From the NCBI GenBank assembly GCA_032622095.1, contig CP136069.1:104436278-104500277 (forward strand): DNA of 64,000 nucleotides, in the 5' to 3' direction. The notes beneath the pieces were generated by a model that saw only the letters and a list, made by a program, of their open reading frames with translations, made no database searches and was not told the origin of the DNA. Positions 1 to 64,000 of this stretch are shown here, in pieces; the first letter of the stretch is position 1, and every line of letters begins with the position of its first letter. This DNA is from Siphonodentalium dalli (taxonomy: Eukaryota > Mollusca > Scaphopoda > Gadilida > Siphonodentaliidae). The position numbers were made by a program, and so were the translations under genes.

Positions 1-2050
1 GAGAGGGGTTGATCACTTTGGGACTCGGTTTCGGTGATGTATTACCATCCGTCACTGTTAACGAAACCGAGGGCTGAATATCACATACATCATGTCCGTT
101 CTCAGGTTCGTGTCCACTCCATGTGGGAAAATTTATAGTGTCGGATTGTAACCATGCGGGGCCAGAGTTTGTTTGACATCAACTGACTGCTTGAAATTCC
201 ACGACTCACAATGTCTGCAGGGTTATCTGTAGACTCACAATGATGCCAATCGCCAACGTTCGTTAACATTTTGATTTCAGCCACCCTGTTTGATATGAAC
301 ATTGGAAGATTTCTGGTTGAATTTAACCAGTACAACACGATCATACTGTCAGTCCACATCACAGTTTTTATTGGACGACTTAGTTGTAGAAATTTTATGA
401 CATTTGAAGCCATGCATGCGGCTATCAGAGCTGCCATCAGTTCCAATTGCGGAATTGTCAATGGTTTCAACGGAGCGACTCTACTTTTCACTAGAATGAA
501 CTGGGGCAAACATGAGTTACTTGATTTAAGGTAGCCCACCGTCCCATAAGCCTTGGCGCTCGCGTCAGCGAAGATATGCAGCTCTAGACTCTCATTGTCA
601 ATTTCAGAATCACTTATGCGGCCGTTGAACGTAAAATCTGACGCTCTTTGTAGATCATTTCGAACAGAAACCCACTCTTGCACGAACTCGCTAGGTACCA
701 ATTCATCCCGTTCTAAGTTTTGAAACCAAAGTTTTTGCATTAGGATTTTAGCACGGATTGTGATCGGTGAAACAAAACCTAATGGGTCGAACACGCTACA
801 GCTGTCACTCAATATCTGTCGTTTGGTTACAAGTTCACTATTGTTCATTTGTTCGCATGGGAGAGACAATGTGTCGGAGTCTGTACTCCAATGCAGGCCA
901 AGAACAGAAACAGTTTTTGACGAATCAGAAACGTTTTTGCTATCATGAACGAACATTAAATTGCCAGCTGCCATGATTTGTCGAGTTTGGTAGAAGTAGT
1001 TCATTTTCGGATTTGAAACTGGAGATGAAATTATAAAACATTGTTCAGTAAATTTTGAGAAACATCCGGCGATTCGGGTATGTTCATCATGAGATGTTTT
1101 AGGATTGTGGCATTTAATATAAATGGTGATGATTTCGCTCCGAACAACACAACATTGAACCTATAAACAACATCAAACGGTGATTCAGGGTCATTTGGAT
1201 CTGATAGCCACAAGAATCTTGTGAAGTTTTTATCATTGTCGGCTAAATTTACGTGCAAGAAGGCCTTTTCGACATCTGATACTACACCATATTTCTGTAA
1301 TCTGAATCGCACTAGAATTGCACACAAGTCATTTTGTAGAGCTGGACCCGATAACAAACAATCGTTTAGACTGGGAATAGATTTATTGTTCTTTATACAG
1401 CTGCAATCATATACTATCCTCATCGGCATTGTTGATGAAGTTTTGAAAACCGGGTGGTGTAGTATATAATGACAACTTCCCAATACGATTGCAGAAATCT
1501 CATCGCGGGGAACTTTTTCAGTGAAACCCTTCATAGTTTGTTCCTTAATAATTCTATCATAGTCATCATGTTGAGGTGGATATTTAGCGAGGCGACGAAC
1601 AGTGGATCTAGTTCTATTAGTAACAATGTTAAAGTTCGTAGATAATGGGGTGTGGTTTTCTGCCCATGGTAATTTGGCCATATATGATCCGTTCTCAAAC
1701 TGTATGAATTCACAATAAGTAGACAATACGTGTAGTTCATGATTACCTGTGGATGTCGGTGCGTCGATTCCAATTGACTCGAGATTCCAGAAGTTCTCAC
1801 GTTAAAATCGCTGTCGGAATGATCCATGAAGATGCTCATCATAGTTGCAGCATGACGTTTTTCTGTTGATTTACCAGCTGGTCCAGACAACAAGAATCCT
1901 AACTTTGACTTCACAGCCACTGGCACCTTTCACATGTTTTTCATCCATCACACTATAATAAAAGTCTGCACCAATGAGAATGTCAATCAGAAACGTGTCA
2001 TCGTCGCTTATCCCTTATTCCAACGTATCGTCTTTTGTTGTAGCGTCCAT
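1..2050 (-). mobile_element. BEL/Pao LTR retrotransposon relic (pol part)
   Basis: Minus-strand open frames carry, in order, a retropepsin-like/DUF1758 segment (about 2,040-1,800), a reverse transcriptase segment (about 1,726-1,031) and an RNase H/peptidase A17 segment (about 1,004-102). The order and sequence style are those of BEL/Pao pol. The integrase part would lie left of the window edge. No LTR is visible in the window. The copy is a broken fossil with several breaks, and its age looks moderate because the domains remain easy to recognise. Family assignment rests on recalled family features, not a search. Confidence 0.88.
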
Positions 2051-4470
2051 ATCGTCTTTTGACGTCTTTTGTTGATGGTTTAGATAATGAAGGGCACATA
2101 TTAAACCCTTTCTTCCATTGCTAGCTAGGCTTTAGATTTGCAAAATGTTCACTTAGAACACTGTTTTTGCCGACAAAATGTAAACAAACGAAATAGAAAC
2201 ACGTGGTTACGATGAACACGAAATTTGTTATCAGAGACGCTTCCTTGTTGATTGCGTTATGCGTGGCCGCGAGGGTAATCTATGTCACATATGTCAACTT
2301 GAAATTGATATTTATATTGGCAGGGACATATCCAGGCCGTTTTTCATACCGTTTACCGGTTTGGGTGCCCAAACTCCAGGCGCCCAAAAAAAAAAAAATT
2401 TTGTTTAAATATTTTTTCAATTTAGGTCCAAATTCATATCATAACAAGATACAAAACATTGATATGAAAATATATTGACATAAGACATTTAAGTTTAAAA
2501 AAGATTAAAGTTTAACAGTTGGAATCATACTGTAAAGTATGTTTGGCTTTATCTAGCTTTCACCTGTGAAAACTTCAAATAGTTCGAGTTCAGGTTTCTT
2601 ATCATTCAGCCTTCATACTTCAGTATTTCAATCATAGTCGGATTCCTTATGTCATTTTGCATTTTTGGTTTGTTAAAAGCGATCTGAAAATGGATTCTGT
2701 ATGCCCTGTGGGTGTGTTTTCAGGATTGACTTGTTTCCATTCTTGAATTTTGGCAGGTCGGCCTAAATCGGGGTCAACATAATTTTGAAAGCGTTTCGTA
2801 TTTACAGAAAATGGTGCCACCTGGTGTATGGTGATCGGTGCGATTTGAAAGTTCTCCAAACTACTAGAGTTAAGACCCTTTCATGTATTTTTGAAAAATT
2901 TTATGTGATCGGTTAATTTTTGTTGGCTACAGTTGTGATCAAAATTTAACACTGAGCCCTATTGAGATTTTAGTACTTTAGTATTTTGCGTATGATGATA
3001 TGCGTGTACTGATATTCCTAAATAATACTGCAACATAATACTGCAATAAGTATGCAACATAGATGTAGTTTTAAAAAGAATGGATGTGATCAGATGATTC
3101 TTGTTGGCTACACTTGCGATCAAAATTTAACACTGAACCCTATGGAGAATATCGTGTTATGCTCAAACGTTGATTGTAATATCACTTATTGGCAATCGTG
3201 CGCAACTATATATGAAGATTAACACTCGTGTTTGACCCACTATAACTATCCGGGATTTAATAGATGCAATATATGATATAGTTATGCCTCAAGATACAGT
3301 AATTGGCAAAAGTAAGTGTTGAATGGTTTTGTAATTTCGATAATATGCAGTCTGTTGAATCAAACGAAAATATTCCCAACAAGACTGAAGTATCACGATG
3401 TGATTACATATTAAGTTATTGTTCTATTTGGTACTTGTCTGTCTTGTTGTCCACTGACTAGTTTTTGAAGCCATATCGTTATCATAACGGGATGTAGTGT
3501 CACAAATACACAGGTATAGATGGTAGTTGTTCATTGTCATTAACTCAATCGTTGTCATCGGAGTCTGTCCCACATACACTGGGAGAATCTGTTTTCGCAG
3601 GATTTGTGCTTCTGATAAATGGACATTTCGGTGCAGCTAAGATCTTTACTATAGCGGTATAGGCTATGCTTTCACACTTCCCACGCCAGATACATTTGGC
3701 AAACTTCAGTACAGCGACTGAAACCCAACATTCACTATCAATATTCTAACCACAATTAATCTCCACGCTTCGTGTATAGCTGTCAAAATCATGAAAATTC
3801 GAATTTCCACTAAAGTTGATCTTAATGAGTAATATAGATATCAACTATAGTTGTATTTTCCTGAAAATTTCGAGTAGGTGCTTAGTAACCGTTACTAAGG
3901 AGCTATCGGGTGACAAAGTCTCCGGATCTTATAATGATCAGTGGCCTATGCAGAACATGGCTGCATAGTTTTAGACATACATGTGCCCAACTTTGAACAA
4001 AACCATCACCATGCGACTAGAAACTGACTAAATTAAGGCAATACCAATGAATGATCAGTACACCATTGTGGTATTTGATTAGCAACCGTTGCTAACCTTA
4101 ATTAAGACATTCGGTTCACTCTGACGGCCAGGTATATCTCAAATTTCACATTTTGGGTATTAACTTCATCGGAAACGCCAACACTATCGTTGAATTACAA
4201 CCCTATATATAAGCTATAATTGCAATTTCCAGTGAGTACCTGGTAGTTGTCTAGACTAAGTTTCTGTGTCACAATTTGAACATAACCAATACCATCCGAC
4301 TATAGACACTATCTAATTTATGGGGGAAATACCACGGCCCAGAGTGTTGATCGGTTCAAAGCCAAGTTTATTATTGGGGCAGAACGATCCATTAAGCCTA
4401 AGTCGATGGTTTGTTCACAACAGATGGAGTCATGATACATTGTGAAGGATGATGGAAGGGTCCCCTTGTC
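2051..4470. other. Non-coding stretch with minor repeats
   Basis: No convincing gene. A 40-bp block at 2,172-2,211 recurs with two differences at 11,041-11,080, so both are probably pieces of one interspersed repeat. An A-run (about 2,386-2,398) follows a short C-rich stretch. A diverged direct repeat pair of about 66 bp lies at 2,903-2,968 and 3,083-3,148; both contain the words TTGTTGGCTAC and TCAAAATTTAACACTGA. The rest is AT-rich unique-looking sequence. Confidence 0.5.
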
Positions 4471-4484
4471 TACCCTTACATTTC

Positions 4485-4860
4485 CCAAGTGTGTATAAGT
4501 GTCAAATAAGTGTTGCATAAGTGTAGGAAAAATTTTCCTCTAAGTGTGCACTTACAACCAAGTGTACAAGTCCAACAGTGGCAGTAAGAGTAGTGCAAGT
4601 GTAACATAAGTGTACAGTAAGTGTACGTTCCAACTATGTAAATGAGGTGAGTGTCATATAAGTGTATGATTCTAAAGTGTGGTATAAGTGTATGTTGGCA
4701 AGTGTAATATAAGTGTATAATAATTGCAAGTGTTTTATAAGTGTAAGTTCTGAATGGGGTTGTAAGTGTATTGTAAGTGTACAATGGTGATTGTGATGCA
4801 AGTGTATTATATAAGTGTATAGTACATGTATCAGTAAAATAAGTGTATATCATAGATGGG
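4485..4860 (+). repeat. Left AAGTGTA array
   Basis: I count 21 occurrences of AAGTGT in about 375 bp, nearly all on the plus strand and mostly written TAAGTGTA, spaced irregularly by 10-30 bp. Irregular spacing argues for repeated protein-binding sites rather than a simple satellite. An open frame here translates only the repeat and is not a gene. Confidence 0.75.
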
Positions 4861-5134
4861 CATGCACATATTAAATTTCACTATCAAAGATGGCAATTGA
4901 TGCATTAATCAAGGGAATCACATTCACAATGGTTTAGACTGATAAAATACTTTATTATATTATATTAATAATGTTTTAATATATAAATCATCTATCAATT
5001 AGGTTCCTTGGCTCAATAAATATATTTCATAAATCTGGTGCTGATATGCGAAGTTTGAATGAGCTGAAGTATCTTCAAGCTTGTCTCTTCCTGTTAGTCT
5101 TTACTCCACTTATGTCATGATGTCCATGTCATAT

Positions 5135-5383
5135 TCAGTACGATGTCCCATTTAAAGCATGCAGTGCCTGCTGTGGGATGTTTAGTTTAGCACGGAGAGT
5201 GAGAGAAATTTGCAAACGTTGGCATGACCGATTCCAGTTTTTTTTTGCCAAAAAAGCTGTAAGCGAGTCATTTTTTTCTTCTTCTGATGTCACATTGTCT
5301 CTGAGATGATCCAAATTCCAATGTGCTCTGTGTGCCCAGTCTACCCCTCCACCAAAATTAGTTTTGTCCGGTATCACAAGCAT
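5135..5383 (-). pseudogene. Unrecognised coding-like fragment in the TA transposon
   Basis: An 82-codon minus-strand frame of mixed, protein-like composition, with acidic and basic residues and no low-complexity. Upstream on the same strand (about 5,530-5,420) another short frame has similar character. The pieces do not form one continuous frame, which suggests either exons or decay. I do not recognise a domain. The position inside a TIR-bounded element suggests a remnant of its own protein, but a captured host exon is equally possible. Confidence 0.3.
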
Positions 5384-5657
5384 TTGGACAAGACGTCAAT
5401 ATGATTGAAATTGAATCCATGATCAGTCCTCTTGGCGAGTCTTGCCAACATTGGGCAACAATGAAACATGCGAGAGATCAATCACTGAATCAGCTGGACG
5501 ACAGCCATCACTCTCCGATTGAGAACTATCACTTTTAAATAAATGTATGTTGTATATCTGAATTTAGCGCACGTTTCCATCGGTTATAATCTGTATGCAT
5601 CCAGTGTGACTTTACTGTTGACATTTAATTTCTCAATGTCATCGTGTCATTGTAGGA

Positions 5658-5795
5658 TCAACGGAACAAACTTCGCCTATTTGCGTAATTATTTGCCGAA
5701 TTCAGCCTCCTACCACCTGTTCTATCTCTAGTGTGTTTAGTTCCTTTCTTCTTTTTGCCAAATTGTTGAATTGTTTTGGCTTTTCTCGCCGTCAT
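5658..5795 (-). CDS. Short basic ORF at the head of the transposon coding region
   Basis: A 45-codon frame beginning MTARKAKTIQQFGKKKKGTK, very rich in Lys and Arg and resembling an N-terminal nuclear-localisation segment. It could be a first exon, since the frame is short and more coding-like sequence follows downstream on the minus strand. An NRF-1-like palindrome lies 86 bp upstream. No domain is recognised. It may be a fragment of the transposon's own protein. Confidence 0.3.
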   Translation of the reverse strand: MTARKAKTIQQFGKKKKGTKHTRDRTGGRRLNSANNYANRRSLFR

Positions 5796-5880
5796 TTTCG
5801 TAAATGAAAGCTGTTGTCAAATAAAATGCAGATGAAATTTAAATTTGATTTCTTGACCGCCGAATGACCAGAATGTGGTC

Positions 5881-5892
5881 TGCGCATGCGCA
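5881..5892. promoter_or_regulatory. NRF-1-like palindrome TGCGCATGCGCA
   Basis: A perfect 12-bp match to the palindromic NRF-1 consensus, in an otherwise AT-rich region and 86 bp upstream of the minus-strand ATG at 5,795. It could be a promoter element of the transposon. The same core also appears in the unrelated Helitron-like repeat near 48,300-48,660, so chance or repeat origin cannot be excluded. Confidence 0.3.
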
Positions 5893-6747
5893 TGTAGTCA
5901 CCGTCACAGTCACGTGTTAGCTTTTAGCCAATCGTATGCTCAGTTCTAGGATATCAATTGATTTAGACAGGGATTTCCCTATAAAATGATGACATCAGAG
6001 GACAATGTTTACACACAGCGATATGGGATTAAATTCCCCATACACGAACACGTGGGCAGAAAGCCCCAAGCATTTACTTTGGGAGATTTACAGTGGGTCG
6101 ATAATCACACGTATATACAGTTAAACTTTGTTATTTTTGATACATTTTACGTTAAATTAAAAACAGATAGCAGGTACATATACCTACTTCTCCGAGAATG
6201 TTAAAAACAATTTTTATCTGTTCATCATTAGGCCTATTTTATTGTCACGAAATTACGCTAACTTAGTAACTATCGAAGTTTTTGCCATAAAAAAACCCCG
6301 ATAAAAATAATTCTATTTGGGAGTATTGCACGTCAAAATTACGGGTTTAGAAACGATTTTTATTATACTTAATTCTGATCTGCGTCGTCAAACTACTATC
6401 ATACAACATTTCTATATTCGTAATGGCCATTTTTTGACTGCAGGGTGTTTGGAAACACAATCATTGAAGCTTTCATATACGCCAATTTCAATATACGTGA
6501 TAACAACCAATTTTCATTGTTTCTATGACAAACATTTTGCAGTTAATAAATTGTAGATATACACTTATATATCTTTATTTTAGCACAAAAGATTCATAAA
6601 ATTTATTACTATCGGAATATAAATAACAGAAAAACGAAATACCTGTAATTTCAAAATTGAAAAAGTTCATATTTAATACAAGACGGCAATTATATAGTAC
6701 AAATGTGCGAGGCTCTGAGCAGTATTCCTGAACATATCCATATCAAA

Positions 6748-7105
6748 GTTTGATAAGTGTGGTATAAGTGTTGATAAATTTTTCCAAAGTTCCATGTGGG
6801 GCAGTGTTCCCAAAACATTTTAAAAGTATAAGTATCATCAGTGTGTCATAAGTGTAGAGAGAACTTTTCAAAGTACCATAAGTGTAGCTGTAAGTGTGGG
6901 CAGCATTCCCAAAGATTTTCAAAGTCTCAAAAGTGTAGAGCAAGTGTACACTTATTACAACACTTACACTACACTTACGAAATAAGTGTACATTTCGAAA
7001 AAAGTGAGTGTGGTACAAGTGTACTGAATTAAAAAACAAAAGCTACAAGTGTACTATAAGTGTATACCTGAACTACACTTACAATGAAAGTGTACACTTA
7101 GAAAA
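6748..7105. repeat. Right AAGTGTA array (both orientations)
   Basis: A second cluster of AAGTGT words. The inner part is mainly plus-strand, while from about 6,948 on both AAGTGTA and TACACTT occur, so local hairpins can form. It mirrors the left array of the same element. Confidence 0.7.
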
Positions 7106-7330
7106 TATAAGGGTATGTTCTTCAACACATTATTGCCCCCTGCACTGTGTCACTTAAATCTTAATGTGTTGTACTACATATAAGACCAACTACATAATGC
7201 ACATATATGTCTTTTTATAAATAAATTCTCTCTTAGAAAGTATCCAGATATGTCTTGCCTATTTATAAGGGTGTAAATTGCTATGTTGACTAAGATGTTA
7301 ATTTAGTATGTGAAACATGTGTCTTGGGGT

Positions 7331-7351
7331 GGGGGGGGGGGGGGGGGGGGG
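7331..7351 (+). repeat. G21 homopolymer
   Basis: A run of 21 G within a 25-bp purine tract. Length is likely to be unstable and prone to sequencing error. Similar runs occur at about 36,950, 45,769 and 61,165 (G) and at 61,481 (C). Confidence 0.9.
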
Positions 7352-8079
7352 TGTTGTAATGAGTGGACGGAGAAAGTGTCTTCTTTATCATCAGATGGAC
7401 CAGGATGAACATAGTTTAAACTCCCAATTTGGATAAACCTGATCAGGAAATATAGAACAACCATATATGCCCAGCAATATCAGCAATACTTATGAACATG
7501 ATAACAAATCAATTGTTTAAAATTTGAAACAATACCAGCTTATTCACATGTATGGCTAAACGTATCATTGGCATAGATGAGTTGTTTGTAATTGTTACAT
7601 TGATGTTGGTCGGGTTTCTCCAAATTTAATACTAAAACAGAATGATCCATAGCCCTAGCTTGGCATGAAAATATAAAAAAAAATCTACATGACCGAACAA
7701 TTTTAACATGCAGTGGCTGACACTTACATACATATGACTCGCATATTTGTTAGCACACAACTCCGTATTGTGCAGTACTTCATCCTGGCAATAAACATTA
7801 ATTTTGTCAATTGATGAAAAAACACCATCAATCAATTTACAATGACATTCTGAAACTTTAGTCTTGATAAACATTACATTTGTAGAATAGTGGACATTAT
7901 CACTGAGGCACGTGGTTGTATATGATTGATGTGAACCAAATTTTTATCAACTACTGTATCTGGTGGCCTGACTGTATTGCAAGTTACTTTTGTAAAATTA
8001 CATGTAGCTACAGTTGTAGATTACATGCAAAAGCCAAGCATATATGATAGCCATTAAAGGTCCATCACTGTGAACATCT
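7352..8079. other. No gene seen
   Basis: AT-rich sequence. A minus-strand frame of 80 codons (7,632-7,874) has no recognisable domain and is probably fortuitous. Confidence 0.4.
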
Positions 8080-8144
8080 GAGTAAATTGTCAAACTGTCT
8101 ATAGGGTTCAACTTGAACCCTATAGACAGTTTGACAATTTACTC
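8080..8144. repeat. Near-perfect 65-bp palindrome
   Basis: Arms 8,080-8,111 and 8,113-8,144 are exact reverse complements over 32 bp, separated by one base. The arms contain CTATAGGGTTCAA and its complement. This is either a recent foldback duplication or a small hairpin element. The flank at 8,150-8,185 resembles, in reverse, the repeat pair at 2,903 and 3,083. Confidence 0.9.
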
Positions 8145-8263
8145 ACTTCAACGTTCAACATTTTGATCGCAACTGTGGTACTGTACCCGCGGAGACTTAT
8201 CTGATGACACCAATATTCTCAAAAATACATTTCAGAGTCATACTTGATATATGTGCATAATTT

Positions 8264-9180
8264 CAACTCACACAATTCATGATAAGACTAATCGTGTTAG
8301 TTAATATGTGTATAATCAGGAAACGCTCTTTAAATTCTTAAAACCGTCCAAACAATTTGTTTCCAGTAAAATGTCAGACTGGAAACAAGTAGACTCTGAA
8401 AGTAGACCGCCATATTTGATACTTTTGTTAATTTTGTTAATTACAACTCACACAGTCCACCATAAGGTTAGTTATGAGGATTAATATTTGCACAATGAAC
8501 GCTCTTTAAATTGTTAAAACACTCCAAAAACATTTTTTTTCCAATAAAATTTCAACTGGACACAAGTAAACTCTGAAAGTAGACACGCTATTGATAAATA
8601 AACTGTTCGCATGTCGTCTTTGACATTCCGAAATTGCATTACTGATTTTTTCGACCAAACGAATCTGACTTGTGAAATCAGCTAGGGTGGGGGTAGGTTT
8701 AGCTTTTCTGTAATATCTTTACCAAAAATTGATGTATCAAAGTTTTGTTTGTGACATATGATCAAGATATTCTTGTAGATTGTTCATGTTCGCCTATACA
8801 TGATGTAGCTGATTTTAAGAATATACAATACCTTAATATTTGGGAAAGAAAGTTGAAAATGCTGATGATTTTATGATCAAATTTCACATTAAGATATGTA
8901 ATTATGCAATTTGTGGCAAGATCTCTCCATGTTTTTCGATTTCCAGGTACAAAGAAAGTCACTTACCGAACTTGCTATGCGTAATAGCATGTTTTTATTA
9001 CCAAGTGGATGGGAAAAAAATAGAGGGGTACACAAACAAAAGCCTCACACAAACCTGTTTCCACTAAAATATCAAGCTGGAAACAGGTAGATTCTGAAAA
9101 TAGACACACTGGTGGTATAGAAACCGTTCTCATATCGCTTTTAACATTCCGAAAACGCGCGACCATTTTTTTTCGATATA
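8264..9180 (+). repeat. Degenerate direct repeats of about 180 bp
   Basis: Two diverged tandem units (about 8,264-8,435 and 8,443-8,590) share CAACTCACACA, ACGCTCTTTAAATT, a GTTTCCAGTAAAAT-like word and ACTCTGAAAGTAGAC. A third partial unit lies at about 9,050-9,165. The last two units share a following word, CATTCCGAAA. No coding potential is seen. Confidence 0.6.
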
Positions 9181-9794
9181 AGGAATCCCACTAAAATACA
9201 GTACAGGAATAATTGCAATTTGATCAAATCAACCTGGTTATCAGGTGGGATCTCATAATACCAAATGGAAAATTAACAAAGAGATCACTACTAATAGTAA
9301 TTACTAACTTAATGGACATTGTTTCTGTACAAGTATATTATGTATAAGTCTTTCACTTGAATTTTTGAAAATAGCCTATTATATGAATTAGAGTGATAAT
9401 GGTAAGTCTCATTTCAAGCAGGATAAGCATAATCCATTGAACCAAAAGATATCTGACAATAACTTATAAGCATTTCCAATCCATACATATATAAAAATTT
9501 CCAAAGTTATGCTGGGAAACATGATCAATTTGACCTCTCAGTAAAATTCAAAACAAATGACTCAAAGAGCCCTAGATTAGCTCTCAATGCAATGGATTTT
9601 AAAAACAATTCCAGGGGTTAGAATGTACCCCCACCATCAGCAGGGGTCACCCCACTCCCAAACCTCCTTCCACTCAGACCTTCAGGATATGCCTTTGGCA
9701 TATCATTGCCCCAAAACAGGTGTCCCCAAAAAATCCCTGGGTCTTTCACTGATTGGATTATGTATTATTTGTTAGGTGGCGATTTTATATTATA
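9181..9794. other. No gene seen
   Basis: AT-rich intergenic sequence without recognisable domains or clear repeats. The short frame at 9,587-9,775 has no support. Confidence 0.4.
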
Positions 9795-9945
9795 CAGTTA
9801 TCGCCCGCGATTGAGTGAGACACGGGGATTTGTCGCCCGCTCGAGACCTGGAATGTCACCCGAGGACCGCCAGGCCCGAGGGTGACATTCCAGGTCGAGA
9901 GCGGCGACAAATCCCCGTGTCTCACGAAAACAAGGGTGATAACTG
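9795..9945. repeat. GC-rich long inverted repeat
   Basis: The left arm (about 9,795-9,861) and right arm (about 9,880-9,945) pair over about 60 bp with few mismatches; the inner 45 bp, including GAGACACGGGGATTTGTCGC, are nearly perfect. The loop is about 18 bp. It is GC-rich against an AT-rich background. The word TCGCCCGC recurs at 10,812, next to the palindrome TTACCCTCGAGGGTAA (10,783-10,798), so it may be one end of a larger unrecognised element. Confidence 0.8.
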
Positions 9946-12765
9946 TTTTGTTATCTGACAATGGAGTACACACGAACCTCCTTAATAGCAGGCATAAATG
10001 CGCGCATATATTCTTTAATACAGTTCGAAAAGTTAATTTTATGTTGGAATCATCGCTACTTAGAAAATAAAACATTCATAATCTGGATCAGATATTCTCC
10101 GGTCAGTTTTCTGGTTGCATTGTGGAAATCGGTTCACGGAAAGAGGAGTAAAGCAATTTTGAAGTTGAGTAGCCATGCAGCGAAATGTTCGGTTTCGTAT
10201 CAAATGAGCGTGAAGACGCCGACAGACGTGTTAATTTCCAGAATGCTAAAATGTGGAACTAACACGTTGTAGTAGTGCAAAAAGAAATTGACATCTGTCA
10301 TAGATCGTTACGCAACATACGGGTATTCTCTGAAGTCTGATGAATGTATTGAAGAAAAGAAATAATCAGTTGATAAACATCAAAGAGTGGCTATTTGATC
10401 TAGTACATAAACGTAGTTGTAACGTATGTACATCGTATGTGCAATTGTCTGCAGCATACCAACTACATAATAAGGTTTATCTATTTGTCCCACGGTCTTT
10501 ATTATTGATATAAAAAGGTCCAATATGAATATTACACCTTATAACAGATATGTGTCTATGATAACACCATTTATACATAGCGTGCTTTAATTGCAAATAA
10601 AAAACCACACAATTATGCAAATTAGCAAACACCACAGTTCGCGGTTGTTATGAAACGGTGGGGTTTATAAAAACAGTGTTTTTCGAAATTATCAGAGAGC
10701 TGTCAGAGAATCTCTGCGCGGTGAGTTCTTTGTAGTTCTATGTTTACTGGTAACAGCTGAGCGGTCAATAACTGAGACAATGTTACCCTCGAGGGTAATA
10801 TGGTGATTTATCGCCCGCCATGTGACGCACTCTCAGCCAATCAGAAGAGAGGAAAATGGATGAAGGATAACAATTTCAAATAGTGCAATGGCCAATGTAA
10901 ACTTGTTTCCCAGTCCCAAATAAAACGGCCACAGCGAAGCAAAATCTCAGCATAACGGTTGCGGAACTGGCCACTGGGATGTTTTTCCTGTCGAGTTCCA
11001 TTATAATTGTCACTTCAGCCGTGAAAAAAATATATTGGCTGACAAAATGTAAACAAACGAAACAGAAACACGTGGTTGCGTACTAGTACTTTCGACGAAG
11101 ATGGAATTTGTCTCAATATTTAATTTAGGTGAACCTGTCCACAAAACCAAATGTTATGGAACATATTCACTAAGTGTCACAATTGGTGAATTTGATTACT
11201 CGAACATTGCAATTCCAAATTGATGACTCACAGTGGATCTTTTATGCTTTTATTGCACAAATTTACTTTGCGAAATCAGGTTATGTCGGAGCATCGGAAT
11301 ATTATTTCCGGTTGTAATGTAACTACGGACGCGCGTCCCGTTGTGTTGTGATATCGGCGGGATTCTGAACGCATAATTAAAAACTTTGTTTATATATATA
11401 ATCTACAAATTTAGTACAATAAATTGATGAGATATTATTTTATATATCCATCTGTTCAAGATTTCAAATACGCCGCGCAAAAGACCCTCGACTGATCGAT
11501 CGAGAAAGAAATCAATATAAAAAGTAAATATCTCCCGGTTTGACATCAAGTCAGCCCAATGCGAGTGTTTCTAAAAAAGGCTCGTTCACAATTCACATGC
11601 AACTATCTCAAATTCATTTTGGGAAGATTCTTTGTGTGTATGCATATATAATTACCAAGTATAAAGTAATAGGGTATCAACGCAATATCGATAAAACAGA
11701 ATATTCCAAGCGGCACATTAGAGCACCAGCTGGCAATAATGCTGACGTCTTATGGCTAAGTTAGCCCACTGCCGTTTTGAACAATTCGCGATCGTTTTCT
11801 GTGATCTAATTAGCATCAATGGAATACTCCACCCCTAAACTTGAGCCAATGAAATCAGTTCACACATAATGAATGGTTCTAATAATTGATTTCATTGGTT
11901 GTCAATGAAAACATTTAATAATATCAACAAAAAGAGACCTTTGAACATGTGCTTTTTGCACAAAAATTTAACAAAGCAACGTGACGTAATTGCTAATATT
12001 TTGCGCTTTTATCGGAAATCTTTTTACGACTTTTGTCAAATCATGGTTTATATGATTCATTCACATCTAATATAAAGACTTTTGGTTGAATTATTTAATT
12101 TTTGTTTTAAAAATCATGAATTATTTTTTTTCAATCAGGACAGGAGTACGTGGGTAAACAAACTTAAAGGACATAGTCATAGGTTCCATAAATTGGCATA
12201 AACTGTTATTTTTTGACTCGTATGCATGATAAAATGAAGATAAACAGATGTTTATGGCCACATATTTAGTTCGTCTACTGGTTTATGTCTCCATTATCGT
12301 ATACCCACAACTGTGAGAGCATGTTTGTTGTTGCATATCTGCTGATACACATGGTACATGCTGTGGCCAGTGTGGGGAAAACACCCAATTATGTTATAAC
12401 GTCAAATACCTGTTGGCTAACGTAATTACCTTCATACCTGGTGACGTTGGCTATTAGATGAGCGGTCTTGGCCCCAACTGGGCTTATTTTTCGAGTTTAA
12501 TTTTTTTCTTTACACACGGAAAAATTATACATCATATGAAAGTAGAAGATGTAGGCTTCATGTTCCGCCCTGCTGTGAAATGTGAAAGTGGTGCCATTGC
12601 CATGGAAACAGAATGTAAACAATGTAGACACAGTTTGATATTAAACCATTTCCGTAAATGGTAAAAACTAATTTAAGCCATTCTAGGACAGGAACAGATG
12701 TTGAAGATCATTTATTGATGATTTGTCCACTATAACTATGTTCCAACGATTCCAGTATTAAATAT
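9946..12765. other. Non-coding stretch
   Basis: No recognisable gene. It holds the 16-bp perfect palindrome at 10,783-10,798 and the 40-bp block at 11,041-11,080 shared with 2,172-2,211. Open frames at 9,961-10,272 and 11,540-11,764 lack any domain and have AT-driven composition. Confidence 0.45.
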
Positions 12766-13671
12766 GATGCACATATAGGTTATACGGGTCTTTATTCCCA
12801 TTTTGGGGTGAAAAATGGTGATTTTTGCAAAAAATGCGATAATTTTGGAATTGGAACATTTATTGAATACTACATTGGTTACAGTAATACTTTATGCATT
12901 ATTATGATGGCATCATACGTGTACTTAAAATTAATTTGGATAAAACTGCCGAAAAGGCCCAATACCAAAAGAAATACCTGTTACCATGGAAACGATATTT
13001 AAAAATACAAAAAATGCCGTTATTGGAAAGAAATGAAGACCTATAACCTATAATTTTATAAAGCAAAACATATTGTAACAACCTGTTATATGTATCTCAA
13101 AATCTTCAACTCATATATATAATACAACAGGGGATAAGAGCACTCCTAAGACGACTTTCCTGCAGGTTTGCCAGACAAATTTACCTTTATGTGAACGCAC
13201 CCTGACATGGTACTCATCAGACTCAGAGTCCACGTGTTTTTATCATTTTATTTCCAATTTCTCAGCTGTTTCTGTGGATCTAGACGAAAATTGTCTAAAT
13301 AGTGATGTGTTTTGCACAATTTTTTTTATTATTGGAAATTGTGTGAAAAATTACGGGTATGTTTGAAAACCAACACCACGTATCTGGAAAATGCCATGAT
13401 AGGATTTTAAAAGATTCGCTGTTCGGGAATTATGAAACTGATTTGAAAGCAAATAGTTGATGATTATAAGCTACATCCCTAAATAGTAATTACCTGTACT
13501 TACTCAGAATAACGGCATAACAAGTTCCTGGAATATATCACATCCGAACCCCTTTGGGTCAAATGTAGACCTGCATGATTAAAATGGGTCATGTAGTGTG
13601 ATAATAGTGAGGATTACTATGCAAATGCGGTGATATGGTACACCATAGCTGCCTTATGTCAAGCTCAGGCA

Positions 13672-15112
13672 ATATATCCGGTTAATATATCAATATATGT
13701 GGTTAGTTAGTCAATAGATGCAGCCTCTTTGCAATTATATTTGGCTACTATTGGAGGTTAGTTAGTCAATATATGCAGCTAATTTGTCAATATATGTGGT
13801 TAGTTAAGTCAATATATGCAGCTACTTTGCAAATATATGCAGCTACATTTCCAATATATGTGGTTAGTTGGTCAATACTTTGTCCATTAATTTGGTTAGT
13901 TAGTCAATATATGTAGCAAATTAGTCAATATATTCGGTTAGTTAGTCATTATATGCAGTTTCTTTGTCAATAAATATGGTAAGTTAGTCAATATATACAT
14001 CTATTTTGCCAAAATGTGCAATTGCATTGACAATATATCCAGCAACTTTATCAATATATATATATATATATATGATTAGTTAGTCATTGTTTGCAGCTGC
14101 TTAGTCAATATATGTGGTTAGTTAGTCGTTATATGCAACTATACTTAGTCAATATTTGTGGTCAGTTAGTCATTATAGGCATCTACATTGTCAATGTATG
14201 TGGTTAGTTAGTCATTATATGCAGCTACTTAGTCAATATATGTGGTCAGTTAGTCATTATATGCAGCTACTTAGTCAATATATGCGATCAGTTAGTCATT
14301 ATATGCAGCTACTTAGTCAATATATGCGGTTAGTTAGTCATTATATGCAACTACTTAGTCAATATTTGTGGTCAGTTAGTCATTATATGCATCTACTTAG
14401 TCAATATATGCGGTCAGTTACTCATTATATGCAACCACTTTATAGTCAATATATGCGGGTAGTTAGTCATTATATGCAGCTACTTAGTCAATATATATGG
14501 TCAGTTAGTAATTATATGCAGCTAATTAGTCAATATATGCGGTTAGTTAGTCATTATATGCAACTACTTAGTCAATATTTGTGGTCAGTTAGTCATTATA
14601 TTCATCTACTTAGTCAATATATGCAGTCAGTTAGTCATTATATGCAAATAATTAGTCAATATTTGGTCAGTTAGTCATTATATGCAGCTACTTGGTCAAT
14701 ATATGCGGTTAGTTAGTCATTATATGCAACTACTTAGTCAATATATGTGGTCAGTTAGTCATTATATGCAGCTACTTAGTCAATATATGCGGATAGTTAG
14801 TCACTATATGCAGCTACTTAGTCAATATAAGCAGTTAATTAGTCATTATGTGTAGATACTTAGTCAACATGTGTGGTTAGTTAGTCATTATATGCAGTTA
14901 CTCAGTCAATATAAGCAGTTGGTTAGTCATTATGTGCAGTTACTTAGTCAATATAAGCAGTTAGTCATTATATGCAGCTACTTAGTCAATATATGCGGTT
15001 CGTTAGTCATTATATGTAGTTTCTTTGTTAATATATGCGGTTAGATAGTCATTATATGCAGCTACTTTGTCAATATATGTGGGCAGTTTGTCATTATATG
15101 TAGCTACTTAGA
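13672..15112 (+). repeat. 42-bp satellite array, plus orientation
   Basis: About 34 units of a 42-bp motif built from TTAGTTAGTCATTATATGC and AGCTACTTAGTCAATATATG, becoming more regular toward the middle. Because 42 is a multiple of three, a 172-codon repetitive frame (14,156-14,674) stays open; it is not a gene. Confidence 0.9.
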
Positions 15113-15505
15113 CAAAGTAGATGCATATATTGACTAACTAACCGCATTTATTGACTAAGTATCTACACATAATGACTAACTAACCACACCTATTGACTAA
15201 GTAGCTGCATATAATGACCAACTAACCATATATATTGATAAATTAGCTGCATATATTGTCAATGCAATTGCACATTTTGACAAAGTAGATGTATATATTG
15301 ACTAACTGACCACATTTATTGACAAAGAAACTGCATATAATGACTAACTAGCCACATATATTGACTAATTATCTACACATAATGACTAACTAACCACATT
15401 TATTGACTAAGTATCTGCATATAATGACTAACTAACTGCATATATTGACTAAGTAGCTAAATATAATGACTAACTAACTGCATATATTGACTAAGTATTT
15501 TAATC
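15113..15505 (-). repeat. 42-bp satellite array, minus orientation
   Basis: About nine units of the same 42-bp motif on the opposite strand, beginning abruptly at about 15,112 where CTACTTAGACAAAGTAGATG marks the turn. It completes the core of the foldback element. Confidence 0.85.
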
Positions 15506-16367
15506 ATGCAGGTCTACATTTGACCCAAATGGGTTCGGATGTGATATATTCCAGGAAATTGTTATGCCGTTATTCTGAGTAAGTACAGGTAATTACTATT
15601 TAGGGATGTAGCTTATAATCATCAACTATTTGCTTTCAAATCAGTTTCATAATTCCCAGACAGCGAATCTTTTAAAATCATATCATGGCATTTTCCAGAT
15701 ACGTGGTGTTGGTTTTTAAACATACCCGTAATTTTTCACACAATTTCCAATAATAAAAAACACATCACTATTTAGACAATTTTCGTCTAGATCCACAGAA
15801 ACAGCTGAGAAATTGGAAACAAAATGATAAAAACACGTGGACTCTGAGTCTGATGAGTACCATGTCAGGGTGCGTTCACATAATGGTAAATTTGTCTGGC
15901 AAACCTGCAGGAAAGTCGTCTTAGGAGTGCTCTTATCCCCTGTTGTATTATATATATGAGTTGAAGATTTTGAGATACCTATAACAGGTTGTTACAATAT
16001 GTTTTGCTTTATAAAATTCACAATTTAAATGTCCGGTTTATAGGGGAAAACATAATTATTCATTATTCAAAAAGTTAATTTGTAATGGTTATAGAACTTC
16101 ATTTCTTTCCAATAATGAAATTTTGTGTATTTTTTAATATCGTTTCCATGGTGATAGGTATTTCTCAGGGTATTGGGCTTTTTCTGCAGTTTTATCAAAA
16201 CTAGATTGAAGCACACGTAAGAAGCCATCATAATATGTATAAATTATTACTGTAACCAATGTAGTATCAAATAAATGTTTCAATTCCAAAATTATCGCAT
16301 TTTTTGCAAAAATTAACAGTTTTTACCCCAAAATGGCAATAAAACCTTCATATCCTATATGTGCATC

Positions 16368-16766
16368 CTAGCTACTACTGGGATAATTGGGAAATAGTAA
16401 TCTTTGAAAAAGGTTTTGAGACATCTATAACGGGTTGTCATAATACGCTTTGCTTCATAAAATTACATGCTTTAAATGTCAGCTCTATGGGAAAAAAAAC
16501 ATCATTATTTGACGAAATTTGGTCCGTTTCCATGACAACAGCTGAATAAACCGCATCAATTACCCAACACAGAAGTCAGGATTAAAAGTGCATGTCATAA
16601 AAAACAAATTTCAAAAAGTTATATTGTGTCGCAAGGGTTATAGGTCTTCATTTCTTTCCAATAACGGCATTTTTTGTATTTTTAAATATCGTTTCCATGG
16701 TAACAGGTATTTCTCTTGGTATTGGGCCTTTTCGGCAGTTTTATCCAAATTAATTTGAAGTACACG
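16368..16766. repeat. Second partial copy of the foldback arm
   Basis: Reverse complement of 16,631-16,766 matches 12,915-13,050 in the left arm more closely than the paired right-arm segment (about 16,040-16,250) does. The right arm is thus about one and a half units long. The match ends near 16,766, directly before the MULE coding sequence. Confidence 0.65.
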
Positions 16767-18145
16767 TTCATTCAGCTAAACCAGGAGTCGACGTCGCCGT
16801 GAAGATAGTTGCCGATATCAAAGAATCGGCACGACAGGATCACTTTGAGACAGAAACTACGACAGTTAGACATATAGCCCGGAATTACAATGACTCATCG
16901 CTACCAGAAGCATCCCGAGCCACGCAGGCTACCCTCACCCGCATATGTCGCTGTGCCCGGGCATCAGCCAAACCTGATGATCCACAAGACCTTTTTTTTG
17001 AGATGACGAACCCTACATGTCATCATTACCAGAGAAGGAGTTCTTACGAAAAGAGGTACGAGTTGGCGATCAACGACACCTGGTGTTTGTGTCACAGAAG
17101 CAGCTTCAACTTCTAGCCCAAACGATAACATGGTACATGGACGGAACCTTCAAGGTCGTCAAAAGCCAAACACCCAGCTGTTCTCCATCCATGGTTTCGT
17201 CAGATCAGGTGATGATATGAAGCAGCTTCCTCTATGCCAAGAAGACAAAAGAAAGACTACAAAAAGGTAGGCACCATAATTAATTATATATAAATATATA
17301 TAAAAAACAGTTATCATGGAATCCTCTAGTCCAATTAATCAACAACATATAAATAACAGATAATAGATATTGATGACAATAATATATTGGTTATATATAT
17401 TTGTATTGCAGGTCCTGTCAGCCATCATCAGCCTTATGTCGGATGACATTGCAGTAGAATCTTTCGTCGTCGACTTCGAATCAGGCATGTGGGGGAGCTC
17501 TGAGGGAGGTGTTCGTCTGTCCTGAAATCCATGGTTGTTCGTTCCACTTCGGTCAGGCGCTTTTGAGAAATGTTCAGGATAAAGGTTTACAGCCAGAATA
17601 TAACAAGAGTGTACAAGCTTCTTCGACAGGTCTTCTTGTACAAGCTTATTCGACAGGTCTTCGCTCTACCATTCCTACTTGCAAGTGACATACCGACAGC
17701 CTTCACCAAGCTCGAAGAAAAGATCACCAAACACATCCAGGATCTGGTGACCAGCACCAAGGTTTCACAGGACCTAGGAGCATTTATGGACTATGTGCGA
17801 TCGACGTGGATGGATTCGACCGTCTGGCCAGTTGATACGTGGACAGTTTTCGGCAGAAGTATCCGCACAAACAACGACTGCGAAGGATGGCACAATCGAC
17901 TCAACCATGCGGCGAAAAAGGGAAATCTGCCATTCTACGTCCTAGTCGCCCTACTCAATGAAGAGGCAGCTGCTATGCCAACCAACGTTAGGATGGTTTC
18001 TGAAGGGAAGATGCGCAGACAACAGGAGAGGAAAACGAGGGAGACGACCGGAAAGTTGATGTCCTTGTGGATAGACTACTCGTCAATGAGGATTACTGCC
18101 AGCAAACTATTGAAAGAAGCTGCCAAGCTGTACGCCCCAGTGTAA
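16767..18145 (+). pseudogene. Mutator-like (MULE) transposase, 5'-truncated and decayed
   Basis: This is a DDE transposase of the MULE superfamily, which cuts and pastes its element. The visible parts are an N-terminal linker with an HSAKPG motif as found after FLYWCH-type domains (16,767-17,010), the first catalytic Asp in WYMDGTFKVV (about 17,135), a second Asp in VVDFESGM (about 17,470) and the C-terminal RTNNDCEGWHNRLN with the third acidic residue (about 17,865-17,905). An intron at 17,267-17,411 (GTAGG...CAG) lies between KK and VLSAII in phase 0. There are frame disruptions between 17,150 and 17,265 and again near 17,495. A 27-bp duplication (17,608-17,661) gives VYKLLRQVF followed by LYKLIRQVF in frame. 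The 5' end, including any zinc finger, is lost at the foldback boundary. The reading frame ends at 18,145. Confidence 0.85.
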
Positions 18146-18278
18146 ATAATGTTCGTCTGATGTAACGTTGTTCCATTTTTGTTATCATCATATTTTTGTT
18201 ATTTCAGTATGTATGTTGTCAGTCTTTTAATTTATTTAAATAAAAATAAAAAATAAATTTTTGTATATTTTAATTGAA

Positions 18279-18382
18279 GTCCGTACAAGCCGAGGGTCCG
18301 TATAATCCGAGGGTCCGTATCAGCCGGAGGTCCATATGAGCCAGGGTCCATATGAGCCAGGGTCCGTATCAGCCGGCATTCC
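18279..18382 (+). repeat. 17-bp tandem repeat, six units
   Basis: Six consecutive units of about 17 bp around GTCCGTATCAGCCGAGG, with small variants. It lies 130 bp after the MULE stop codon, so it could be a subterminal transposase-binding array of that element, but no matching array was found on the other side. Confidence 0.75.
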
Positions 18383-19050
18383 CTACGCTGACGACGTCGA
18401 GTGATTTTACGAAGTTTTCTATCCAAATGCTGACAGATTTATCTCCTTGCGACACACAGGTTTGAGTTCGAGTTTGTCAGCGAAAAATATTGCGATATAA
18501 AGGAACACTGCGAATCATCGTCAAAAAGAATTTTTGCTTGTGCAGTACACGTCGGAGAGCTCACATCGGCAATCGCGGTTTTCAAGAGCGTTGCCCGTGA
18601 AGAAGCGGCGCTTTGCAGAGTTGTGCCATTATCCGGGTCACTTTCATCATGCTACTGGTCAGTGTTACAATGGAATGCGGACTGATTTGGTTGGTTTGTA
18701 TTTGATTGTCCATGTTCGGGATTGGAACGAAAAGAAGCGGTGTTCATGGACTCACTGAGACTGGCCATTTTGGTGGCCATCTTTTGACTCTCTGTGACTG
18801 ATATTTGGTCAAGTGACTCCCGTGGAATCCTCTGTGAAACGTGATGACATTTGTTCGAGAGCAATCTTATTACCCCTACCTCACAACGGACTAATGCTGA
18901 TTGGGGAATATTTCAAATTTTTGGCCACCATCTTGGACGCCATCATGAATCTTGAATTTTCCCCATGGCGGATTTTAGTGGATTTTGGATATGTTATTCC
19001 TGATACGTTTCCACACAAAATGAGCCCAAAACCAGCTTTATAAATTTTTT
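18383..19050. other. No gene seen
   Basis: Mixed-composition sequence. Frames at 18,534-18,758 and 18,652-18,864 overlap on opposite strands and have no recognised domain. The end may still belong to a MULE element's 3' flank. Confidence 0.35.
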
Positions 19051-20525
19051 TAGCTCAACTTTACTTTGTAAAGTTTGAGCTATTGCCATGGCTTTGTCGT
19101 CCGTCGTCTGTGTGTGCGTGTGTACGTAAGGTGTCAACAATGCAGGCTACAGGTCGTACCTTTGGTCGGATCATTATGAAATTTGTCATAGCTGTTGACA
19201 TCAACATTTAGACCAGAATGATTAATTTTGGGGTCATTCGGAAAAAAAACATGGCCGCCAGTGGCCATCTTGGATTTCAAAATTCAATCCATTAGCACGG
19301 GCAACAGGCTGTACTGTTTGTCTGATCATCATGAAATTTGTCACGCATGTTAATATTGACATGTAGATGGGAACGAGTAATTTTGGGGTCATTCGGCCCA
19401 AAAATATGGCCGCCAGCAGCCATCTTGGATTTTACTCTTTGTATGACTAAATCCTTTAGCACGGGCTACAGGTCGTACCTTTAGTCTGATCATCATAAAA
19501 TTTGTCATGGCTGTTGAAATTGGAATGTAGATGGGAACGAGTCATTTTGGGGTCATTCAGACAAAAAACATGGCCGTCAGTGGCCATCTTGGATTTCAAA
19601 ATTTAATCCATTTAATCCACAGGTCGTACTGTTCGTCTGATCATCATGAAATTTGTCATGGATGTTAATAACGACATGTAAATGGGAACGAGTCATTTTG
19701 AGGTAATTCGGCCGAAAAACATGGCCGCCAGCAGCCATCTTGGATTTTACTCTTTGTATGACTAAATCCTTTAGCACGGGCTACAGGTTGTACCTTTAGT
19801 CTGATCATCATAAAATTTGTCATGAATGTTAATAATGACATGCAGATGGGAACGAGTCATTTTGGTGTCATTCGGCCAAAAAACATGGCCGCCAGCAGCC
19901 ATCTTGGATTTTACTCTTTGTATGACTAAATCCTTTAGCACGGGCTACAGGTCGTACCTTTAGTCTGATCATCATAAAATTTGTCATGGCTGTTGAAATT
20001 GGAATGTAAATGGGAACGAGTCATTTTGGGGTCATTCGGACAAAAAACATGGCCACCAGCGGCCATCTTGGATTTCAAAATTTAATCCATTAGCTTGGGC
20101 CACAGGTCGTACTGTTCGTCTGATCATCATGAAATTTGTCATGGATGTTAACGATGACATGTAGATGGGAACGACTCATTTTGGGGTCAATCGGCCAAAA
20201 AACATGGCCGCCAGCAGCCATCTTGGATTTTACTCTTTGTATGACTAAATTCTTTACCATGGGCTACAGGTCGTACCTTTAGTCTGAATGTCATAAAATT
20301 TGTCATGGATGTTAATGATGACATGTAGATGGGAACGACTCATTTTGGGGTCATTCGTCCGAAAACATGGCCGCCAGCAGCCATCTTGGATTTTACTTTT
20401 CTCTTCATGTCTATAAACTAGTATTAGACATTCAACTTTCCACATTCCTAATCTCTCCATTGACTGTAATACATTAAATTATTCCCTTTCCAAGTTGAGC
20501 TACAGTGTCATTGACACTTTCATTT
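19051..20525 (+). repeat. Hairpin-headed repeat F1, complete copy with about eight 160-bp units
   Basis: It starts with a hairpin at 19,051-19,082 (TAGCTCAACTTTAC, loop, GTAAAGTTTGAGCTA), then a GT/CCGT-rich tract, then about eight units beginning with AGGTCGTAC at intervals of about 160 bp. Each unit contains GATGGGAACGAGTCATTTTG and a short palindrome around ATGGCCGCCAGCGGCCAT. It ends in AAGTTGAGC and the palindrome AGTGTCATTGACACT (20,504-20,518). No protein is encoded; short minus-strand frames are translations of the unit. Confidence 0.85.
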
Positions 20526-22879
20526 CCATGTTCAACCTCCCGACGACCACACTACTAGATGCAAGAAGAATGAGCCCAACAGTCAAACTAATGCAAGTTT
20601 AAAATCCATTAACGCAGACACATGGGGTTACTGTCATTCGACGTTGAATATCTAGGTGAATACAACGCTGTCAGCCTTTAAATATTTTTTCCAGGAATAA
20701 CTGGGATATGATTATTTCTCTAAAGTCATCTGTGGATATTTACACGCTGATAAGCTTATCATATAGAGCTCTCAAAGCTGAACTCAATGACAATATTCTC
20801 AACTATCTAGCTTGAAAACTGATTGAGATAGGGTGGTTTTGTCAACAAGTCACCTATTGTTGCGGTAATAGTATTTTCATATTGAAATGGGTCCACTGAA
20901 CTCAGAAATGCCAATTTACTTATGATAACCAACACAAACAGTTTCTGCAGAAACTATATTATACTTCCGTATTTTAATATGGGAATTCCCCGAAAACAAT
21001 TTGATAGAAAGTATATAGTCACAAGAATGCAAGATATATATGATCTGTTTGATACGGCGATCTGACCTCATCAATTCGGCATGATACTACCGCCCATATC
21101 ACTTCACTCTACCGATAATGTGTATATATTCTCCACTATTATTATTGTTTTTCTTAATGATATGCTTAATATCAGGAATTGCTAAAATGCTAAAAAATTT
21201 CAGTGCGTATACAACTACGGGAGACGTCCATTAATAGCCATTGAGAATGTTGTCTCTGCTTGTTTTATGGAGTTATGGCCCTTAAAGCGGCCTCTCACAT
21301 TTATCGACAATGGTAGAGTATCCCTGGGACAAATATTTTGATGTAGAGCAACTTAAACTTTGTTCATTTCTATAAAATGGATGTGAAATGATTATTAACG
21401 GCTGCATGGAGAGGAGTAAATAATGGTCAACATGTTACCCCGATAACGATGCTGTGAAAATTTTGTAAATCGGTTAAAAATTAACTGAGTAACCAACCCC
21501 TGAATGTTGAAAAAAAACTCCAGTGGAAAAGTATTTGTATTTGGACCGGAATGGACCAATTAAATGTTTTTCATCCCAATCAATATGACCATTATCCAGT
21601 ACATTATTGAGGTACGGTAATTACTTATGATTATAACACATGGCTGACTATGTCAAATTAATAGTCAAAAGTTGATAGGAATTTTACAGTACGATTTCTT
21701 GGGTGGGTGGGAGATCAAAAAGTCGAGAAGTAATGGCTCCCACATGGGTGGGAATCGATATGGATATGAGAGCGGCTGACTAACTATCAAGGCGAGGTAC
21801 AGTGAAAGGTCACAGGTTAAATGTACTCAGGTTAAATGAACTCAAAATGTCATCAGCCATGTGCAGTGAAAGGTCACAGGTTAAATGCACTCAAATGTTA
21901 AATAAAGGTCATCGGTCATGTAATTAAATATTTTGAAGCCAAAATAGTACAATTAGACTCTATTAACCCAAGTATTCAATGTCCGGGTTACCTTTTTACA
22001 TTTAATTCAAGGTTGCGCTGGTGCAGCATTACAGATCCTGTGTCAGTTCATTCTCTTAGGGACCTTGTCAAATACAAGTTTGTATACAAGTAAAAATACT
22101 GATCTCAAGTTTTGCCTTTGATTCACATTAATCGCAGATATCAAACAGTCGTATTCCCAAAAATTTGTGTGGCAGAATTGAATATTAATTAGTGTGACAT
22201 TTTAAGAGATGAATTCAGTGTTCCATGCCTAATTTTTATGGAACACACAATATCATTGTACCTTTTATTTAAATTCTAGTGTGTAAAATAACACATTAGG
22301 AATAAGAAGAGCTAATGAAAGACGATATTTTGTTTGACATCAAATAAATGTTAAATCCATTTATTTTCATATCGTTTTGATGTCCAAGATTATGAATATT
22401 CTTGTAGTAATTTGATGTCTGGAACCATGAACATGTTCATGTGGCTATATATGCAGATAACATGATACGTACTAGTACAAAATGAAGTATTCCACTTATA
22501 AATGAAAAATATCATTGTGATCTTTTGATTAGAGTTAGCTGAAATAAAATTGTAATGGACGTACCACTTAGAATGGTAACGGACATACCAAAATTAAGAT
22601 GCATCCATCTTGTAACAAATTCTAAACACAAACAAGGGGCTGAGTTTTTGTGATGGGCTCATCTGTCTTCTTTTATAAATGTGGTTTTTGCCTTTTATAT
22701 TCTAACCTAAAACTGGGTTATCCAAAAAAATTCACCATTTTGGTAACGGACGTACCAATCAACAAGGTGAGTCACTGGAATATTTTACCCTGAATAAGAG
22801 GAGTTACATCTCCAAATAGGTATTATTTTAATTATAATTGCCTGCGCTTCATAATGAGACATGCATAGTTTAATTTGAT
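20526..22879. other. Non-coding stretch
   Basis: No gene recognised. A block of about 110 bp at 21,948-22,062 recurs at about 85% identity at 43,570-43,677 (shared word GGTGCAGCATTACAGATCCTG). A short direct repeat around AGTGAAAGGTCACAGGTTAAATG occurs at about 21,800 and 21,867. GGTAACGGAC(G/A)TACC occurs at about 22,578 and 22,743. Confidence 0.5.
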
Positions 22880-24290
22880 GGTGCTTGATATGATCTTGGA
22901 TTTTACTCTTTGCTTGACTAAATACTTGTGCGCGGGGCTACAGGTCGTATCTTTGGTCGGATCTTTATGAAATTTGTCATGAATGTTGACATGTAGATGG
23001 GAACGAGTCATTTTGGGGTCATTCAGCCAAAAAACATGGCCGCTGGTGGCTATCTTTGGATTTCAAATTTGAATCCATTGGCGCAGGCTACAGGCCATAC
23101 TGTTTGTCTGATTATCATAAAATTTGTCATGAATGTTAACATTTACATGTAGATGGGAACGAGTCATTTTAATAGGATCATTCGGCCAAAAAACATGGCC
23201 GCTGGTGGCCATCTTGGATTTTACTCTTTGCATCACTAAATCCTTTGACACATCTTACAGACCATATCTCTGATCCGATCATCACCTAACTTCATATGGA
23301 TCATTGGGGTGACCTCTAGATGGGAACGAGTCATTTGGCCAAAAAACATGGCCACTGTCAGCCATCTTGGATTTTACTCTTTGCATCACTAAATACTTTC
23401 ACACACCCTACAGACCACAACCCTGCTCCAATCATCACCAAACTTCATATTCATCATTGGGGTGGCCCCTAGTTGGGCACGAATCATTTTGGGGTAATTC
23501 GGCGAAAAGACATGGCCGCTTGTGGCCATCTTGGATTTCAAAATTGAATCCATTGGCGCGGGCTACTGGCGTACTGTTTGTTTGATCATCATAAAATTTG
23601 TCAGGAATGTTAACATTTACATGTAGATGGGAACGAGTCATTTTTGGATCAATCGGCCAAAAAACATGGCTGCTAGTGGCCATCTTGGATTTTACTCTTT
23701 GCATCACTAAATCCTTTGACACATCCTACAGACCACATCCCTGATCCGATCATCACTCAAACTTCATATGGATCATTGGGGTGACCTCTAGATGGGAACG
23801 AGTCATTTTGGGGTCATTTGGCCAAAAAACATGGCCGCCAGCAGCCATATTGGATTTTACTCTTTGCATCACTAAATACTTTGACACACCTACATACCAC
23901 ATCCCTGATCTGATAATCACCAAACTTCATATGGATCATCGGGGTGACCTCTTGATGTGAACGAGTCATTTTGGGGTCATTCGGCAAAAAAATATGGCCA
24001 CCAATGGCCATTTTGGATTTTACTCTTTGTATGACTAAATATTTCTACAAAATCCATTAGCATGGGTTATAGACCGATCTGTTATGGATGTTGACACTGA
24101 GAACGTAGATGGGAACGAGTCATTTTGGGGTCATTCGGCCAAAAAACATGGCCGCCGGTGGCCATTTTATAATTTACTCTTTGCATCACTAAATCCTTTG
24201 GCACACCCTACAGACCACATCCCTCCATTTACTGTCAACCATTAAATTATATTCCGCTACCTAAGTTGAGCAACAGTGTCATTGACACTT
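22880..24290 (+). repeat. Hairpin-headed repeat F1, second copy lacking its head
   Basis: Units share GATGGGAACGAGTCATTTTG and CATGGCCGC...GGCCATCTTGGATTT with the copy at 19,051, but are more varied and contain a second unit type with CACATCCCTGATC. The 3' end with AGTGTCATTGACACT (24,271-24,285) is present. The 5' hairpin is absent. Frames here are repeat translations. Confidence 0.8.
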
Positions 24291-24575
24291 TCATATATAA
24301 TGTCGTCAAAAGGGACAATATCGGAAAAAAGGACAATTCTTTAAAAAAAAATCCATTTTTTTCTTTACAACATGGAATTGCCCACCTGCTATGTAGCTAG
24401 TTGATTGTATTCTAACAGGGACATGCCTATAGAGCCTAGAGGGGTGGGGGTGTATATTCATAACTTAGAATTTCCAATGGTTTTCTAATCGCATCAACCT
24501 GGCGATTTCTGGTGAACATCTTAAGCAATTGGATAATTTAAGAAAATTGTAATCCTTCTTTGTTTATCTGGAAAG

Positions 24576-24716
24576 TTCAATAAAACCTCTCCAAACCAGA
24601 CTCTCTATAAACCGAATCCCTCTCCATACCGAACAATATGTCTGGTCCCGAATTCACCCAAGTGCATTCTCACTAAAAATTATCTCTATAAACCGGAAAC
24701 TCTCTATTCCGAACAT
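24576..24716 (+). mobile_element. Pogo/Tigger-like terminal fragment
   Basis: Contains AAACCTCTCCAAACCAGA, TCTCTATAAACCGAATCCCT and TCTCTATTCCGAACA, the reiterated CCTCTC-TAAACCGAA pattern I recall from Tigger/pogo terminal repeats. Only one end is seen, so this is a solo or truncated terminus. No transposase is nearby. Confidence 0.5.
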
Positions 24717-24847
24717 CAGATGGCTTTTCTCTTCTCAACTGCTTCATGTGTACTATGATTAATGAAAGTGGTGAGAGAAGACGAGAAAATAATAGAGATA
24801 GAGGATAGCGAGCGGAGAGAGAGATAAAGTGAGACAGCAAGAAGAAT

Positions 24848-25016
24848 GTAATATTATATAGATAATGAATGGCTTGGAGTTGACTATGCCAAAATAGTGG
24901 TCTGAGAGGAGTAATAGTCCACGAGCTGCAGGCGAGGACCACTATCGAGGACCACTATCGAGGACCACTATCTTGGCATAGTCACTGACAAGACATTCAT
25001 TATTTATTATATTATA
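24848..25016. repeat. Foldback MITE-like inverted repeat
   Basis: Arms 24,848-24,902 and 24,962-25,016 pair over about 50 bp with some mismatches (TGACTATGCCAAAATAGTGGTC against GGACCACTATCTTGGCATAGTC and, further out, AATGAATG against CATTCATT). Three copies of GGACCACTATC(GA) lie just inside the right arm (24,937-24,972). Confidence 0.7.
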
Positions 25017-25552
25017 TCGAACATTGGTGTCAATTCTCTCACAGTTTCTGTGTATAAATACGTCATTAGCAAAGATATTTTGGTGAACTTTTAGAAAACG
25101 GAAAGGAAGTTGCAAATAACATCCTCTGGCATTACAAAATTTGGACTGGTCGCTTGCCAACTAAATGGACAAACTATTAAATACATTGGATAGCTATGAT
25201 CGGACATTTGTAAGTTCATTACAATTCACAATAAATCTTATGATATTCCGGTATTGCAACAAGTATTGTACAAGGACTTTCAAGGTATAGTTTCAGATTG
25301 GCTGTATCTTCAGGTGGCAACCCGATTGCACGAAATGAGTTTGTTACTATAAATAGAAAAAGAATAGTAGGCATGTAGGAATCCTACTGGGTTACTATCG
25401 TAAAAAATAGTATAGCAGTGTGCAGCCAATTAGAATGCGAGAAAGTCACTTGAGATGCAATATATAAGATGAGAAACGGGAAAGTGTTATATATGGAAGT
25501 ATCCAAATTTCCCACTGGGAATTTGCAGCCCAATTATTATTATTGTACTTTT
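25017..25552. other. No gene seen
   Basis: AT-rich sequence. A 72-codon minus-strand frame (24,942-25,160) overlaps the inverted repeat and has no domain. Confidence 0.4.
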
Positions 25553-26811
25553 TATGTTTACCCATACCATGTATGGTACACATAATGCTGACGTCCATCT
25601 GGATCAACCATCCATCATTCGTCCTTCCGTCCGTAGACACTTGCTATCCGATTCGATTACTCAAATATTTTTATCGGATCGTGTTCAAATTTTATGTGCA
25701 TGTTTATGATGACACACTCCTCACCTGTATAGTTTTTGGTATCGATCGGTTGATCTGTTTAGAAATTATTGACACTTTGCATCCACACATAGGCATGAGC
25801 TATCCGATGCTGTAACCAAAGTATTTTTTGTCCTCATTGTGTTCATATTTGATATGTAGGTTTATGATGACACACACCTCACCTGTATAGTTATTGGTAT
25901 TGATTGGTTGATCGGTTTAGAAAATAATTAACCCTGCTCTAAGTCAAACAATTTGCTTCTGATATGCCTCATATTTCTTACCTTGGTCTTTCTTAGCACG
26001 TTCTTCATCTGTATGGATTTTGGTATTGTTTAGTTAACCCTTTCCGCTCTTGGTTTTAAATAGAATTCATCCAAGCTGTGATGACTTAAATATTTTTCAT
26101 CTGATCATCACCAAATTTGGTACATATGGTCCTCCCCCGAAATACAGATCAAGTTCAAATTTGATCCGGTATATTTTAACAGAGTTATGGCCAATTAAAA
26201 TTCAAGTATTAAACTGATGATGTAATAAATAGCTGTACCTGTTTGCCACTGTGAGCTTAGAAGAGAACTCATCATGCAGAGACTGTGTTATTGGCATTGA
26301 GTTACCAGTATGTTTAGCTGGACACTAGATAGTATGGCTAGCAGAGTCTGTTGATAACAGCTGTCAAATATAATTAATGGATGGCTCTCTATTAGTTTTC
26401 CCTGCAATATTAAGTTAATCTCTTTGTTAAAACAGGTTCATTAATGTACACTCAATAAGACACCTATTCTAAAGATTACATTGGAATGGTCCATTGTTTA
26501 TTTGTAGGGATGTTTTACAGACATTTCTGTTTATAGACATTGTTGTTTACAGACACTCTATCTTAGAAATAAATTAACCCACCCAGTCCGTAGTTCCAGC
26601 ATATGATGTCATTGAAAATGACTAACCTCTCCACACATCATATGGTCTTGTGATGTTTTTCATCTCATCATTCTCCTATTCTGTGCCCAGGTTGATGGTG
26701 ATCCACTTTTCACTCACATGGATTTTGGAATTAAAATTAACCCATTCCATAGGCAGATATTAAATTATCTCTTTCACCTTGAGCCAGGTTCAGTAAGGAT
26801 TTCTATATTAA
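25553..26811 (+). repeat. Repeat X, copy 1, left half
   Basis: It begins with the hairpin 25,553-25,584 (TATGTTTACCCATAC, loop, GTATGGTACACATA), then a CCGTCCGT tract and units with GACACTTGCTATCCGATTCG and CACCTGTATAG. It aligns through GAGCCAGGTTCAGT (about 26,781) with the intact copy 2 near 57,172, then stops exactly where the Z terminus begins. It also resembles copy 3 at 58,752. No coding sequence is seen. Confidence 0.85.
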
Positions 26812-26960
26812 AGGGAGCTTGTCCAATTAGATCGGAATTTCCGTCGGAGATCAGAGTTTTAACTCCGATCATCGGAATTTCTCACATCGGAGTTTTTTTC
26901 CAGTCAAGAACTCCGATGAATTCCGGTGAAAATTCCGATGAACACTTAACAAAACTCCGG
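26812..26960 (+). repeat. Z left terminus and subterminal motif array
   Basis: Terminal inverted repeat followed by many ATCGGA/TCCGAT words (for example GATCGGAATTTCC, ACTCCGATCATCGG, AACTCCGATGAATTCC). This is typical of transposase-binding arrays. It is the partner of 44,700-44,921. Confidence 0.75.
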
Positions 26961-27666
26961 TGTAATTGGATGTGGTCGCAAATCCGTCACTGTGGGTGAC
27001 AAAGCCCTGAATATCTCGTGAAGCAAGTGCTATTAAGGGGGAGGTCAAGTGACCAATCATTTTGAATCGGGATTTGCATGCAAACCACCCCAGCAAAAGT
27101 TATATATCAAGCATTGTCTGGGAACTAAAGCAGCCATATGATTAAACAGACATAACCTTTTAACTGGCGGCTGGGCTTGGTAAATAGGTAATTTTTGCTA
27201 TAAATTTATTTTTGAGAATTTATTTCTGGAATTACAACACGAAAAATCAATAAAAAATAAATACATCAACTTTCTCAATGGAACAAATTCTAAGCTGACC
27301 CACCAGGTAAATGCATATTGTTTTCAATACTGCACACAGTCACACTCAGAAATTTCTGCAATTTGTAACTTTTACTGCAGAGATTTGCATTGAAATGTCC
27401 ATTCAAAATTGGTCACTTTACGTCCTCATTAATTTGCTGCATTGTCGAATTATGAAATTATACCATAATCCAGTTCTGCCATAAACAATACACATTTTGA
27501 TTTTGTACGAGTAATTTTGCGATTAGTTAACTTGTCCTCGTTTGGGTCATCGGTCACCGTTTAATGTGCATACCAGTATCAATAGAAGAATAAAGACTCA
27601 AAACAATTATTCCCCTACCCCGGTTTATAGTATACTTTCCGTGTGGCATGTGGATCGTCTTGCAGT

Positions 27667-27807
27667 TTCAATTTGTCATTCTATATCAAACACACGTTTA
27701 ATATGGACGCCAAGCAGGGGGTTTACAGTAGCCTAAAAGGTGACACATCTCTGCATGTGCTGTATTTGCTACATCGTCAGATTCTGTGAATACCGTAAAC
27801 CCAGTCC
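27667..27807 (+). repeat. Direct repeat inside Z, left copy
   Basis: Shares GGGTTTACAGTAGCCTAAAA, a following GGNGACACA word, GCAACATCGTCGGATTCTG-like sequence and TAAACCCAGT with 44,329-44,486 in the same orientation, at about 80% identity. It lies about 0.85 kb inside the left end of Z. Confidence 0.7.
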
Positions 27808-27965
27808 TAGTAGTGTAGTAAACATTGCAAATCTTCATACATGCTCCCAATGATGCCGACAGCCAGTCGGCTTATTTGGTGAGTCAGCAGCGTGACAAAA
27901 TTCGTGATTTCATGATATCTCACTATTAAAGTTCTTGTGCGATTCGAGTTTTCCAAGCGTGGTAG

Positions 27966-28204
27966 AGATCATATTCCACCAGTACAAAACCTTGAAACTT
28001 TTTGAAGTTTTGACAGGGAAACTTATATTCGAAAGAATAACACAGGGAATATATTTCTTAGTTATCACCTGTTTCTGCTTACAAATATGGAATTTCTCCT
28101 GGGTAATTAATCCAATGTTTATTGCGATATCGGCTCACAAAAGTCACAGAAAAGCATGCAATCTCAACCCCCTATTAAATGTGAAGTAGATTATTGAGAA
28201 ACAA

Positions 28205-28238
<34 letters not shown>

Positions 28239-28352
28239 ACAAAGAATTATATTCCCTGCCTTGTTTGTTCAATGTTATTTATAAAGTTCCCTGTCAGAAC
28301 GGGTCAGAAAATAAAAAAGTTCCCAGGTTTTGTATTGGTGGAATATGATATC
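27966..28352. repeat. Inverted repeat around a TA microsatellite
   Basis: Arms of about 90-105 bp (27,966-28,052 and 28,245-28,352) pair through ATCATATTCCACCA, ACAAAACCT, ACAGGGAA and CAGGGAATAT. The interior contains a (TA)n tract at 28,203-28,236. The structure is that of a MITE. Confidence 0.65.
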
Positions 28353-29090
28353 TGCGGGCGTTAGCCAGATTAGAGATTCATGGCATGATCTATGATATAA
28401 ATAGCATTTTTTTTTCTATATCTAGAAATTTGTAAGAATTGGAATCGCCAAAGTTACAACCCAAGGGGTGGGGCGGGGTGAAAATATATTTTATATATAT
28501 TTATATATCTATGTATGACTGAGTTATTTAATTTATCTTCCACAAACAATACAGACATATCCAGAAGATTCATAGCAGAACTATGGTTAACCAGCAATAT
28601 CCCCACAGACAATGTATCAAGTCACAGAATTGTGCAATTCATGACATCACTTGCGCACGCTCTCACAGTACAACGACTGTCGTAAACCCAGTAATTTTGA
28701 ATGCATGTATTAAAATTGGAATGCTTCTGTTTGGTTTGCTGAGTGATTGTTAACTTGGAGTAATGTTCATACCACATAAATAATAGCACAAACCGCAAGC
28801 AATGTTGGTGTATGTGCCAATACATGCCCAACGATCCCATTGATCGATTTTATATGTATACTATAATTACGATGGCTTGAGATACAACGATTCCCAGAGC
28901 CCGAACAAGGGGTGGGGTCCAGTTAGAAATCTTGGTAGGATACTCCAATTCACCAGGACCTCTTCTGTACGTCCATGAACCATGATATACATGTGCAACT
29001 AGACCATTCCCGGACACATTGTGTACATATAAAGGAATTATCGTGCTTTATACAATTTGTGTCGATCAAATCCGGGTCAAATGAAAGATG
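28353..29090. other. No gene seen
   Basis: AT-rich sequence within Z. The 72-codon minus-strand frame at 28,622-28,840 has no domain. Confidence 0.4.
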
Positions 29091-29406
29091 AAACGTGTTA
29101 TAAAGCTCCTACGAGATAACTCGTAGTCGGCACCTGGGATGAAACTCACCAGTGGTCATCGCTGGTGCCAGCTACGAGTAATCTCGTAGGTAAATACATA
29201 TTATGTTTTTTGACGTCTTATTCAACGTAGTCTGTACCAATTATCATATATAAATTCATTTACCATGTCTTACATACGATATGCTTGTACATGTATAGCG
29301 CTCTTCGTCATCTAAGATACTGACAACGTAATTGTATTTACCTACTAATAAATTCCGTCCCAGTTGCCGACTACGAGTTATCTCTTAGTAGCCTTATAAC
29401 ATGTTT
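29091..29406. mobile_element. MITE with nested hairpins
   Basis: The outer inverted repeat runs AAACGTGTTATAAAG to CTTATAACATGTTT, continuing through CTACGAGATAACTCGTAGTC and its complement (arms about 45 bp). Inside are two further palindromes: 29,107-29,191 (CCTACGAGATAACTCGTAG against CTACGAGTAATCTCGTAGG) and TAGGTAAATAC/GTATTTACCTA (29,188 and 29,333). The same 19-bp motif thus occurs three times in alternating orientation. Confidence 0.75.
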
Positions 29407-30055
29407 CAGCATCATATGACCCGATATTGGTCGAACCATTACTCATATATACGTAAAATATCATCTACTATCGGCAAAACATCAAATCCCATGTTGGCAT
29501 ACGGGATGGAGTTACCCATTGGTTTTCGGCAGTGAACGTGTTAATTAAAGTGCTGGCAATTTCCAACCTTACAACCCCTCCCGAGGTTGGAAAATTACCA
29601 ACTGATGGTCATTTCAGTCAAAAAAATTGACATAAAGTAGGACAATTTAATAAATGGATGTTTATTTGCTTGCGTTCCATTGAGTATGGATGCAAGTTGG
29701 TCTGACATTTTGCGTGTAACCCCAAAGCAGTTGGAGTCTGTGCATGACGTACTTTTGACCAACCAACACCACAGCATTCATGTTCCACGATGCGAATGCA
29801 TATGTGATTATAAATATATAAAACTGCTGCTCTAAAAACAACAAAATTCCCCACTAATTAATATATTGCAGGAAAACATACTACGAGAGCAATTTCAACC
29901 TATTGTTCGTTTGAAATTTCCAATTATTTTTGTGTCAGTTGTGACATTTCCAACTGCATGTTGAACATTTTCCCAAAGTAAACCATATAGGTCTACCACA
30001 GCGTTGATATAAAACAAATTAATGTTTAGTCGCATTATCTTGAATGCACTGGTGT
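29407..30055. other. No gene seen
   Basis: AT-rich sequence. Overlapping minus-strand frames at 29,595-29,854 occupy all three frames and are not supported as genes. Confidence 0.4.
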
Positions 30056-30130
30056 CCAGAACAAAATTTGACCCCCACCCCAGTAACACTTCGCCAAGTA
30101 TTATTGGGGTGGGGTAAAATTTTGTTCTGG
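30056..30130. repeat. Inverted repeat with CCAGAACAAAATTT arms
   Basis: The left arm (CCAGAACAAAATTTGACCC, then CACCCCAGTAA) pairs with the right arm ending GGGTAAAATTTTGTTCTGG over about 30 bp. The loop is about 12 bp. This is a small foldback. Confidence 0.75.
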
Positions 30131-30188
30131 TCACCTGTGCTTGAATGTAAGTGAAATAACGTACTAAAATAAGTCGTGCATTTGTTTT

Positions 30189-30780
30189 TATGTTTACCCA
30201 TACCATAGTATGGTAAACATACTGTCGTTGTCCGGATTGACCACTTGTTGTTTGTCAGTCCGTTCGTACGTCGTGCCGTCCATCCGTCCGTCCATCAAGA
30301 ATTGTCTTCTTCTCAAAAACTATTAGACCAATTGGATTCAATTTATTTGATGTGGATGTTCCCGAGGTAACTCACATTCAGATTTGTTCAAATGAGATCA
30401 CCAGGTCAGTTAGTTGCGAAACCAGGGTCATAACTATTCCTCCAGGTAATTCTTAGATTGACATCTTGTCTAGAACCATTGGGTCGATTTAGCTTATATT
30501 TGGTATGGAGCGACCTTGGATGACTGGGGTTCAGATTTGTTAAAATGATGCCACCAGGGCCATAACTCTATTCCTCCATTCTATTTCTTAGAACTACTTC
30601 TTGTCTAGAACCATTGGGCTGATTTAGCTTATATTTGGTATGGAGGGTCATTGGATGACTGTGGTTCATATTTGTTCAAATAGGGTCACTGCATCAAATA
30701 GGGGTGGAGACAGGGACATAACTAAACAAAAATAAAAAAATTGAACTCCTTGATCAATTTAACATAATTTTTTTTTTTAA
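30189..30780 (+). repeat. Hairpin-headed repeat F2
   Basis: Head hairpin at 30,189-30,221 (TATGTTTACCCATAC, loop, GTATGGTAAACATA), then a CGTCCGTCC tract, then three units of about 120 bp with GATTTAGCTTATATTTGGTA, CAGATTTGTT and GGNCATAACT. It ends near the T-run at 30,770. No coding sequence. Confidence 0.8.
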
Positions 30781-30887
30781 ACATGTTAAAGACATGTGTA
30801 AACAACTGCTTAGCTAGCACTCATGCCAGTGTGTGTCATTAAAATCAAATCAAAACAACATGTTGTTCCCAAACCTGTATTTAGTGT

Positions 30888-31286
30888 CTGACATTTGCAG
30901 AATGAGGTCCCCACCAGTTGAATTTAGTTATGCTACCCTGCACAGCAGGCTAGCATCACCAAATACACTATCCAGGGACCTCATTCTGCTTTATAATATA
31001 GGCCTCATCTTCTGGGAAGTATATAGGTCTTAAATGGACATTTTTACTTACTTTTTCCATTCTGTTCAGTTTCTATATCCCCTAATTTGCAGATGATAAA
31101 ATGCATAATTGAGGTGCCCATCACTAACTTTAACTGGAGAACTTCAATCTATTCCTATGTCTCCCATATCAGTTGAGGCCTAAACAGTATGAGGTCCCCA
31201 GAGGGTGAATTTGGTGATACTAGCCCCGTCTTGCAGGATTGCATCAATAAATTCACACTTTGGGGACCTCATTCTGCAAATGTCAG
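30888..31286. mobile_element. MITE made of two hairpins
   Basis: The termini CTGACATTTGCAGAATGAGG and its complement at 31,262-31,286 form inverted repeats of about 25 bp. Each end is itself a hairpin of about 95 bp, because GCAGAATGAGGTCCC recurs inverted at 30,972-30,990 and again near 31,191. No target duplication is clear. Confidence 0.7.
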
Positions 31287-31350
31287 GCTTGGCTGTTCCA
31301 ATATTATAATAATTAATTTTCTTAACCACCACGTATCCAGTTGAACTCAT

Positions 31351-33290
31351 TATACCCTGATTTTACAAAGAAAAATTGGGGGTATATTGGATTGAATTTG
31401 TCTGTACCTCTTGTCAGACTGTCCTCCCATCCATCGGTCTGTCGGGATGTCTTTCCATCCGTCCATCAATTGTTTTCTTCTCCAGATACATATTAATGAC
31501 CGAATGGGTTTATATATTTTGGTTTGGATGTCCCCCAGGTGACTCACATTTGTTCAAATGAGTTCATCAGGTCAAATAGGTGAGAAGCCAGTGCCATAAC
31601 TCTTTCCCTCCATAGTAATTCTTAAAACATGTAGGTGTTATGTATATTTTGGCTGAACCCTTTATCATAATTCTTAAAACATCTTCTCAAGAACCATCAG
31701 GCCTATTTAGCTTATATTTGGTATGGATGGTCGGCAGACCTGTTAACCTCACAAAATATTTTCCGGGAGATTGGTCACGATTTTCCGTGAGATCGTGGTC
31801 ATCATCCGGGAGATTTAAAAAAAATTTATTCCTTTTGCATTTTCATAATTTTGACAACAAAAATAAAAATAATATGATCAGCTATAACACATATTAACAG
31901 GCAAATTAACAAGTATTCTTAAGAAATACATTTACTGTGTAGTTTTTACTTTTATCGTCTAATTTATAGAGGAAATATCGTAAGCTACCGGATTACGTAT
32001 ATCAATATTAAACTGTAAACTACTTTCGATTTGATTTATATCTTGCGAGATTTCAAATGTCACATTAAAAAGTACAACTCAGGAACAGATTCCGAAAGTT
32101 TAAAGCCAGAACATGTGCTTCTTTTGAATTTTATCAGACCAATAAACTTTAATGGTAGTTTCATATAACCTCAGGGCTTATCTCTAGTGGGTTGCCAATT
32201 GAGAACATGTCACCTTTGTTCTGTATGGTGATCCTGTTCAATAGAACTTAGAAGGTGTTTGTTGTTTTATTGTCCGGTGCCCCTGCTGTGCGAACAATGT
32301 TGATTTTATGACCCCAGATTAATCATGGGTGTTAATTGATACAATGATGTTGCAATCCAATATCAGGGATGTGTTGATAGCCTGTCTACTGGTCAAATAG
32401 ATAAAATAAAGAGATTATTTTTTGTGATTTTCTACAGTAGCTGAATCCGGGAGATTGTCATGCCTGTCCGGGAGATCGTGCGGGAGATCGTGCTCAAATC
32501 CGGGAGTCTCCCGCACAATCCGGGAGGGTTAACAGGTCTGATGGTCGGTCCTTGTGTAACTGGGATTAAGATTTGTTCAAATAGGGTCAACAGGTCATAT
32601 AGGGGTGAAGCCAGGGACATAACAACATCGTCTTCTCAAGAACCATCGGGCCTATTTAGATTATGATTGGTATGGAGCTTCCTACGGTGACTGGAGTTCA
32701 GATTTGTTCAGATTTTGGGTCATTTTAGGAAAAATCAGGATTGTTCAAATAGGGGCAGAGATAAGAGATTTAACTCTCAACCAGCCACCCTACCTGTATC
32801 GATGATGTTTGATACTGGTTTAAAATATATAGATTCCTATTGATTTCTAAGGTGCCTGTGTGGGTGCAATGGGGCGGAAGTGTAGAGGGTTGGGGTTTTG
32901 AACCCCCTACTTTGATAAAAAAATTCTAACAGAAAATTAATGCCTGATTAGTTGTAGATTTGATTTTTCAACCAGTAACTGTCCATATTTTCCTACTTTG
33001 GGTTAACCTGTAGGACCAAAATGGCCACAAATTTTAACTTTATGGGGGATGTCAGGTTGGAAATTTCCAAGTTCGAGAGCTTGAAGTACCTGTAACAGTT
33101 GTAAAATTTCATTCTAAGAGGGATGTGCAAAAGGAATTTTGTGAACTTAGGACTGTGGTCTGGTTGTCTTGTTGAAAAATGGTAAGGGGTTGGATATTTG
33201 TCAGTGGTGTGCAATTAAAAATTTCAAGGTGAAGAGCCTTGCTCATCTGAGAACCTTCAGCTATGTCCCTGTTTAGAATTACTTGTCTTC
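31351..33290 (+). repeat. Hairpin-headed repeat F5, interrupted by an hAT element
   Basis: Head hairpin at 31,351-31,386 (TATACCCTGATTTT, loop, AAAATTGGGGGTATA), then CCATCC/GTCTGTC words, then units with GGCCTATTTAGCTTATATTT and CAGATTTGTTCA. The hAT element at 31,735-32,540 splits one unit. The right boundary is uncertain. Confidence 0.65.
31735..32540. mobile_element. Non-autonomous hAT element with 8-bp target duplication
   Basis: The termini CAGACCTGTTAACC and GGTTAACAGGTCTG are inverted repeats. They are flanked by identical ATGGTCGG at 31,727-31,734 and 32,541-32,548, the 8-bp duplication typical of hAT. Both subterminal regions carry repeated TCCGGGAGAT motifs, likely transposase sites. 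No transposase is encoded in the 806 bp. Insertion is into repeat F5. Confidence 0.88.
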
Positions 33291-33979
33291 AGTGATTTTG
33301 ACAATTACTGACTGTTGTAGTCTTCAGAGTACCAGTCTTCTCAGTCTTTACTGTCTTGTTTATTTTATTTTTTTTATTTTTATGTTAACCAACCACCTTT
33401 TACAGGTGAATTTATTTAATGATACCAATGCAGCTCTAAGTTCTTTGATGCTTGGACTTACATTGGATCAACCCAGGACAGATATAGTTGATTTAACCAA
33501 TTCCATGTCTTAACCTTTTCCATTATTAAATAACTATATTATTTTGATATGTCGCATGGCAATTTGCAACAATAGAAATAGAATTATGATAGTGGTAACT
33601 CTTTTGCTGCATTGTAATTCTTAAAAGGTCTCTCCAGAACCACAAGACTGAATGGTATCATATTTGGTGTGGATGGTCCCTTGGTGACTGGGATTCTGAT
33701 TTGTTTGAATTTCAACTTAAGTCACCTGATTTATTAACAATTTACGAGTAAACTATTTAGCCACACCCCAGCAATGCTCTTGTTAATTGTTGAAAGAATG
33801 CTGTTCTTAAAATTAAAAAAGATTTGGAACTAAACCGTCCAAGAGTAAGTTTGACACACCCAAATTTGTAGACTATATTTCTGAACATTCAGCTCTCAAT
33901 CATTTCTCTTAACACAAATAAATTCTGCGATCCTTGTGGTTTCAAATATTGAAATTTGACTGTAGTACAGTTGATTACA
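33291..33979. other. No firm gene; possible exon-like frame
   Basis: A strong acceptor-like TTTTACAG precedes a frame at 33,405-33,513 reading VNLFNDTNAALSSLMLGL and so on to a stop. It has no donor site and no recognised domain. It sits 0.7 kb before the GAK-like exon, but I could not match it to GAK. Confidence 0.25.
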
Positions 33980-33983
33980 TTAA

Positions 33984-34143
33984 CCCTTTCAGTGCCAAGT
34001 CCGATTTTTGTATCAACACATATTTCCTTGATCATTTTTCAAGTTTGTTCACATCAATGTATCACATTATTATAATCAATAAATTTGAAAAATGATCAAG
34101 GAAATATGGGTTGATACAAAAATCGGACTTGGCACTGAAAGGG
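33984..34143. mobile_element. piggyBac-type MITE with TTAA target duplication
   Basis: Terminal inverted repeats of about 62 bp start CCCTTTCAGTGCCAAG and pair with at most a few mismatches. TTAA flanks both sides (33,980-33,983 and 34,144-34,147), the target duplication of piggyBac-like elements. It is 160 bp with no coding sequence, 93 bp before the GAK-like exon. Confidence 0.85.
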
Positions 34144-34236
34144 TTAAAGTTTTGATTTACTCTGCTGTTCCAAAAATTGGTAGATGTTTAATTCTTTTTG
34201 ACATGTTAATACATAGCTGATGCTAACTATTTGTAG

Positions 34237-34385
34237 CTATGTCTTACCCTGCTGAAGGAATGGAGGCCACATTCAAGAATCATATAGATGATATGAAAAT
34301 CTATCTGGATTCCAAGCACAAGAATGGCTATGCAGTATACAATTTGTCTCAAAGATCCTATCGTCCTATCAAGTTTGACAATCGG
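34237..34385 (+). CDS. GAK/auxilin-like exon (PTEN-like domain, first part)
   Basis: Preceded by TTTGTAG and followed by GTAAG, this 149-bp exon enters in phase 2 and encodes 49 residues including MSYPAEGMEATF, FLDSK-like YLDSKHKNG and YNLSQRSYRPIKFDNR. This matches the start of the tensin/PTEN-like phosphatase domain of cyclin-G-associated kinase and auxilin, proteins that recruit Hsc70 to uncoat clathrin vesicles; the domain binds phosphoinositides. The frame is clean. GAK and auxilin cannot be told apart from this piece. The kinase exons expected upstream in GAK were not seen in the window. It lies inside segment Z. Confidence 0.82.
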
Positions 34386-35731
34386 GTAAGCCAATTTGTT
34401 TGTTGAAATGACTGGGCAAAAAAGAAAATAGGCTAAGCAAAATTGTTTTGCTCAAGGGTACCTTAATGATTTAGCACCTAGGATATCCAAGTTTGGCAGC
34501 CATTGGTGAGCCGACCATTGTTATATAGCGGAATACCGGGATGATGTTACACACCCCCTTTACAGTAATTCCCACAATACCGGAATGTTGTATGCATCAT
34601 TATCAAAGTAATATTTATCTCCTTTTTGCAGGCACAAAATCCATCATACATGAATGGATAAACAAAATTAAGTGTGTTGAATATTGTCTAAATATCTGTG
34701 TGGTGTTCTTGTAGTAAACATTCCATTTTATTATCATTTAATTCTGTAGAATTACAATTTGTACACAAAATAATGTAAACATGTGATTTAACATTGAAAC
34801 TGAAAACGAAAGTAAGATTCTGTGAATCCAATCAGATATACCGGTCTGTTTACGCAAGGTTACATAAAATAATTCCCAAATAAGTCACTGTTTAATTGAT
34901 TCATATTCACCTGAGACATTTATTTCGTGAATAAAACAAGGTAAATGTGCTAAACATTGACGTTATTTATGAAAGAGTAGCTCCTAAAATGCGAAGAATT
35001 ATGAAATCTGACCACATGGTACATTTTCGGTACACATAAAAATCAATCAGCTGAATTTAAATAAAATGTACTATCACCATTTTATAGTCCTGTCTAATAT
35101 TGGTCAGCACACAGAAATCCATTAAAAGCTTCAAATTCAGTGCAAAATGCGACTGCAAATTGTTTATTATTGAATTAAATTTGTAGTAGACATGCAAATA
35201 CTGACAAGATCTTGGCCATAGTCTGTTTTATAATTATAATGTAGAAAATAATCCAGTGAAAAACATATTTATTTTCAATGCAAAGGTCAGTAATTATAAC
35301 AGCCATTTTTGGTTTGTTTTGTTGGCTTTTAAAATGTGTTGGTTTATTCAGAAACTAGCGAGACATTCCTCACTCGCGTGCAACTAAATTATTTTTTTGG
35401 TACCAACGTCCTCATACAATGTCTTGAGAAATAGATTACCAAACATGCAATTTCACAGAAGTCGCTTGAAACAGTGCGTACAAAAATACATTACTAATTT
35501 CATCGTAATTATGTTTCCTGTCTTAGTGCAATTTATAAATCTCACAAGAGCTATAAACCCCTTCATTATAATATAACTATTTATATCTAATATTTCATCA
35601 ATGTTTGGTATAAAGCATATTAGGGCTGCACATTCTCTAAATAAGGGCATACCTTATATCTGTAAATAATGAAAATGGTTTTTCCATTTTCCAACTTTAC
35701 TAGAATGATCATTTTATAATTATATTTGTAG
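34386..35731 (+). other. Intron between the two GAK-like exons
   Basis: GT at 34,386 and AG at 35,731. The sequence is AT-rich with no clear transposon, unlike the surroundings. Minus-strand frames at 35,453-35,829 partly overlap the second exon on the wrong strand and are shadows. Confidence 0.6.
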
Positions 35732-35854
35732 GTATCTGATTGTGGCTGGCCACAGAAGAAGGCTCCGACACTTGCGAATCTTCTAGCCATTTGTAAAAAT
35801 GTGCATCTATGGCTCCGACAGAACCCCAAAAATATTGCTGTTGTTCATTGTTTG
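35732..35854 (+). CDS. GAK/auxilin-like exon (PTEN-like domain, second part)
   Basis: A 123-bp exon of exactly 41 codons between TTTGTAG and GTACGT, starting VSDCGWPQKKAPTL and ending NPKNIAVVHCL. In GAK/auxilin this reaches the P-loop, where HC(M/L)DGRAAS follows in the next exon. The intron from the previous exon is 1,346 bp and both junctions are consistent. No following exon was found in the remaining 28 kb. The gene may continue past the window with very long introns, or only these exons are present in Z as a captured or duplicated fragment. Confidence 0.82.
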
Positions 35855-36034
35855 GTACGTATTCTTGTCAAATTCAAACCTGTACACCATCTGACAATGT
35901 TTTTCTTGTATTGAAGCAGAAGTGTAGACCATCTTTGATTTCTTGTAATGATATAAAATCCTGCAGATTGTCAGATCAACTTTTATAGTTGTACAAGTTG
36001 TATCTATTGTCAGGAGTTTGTGTGTTTGTGTTTT

Positions 36035-36600
36035 TAGCTCACCTGAGACGAAGTCTCCGGTGGAGCTATAGTCATCACTCCTCGTCCGTCGGTCGTGCCG
36101 TCCGTCGTCCGTCCATCCGTCAACAATTCTTTGAACATCTTCTCCTCTGAAACCGTAAGACCGAATTGGTTCATATTTGGTGTGGATGTTTCCTAGGTGA
36201 CTCTCATTCAGATTTGTTCAAATGAGGTCACTGGGTCAAATAGTTGCGAAACCAGGGCCATAACTCTATTCCTCGATAGTAATTCTTACAACAACTTCTT
36301 GTTCAGAACCATTGGGCCGATTTAGCTAATATTTGGTATGAAGGGTCCTTGGGTGACGGTTGTTCAGATTTGTTCAAATGAGGTCACCCGGTCAATTAGT
36401 TGAGAAACCAGGGCCATAACTCATAGTAATTCTTACAATGACTTCTTCTAAAAAACTATTGGGCCGATTTAGCTTATATTTGGTACGGTGAGACCTTGGG
36501 TGACTGGGGTTCAGATTTGTTCAAATGGGGTCACTGGGTCAAATAGGGGCAGAGCCAGGGACATAACTCTAAAAAAAACAACATTTTTACCTTTGATTTT
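36035..36600 (+). repeat. Hairpin-headed repeat F3, copy a
   Basis: Head hairpin at 36,035-36,068 (TAGCTCACCTGAGAC, GAA, GTCTCCGGTGGAGCTA), then CGTCCGTCGG tracts, then units with CAACAATTCTTTGAACATCT, TCATATTTGGTGTGGATG and GCCATAACTC. It starts 180 bp after the second GAK-like exon. Copy b is at 60,597. Confidence 0.85.
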
Positions 36601-37000
36601 TTTTAGACATATCACAGCTACCCAACCCCACCCTCCCCCACCCCACCTCCTGTCCCTGCCACACCACACTGTATCATACCATATTATCTCTTCCTTGTTC
36701 ACCCCATTAAAATCCTTGTTTTGATCACAGCTGTAGGAGTATCACAAAGCTGTGTGTGCAGTTGTTAAAACCTTATTATCTATGTCAACACCTCTCCTCA
36801 AGACACTGGTAGCTGATGGTTTCATAATGGAATATAATTCTCAGAGAATGCACTGGCTCTCAAGGTCATGGGAATTTTGTTAAGCTAATGTAGTCAGGCA
36901 TTCAAATAAATGTATGTCATATTCTCACAGGGATGTCCCCACAGTGTTGGGGGGGGGGGGGGTGACTGACAGATTTGTTCAATGAAATGTAAATTTGATT
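36601..37000. other. C-rich tract, G-run and unique sequence
   Basis: A CCCCACC-rich tract (36,626-36,660) is followed by unique-looking sequence and a G-run at about 36,949-36,962. No gene seen. Confidence 0.4.
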
Positions 37001-37640
37001 CTCACCTGAGACGAAGTTATAGTCATCACTTCTCATCTGTCACCTGTTCATCTATCTGTCTGTCCGTCCATCCATCTGTCAACAATTCTTTGAACATCTT
37101 CTCTAGATCATAAGACTGAATGGGTTCATATTTGGTGTGGATGTTCCCTAGGTGACTCACATTCAGATTTGTTCAAATGAGATCACTCTGTCAAATGGTT
37201 GTGAAGCCAGGGCCATAACTCTTGCCCTCCATAGTAATTCTTAAAAATGACTTCTCGTGTACCATCAGGTTGAATGGGTTCATATTTGGTAGGAAGGGTC
37301 CTTTGGTGACTGTAGTTCAGATTTGTTCAAATGGGGTCACCTGGTCAAATAGGGGCCAAGCAAAGGACAGTATTCCTTTTAATATGCTTCCTATACACGG
37401 ACCGTTAGGTTTATTTTACTGATATTTAGTATGAAGGGTTCTTTGGTGTCTGGGATTCAACTTTATGAAGATGGGGTCACCAGGTTAAATAGGATGGGAC
37501 CAGGGACATAACTGTATGTCTCTATAGTAATACTTATAATGTCTTCTCAAGAGAGGTTGGACCATATAGTATGGAGGATCCTTTAGTGACTGAGATTCAG
37601 ATCTGTTAACATGAGGTCAACCCGTTAAGAAATAACGGGA
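37001..37640 (+). repeat. F3-like repeat units without a full head
   Basis: CACCTGAGACGAAG (37,003) is a truncated head, followed by CTGTCCGTCCATCC and units with AACAATTCTTTGAACATCTTC, TTCATATTTGGTGTGGATG and GGCCATAACTCT as in copy a. It is a diverged or partial tandem copy. Confidence 0.7.
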
Positions 37641-38347
37641 CTATGGGGACTTAAGACTTTTGTGTCTAAAAAATCATTAAAATACAAAATTCATTAAAAC
37701 ATCTACCTTGGAACTACCTGACTGATTAATCTGACATACATATAGTGTTTTTGGGTCCATGGATAATTGGGCTTTAAACATGTCTAAATGGTTTTATAAA
37801 AAGCGCTTGTGAGATTGGAAATTTCCAACAATTGAGAAAGTTTGAGATGTCGGTTGTGAAATTTCAACCTAAGACATGGGGAGTCTGGAGCCCGGGTGAG
37901 AGGGGACTTCTTGAGCTGGAGGAGGGGGTGATCACTAGTGTACAGTTGGTAATTTCAAGGTATATTTGGTAATTTCAAGGTAGATTTGGTAATTTCAAGG
38001 TAGATATTCACTGATCTACATTCATGAAGCCTCTCTAGCCACATATTCTGTTTAGATCTACTTCTTTTAAAGTGATTATGAAAAGTTCTGACTGTTGACA
38101 CCAAAGTCCCAGTCTTATCAGTCTTTGCAGTCTTGTGAGCGACCCCACAGTCTTTGACTGTCTTGTTCAGTGCCGTTATTTAAAATAATTCCATAGTGAG
38201 AGCAATGTATTCAACAGAAGTTATTCATAAATGGTGCATTAAACTGAAACAAAGAAACCATGGGTTCCATTGGAGTATAAATATAATTTTATATGAAAGG
38301 ATTTTGACAATCACATAAGTTTTGGTTTTGTACTACATCAATTTATT
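37641..38347. other. No gene seen; short tandem triplication
   Basis: TTGGTAATTTCAAGGTA occurs three times in tandem at about 37,945-38,000. The rest is AT-rich. Words around CAGTCTTATCAGTCTTTGCAG (38,111) recall 33,330-33,350. Confidence 0.45.
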
Positions 38348-38610
38348 GTCCCCCGAAAAATTTATTTTTGGGGGACTATTGTAATCAGCCCCGTCCGTCA
38401 TAGACACTTTACACATGGTGCGATAACTAAAATATTTTGTATATGAATTTCTCAGCACAAGAGACAGATCGAGTGCGAATATGGGTTTTGATTCGACTAT
38501 TTTTAACAGAGTTATATGGCCTTTTTTCGAAAAAAATATTTACTCTAAAAAAAAAAAAAAAATGTTTTTAGATTGAATTCCTTTGCTCCATTAAAAAAAA
38601 AAAATGAACT
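38348..38610 (+). repeat. Hairpin-headed repeat F4, short copy
   Basis: Head hairpin at 38,348-38,376 (GTCCCCCGAAAAA, loop, TTTTTGGGGGAC), then CCGTCCGTC, then one unit with CATGGTGCGATAACT, TCTCAGCACAAGAGACAGAT and GAGTTATATGGCC, ending in A-runs. The unit text resembles that of repeat X copy 2 although the hairpin differs. Confidence 0.7.
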
Positions 38611-39780
38611 AGAATGCACTCACTGGAGCTGCCTATACTTGCACCCATCACACATTTGCATGTTTTGTGGTGTCTTACCAACAACAGTTTGAACCACGTG
38701 TGCTGGCCCCTCGTTTGAGAGATCGATAAAAAAAATCTAGATATCAAATCTCAGTTCATCCATCGCTGAAATATTTGTGTATACGGACAGAATATCTCAA
38801 GTTGATCTATTACACTAATGATAGTCTTAGTAATACGTAGGAGTTGTTTGGCATATTTATAGAACAATATAGACATCGTTCGTATGAAGGGTGTGAAGAC
38901 GATTGGTTGCCGATGATGCTAATATATATATTATATACCAATTGGGTTAAATTACTAGTTTGACTAGAGTGATATCAAGTGTGTATGCCATTGCACTTCA
39001 GCGGCAAAAACCATCAAAGTAAGTTACAAATACCGACACAAATAAATAAAAGACACGCGACCATTGGCTAGTCTTTAATTAAAAGTGTGTCAATGTGAAC
39101 ATGCCCTTAGCGACTGATCTATACCGTCTTCGGGAACATATCATCAAAATGTTTATTACGTTGAGAATGGGAAAGCTTGTTTTCCCAGTTAATTAATAAG
39201 GCATTTAATAATCCATATGTTTCAGCATTCACATTTTTCAGTGCAATTGTTTCTCAATTGAACCACTCACTCAACTGTTTGGCTGGACATGATTTATATG
39301 CACCAGGATCTTTCGAAAATGTTTTGAACTTCAAAGAAAGTTTCCAGAAATATGTTCACTCCTCACTGTTTTCGAGAAAAAAAAAACGATTCCGCACGCA
39401 TCTTTTAGACATGATCTTAACACATTTCCCAAGTTTCATGTTACATAAAATAGGCTTCTAATGGGCAGTACTATTGTCCACTTTTATTTTTTATGCAGTA
39501 TATATATATTTATAATAATAAAACACGAAGTTGTTGGCAGATAGAATGGTTTAGCCTGCCCGTGTAATACGAGTCTCAGCTTCTGGACATCGACGCAATC
39601 ATGTCTGGACTCTGGTGTTTTGCGCACCCATGTAGTTTGTGACGTCATGATGTGCGTCGTGATGTCATGGCATCTTTATCGGTTTCCAGAAAGAAATCAT
39701 TCAATATTTTTCATTTATGAACGATTTATGACCAAAATAAAACCAGATAACTATGCAAATTAAGTATATATGTGGATTTA
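38611..39780. other. No supported gene
   Basis: A 94-codon plus-strand frame (39,177-39,461) has protein-like composition, with FSQLINKAFNNPYVS near its start and a basic KKKRFR stretch, but no recognised domain and no clear splice context. It is kept here as an unsupported candidate only. Confidence 0.3.
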
Positions 39781-42700
39781 TGTGATCACTCAGATCCAAG
39801 AGACACTACCCCCACCAGTGACAGCCCTGCCACTACTGCATTGATTGTGTATGCACTACAGGGAAAAACACTCTTATCACATGGAATATTTAAACGACAA
39901 CACATGAGTGGGGTATGATCTCAGCTTTAATGCAACATTATAAGCTTGTCCTGCAGATAGCCCATACGCATGGAAACCAATTAAGCAGAGCCTTAGCTCT
40001 GACGAGAAGCCGAAGCAGAGAACGCTGAAGAAATACTTCTGTACAGCGCAGGCATGAGCATGGCCCGACGAGCAAGGTACGATTCGGAGCCGGCGCCCAA
40101 GAATTGCTATGAGGCGCCCTAAGCAATAAGCACACACGGCCAACAGGGAGAAGCCCAACGAGTGCGACGCAGGAATGGCAGTAGAGACCACTGGACAGAC
40201 CAACTCCCTATGGCTAAGCAACGGCGATGGGCGGGTAACACCACAGTTACCCCTGCAGGACGCACCAAAGCTGGATCAATGGCACTGATGACACAGCACC
40301 TGAAAGTGAAAACAAACAGCAGCAACGAGATTTAAACAAACAGGGCCATAGGCCCAAAACAAAACAGGCATCACATAACACTGAAGATGGCGTGCCACTT
40401 CGGGACGCCGAACAAAGCGGGGCATGGAGCTCCAAGGGGGAGGGAGGGAGCGCGATACGTATAATTCCAAAGTGACTTGCTTTTTCTGTTACCGGAAGGA
40501 GGCAGCATTCCGGGCGGATGTAAAATGCGGACTTTAAGTTCGGCCGATACGGAACGGATCGTACCGCAAAACCGGAATGTCTGCCGGATGACAGGATCAA
40601 AGAACCACATAAATCACCCCGAACCTTATCGGCCCTGGGTGCATTATGTGATCACTCAGATCCAAGAGACACTACCCCCACCAGTGACAGCCCTGCCACT
40701 ACTGCATTGATTGTGTATGCACTACAGGGAAAAACACTCTTATCACATGGAATATTTAAACGACAACACATGAGTGGGGTATGATCTCAGCTTTAATGCA
40801 ACATTATAAGCTTGTCCTGCAGATAGCCCATACGCATGGAAACCAACTAAGCAGAGCCTTAGCTCTGACGAGAAGCCGAAGCAGAGAACGCTGAAGAAAT
40901 ACTTCTGTACAGCGCAGGCATGAGCATGGCCCGACGAGCAAGGTACTACTCGGAGCCGGCGCCCAAGAATTGCTATGAGGCGCCCTAAGCAATAAGCACA
41001 CACGGCCAACAGGGAGAAGCCCAATGAGTGCGACGCAGGAATGGCAGTAGAGACCACTGGACAGCCCAACTCCCTATGGCTAAGCAACGGCCTGGAATAT
41101 TACACTCAGGCTACAGTTCGAGAGCACTCTCGAATAAGCATAAGATGACTGCGCAGTCATAAGCATACTAAGCTACTATTGATAAGCCACCCATCAAAGT
41201 TACCAGACAGGTTATAACGCTATGGCGACACTACCACTATATGCAGGACCGCCATAGAGTGCGCAGCACTCCCCCAAACCAGGAGCTCCATGCCCAATGA
41301 CATCAATGAAACAGTTAAACCACCGGGAAAACCATAGTGTCAGATGCCAGGAAGGTCCCCAGGGCGCCCTGGAGACTATTCAGGTAGAGAGCGTTGCCGA
41401 CTGGGGAGAGATGGATCCCATCTGAGGTTGCCGAACCTGGGTCGTCATGACCAGCAGCCAAATGATAGGGTCGATGGTCTCCCAAGGAGTAGCAGTATTC
41501 CCAACCCACTTCAACCGAAATTGGGTATCGTACACCCGCCAGGCAGATCCCCCACATTTAGCAGCCGCCCAACGAATTGTGCGCAGGTAACGCAAAAGAG
41601 GCTGGGCCGACGATTCAGGGTGAACGTCGAGGTACACCGAAACGAAAGTGAGAAAAGCATCGGTCCACGAGTCAACAGACGTTATTGGAGCAGCATGCCC
41701 GCTTGGCGCAACGCGGATTCGCCCGGAAGCAGAGACAACCAACTGACGGGGGTCAGCTGTATGAATAGATGAGGCGGGTTCCTGCAGTTGATCCAAATTG
41801 ATAAAATCGCCCCGGAAAATTTTGTCGCGAATAGACCGGGAAATGTGAGAGCCAAAACCGTCTGCCGCCGTAGGAATCGGCAAGGGGGCGTCCCAATGGG
41901 AGACCAGTGAGGATGGTAAGCTAAATAAGGGATTACCCGGATCAGTTCTGTCTCTTGCCGGAGCGTTCGGTCAGTGTATCACCGAAGCCACACGGGAATC
42001 CTCGCGGCGGCGGAGAGAAGTGGAGCTGTCGTCGGAACTGCTGCGTCGACGTGTCGACAAAGGAGACGCTGATGGTGACCTGGATTCATGGCGCGGAAAC
42101 TTGGGGCGCGGAGAACCATCCTGTCGGCGACGAGACTGACGACTGGGCTGACGACGAGGCTGACGAACAGGATCGCGGCCGCGTGAATGTGAAACCCGGC
42201 CACGGGAGGCGCGGCGTCCCCGGCCAGAGCCACGGGCAGGCCTGCTGCGCGAATGCTGTCCACGGCCACGCACCCGTGAATAAGCCACAGATGACACACT
42301 TGCCGAAACCCGAGAAGAAGGCCTAACACGGTCACTGGAAGCAGGACCAGCACGAGACGAACTGGCAGATGCATCCTGTCGACTGCTACGAGACGAACGG
42401 GCACGGGCCCGACCGCGAGATATCGTACGAACCATATGAGAACTTTTTTTAATGCCACCGAACAACAAACAATGAAACAGGGAAACACGTGCGCGACCCA
42501 CGAAAATAGGTAACGCCGACGGAACAGGACGCAGACAGAACGCACAAGGAACAAGATGATAGACGAATAAATGAAGGCTGGTGAAGAAACACGATGGAAA
42601 CAGATAGGAATTGACGACACACAACCGAGCGCGATACGTATAATTCCAAAGTGACTTGCTTTTTCCGTTACCAGAAGGAGGCAGCATTCCGGGCGGATGT

Positions 42701-42825
42701 AAAATGCGGACTTTAAGTTCGGCCGATACGGAACGGATCGTACCGAAAAACCGGAATGTCTGCCGGATGACAGGATCAAAGAACCACATAAATCACCCCG
42801 AACCTTATCGGCCCTGGGTGCATTA
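39781..42825 (-). mobile_element. DIRS-like tyrosine-recombinase retroelement with split direct repeats
   Basis: Two blocks are each present twice in direct orientation. Block A (444 bp) is at 39,781-40,224 and 40,647-41,090 with five differences. Block B (199 bp) is at 40,448-40,646 and 42,627-42,825 with three differences. Block B's first copy abuts block A's second copy. Read on the minus strand this is B-ORF-A-B-A, the split direct repeat layout of PAT/Ngaro-type DIRS elements, with an extra 220 bp in the last interval. Parts: an Arg/Ser-rich segment (42,435-41,971) and a DIRS-type ORF1/Gag-like domain (41,883-41,380). No reverse transcriptase, RNase H or recombinase part was recognised. 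It is broken and non-autonomous but recent (about 1-1.5% between copies). A head-to-tail pair of two reduced elements is an alternative. Confidence 0.75.
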
Positions 42826-43170
42826 AATTACAATTGATGCAACCATTTCATATTAGCGCATGTGCATTCTTTACAGTAGGCCTATGTACTTCCGGTATGA
42901 CGTAACATATTCGCGGGAGGACAGATAAACAGACAAATAAACAGAGATCCGGACCGAAAACATTACTTGCGTCCAGCATAGACTGGCGCAAGTAATAAAT
43001 AAAATAGATAAAAAACAATATAATAAATTTTGTTTTTTTAAATAATTGAAAACAATTTTTTTTTTTAAGTTAGTAAAATTTGAAAAAACTAACACCATTA
43101 TAACTCTGCCAAGGGTGCCCCGAGTCACCACACCAAATTTGGTTTTAAATCGGTCCAAAATCTTGTGTAA
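42826..43170. repeat. Possible hairpin-headed repeat F6 (minus strand) and A/T tract
   Basis: A hairpin at 42,963-42,996 (ATTACTTGCGTCCAG, loop, CTGGCGCAAGTAAT) is followed on the minus strand by GGTCCGGATCTCTG and TTTGTCTGTTTATCTGTCC, the same head-then-pyrimidine layout as the other families. The neighbouring words AGTCACCACACCAAATTTGG (43,125) recall the tail of repeat F3 at about 61,197. Confidence 0.45.
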
Positions 43171-43827
43171 ATTTGTTTGGAGTTACATTAAATCCAATTC
43201 ACCAATTCCATCCTATGCCTTTGGACTACTTAGCTATTTTCTGATGTCTCTTATGCCAATGTGCAGATAATCTGATAAAGAAAGCTATGGTATCTAATTT
43301 AAAATAAAGATTCAACAATACACGTCACATGATATTAACAGTAGACTTGAACATCTGTGCTGCCTTGCACAGCTGAAGATATCACTCTCCAAATTGTCTG
43401 AGGTCATTATAAATGTTATTGGTTTAATAGAGATGTCAGCTTTCAACATAAACAATTCCTGCGATTTGTTGACAGCTCTGCTAATAAATAATATTAATGG
43501 GTCAGCAGTGAGGTGGCTTATCGTGATTTATATTGTTGGTAGAATTTTATACATTATCATGGTAAACTTAAATTGGACTCTCTTAACCCAAGTATTCCAT
43601 GTCCTGGTCACCTTTCACATTTAACCCAAGGCTGTGGTGGTGCAGCATTACAGATCCTGTACCAGTGCATTCTCTTATATAAATGCGAGTGACCCATAAA
43701 TTCCAATAATTTGTGTTATGTACATATGTCTATAATAGTACATAACAGTATACTCTATAATTCAACAGCAAAACTCTCATTTATGATTCCGATCATAGTA
43801 ATTTACTATCGTCAAGGAATGGGTTAA
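43171..43827. other. Non-coding, with a repeat block
   Basis: Contains the 43,570-43,677 block shared with 21,948-22,062. The 76-codon frame at 43,394-43,624 overlaps this block and is not supported as a gene. Confidence 0.45.
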
Positions 43828-43854
43828 CATCTGCCGATCGTGATCGGCCTCTCG
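43801..43854 (+). repeat. Isolated 3' end of repeat X inside Z
   Basis: TGGGTTAACATCTGCC followed by the hairpin GCCGATCGTGATCGGC (43,833-43,848) and CTCTCG. It is the same end as in X copies 1 and 2 (47,445-47,460 and 58,282-58,297). A fourth, mostly lost X copy is implied. Confidence 0.7.
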
Positions 43855-44328
43855 TATATAACGATTGTGTGGATTACAATACATTTTTATACATACCAGT
43901 TGCGACTATAGTTGGAGTGGCTTGTTATGAGAGAGTTCCTCGACTTTATAAATTGGTTCAACATTTCAATAGTTGCCATTCCCGAAACGATGCAAGTTTA
44001 ATAGCCTGTTGGTCAGGTACTACGTTTTCAACTTTTCAGTGAACAAAGACAAGGACCAGTCTATCGCGCGAAATGCAACAACAACTGTCTAAAATTCTAG
44101 TTCATGGAAGTAAATGTACATTTTAATAAATGATTTTCGTCTCAAATTTGATATAACTGCTTTAATAGTGAATGCAATTTGCTATCTAGATGTCGTCGGT
44201 CATTGTGTTTGCAACTCTCGTGTCTGTTTATTTGCGGGCACGAAATGTCTATATTCTTGATGGTTTTGGTCGAAAGTTGCAAAGATCTGAAAACGTAGCA
44301 GTAACCTGACTCCTCCGGCCTTACATTT

Positions 44329-44486
44329 TCAATTTTTCATTCTATTTCAAACCAACGTTTTGATTTGGACACAAATCAAAGGGTTTACAGTAGCCTAAAA
44401 GGCGACACAGCTCTGAATATCAGACGGAGCATGCACTTGCTATATTTGCAACATCGTCGGATTCTGAGAATACCATAAACCCAGTT
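44329..44486 (+). repeat. Direct repeat inside Z, right copy
   Basis: Partner of 27,667-27,807 (see that entry), about 0.45 kb inside the right end of Z and in the same orientation. Confidence 0.7.
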
Positions 44487-44699
44487 CATTCCAATTAAGG
44501 GATTTGTAGATGATTTTGCTTTGCGCCACTTATTACCAGGGCCGTATATTGCAGCATTGCGCGAATATGGTTTCTATTTATGGGGAGGTTATTTCCTCAG
44601 CAAAGCGGAAATGGCCGAGTCGTTGAGAATGGAATAACATGTTACATGTCTTTCTTTGTTGTGTCTGGAAAACAATATACACCTAGAACAGAAACGACG

Positions 44700-44921
44700 A
44701 TTTATTAAAAACTCCCACGGAAATTCACGGAATCGATAACTTCGATATAAACTCCGATTGAATCGGAGAATTTTACCGATGACACCGCGAAAAATCTCCG
44801 ACAGAATCAGAGTTTTATACCGATACAAAAACTCTGATTGCCATCGGTATCGGAGATTGGAAATATCCACCGGAAACTCCAATCTCCGGCGGAAATTCCA
44901 ATCTAATTGGACAAGCTCCCT
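44700..44921 (-). repeat. Z right terminus and subterminal motif array
   Basis: Inverted counterpart of 26,812-26,960. It contains AACTCCGATTGAATCGGAG, TCTCCGACAGAATCAGAG, CATCGGTATCGGAG and ends in CTAATTGGACAAGCTCCCT. Confidence 0.75.
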
Positions 44922-45701
44922 AAGCCACCAATTGAATATTCATCATTAGAGGAAATATCTTATTTTGAAATTCCCTCAATTGCATTTGGGCTGCAGGATA
45001 ATAATAATAATGGTGCTGGTATTCTTGAGACTGGCTTATTGGTCAAATATTTTTCTTCCCGATCACTTTTATAATCTCATTCAGGTTAATCATGACATAT
45101 TCTTCACCTGTATAGATTTTGGTATTGATTGAATGGTTTTGAAAATATTAACCCTACATTTAATAATATTTCTGCTCTTTACAGACATTGTGTCTTTCCA
45201 ATGATCAGCTTAGAATAAAATTAACCATTGGTATACTGTATGCAATCCAATGTTATGACTCTTAATATTTTCAATCTGACCATTCTCATATCTCACCTTT
45301 AGTTATCTGATAATTCTGCATTAAAATATTTTATATCCAGGTCTATACTTGTATAGATGTTCAGGTATTGATTGGTCTCTGATCTCAATGATCACACTTT
45401 TTAATATGCAGCTAACACAACAACATAATATGTTATGACTCAGTTTCCAATGTAAGAAGTAGATAAATAGTGTTATTATGATGTTATTTACTTAATTTCG
45501 TAACTATTATATCTTTAACAGTTGCGTATGTCTGACTATGGTTGGGCTTATTTAGCTTTATCACTCTATAACACATACATGTGTCTGTGTTGGAGTGACC
45601 TAATAGGTTGAAATCGAATGACATATCCATGTTTGTATTGTGTTTATGTGAGCAAGTTGCCCAATAAGTCTGATTCCACTTGGGAACTATTCATTACTGT
45701 A
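44922..45701 (+). repeat. Repeat X, copy 1, middle part
   Basis: Resumes X at CACCAATTGAA, matching ACCAATTGAA at 57,201 in copy 2, and continues through CCCTCAATTGCATTTGGGCT and TTCACCTGTATAGATTTTGG. About 260 bp present in copy 2 (about 57,310-57,570) are missing. It is interrupted at 45,702 by the Tigger-like element. Confidence 0.85.
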
Positions 45702-46337
45702 TACACCCGTCAGTAAGCCCATCCTCGTGAGTAAGCCCAGTCTGGGTTTTTTGCCCTCAAACAAACATGGGGGGGGGGGGGGGGTCCTCGTGGATAAGCC
45801 CACCCCCAATTTTCAGCATTTGGGAGGTAAGTACAATCATGTCCTGCTATTCTGTGGCCGAGAAGAATCTCCAGTACAGTGCATTGAATAGATGAACGAC
45901 GATCACAAATGACAGATACTCGTTTTATTTGTACGTACTGTGTTATGAAAATAAAACAAAATTAAAAATATATGTTGCTTTTGTTATTATTTATTATTTA
46001 TATATTATAAATCTTAGGCCTATATGTTAGACAGATTATTCCCATAATATTCCCATCTTAGTTGTTGGATATATCAAAGGAGTATCAAACAAATAACACC
46101 AAAGGGTGCCACACACGTTTTTCACGCCTCTCGCGGAGTGAACCCAATGAGATGTAAGTGAATCCAATGGGATGCTATGTAATGACTGTGTGTTTTTACA
46201 GGATCGTTTGATTCTGCAGATGTGTGAGATCTCTTTACCTGCAACTCGTATGTGTGTTTTTACAAGAACTGACATGTATAGTGTGATACACGAGGTTATC
46301 AATCATATAACAATTTGAAACATTCTGCTTTCAACAT

Positions 46338-46464
46338 GTCTAAACTTCGTGCTAGATTCTCATTGGAAGTTAAAATGAAAGTTGCCGAGTGGCATCGTGC
46401 TAATGGTAGAGACTGTTCAAAAACCGCTAGACAATTCAACATTGATAGGAAGCATAGAAAATGA
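46338..46464 (+). pseudogene. Transposase N-terminus (CENP-B/pogo HTH)
   Basis: The frame starts MSKLRARFSLEVKMKVAEWH and continues with CSKTARQFNIDRK before a stop. The pattern of a basic start, KMKVAEW and then ARQFNI is that of the N-terminal helix-turn-helix which binds transposon ends in pogo/Tigger and CENP-B proteins. The catalytic DDE region expected next is absent. Confidence 0.65.
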
Positions 46465-46922
46465 CGACGATGTACGCAGACAGCTTGTTCTAGACAGTTA
46501 CCGTCCACATGGCACAACTTATGACCCTCGACGAATTTGCAAGCCGTGACACTGACATCGTTACTTTGTCCCCGGAGGTAGGCTTGATTAATTAGCTATC
46601 CCAAGAAAATATAAATTGAGCCCAATAATTTCCACGAGCAGTCCTGCTTTCTATGATATACTTTTAAAAGTTGCCACGTTCTCTGGTGTTAATTCGTTTA
46701 CAATCATTGCCGTTAATTAATCTTGGATTATTTCATTTTAACATGAGGCAATATATATATCAGAGCAGCTAATATTTATATTAAATCATTTTTGAACCAT
46801 TACATTTAAAATCAGATAATGAGTTTTTCCATTCGAATATTAATCCACCTCGAATTTATAGAGTTATTGTTCTTGTTGCAGAACGTACATAATACGTTTC
46901 GCAGGTTACCGCGAAATTCATA

Positions 46923-47001
46923 ATTTTTTTCTTCTTCGAGGAAGATTCTGACGACGACCTGGAGTTCGATGGTTTCGACGACGATGGACTTGTCGTCTTC
47001 T
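46923..47001 (+). pseudogene. Transposase C-terminal acidic tail
   Basis: A plus-strand frame ending EEDSDDDLEFDGFDDDGLVVF and a stop. Acidic EFDGF-type tails are usual at the C-terminus of pogo/Tigger transposases. With the N-terminal piece at 46,338 it suggests an internally deleted gene. Confidence 0.55.
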
Positions 47002-47330
47002 GAACTTTGTTGTTTGAACTTTGTGCTATTTATGTGCGCTATTAACCGTTCCATACGCATGTTTACAACGTATAAATTGTATTTTTTGTTTTACCTGTCG
47101 ACATCTGTATCTTGTTATTATTATATGATTTTATCTTAATAAACTTAATAAAACGCATCATTCTCTTTATATAACGCAACTACTCTTGGTATCAGTATAA
47201 AATACGATGGTATACCAGCATCTCAAGGCTAACTAAGATTTTGCACGGGGTGATCCACGTGAGTAAGCCCAGTACCCACTTTTTGGACAAAAACGTGCAC
47301 GTGCCCCCTGGGCTTACTGACAGGTGTATA

Positions 47331-47466
47331 CGGTAATAGTAAGCTGTGAATTGTTGAAAGTCTTGCACCCAAGAAAAGGTTGGTGTAATGATTTATGAAA
47401 ATAGCTACCGTAATCACTATCGCCAAGGTATGGGTTAAACATCTGCCGATTGTGATCGGCCTCTCG
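47331..47466 (+). repeat. Repeat X, copy 1, 3' end
   Basis: Continues X from TAATAGTAAGCTGTGAATTG (compare 58,186) to the terminal hairpin GCCGATTGTGATCGGC (47,445-47,460) and CTCTCG. The loop-side C/T difference from the other copies keeps the stem. Confidence 0.85.
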
Positions 47467-48024
47467 TTTATTCCAAGGAGCTGATATCTCAGGAACTGTA
47501 ACGGCGACAGGGCTGGAATTTGGCATGTTAATACCTTAATGCCTAGGTAAAAGTGGGGACATCTGAATTTTATTGGCCCTTGACTTGCAGAGTTATCTCC
47601 CTTTATGTGCAAAAATGGGGTTGTTATATCTCGGAAAGTGGAGACTTCCGTCAATGCATAAAATATATTTGTCCATGCTTTTTCTACAGAGCTATCTCCC
47701 TATTGAACGATATGGACAATTTTTTGTGTCCCTATCTCCTCCTGAACGACTCAACTTAGCAGCAAACGGCATGTACCAAATTGTTAAGCGTTGGGTCCTT
47801 AACAACTGGAGAACTTTTGGTCAGTGCTGGATTGTTGCCAATCCTCACCAAATTTACAGGTGGGCACCTCCTGAATTTTCTAAAGATCATACCGTTCAAA
47901 TTGTTTCTATACGACCAATAATGGTGGACTAATAGGCCCTCAAAAAAATTATATTTGGGCTTATGTGCTTTGTGTCTCTATCTCCTCTGAAACTAATGTA
48001 TCTATGTCAATAGCTGATATGCAG
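47467..48024 (+). repeat. Unclassified repeat-like stretch
   Basis: The repeated words AGAGTTATCTCCCTTTATG, GAGCTATCTCCCTATTGAACG and TATCTCCTCCTGAA recall the units of hairpin-headed repeats. The 119-codon frame at 47,573-47,932 has no recognised domain and is probably repeat-derived. Confidence 0.4.
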
Positions 48025-48069
48025 TTTTATTTCGTAACGACTTATTCAAACCAGATACCATTAGGATTC
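48025..48069 (+). repeat. 45-bp exact inverted repeat, left copy
   Basis: Exact reverse complement of 53,619-53,663, including CGACTTATTCAAACCAGATA. The intervening 5.5 kb holds the Helitron-like element and a retroelement relic. Confidence 0.85.
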
Positions 48070-48096
48070 CAATCCAGCGTGTCCCTTTAATCGCAA

Positions 48097-48118
48097 TCTC
48101 ATATATATTTTGAAGACC

Positions 48119-48163
<45 letters not shown>

Positions 48164-48744
48164 ATGTATGTCATTTATAAAAATCTACGATTCTCGACCG
48201 ATCGGGACGAAACTTGGTACGTGTGTGTAGTTTGACCAGGCGGTCGTCGTTGTCGTATTGGCGAGCCTGTGCGGCGCCCGCTTCGCGCATGCGCAGACGA
48301 GATCTCGGAAACAGGTGGAGCTATCGACTTGAAATTTGCTATGTGAATGTATCTTGCCCCGGATACGAATTTTATCGGGTCGCCGAGCCCATTCGACGCC
48401 AGCTTCGCGCATGCGCAGACCAGATCTCGGAAACGGGTGGAGCTATCGACTTGAAATTTGCTATGTGAATGTATCTTGCCCCGGATACGAATTTTACCGG
48501 GTCGCCGAGACCGTGCGACGCCAGCTTCGCGCATGCGCCGACGAGATCTCGGAAACGGGTGGAATTATCGACTTGAAATTTGGTATGTGAATGTATCTTG
48601 CCCCGGATACGAATTTTATCGGGTCGCCGAGCCCGTGCGACGCCAGCTTCGCGCATGCGCAGACGAGATCTCGGAAACGGGTGGAGCTATCGACTTGAAA
48701 TTCGGTTTTTGAATAGCCCGGACAACGTCGGGCTCATCGGCTAG
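48097..48744 (+). mobile_element. Non-autonomous Helitron-like element with 122-bp tandem units
   Basis: The 3' end has the stem AGCCCG-GACAACGT-CGGGCT (48,715-48,734), six bases, then CTAG followed by T. This fits the Helitron rule of a hairpin shortly before CTRR with insertion between A and T. The 5' end is placed at a TC (48,097) by rule only. Inside are a (TGTC)n tract (48,121-48,170) and four 122-bp units (GATCTCGG at 48,301, 48,423, 48,545 and 48,667), each with GCGCATGCGC. Six overlapping frames on both strands translate the units and are not genes. Confidence 0.65.
48121..48174 (+). repeat. (TGTC)n microsatellite
   Basis: About ten TGTC units followed by TGTATG variants, within the Helitron-like element. 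Confidence 0.95.
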
Positions 48745-49099
48745 TATATATATATAGAAGCATTTTTCGTTATGCGCATGCGCAACGAAACTTCTAGATT
48801 CTAACTCTCGTGAGATTCCACGAGACATACCATCTTCAATTTCGGCGTCCGCCATTAAACATCGCAATTTGACTTGCTCCGTTATTTTGAAACGGAATTA
48901 GTGTTTTTATCACACTTTAAAGGAATGGAACTAAATCCGAACTGCTTGAAACGTGACAATAATGAACAAACGTTCGCGACTGTTCGTCGTCACAGCAAAC
49001 TTCAGATTTGACCGATGAAATTCTCCCTTCACTTCCGGCTTCAAAATCAGAGATGAAACTTGAAGTTGAAACGTGTTTTTAAAAGAATTAACGACCGTT

Positions 49100-52000
49100 T
49101 CACGACAGTTAATTGTCACAGCAATCTTCCGATTGAAAAATGAAATCTCACCTTGGAGATGAAATGAACACGAGTCCTGACTCAATCGGGGAAGACCCGG
49201 TATATGAGTATGACTCTAAGCAGAATGATGTCTGATGAAATGACGATTCTGTAATTTCTGACTCTAATACAATGTCCTTTGCATTTTTGCAAGTCCCAGT
49301 GTATAAATCATCACCATATTTATCGACAGATGATTCGCTAGTTGTATGGTGCAACTGTCGGAGGATAATGCAGACACTGACATATTGTCCAGATTTTCCA
49401 ATCTGTCATGATACAGGACAGCACGAACTTATTTCCAATCTTTACGTGCATACAAAGATTTGAGGCATTCATGTAGACCTGACAAAACTACTATTTCTGT
49501 GCCTTCGTACAATGACAATTCTGTTGCATTTAATTTCCCGCGCATGGGTCATGACACAGAAGAATTTCGGACAGTGCCTACTCTCAATCGTTTGAAGAGA
49601 ATGGGGTACTTCTATCACTTTATAGATATTGTTCGGTTGAGCTGATGACTTTCGACATCCAACAGAACCCACATGAAGAGATACTGATCACTTCTACCAC
49701 CAACAGGTACGTAGTTAACTTTTGGAATGTATGACTTCTCGAGATCACCAGAGGATGACTGTGGTCATCAGGTCAAGGTCATTTAATATGTAAAATACGG
49801 CTGGGCCTCTCTGACACAAGGTGTGTCAATATGCCGAGCTCTATCAGACACTGAACTTGATGACGTCGTTAAACGTCAATGTTTCTAACTTTCCAATATC
49901 TGGGAGTATTTTTATGAAGGTTACCGTACTTTGTAACATCATAATCGTATTCTAGGCACCAGTAATATTTCAATACACGTCTTGATTCATTTCTTATCAA
50001 CACGTGGATAGGAAAAGGTTAACTCAAGGTACTGAACACTCTGACCTGGGGTTACTGATTGGACTTCCTCGATTTCTTGAACCCGACCAACTCGAAATGA
50101 ACATCGACAATTGATGGCACGGAAAATTCAAATAGAACCAGTTATGTCTCTCTCAACTGGGTTTTACCGTCCACGGTTCTCAGTCAAACAAACTGGACAA
50201 ATACGTTGTACGTCTAGTGTAATGAACCATAAATATATAGTTCACTATTCACCATTTCGAACTGGACACCTGATCAGAGGTGCTGCAATGATCCAGTATC
50301 GATAATTTGCTTTACTTGTCCTAACACTTTAATTACAGTGTTACCTTTTTTTTCACGTACCGGTATGTTCAAAACACACCGTCCATACATGTCCATGTAC
50401 CGGTATATCAGTTTCCGATTTTGAACCTGTTCGTGGCATTTTCTGGTACGTTATTTTGGGGTAGACCCGAGTTCCTGAGTATTTGCCACATAGTCTCGGT
50501 CGCATTAACTCTTTCGATCTCTCGGTATCAGCCTGGCAGCCTTTCTGGAAGATTGGATCTGCCTAAATTTATCGTTCACTAATTACTCGAACGCGTCAGT
50601 ATCATCTTTCCGATAAGTCACTTGTTCATGTGTACCTATTGGGAAATAATTTCCGACTACGGATGACCTGATTCTTCCGATACCATAATAACCCGGAACA
50701 ACCATACCTGTTTTCTGGTACGTTATTTTGGGGTAGACCCGAGTTCCTGAGTATTTGCCACATAGTCTCGGTCGCATTAACTCTTTCGATCTCTCGGTAT
50801 CAGCCTGGCAGCCTTTCTGGAAGATTGGATCTGCCTAAATTTATCATTCACTAATTACTCGAACGCGTCAGTATCATCTTTCCGATAAGTCACTTGTTCA
50901 TGTGTACCTATTGGGAAATAATTTCCGACTACGGATTACCTGATTCTTCCGATACCATAATAACCCGGAACAACCATACCTGTAGCTTATATCTATTGGT
51001 TCCGGGAAAGAACGAACTCACTGAATGTCTCAACGGAGGGTTACAATCCAGGAATACATTCGTTTTCTCGGGGTTGTCTCTTGACACTGATGTTGTACCA
51101 CAATTATGTTTCCGAATGCGACCGATTCAGTTACATCTTCTCCTATATTATCTCCTTACCACAAGCATCCCTCTGTATCAGATCGGGGCTCGAATTATGG
51201 TGAGAACCAGAATCTTGAATCTTAGTTTGATTTTTGTGAAAGCAATTGTTTCACTTTCTGAAGTATATTTGATTTGCATAAACCTTCTGGGTTTTATGGC
51301 CTGCATGTCACAATTTTTGTCCAGGCCTCCTTCCGACTTTACATTTAACAATTTTAACATTTATCGGGTACCGCTCTTTTGGTCCTGGTAACAAGAATCT
51401 TATCACTAACCGCTCCATCTCGGACTTGGCGATGGGGTTGTTATATGGGTCAACAAATTAGTCAAAACCACTGGTGACCAGTGGAGAAATGTCAACATAT
51501 CACTGTCTAGAAATGACTGCAGGTTCCTGCTTTTATTATCTCAACGTTTTATTTGTCTACTTCACTCGACACCTAGCAGCCCGTCAGTCACCCAGAATAT
51601 CCAACAGCCGGGTGGGACATAATGTGTATGGTTGTTTCGCCTGCCTATACCGTACAACTTTAGGATCTGAAATTAAGACACAACTGTCTTCTAACATCAG
51701 CTCATGTAGCAGGGAACGTCTTCACTACCAGGTAGAAGATTACTTTACTCATCTGATATCATTTAATATCGTCCCACTGATGGGAATTCGATCAGGTAGT
51801 GTCGGCGATCTTTCAAATTTGAAAGATTCCCGGGATCGTTCTGCCTATCATTGATGAACGAGAAATGAGCACATAATTGTTCATGGAAATCACAACCTCA
51901 AACTTGTGTTGTTGTTATCGTCAATCTATCGATAGGACAATCTGATGACATATGCATATTCACCAATACAGTTGAGACCACAGGTCCTCACTTATATTCC

Positions 52001-53200
52001 ATAAATAGTGCTTGCTCCAGTTGACATCGTCAGTATTGACATACCCAACTTTTTCAACTTATGATTACACCGACCTATCATCTCAGTACTGAATTTTACC
52101 AGGTCTCTTATCTCAGAATCAGAACTGGGTGTTGCGACCATCTCAGCCAACAACTATCAAGTAAATTCTTTCAAATGCATATCACAACCTGATCATGGTA
52201 ACATGGCTCTCACAGAAATTACAACTTAATCTACACAATTCAATCGTTGGTGTATTTATCAACATATTGATCCAGGACTTAACTTTGGAGCGTCGTGGGT
52301 AGTCTGTTCTGATTCCCTACCTCATCTCAATTTTGGCAGGTTTGAAATACTCACATTTGGTGAGTTCTTGGTTCATGACGTCATCGAGTTTTGCCTTAAT
52401 TTGAGTGACATACATGTAACATATACCGGAGGTCTCCCGGTACACACAGTCTTAATCCACTTGTTAAAATGGGGTTTCCGTTGGCGTCCTCCTACAATCA
52501 TTGTTACCAGCATAGCTGTTATTTATCGTTTACGAAATTCAATTACCCATATCAACGTCAGTTGTGCCGTTGGGGGCTGCATCATTGACCTTATTGCCAT
52601 AGAAAACTTGTGGCTTCATAGTCATCGCCTCGTTTCGCCGCTACCGTGATTTACAGGCAAACTTCGGGGCAATCCTGAATCGAGGTATCAACTTCAGCAA
52701 CATAATTTAACTGAACTGAAGCGTTCTTTATTCCGAAGTCTATATTCTGAACACATCTTGCTCAACGTCGACCTGTTCGTTCTTGTCGGGAGGCAACTAA
52801 GTGTCATTTGTCTTGATCACGCTAAGTTGGCATCAGTTTTTAATCATGTTCAGTTACAACTTTTCAGGGCTGTCCCTAGTCCAGCCTTTTTACATATGGT
52901 TTGTTGTCTGTCTCCAGCTCTATTTTGAAGAGACTAACCACGCCATCCGGTATCTGTGATAAAATGATATTCTCCATCTAGTGTACCTTATTTAGGTCAT
53001 ACTCTTCAACAGGTTCTCGATGCTTGTCAAGTGATTCTACTTGTCCAGTTTAATTATAGCCACACGAAATTCACTGGGTCCTTCCAGGCTTACCAGTATT
53101 GACTTTCGGATGAATTTATTTGATTATTCTGGTCACATTCATCTGCATGTTGACTGCGCAATGTTACAGCTGATCATATACCGGTACCGGTACCTGTTTA
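49100..53200 (+). mobile_element. Badly decayed retroelement relic, possibly DIRS-like
   Basis: Many short plus-strand frames of protein-like composition follow each other without a long frame. One at about 51,110-51,150 resembles the RMRPIQLHLL motif I recall from DIRS-type pol, and one near 51,480 resembles the start of the DIRS RNase H region. No terminal repeats were found. It is a fossil with many breaks, much older than the element at 39,781. Family assignment is tentative. Confidence 0.4.
50439..50982 (+). repeat. 272-bp tandem duplication
   Basis: 50,439-50,710 and 50,711-50,982 are directly repeated, beginning TTTTCTGGTACGTTATTTTG, with two differences seen. It is a recent local duplication inside an old relic. 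Confidence 0.9.
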
Positions 53201-53618
53201 TATCTTGCGTATAGTTATATACATGTAGACTGTGTACACATACCGGTACATGTCTAATCCATGTCTAGTCTATCGGTTTATATATTCTTATGTAAGGTAT
53301 CATTCTGATATATGTACCTTGCATTGTTAGGAGACGTTTGGTGTTTTGTCTCCTAACCAATATTAACATTTAATACATCATGTACTCTCTTTCGGTGGGT
53401 TAACACAAATGGTTATCCTAAGAGATATTGTAGATGCGTTCTTCATATTATACATACGTAAGGGTCTCTATGGGAATTATAGTGAACATACATCAAGAAT
53501 CAGTGGTAGTCACTGGTGCTATTAGTGGGAAAAATCACTAATAGTGAGTGAATTTGATGCATGTTTGATTAAGCCCACCTCCAGATAAGTAGAGTGTTTA
53601 TTGCTACGAAATCTGGTA

Positions 53619-53726
53619 GAATCCTAATGGTATCTGGTTTGAATAAGTCGTTACGAAATAAAAATGAAAATTTGATTATCAAATTGTAGTTTTATGAGTA
53701 ACAAAGACTTATTCAAACCAGATACC
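53619..53726. repeat. Small hairpin element and right copy of the 45-bp inverted repeat
   Basis: 53,629-53,726 folds on itself: GGTATCTGGTTTGAATAAGT at the left and its complement ending at 53,726 form 21-bp exact arms, extended by GTTAC/GTAAC, around about 45 bp. The left arm plus ten outer bases is also the exact inverted copy of 48,025-48,069. Confidence 0.8.
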
Positions 53727-54030
53727 AGCCCACCCTTCCTCCCCGCCGATTGTTATACTTTGTTATGAACTTAATATAACTCGGTGTTTTCACCATCGTT
53801 AGACGCTTTGACACCAATTGAAGACATTCTTATATTTAGGATTAGTGTTCACTTCTAAGTTCTGGTTTGTTGTGTTTTGCTCTTGAAGGTTCTACAGACG
53901 TTCTTATATTTAGGATTAGTGTTCACTTATAAGTTTTGGCTTGATGTTCTGTAGTGTGACAGTTGAATTATCATTGTTTGTGCTGTTGTTCGATTTCTTC
54001 AAGTTCTTTGAGGAGAAAGTATTTCTTCAG
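53727..54030. other. Non-coding, short direct repeat
   Basis: CTTATATTTAGGATTAGTGTTCACTT occurs twice, at about 53,829 and 53,903, within a 75-bp direct repeat. The second copy continues to the target site of the MULE-type element. Confidence 0.6.
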
Positions 54031-55393
54031 AATACTAGACTGCTCGCCGGAAGTAAATTTTGCCGGAACAATTTTCCAGACACTTCGCCGAGATTTGGGA
54101 CAGTTCGCCGGAAACTGACGACAACTTCGCCGAAGGTCGGGACTGTTTGCCGTAATTTAAGACATTTCGCCGAGATATACGAATTTTCGCCGGAATAGAC
54201 GACTATTCGCCGAAATAAATTTAATAATGTAGGTGTATTGTGGGACAATTGGGACATAATAAACAAATTATAATATAATTGAACTATACTCATTTATTTT
54301 ATTAGTCATATAATATGGAAATAAAAACACAATGAACGAAAACATATATAAATAAACATAATAAACAGTGAACCAAATATGACATGGAACTGGAGTTGAT
54401 GTTGTTGGATTGGCCGATGATGGAACTGATGGATTAACGAAGGTCGAAGGAGCTGGTGATGCAGGTTGGTCGTCGTGATCTGCCGATGCTATTGGTGATG
54501 CTGGTTGGTCATCCTGTGAATCCATCGGAGTTTCAGGTGAAGGCGATGCTATGCATGGACTGCATACCCATTCCATTGGAATAGAACCTGCAAAAAATAT
54601 TTTCCATCAGCCATGTGTGTATGTACAAAAAACTACTCAACGCATGGAATAAATCTTCACTTATATTGGTTTTATCGCACCCTTCATCGATATGGTATAT
54701 ATTTTGGAAGTTCAATAAGAAATCAGTTATATATTGTATTTTGAAGTAAATAAATAATATTATACAACTGGCCTATTTTGAATAATAAAAGTAATTATAG
54801 ATAATAATGGAAAAGATATTTATCTATATAAGCAGCTTTTTACATATCATAATTAAATAGCAGGTCACAAGTCAAGTAAATAATAATTAACTTACCTTTT
54901 ATGGATTTTGTGTATTTGTAGTAAGAAATTCCAGTACCACAACGTAAATGATTCCATTTCTCACATTTATCGCAAGTTATATTGCATTATTGTGCGCATA
55001 CACAGTTTTATGAAAAGCAATACACAACTCAACATTCGTAGTTCTATCCATTTTGGATGATGAGGAAAATGTGATAAAGCCAGTGACATATATACCCTAT
55101 ACCAGTCGCTAAAACAACATACTTACTACGGATCACCACTGGCTTCGGGTGATTTGTAATTACCTGAACACACCTCCGGTAACACTATTGTCGGCAAAAC
55201 ACAAATGATTGTTATAATCACACGTGCGAGGAAGGAAGCCCAAAGTTTATTTTCATAGTACCTATGTCAAATAATGACTAATTAGCAGTTCACAGGATTA
55301 TAATATTCCGGCGAACTGTAACTACGTCGAAAATGACTTTCGGCGAAATATCCATTCCGGCGAAATTTACTTCCGGCGAGGAGTCCAGTCCCC
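54031..55393 (-). mobile_element. Non-autonomous Mutator (MULE) element with 9-bp target duplication
   Basis: TTTCTTCAG at 54,022-54,030 and 55,394-55,402 is an exact 9-bp duplication, the size usual for Mutator. The terminal inverted repeats share ACT(A/G)GACT(G/C)CTCGCC and GGAAGTAAATTT(T/C)GCCGGAA. Both ends carry further TTCGCCG(G)A words, about nine at the left. The minus-strand interior encodes a PHD-like finger split by an intron but no transposase. Confidence 0.85.
54510..54990 (-). CDS. PHD-like zinc finger exons in the MULE element
   Basis: The first exon (about 54,985-54,897) reads CDKCEKWNHLRCGTGISYYK and so on and ends at a GTAAG donor. After an acceptor (TTTTTTGCAG, about 54,591) the second exon continues GSIPMEWVCSPCIASPSPE and a Pro/Ser/Asp-rich tail toward 54,400. 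Together this gives the C-x2-C, W-x-H-x2-C, W-x-C-x2-C order of a PHD-type finger. Such fingers with a CGTGIS motif are, as I recall, found at the N-terminus of some animal MULE proteins. The upstream part of the first exon is interrupted by a stop, so the gene is probably decayed. The transposase core is missing. Confidence 0.55.
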
Positions 55394-55402
55394 TTTCTTC
55401 AG

Positions 55403-55843
55403 CACCTTTTCACTTTTCAAATAATAGTGTTAGTATAATTACGCTCACAGGCTTGTTCATTAATTCAAGGAGTCTGTGAGTAAACCTGTGATTGATATGT
55501 TATGGAAGAAACTATAGTTTTGTGTATGGTAGAGATGAGAAATCCATGATCCCCACATCTTGACATCTCATCCTCATTACTGCTTATAGCTTAAAGGCAT
55601 TAACAACATCATAATTGTTATGATATGTGTATTTTAGGTATCATGATCAGCATAAACATCAGGCACTCAGTGATAGCTATCCAAGGGCTGTTATTTGGAA
55701 GGTTCCAAACAACTCCTTTGTCAGGATGACTAATAAATTTCCTTCATTTGAAAATTTCATCTCCATTTCTTCAATCTAACCAATGCAACTTTAATTCATG
55801 GTTCCCAATTGTGAGATAAAGATGATTAAATGTGTCCCATTTT
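55403..55843. other. No gene seen
   Basis: AT-rich intergenic sequence with no recognisable repeat or domain. Confidence 0.4.
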
Positions 55844-58305
55844 TATGTTTACCCATACCATAGTATGGTAAACATAGTGTCGTTGCCCGGATTGACCACT
55901 CGTCGTTGGTCCGTCTGTCTGTCCGTCCGTCTGTCTGTCCGTCTGTCTGTCCGTCTGTCTGTCCGTCTGTCTGTCCGTAGACACTTTACGAGTAATGCGA
56001 TAACTCAAACATTTTTTATCCGATCGAAACCAAATTTTGTATATGGGTTTCTCAGCCCAAAATACAGATCGAGTTAGAATTTGGGTTTGATCCGAGATTT
56101 TGTTACAGAGTTATGGCCCTTTTTCAACTTAGAATTCACGCATTCTGCCATAACTCAAACATTTTTTATCTGATTGGAACCAAATTTGGTATGTGAGTTT
56201 CACAGCCCAAAATACAGATCGAGTTCGAATATGGGTTTGATCCGATTTATTTTAAAGGAGTTATGACCCTTTTTCGAAGAAAAAAATTGGAGAAAAAAAA
56301 ATCGATTTCTTAAAAAAAAAATTACTTTTAACTTTTATAATAATAATAAAAAAAATGTCATTGACATTGATTGGTTGATCGGTTTAGAAAATAATTAACC
56401 CTGCTCACAAATGCTATCTGATGCATCAAAGTCAAACAATTTTCTTCTGATCTGCCTCATATTTCTTACCTAGGTCTTTCTTAGCACGTTCTTCATCTGT
56501 ATGGATTTTGGTATTGTTTAGTTAACCCTTTCCACTCTTGTTTTTAAATAGAATTCATCCAAGCCAGGATGACTCAAACATTTTTCATCTGATCGACACC
56601 AATTTTGGTATATGAATTTCTGACCCCTAAATACAGATCAAGTGCGAATATGGGTTTGATCCGGTATATATTAACAGAGTTATGGCCCTTTATAATTCAT
56701 ACATCTTTTCCATGCACTATTAAATTTGAATAGAACAAGACACACCTGTGTTATTGGAAGGAGATAATTTATTGCTTTGGACACAGTGACCTGATAGTTC
56801 CACTGGTGACTGCAGACTTAATATAAACATCTGTCAAACTTTGATTGATGTTAGACTCTTTATTCCAGTTCTGTTCTCTGTTGAAACCATGCAGTTCATG
56901 GCATTATTGTTTACAGAGACACTGTTGTTATAACTTAGAAAATAATTAATACAGCATTCCTTAGTTCCATCATATGATGTCATTGAAAATGATTAACCCT
57001 CTGCACACATCATATGGTCTTCTGATGTTTTTTATTTGATCATTCTCCTATTCTATGTACATGTTGATGGTGATCCACTTTTAATTTGCATGAATTTGGG
57101 ATTAAAATTAACCCATTCGATTGACTCATATTATCTGATAGACATATATTAAATTATCACTTTAACTTTGAGCCAGGTTCAGTTAGTGTTTCAAGAAATG
57201 ACCAATTGAAATTCATCATTAGAGGATATGTCTTATTTTGAAATTCCCTCAATTGCATTTGGGCTACAGGATAATATTAACAGTGCTGGGATTCTTGAGA
57301 CTGACTTATTGTATGGGTTTCTAAATCCAATGACATGCATTTTGTTTATCAGTTCATTAGTTTGGGTAAGATTAACCCCTTACTATCCAATTTGATAACT
57401 CAAATATTTCCATTGATTATGTTTATAGTTCTGGCACAGTTTATGATAACACACCTCTAACCTGCATAGTGAGGGTCATTTGGTTTATTTGCTTAAATAT
57501 ATTAACATCCTTCACCAATCCTGTTGACACAATGTGATAGCTAAATATTTTTTGCATGATTACTCTATAAATAATCACATCTGTGATAATCATGACACAT
57601 TCTTCACCTGTATAGATTTTGGTATCGATCGAATGGTTGTGATAATATGATAAACCTTAACTTTAATTATATTTAAACTGTTCACAAACATATTTTTCTA
57701 ATGATCAACTTACAAGAAAATTAACATTTATATCCAATCATTAGCAATCATATTTTATATCCAGGTCTATACATCCCTCACTTCTATAGTTGATCAGGTA
57801 TTGATTGTTTTTTAGTGGTGAAATATTAATAGGTTGCTATGAATTTTTAATATGCAGCTGACACAAGATATTATGAACAAAAAAATAGCAATGATAATAA
57901 AAAAACCCACACAATATGTAATGTCTCATGTTCCAATGTAATAAATAGATAAATTGAGTTGCTATGATGTTTATCTACCTAATTTCTTAATTATTTGATA
58001 TTTAACAGCTATGGTGCTTCTCTCCGACTATGGATTGAGCTTAATTAGACTTATAACTCTATAAGACATACATGTATCTGTGTTGGAGTCACTAATAGGT
58101 TCAGGTTGAAATCAAAGCCACGTCTGTTAACATTGTGTTAATGTGAGCAAGGTGCCCAATAAGTGTGATTTCACTTGTGAATTAATAGTAAGGTGTGAAT
58201 TGTTTAAAGTTTTGTAAAAGGATGGGGTAAGGATATATGAAAATAGCTCATCGCTGTCGCCAAGGTATGGGTTAAACATCTGCCGATCGTGATCGGCCTC
58301 TCGTT
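55844..58305 (+). repeat. Repeat X, copy 2 (complete)
   Basis: Head hairpin 55,844-55,876 (TATGTTTACCCATAC, loop, GTATGGTAAACATA), a (CTGTCCGT)n tract (55,913-55,980), two to three units with CGATAACTCAAACATTTTTT and GAGTTATGGCCCTTTTTC, a long unique body, and the 3' hairpin GCCGATCGTGATCGGC (58,282-58,297) followed by CTCTCG. Length is about 2.46 kb. No protein is encoded. It is the uninterrupted reference for copy 1, carrying the empty sites of both Z (about 57,198) and the Tigger-like element (about 58,185). Confidence 0.85.
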
Positions 58306-58702
58306 TATCTTGCAAGTCAGAAGTTCAGACCTTAAGTCAGCTCAAAATTACAAATTATCATAATTTTCACTTGTAAACACAGGTTTACTCAAAGGGACAC
58401 AGCTGGTTTGAATCTCCAAATTGTTGGCCCTAAATGTATATAGCATTGTAATATAGAGAAGGGATTTATTACTATCGGTAAAAATGTTTAACCCATGAAA
58501 TGACATTTGAACATTTATGCCAACAGTAGAAATTTATACCCACAGTAGAGTGTGAAGTAGGTCATACAATAATTGGTATTGATTAGCATTTTGCTAATCA
58601 AATATTGAAAACAAATTTACAATTTTATAATTCCTATAGCATTTTGCTATCAATTGGTCAATTTTAATGAACTAGATCAAGTTTGCAATTGCATATACTT
58701 TA
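58306..58702. other. No gene seen
   Basis: AT-rich spacer between X copies 2 and 3. Confidence 0.4.
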
Positions 58703-58748
58703 TACACCCGTCAGTAAGCCCATCCTCGAAGATAAGCCCAGTCTGGGT
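58703..58748 (+). mobile_element. Solo end of the Tigger-like element
   Basis: TACACCCGTCAGTAAGCCCA and the following CATCCTCG...AGCCCAGTCTGGGTTTTT match the left end of the element at 45,702. It is cut off where X copy 3 begins, so copy 3 may have inserted into an older Tigger-like copy. Confidence 0.8.
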
Positions 58749-58751
58749 TTT

Positions 58752-60592
58752 TATGTGTACCCATACCATGTATGGTACACATAATGCCGACGTCCGGATC
58801 AACCATTCGTCCGTCCGTCTGTCTGTCCATCTGTCCGTAGACACTTGCTATCCGATTCGATTACTCGAATATTTTTTATCGGATCGTGTTCAAATTTTAT
58901 GTACATGTTTATAATGACACTGTGTATTGACACACTCCTCACCTGTATAGTTTTTGGTATCGATCGGTTTAGAAATTATTAACACTTTACATCTGCTCAT
59001 AGGTATGAGCTATACGATGCTGTAACCAAAGTATTTTTTGTCCGATTGTTTTAATATTTGACATGTAGGTTTATGATGACTCACCCCTCATCTGTATAGT
59101 TTTTGGTATCGATTAGTTGATCAGTTTAGAAATAATTAACCCTTCACACACATGCTATCCAATGCAATAAGTTGAACATATTTCTTCTGATCTGCCTCAT
59201 ATTTCTTACCTAGGTTTTTCTTAGCACGTTCTTTATCTGTATGGTTTTTGGAATCGTTTAGTTAACCCTTTTTGCTCTTGTTTTTAAATAGAATTCATAC
59301 AAGCTGTGTTGACTTAAATATTTTTCATCTGATCAGCACCAAATTTGGTACATATGGTACTCACCCCGAAATACAGATGAGGTTCGAATTTGAGTTTGAT
59401 TGGGTATATTTTAACAGAGTTATGGCCATTTAAAATTAAAGTGACAGATAATGTAATTTAATAATGCCTGCACTGAGAAGAGAAGAGAAGTTCTCAGATA
59501 ACACCCAGTGTATTATTGGCAATGTTTAGCTGGACACCAGATAGAGATAAAATAACATTGCTGGCAGAGTCTGTTGATAAAACTGTCAAAACTGATTGAT
59601 GACTCTGGCTTGTTCTGCTTTTCTGTGCAATATTAAGTTAACCCCTTTGTTGTAATAGGTTCATGACATTAATAGGGACTGACTTATTGTATCAGTTTTG
59701 CTAAATCCAATAGCATGCTTTTTATAGACTTTTTAGTGTTTATCAGATTAACTAACCCCATTCTATCCGATTTCATAACTCAAATATTTCCATTGATTAT
59801 GTTTATAGTTCTTGGCATAGTTTATGATAACACATCCCTAACCTGCATAGAGAGGGTCATTTGGTTTATTTGATTAAAAATATTAACATCCTCCACCAAT
59901 CCTGTTGACACAATGTGATAACTAGATATTTATCACATGATCACTATATAAATAATTGCATCCACGTTAATGAAGATACATTCTTCACCTATATAGATTT
60001 TGGTATAGATTGGTTTGAAGATATTAACCATAACTTTAATTATATTTCCGCTGTTAACATACATTATATATTTCCAATCTTAAGCTTAGAAGAAAATTAA
60101 CCCACCCCATTCCATGGTCATACAGTATGCTATCCAATGTAATGAATCTAATATTTTCAATCTGACCAATCTCATATACTACTAGTACCTCTAGCTATCT
60201 GAAATTTCAGCATTAAAACATTTTATATCCAATCATTGTCAATGATATTTATATACAGGTCTATACGTCCCTCACTTGTATAGTTGGACAGGTATTGATT
60301 GTTTTTTTAATGGGAAATATTAACTCTTTTATCCAATCTAAATGATCCCATGAATTTTTAATATTCAGCTATTAAACACAAAACATAATATAAAAATAAC
60401 AATAATAAAAAAAACATAATATGTTATGTGTCACATTCCAATATGACAAGCAAATAAATGCTATGATATTTATCTACTTAATATGTTAACTATTTTGTCT
60501 TTAACTGCTAAAGTGCTTCTTTCTGACAGATCTGGTTGAAATGGAATCCCGCATCCATGTTCCTATTGTGCTTATGTGAGCAAGGTGCCCAG
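58752..60592 (+). repeat. Repeat X, copy 3 (3'-truncated)
   Basis: Head hairpin 58,752-58,783 (TATGTGTACCCATAC, loop, GTATGGTACACATA), then CGTCCGTCTGTC and a body matching copies 1 and 2, but lacking the GAGCCAGGTTCAGT region. It stops at GAGCAAGGTGCCCA, where repeat F3 copy b begins; in copy 2 the same words continue into the X tail. Confidence 0.85.
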
Positions 60593-60596
60593 TTTT

Positions 60597-61275
60597 TAGC
60601 TCACCTGAGACGAAGTCTCCGGTGGAGCTATAGTCATCACTCCTCGTCCGTCGTCTGTCCGTCCATCCGTCCATCCATCCGTCAACAATTCTTTGAACAT
60701 CTTCTCCTCTGAAACCATAGACCGATTGGGTTTATATTTGGTGTGGATGTTAAACCCCTAGGTGACTCTTATTCAGATTTGTTCAAATGAGGTAACCAAG
60801 TCAAATAGTTTTGATGTCAGGACCATAACTATTTTTCCACATAGTAATTCTTAAAACGACTTCTTTTCTGAAGTTGTCAGGCCGATTGGGTTCATATTTG
60901 GTATGAGGGTACCTTGGGTGACTGTGGTTCAGATTTGTTCAAATGAGGTCACTGGGTCAAATGTGGGTGGGGCTATGGACATAAATCTGAAGAAATGTTT
61001 TTTTTAGATTTAACTTATTTCTCAATTTAACCACAAAAAAAAAATTATATATATTTTATTTTTAATAAATAATTTTTTATTTATTAAATAAAATATTTAT
61101 TATTTTTAAAAAATTATAAAAATTAAATTAAAATTTTGAAGAACTTATGACATTACATCTTCGGGGGGGGGGGGGGGGTAGGGTAGGTACCTCTAGTCAC
61201 CCCACTAAATTTGGTTGAAATCAGGGGTCTGGGAGTAAACATGAACAGACAGATGTACAGAAATGTTCAGTAAAT
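60597..61275 (+). repeat. Hairpin-headed repeat F3, copy b
   Basis: The head hairpin 60,597-60,630 is identical in design and nearly in sequence to copy a at 36,035, followed by CCGTCCATCC tracts, CAACAATTCTTTGAACATCT and two to three units. An AT-rich block (61,020-61,140), a G-run (61,165-61,178) and a tail with CACCCCACTAAATTTGGTTG follow. It appears to have inserted into X copy 3. Confidence 0.8.
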
Positions 61276-62555
61276 TCCTTTTAATATCTGTGCATTCCCA
61301 TTACAAGCCAACTCTGCTCTGAACTGCCAGGCTGATACACTTGACACATGTTGTTTATAATCAGTCTCATCGCAAGGAATTTCCGGCCCAGGGTGACTAA
61401 ACAAGGGAAGCAAACCCACCTCTGTGGGTAAGTCATCCCCGATCACACAAATATTGCTAACACCATACCAAACTACAATGCCCCCCCCCCCCCCCCCCCC
61501 CCCCCGGATTGAATATTAGGTAATAACTATTATTACTGAAACTACTTAGTTATAAAGCAGCAAACTCTATGAATCTACATCAATTTCATGAGAGGGAAAA
61601 AACATTGGGAAATGGAATTATCATTGTACTGGATAATCCAACATTTAAAACAGCATATTATATCAATAAATGTATGCATACTTGTATGTCGTCAACACAA
61701 CTATGTTTAACTAGTTAAAGTTCTAAATTTGTGAACAGTCAAGTGAACCATCTATAACTCTGCTCATAAATTGATTACTATAAATGGTTGATCTAAAACA
61801 TTTTCAACAATTATTCCTTGACAGAAGTGATTTGTGACAATTCATTTCAACTATAAAACGACCTTTATCGTAATTATAATGTCTTCCCAGAAGATAATTA
61901 CTAAATTATTTAAATAACGTGTTATATATAACATGCAACAAATGAAACTTGAGAAAACAACCATTTAAATGTTGATATATAGAAGTCATATAGGTTCTTA
62001 TTTATATATACAACGTTCATGATGTAAAAGGTATAGCACGAAGTGGCGTTGTGTACAAAGGTATGCTCAAGCTAGGCTCCAAGTTAAAATGTTGAATTCA
62101 ATATTTCGTACAAGACTTTCCAATTATTGATGTAAATTAGACCTGGAGCCACAATCATGTCTCGGATATCGAAATCCGATAAAATTTAAATCAAAATGGA
62201 ATATCCTGATATATAGTGCTGTCGAATATGTGATCTATTTTAAGTGTCGAAAATGCCATATAACATTTCAAAATAAAACTTATGAAATGTCGTTAAATTC
62301 GTGACTATACTTGCACACTTATAGACATTGAGTTGTATGGTTTAATAATAACTGGTCTATACTCTGTATGACAATGGATATCTACATGTCACATGTATAA
62401 AAGACTACATAAAAGGCGCCAATGGCATACTTAAATTAGCTCTCCAAATAACCTCAAATGAATTCTGTCAAAAAATATTTCAATATTGAAATAATGTCAA
62501 AGTTGTGGCGAAATGACATGAAAATTATTTGAATGCCGTGAAATCCAGAATATTT
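61276..62555. other. Non-coding, with a C25 run
   Basis: No gene seen. A run of 25 C lies at 61,481-61,505 and is a likely assembly or length-error site. The rest is AT-rich. Confidence 0.5.
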
Positions 62556-63085
62556 CAAAATTGTTTGAATGGCGTAAAAACTGCACGAATGTTGTCATAA
62601 TTGTCCAAATGGTGTCAAAATTGTCCAAATGGTGTCAAAATTGCCTGAATGGCGTCAAAATTTTCCGAATGGTGTCGAAATGTTCCGAATGGTGTCAAAA
62701 TTGTCCAAATGGTGTCAAAATTACCCCAATGGTGTCAAATTGCCTGAGAAAGACATCAAAGTTGCCCGAAAGGCATCAAAATTGCCAGAATGGCATCAAA
62801 ACTGCCCGGAGGGCGTAAATAGTCCGTAGGATATCAAATTTGCCATGAATGGCATCAAAATTCACCATATGTCGTTGATTTTGCCAAAAAGGCATCAAAA
62901 TTGCCCGGAGGGCGTCAATAGTCCGTAGGACATCAAATTTGCCCGAATGGCATCAAAATTCACCGTATGTTGTCGATTTTGCCAAAAAGGCATCAAAATT
63001 GCCCGGAGGGCTTCAATAGTCCGTAGGACATCAAATTTGCCTGAATGGTATCAAAATTGCCCGTAGTGCGTCGAAATTGTTATAT
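62556..63085 (+). repeat. Minisatellite, 20-bp unit with 99-bp higher order
   Basis: Tandem units around TTGTCCAAATGGTGTCAAAA. From about 62,820 a 99-bp higher-order unit appears, with TCCGTAGGA(T/C)ATCAAATTTG at 62,822, 62,921 and 63,020. Open frames are repeat translations. Confidence 0.88.
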
Positions 63086-63805
63086 GCGTGGTTTCGAATT
63101 CAGCTTAAAATGTCATCAGGCACTTGCCTCAAATGGCATCAGGCACTGAAACAATGAACTTATTCGAATCCAGCAACAAAGTTGATTCAAAGTGACAAAG
63201 TCGACTCGCTAATGTTTCCCAAGGAAGGTCGTATATATGTTCAATGGTAACCTATTCAAGACCACTTGTGGCGGCTACAAAGGCGAGAAGACCAAGTCGT
63301 TACAAAAACGTAATATAATGTATTAATTGTGCACTATATAGCTTATTTTGACATATAAAAACAAATTGTTTGAAGCAAGCATATTTTATAATATATGCAA
63401 ACTAGATAAATGGTGGCAAAATAATATTTTAAAAAGTACATCTTTATGAGCTAAATCCACATTGCATGTAGACCAATTATGTATGTGCAGTATCAATTGT
63501 CGAAATCGCGACCAGAAATGATCATGTGAAATGTAACTTGATAGTGTAAGGCCAAAGTAGCAAAGTTTATTTTGTTCTATTCTCAAAAATAACTTAGAAA
63601 TTTATAATTATTCGAAATGAACCAGCATCGATGAATCCATGTTTAAATATGTACACATACACAAACGAATGCGCAATATAACTTCAATAACATTCCGAGT
63701 AACAGTTAGGAAAGTATATGAACCATAATGTCTGGTTAGTACTAGTGTGTACAAGTGAAAACATTTTATCATTCTGAGCATATTACACTTAATATCTGAC
63801 CGACA
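63086..63805. other. No gene seen
   Basis: AT-rich spacer between two blocks of the same minisatellite. The minus-strand frame 63,608-63,955 overlaps the second block. Confidence 0.4.
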
Positions 63806-63930
63806 GGACATCAAATTTGCCCGAATGGCATCAAAATACACCGTATGTCGTTGATTTTGCCAAAAAGGCATCAAAATTGCCCGGAGGGCGTCAATAGTCC
63901 GTATATTTGCCCGAACGGCATCAAAATTAT
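63806..63930 (+). repeat. Second block of the minisatellite
   Basis: One 99-bp higher-order unit and part of another (GGACATCAAATTTGCCCGAA, then TCGTTGATTTTGCC and CCCGGAGGGCGTCAATAGTC), same orientation as 62,556-63,085. Confidence 0.85.
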
Positions 63931-64000
63931 TATTATGTAGATCGACATTATACATATAAAATGCTAATATTGATCGATTGGCTACAACCTGATGCTAAAT

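Follow-up and report, generated by a model that had tools for sequence, protein, structure and literature searches.

Two exons of GAK, the auxilin-kinase gene, lie at 34237-34385 (exon A) and 35732-35854 (exon B) of the 64,000-nucleotide stretch of Siphonodentalium dalli DNA analysed here (the window), inside an 18.1 kb segment with inverted ends, 26812-44921; coordinates are window positions on the plus strand unless stated. Exon A, the start of the PTEN-like domain, has its acceptor AG at 34235-34236 and its donor GT from 34386, and exon B has its acceptor AG at 35730-35731 and its donor GTACGT from 35855, in phase 0. Both also match the human GAK sequence. No Pfam hit was obtained for single GAK exons; written together, exons A and B match auxilin (PDB 3n0a) with E 3.4e-29, which upholds their original identification as two GAK/auxilin exons.

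On contig C9, which holds the window, plus-strand GAK kinase exons follow in order at 104286760, 104319945, 104337414, 104353670 and 104354305, and the exon before A, at 104415737-104415787 (a short match, E 0.032), ends G|GTAAAG, which is compatible with exon A beginning CT ATG. After exons A and B come GAK exons at 104506447, 104518860 and 104525369 and then the J-domain at 104766381, so that the GAK exons stand in order on both sides, from 104.287 to 104.767 Mb. Exon B ends in phase 0 and exon C begins GAT GGC (DGK) after an AG; intact frames, splice sites and phase were checked for the exon before A and for A, B and C. A search of the 2.23 Gb genome with exons A and B at E<=0.001 returned, as other matches, only two weak paralogues (identity 43% and 33%); it found no comparable further copy and no parent gene elsewhere that keeps the two exons, and the 90.7 kb between the neighbouring exons likewise yielded no second copy. 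Given that exons A and B fit the order, the strand and the reading phase of the only GAK gene found, we believe that they very probably belong to it. They had been described as host-like cargo, a view that these results do not bear out, and capture of a stray copy from a GAK parent at another place is rejected, since the genome search found no comparable copy and the exons are ordered within the gene.

The sequences flanking the 18.1 kb segment, previously termed the two halves of 'repeat X', are the parts of a non-autonomous Helentron, Helentron-A (25549-47467). Its 5' part (25549-26811) carries an end motif at 25554-25583, with one substitution and one deletion, and matches the family 5' end at 92.5% over 40 bp, while its 3' part (44922-47467) reaches the terminus CTCTCGT at 47467. 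Both parts were recognised by homology, the 5' part to an uninterrupted HINE copy with Helentron termini at 55841-58304, which has an empty site at ~57,198. When the outer flanks of the segment are joined they align to this copy at ~57,074-57,301, and gapped blast places 26538-26803 on 56902-57192 and 44927-45041 on 57201-57311. The earlier observation that the inverted ends interrupt 'repeat X', and that the window has an uninterrupted copy, is thereby upheld.

The 19-bp inverted ends of the segment are a true pair from one element family. Within the window AGGGAGCTTGTCCAATTAG is present only at 26812-26830 (plus) and 44903-44921 (minus), and the likeness extends, as had been noted, to about 48 bp, with 44 of the first 48 positions alike (mismatches at 22, 33, 41 and 42) and divergence beyond. 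The exact 19-bp end has 18+17 genome copies (35), against 0+0 for the reversed-pattern control; with <=2 mismatches there are 130+117 copies, against 7+5. The 51 genome ends with 0-1 mismatch form 10 adjacent convergent pairs <=40 kb apart, against a strand-shuffle mean of 3.0 and a maximum of 8 in 2000. Two of these ten pairs are inverted duplicates of each other. The subterminal ATCGGA arrays reported earlier are present at both ends, if only as a few ATCGGA/TCCGAT words (six in ~130 bp of the left end, three in ~170 bp of the right).

The element proper is far shorter than the segment. Family copies identified by blast define a left part at 26812-30184 and a right part at 43856-44921, each with its perfect 19-bp TIR, which together make ~4.4 kb; L010, L014 and L015 run unbroken across the 30184/43856 junction (3 of 59 loci, the remaining ones being without one or both sides there). 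Within the left part, 28753-29547 stands in place of ~270 bp found in L010. The 18.1 kb segment is thus not continuous: the insert in the TIR element coincides exactly with the 5' end (30185) and the 3' end (43855) of a second element, Helentron-B. This bears on the original proposal that an 18 kb unit moved as a whole, a giant gene-carrying transposon that would have jumped into Helentron-A with the exons aboard. The intact 19-bp TIRs, the empty site and a near target duplication (AAA/TAA) would all suit such a move, as would a pair of these ends that spans 36.3 kb on C1. However, eight of the ten end pairs span only 1.3-8.2 kb, the other two being the C1 pair and the 18.1 kb segment itself, and relatives carry the shorter element without the insert, on which ground a single 18 kb transposon was rejected. 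Moreover, each inner-insertion junction occurs once genome-wide at <=3 mismatches, and a whole-unit move leaves the first entry of the exons unexplained. We consider such a move very improbable.

Since TWA-like target duplications accompany the 19-bp-end family, its assignment to PIF/Harbinger is suggested. With GGGAGC read as the beginning of the TIR, its flanks are AAA and TAA, one mismatch away from a TWA duplication, which qualifies the earlier statement that there was no clear target duplication: the flanks are indeed not identical, yet they come close to one. Among 11 paired copies read by hand, the TWA flanks were identical in five, had one mismatch in five (including the window copy) and gave no match in one, and the middle base of the 3-bp flanks was the same in nine. 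PIF/Harbinger elements (PHIS superfamily) are described as having TIRs, a 3-bp TWA-type target duplication and short non-autonomous copies (PMC4482050), features to which the TIRs, the TWA-like flanks and the short copies of this family may correspond. Unlike them, it gave no DDE transposase or Myb/SANT domain in seven ORFs selected from a longer list, from five fetched loci, and its duplication is imperfect or absent in 6/11 copies.

Helentron-B, the element that splits the Harbinger-like one at what appears to be a T-rich site, has three recognisable portions. Family 5' ends define 30185-30296, which consists of TTTTTAT, the hairpin GTTTACCC..GGTAAAC and a (GTCC)n tract; comparison with other cores defines 38401-38561, which comprises TAGACACTTTAC.. 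and the central repeat; and family 3' ends define 43001-43855, with a 3' subTIR, the hairpin GCCGATCGTGATCGGC and the terminus CTCTCGT. The 5' subTIR and its adjacent complementary inverted repeat form the hairpin GTTTACCCATAC..GTATGGTAAAC directly after the 7-nt TTTTTAT, and 5' ATGTTTACCCATACC matches the reverse complement of the 3' end, ATGTTAACCCATTCC, at 13/15 positions, as complementary subTIRs; the 3' palindrome lies 7 nt from the end of the element, and the (GTCC)n tract is joined by ~150-bp central repeats. Both ends are sharp in other copies. At the 5' end, 38/39 other matches listed (best 40 of 794 candidates) begin at query base 1, which is 30192, and TTTTTAT precedes the hairpin in 17/18 fetched copies, L046 having CGTTAT; at the 3' end, 38/40 other copies listed (best 40 of 4952 candidates) share the end in their main piece. 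The two termini are found together in the short copies L031, L032, L036, L037 and L039 and at 55841-58304, and L029, L030, L031 and L033 cover query 38434-38561 plus 43001-43300 end to end, with alignment gaps totalling 40-84 bases. A canonical Helitron (5' TC, 3' CTRR) was rejected, as the ends do not match. The insertion site has a T run on its left, and its two sides may share a 3-bp overlap, TAT. Insertion of the 13.7 kb with duplication of TAT was set aside because TTTTTAT is part of the Helentron 5' end, although it may still have occurred. The base after CTCTCGT is T in 7/7 fetched copies and A in the window copy.

The arms of Helentron-B surround an 8.1 kb block (30297-38394), which sits at its GTCC tract and carries, in order, a type-2 HINE core, exons A and B with their introns, a type-2 HINE and the 5' end of a type-3 HINE. 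The type-2 HINE downstream of exon B (36031-38167, the 3' limit being approximate) has the 5' hairpin AGCTCACC, a GTCC tract and ~150-bp central repeats; the type-3 portion (38336-38395) has a 5' hairpin GTCCCCC..GGGGGAC and a short GTCC tract. Both joins of the block fall in GTCC tracts and both are chimeric. On the left, a type-1 5' end is fused to a type-2 core, and none of the 39 other type-1 5'-end matches listed (best 40 of 794 candidates) runs on into this core. On the right, a type-3 5' hairpin is fused to a type-1 core, whereas the six other such cores that were not chosen by their 5' end (L029-L033 and window 55978) have a type-1 left flank, incompletely so in L029 and L030; type-3's own core was found in two copies only (L012 and L063). 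Of the five type-2 hairpins seen, that of L027 leads into a different core, and thus GTCC-tract swaps are not unique to the 30297-38394 block.

We believe that the best explanation overall, with a probability of roughly 0.57, is that ordinary transposable elements nested in GAK introns make up 26812-44921, with two GAK exons at the centre that came to lie in Helentron-B by recombination at (GTCC)n tracts. From the outside inwards, the order of nesting appears to be Helentron-A, the non-autonomous Harbinger-like element that splits it, Helentron-B and the exon block. The composite was detected only once, and its repeated amplification is rejected as both junctions are single in the genome at <=3 mismatches.

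That the block sits at a (GTCC)n tract and is chimeric at both of its joins suggests that exons A and B were relocated by recombination at transposon-borne microsatellites, a mechanism that we infer from the sequence. We propose that the block may have arrived in Helentron-B by recombination among three short HINE-borne (GTCC)n tracts, namely one in a type-2 HINE that preceded exon A, one in a type-3 HINE that followed exon B, and Helentron-B's own. A circle might have been excised and then re-integrated at Helentron-B, or template switching might have copied the block, whose original was lost afterwards. The fullest version of this account, that sole-copy exons moved within their own gene by circle excision and re-integration at Helentron-spread microsatellites and now lie inside intact-ended cut-and-paste and rolling-circle elements, we put forward tentatively, as plausible but at somewhat less than an even chance. 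As the nest is flanked by the same neighbouring exons, the change would have left gene order as it was and been tolerated.

A simple circle or block swap predicts a scar, that is, a type-2 5' hairpin, GTCC and a type-3 core between the neighbouring exons. It was not found anywhere in the 90.7 kb that separate exon C from the exon preceding A, where a strongly decayed scar may remain: two type-2 hairpins are complete, at 36,036 and 60,598, and each has its own core, the only type-3 core, ~14.3 kb left of the window, comes after its own partial hairpin, and a few very weak hairpin matches slightly exceeded one shuffled control. The same interval bears on an assembly error, in which blocks were swapped among the three (GTCC)n tracts and the exons actually lie beside the nest. 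Both inner joins do fall in short low-complexity tracts, likely sites for a swap, but a pristine type-2/type-3 junction would then be expected nearby and is not found there. Since, in addition, the join tracts are tens of bases long and normally crossed by long reads, and the window contains no N, we regard an assembly error as improbable.

Helitron capture of gene fragments is established, and this precedent lends some credit to a rolling-circle origin, in which a Helentron began at a type-1 5' end that lay before exon A and read on across both exons as far as the first type-1 3' end beyond exon B, its product entered the Harbinger-like element in the same intron and the original exons were lost later. 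The insert 30185-43855 is indeed bounded by Helentron termini that share one orientation, and its site appears to be T-rich. Such a capture, however, requires chance re-insertion into the same intron interval and strand of a 2.23 Gb genome, followed by loss of the original, and the arms do not look like two complete elements but like a single type-1 HINE that was divided at its GTCC tract. The L027 core and the A after the window's Helentron-B 3' end take some weight from the nest with relocated exons and add it to capture, which we nevertheless judge unlikely.

Transposons copy gene pieces and fill introns. In Pack-TYPE and Helitron capture, host exons and introns likewise come to lie between element ends and the parent gene is known to keep its exons, whereas no comparable copy of exons A and B was found and they are situated in their own gene. 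In searches of open-access papers we came across no account of a Helentron enclosing host exons of which it holds the sole copy. If relocation is correct, repeats carried by transposons can reshuffle the exons of a gene while its order stays intact, and exons A and B could in principle be excised or copied along with the enclosing elements. The locus is also a warning that what looks like a gene fragment flanked by transposon ends may be part of the genuine gene, and that masking repeats as nested intervals could hide true exons.

In anatomy, Helentron-B resembles Cg_HINE and Pearl of oysters, which are non-autonomous Helentrons with a 5' subTIR and complementary inverted repeat, a GTCC-type microsatellite, satellite-like central repeats and a 3' subTIR and palindrome; they target T-rich sites without target duplication, and their flanks and central repeats have been shuffled (PMC7492417). 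It differs from them in enclosing host exons of which no comparable copy was found. The DINE-1 and HINE elements of flies and mites, with their TT preference, variable terminal Ts, microsatellite and central repeats, have a similar terminal anatomy, but they belong to another host group, and the excerpt of PMC4067079 describes no enclosed resident-gene exons. Between the core and the 3' part of Helentron-B, at 39778-42825 on the minus strand, lies an element in which no reverse transcriptase or recombinase domain was found in the two frames scanned; its split direct repeats (448 bp at 98.9% and 199 bp at 98.5%) point to a recent, probably DIRS/Ngaro-like insertion, which would later have made the nest larger.

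In place of a giant gene-carrying transposon of 18.1 kb, as in the original prediction, the window (C9:104436278-104500277, in a genome of 2,226,750,531 bases and nine contigs) holds a TIR element in two halves, 26812-30184 and 43856-44921, around a Helentron-type insert, 30185-43855, and the exons inside it are those of a resident gene. The landmarks that had suggested a single unit are present. At 26812 and 44921 lie inverted ends whose outer 19 bp are perfect, within an extended match in which 44 of 48 positions agree; the flanks have an empty copy near 57,198, and there are two GAK/auxilin exons. Subterminal ATCGGA words also exist, but are few in number.

The nesting of these elements is well supported. 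Another genomic locus, L010, aligns in order with window 26812-30191 and 43857-44921, and its segments meet gap-free where the window carries the insert; the window and L010 also differ within the left half, at 28753-29547 (795 bp, against about 270 bp in L010). With the joined insert flanks as query, the junction was crossed by three of 59 loci (L010, L014 and L015), and one or both sides were absent from the other 56. No second copy of either junction between insert and TIR element was found in the genome at up to three mismatches. A single 18 kb unit is very unlikely, since the two halves that flank the insert here are joined in those three loci.

The left boundary of the insert is an end with a hairpin, sharp in 38 of the 39 other matches among those listed; its right boundary is an end to which 38 of the 40 other copies among those listed extend. 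Both ends occur together, in one orientation, in short copies (L031, L032, L036, L037, L039 and window 55841-58304), so the two ends of the insert belong to a single element family. It comprises a 5' subTIR with complementary repeat, a GTCC microsatellite, central repeats of about 150 bp, a 3' subTIR and a 3' palindrome, which is the anatomy described for the non-autonomous Helentron, or HINE (PMC4067079, PMC7492417). The base after the HINE 3' end is T in all seven fetched copies, fitting a T-rich target without duplication; after the insert in the window it is A, which leaves the target of this copy ambiguous. The repeat in which the TIR element lies, with its 5' end at 25549 and 3' terminus at 47467, is another HINE-type element. 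At L035 (47-93) and L046 (44-86) only a few bases separate a Helentron 3' end from the 5' end that comes after it, the head-to-tail order expected of rolling-circle elements.

The 19-mer end of the TIR element occurs 35 times in exact form in the genome, where its reversed control is absent, and scoring of 40 candidates gave at least 77 matches to its first 289 bases and at least 48 to its last 272. Inverted pairs of the 19-mer recur: among 51 ends with 0-1 mismatch there are 10 adjacent convergent pairs within 40 kb, that of the window included, spanning 1.3-36.3 kb, eight of them at 1.3-8.2 kb, whereas 2000 strand shuffles averaged 3.0 pairs and never exceeded 8. Two of the ten, on C3 (L016 and L017), are inverted duplicates of each other (99.7%). 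In 11 paired copies read by hand, with the TIR taken from GGGAGC and L017 left out as a duplicate, the flanking TWA trinucleotides are identical in five (L010, L011, L013, L014, L018), differ by one mismatch in five (L009, L015, L016, L023 and the window) and disagree in one (L019); the middle base is the same on both sides in nine. TWA is the signature of PIF/Harbinger (PMC4482050). Because no transposase was found in seven selected ORFs from five fetched loci, membership of that superfamily is likely rather than proven. On several chromosomes the exact ends (n=35) are each time confined to one limited zone (for example C5 130.6-157.5 Mb, C6 116-122 Mb, C9 104-111 Mb), and these zones may be pericentromeric; on C2 the ends are scattered across 100 Mb. 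L015 carries at 301-3422 a 3.1 kb palindromic member, both of whose ends are of the right type and whose flanks mirror each other, and a tyrosine-recombinase-like frame (DUF3504, Phage_integrase; L021 2090-3232, minus strand) lies between the ends of the 36.3 kb pair on C1.

That exons A (34237-34385) and B (35732-35854) belong to the resident GAK gene is well supported. On the plus strand of C9, GAK exons are collinear in gene order: protein matches identify kinase exons at 104286760, 104319945, 104337414, 104353670 and 104354305, exons A and B, downstream exons at 104506447, 104518860 and 104525369, and the J-domain exon at 104766381, while the exon before A (104415737-104415787; E 0.032) is backed by splice sites. 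The gene extends over about 480 kb or more, with the nest in the interval from the exon before A to exon C, the next one downstream. Splice signals flank both A and B; the CT at the start of exon A completes the codon whose first base closes the preceding exon, and the join of B to C is phase 0. Besides A and B, a protein search of the genome turned up no more than two matches, both of them weak (identities of 43% and 33%). From its integrity, the gene is probably functional. Enclosure of resident exons corrects the reading as a giant gene-carrying transposon; every layer of the nest is an ordinary element type, and in-frame exons without another comparable copy, enclosed in transposons, are unusual. 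Matches to the GAK kinase query also revealed a long tandem array at C2:149826885-150592608 (minus strand), in which kinase-like frames of about 281 aa recur almost unchanged, many of them at intervals of 2.4-2.9 kb.

The exon block (8.1 kb, 30297-38394) is joined to the insert at GTCC tracts. On the left, the type-1 5' arm of the insert reaches as far as a tract at about 30296, beyond which the sequence is that of a type-2 HINE core, and none of the 39 other matches among those listed has this join; on the right, the type-1 core resumes at 38401, directly after the tract of a type-3 5' hairpin. Type-1 cores occur in five of seven loci picked by their 3' end (L029-L033) and at window 55978, and all six keep the type-1 left flank, though L029 and L030 have only part of it. 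One HINE has thus been interrupted at its own microsatellite, and the block that interrupts it is bounded on both sides by HINE microsatellites too. Recombination among three GTCC tracts would be the economical way for the block to enter, either excised as a circle and re-integrated, or copied with the original then lost. We temper this reading because one of five type-2 hairpins seen, at L027 2582, is followed after its GTCC tract by a core unlike that of the other type-2 copies, so that exchanges at the microsatellite would occur elsewhere too, and because a search of the 90.7 kb that separates the flanking exons did not recover the scar predicted at the original site (type-2 hairpin, GTCC, type-3 core). 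The same stretch yielded no second copy of A or B. A simple assembly swap between tracts would leave just such a scar, and a fresh one, which makes it quite improbable; capture of the exons by a rolling circle is somewhat less so, though still unlikely. For recombination at the tracts, an old event with later turnover may apply, or copying followed by loss of the original.

Other repeats lie in the window. At 13052-16018, a 21/42-bp tandem array that changes strand near 15110 is framed by two pairs of inverted arms, each arm 262-264 bp long and 98-99% complementary to its partner. Split direct repeats at 39778-42825 (448 bp at 98.9% and 199 bp at 98.5%) enclose long minus-strand frames with no Pfam match, and the whole looks like a recent DIRS/Ngaro-type element with a gag-like frame only. 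BEL/Pao retrotransposon frames occupy 102-1726 on the minus strand (Peptidase_A17, E 3.6e-43, and a weak reverse transcriptase match).
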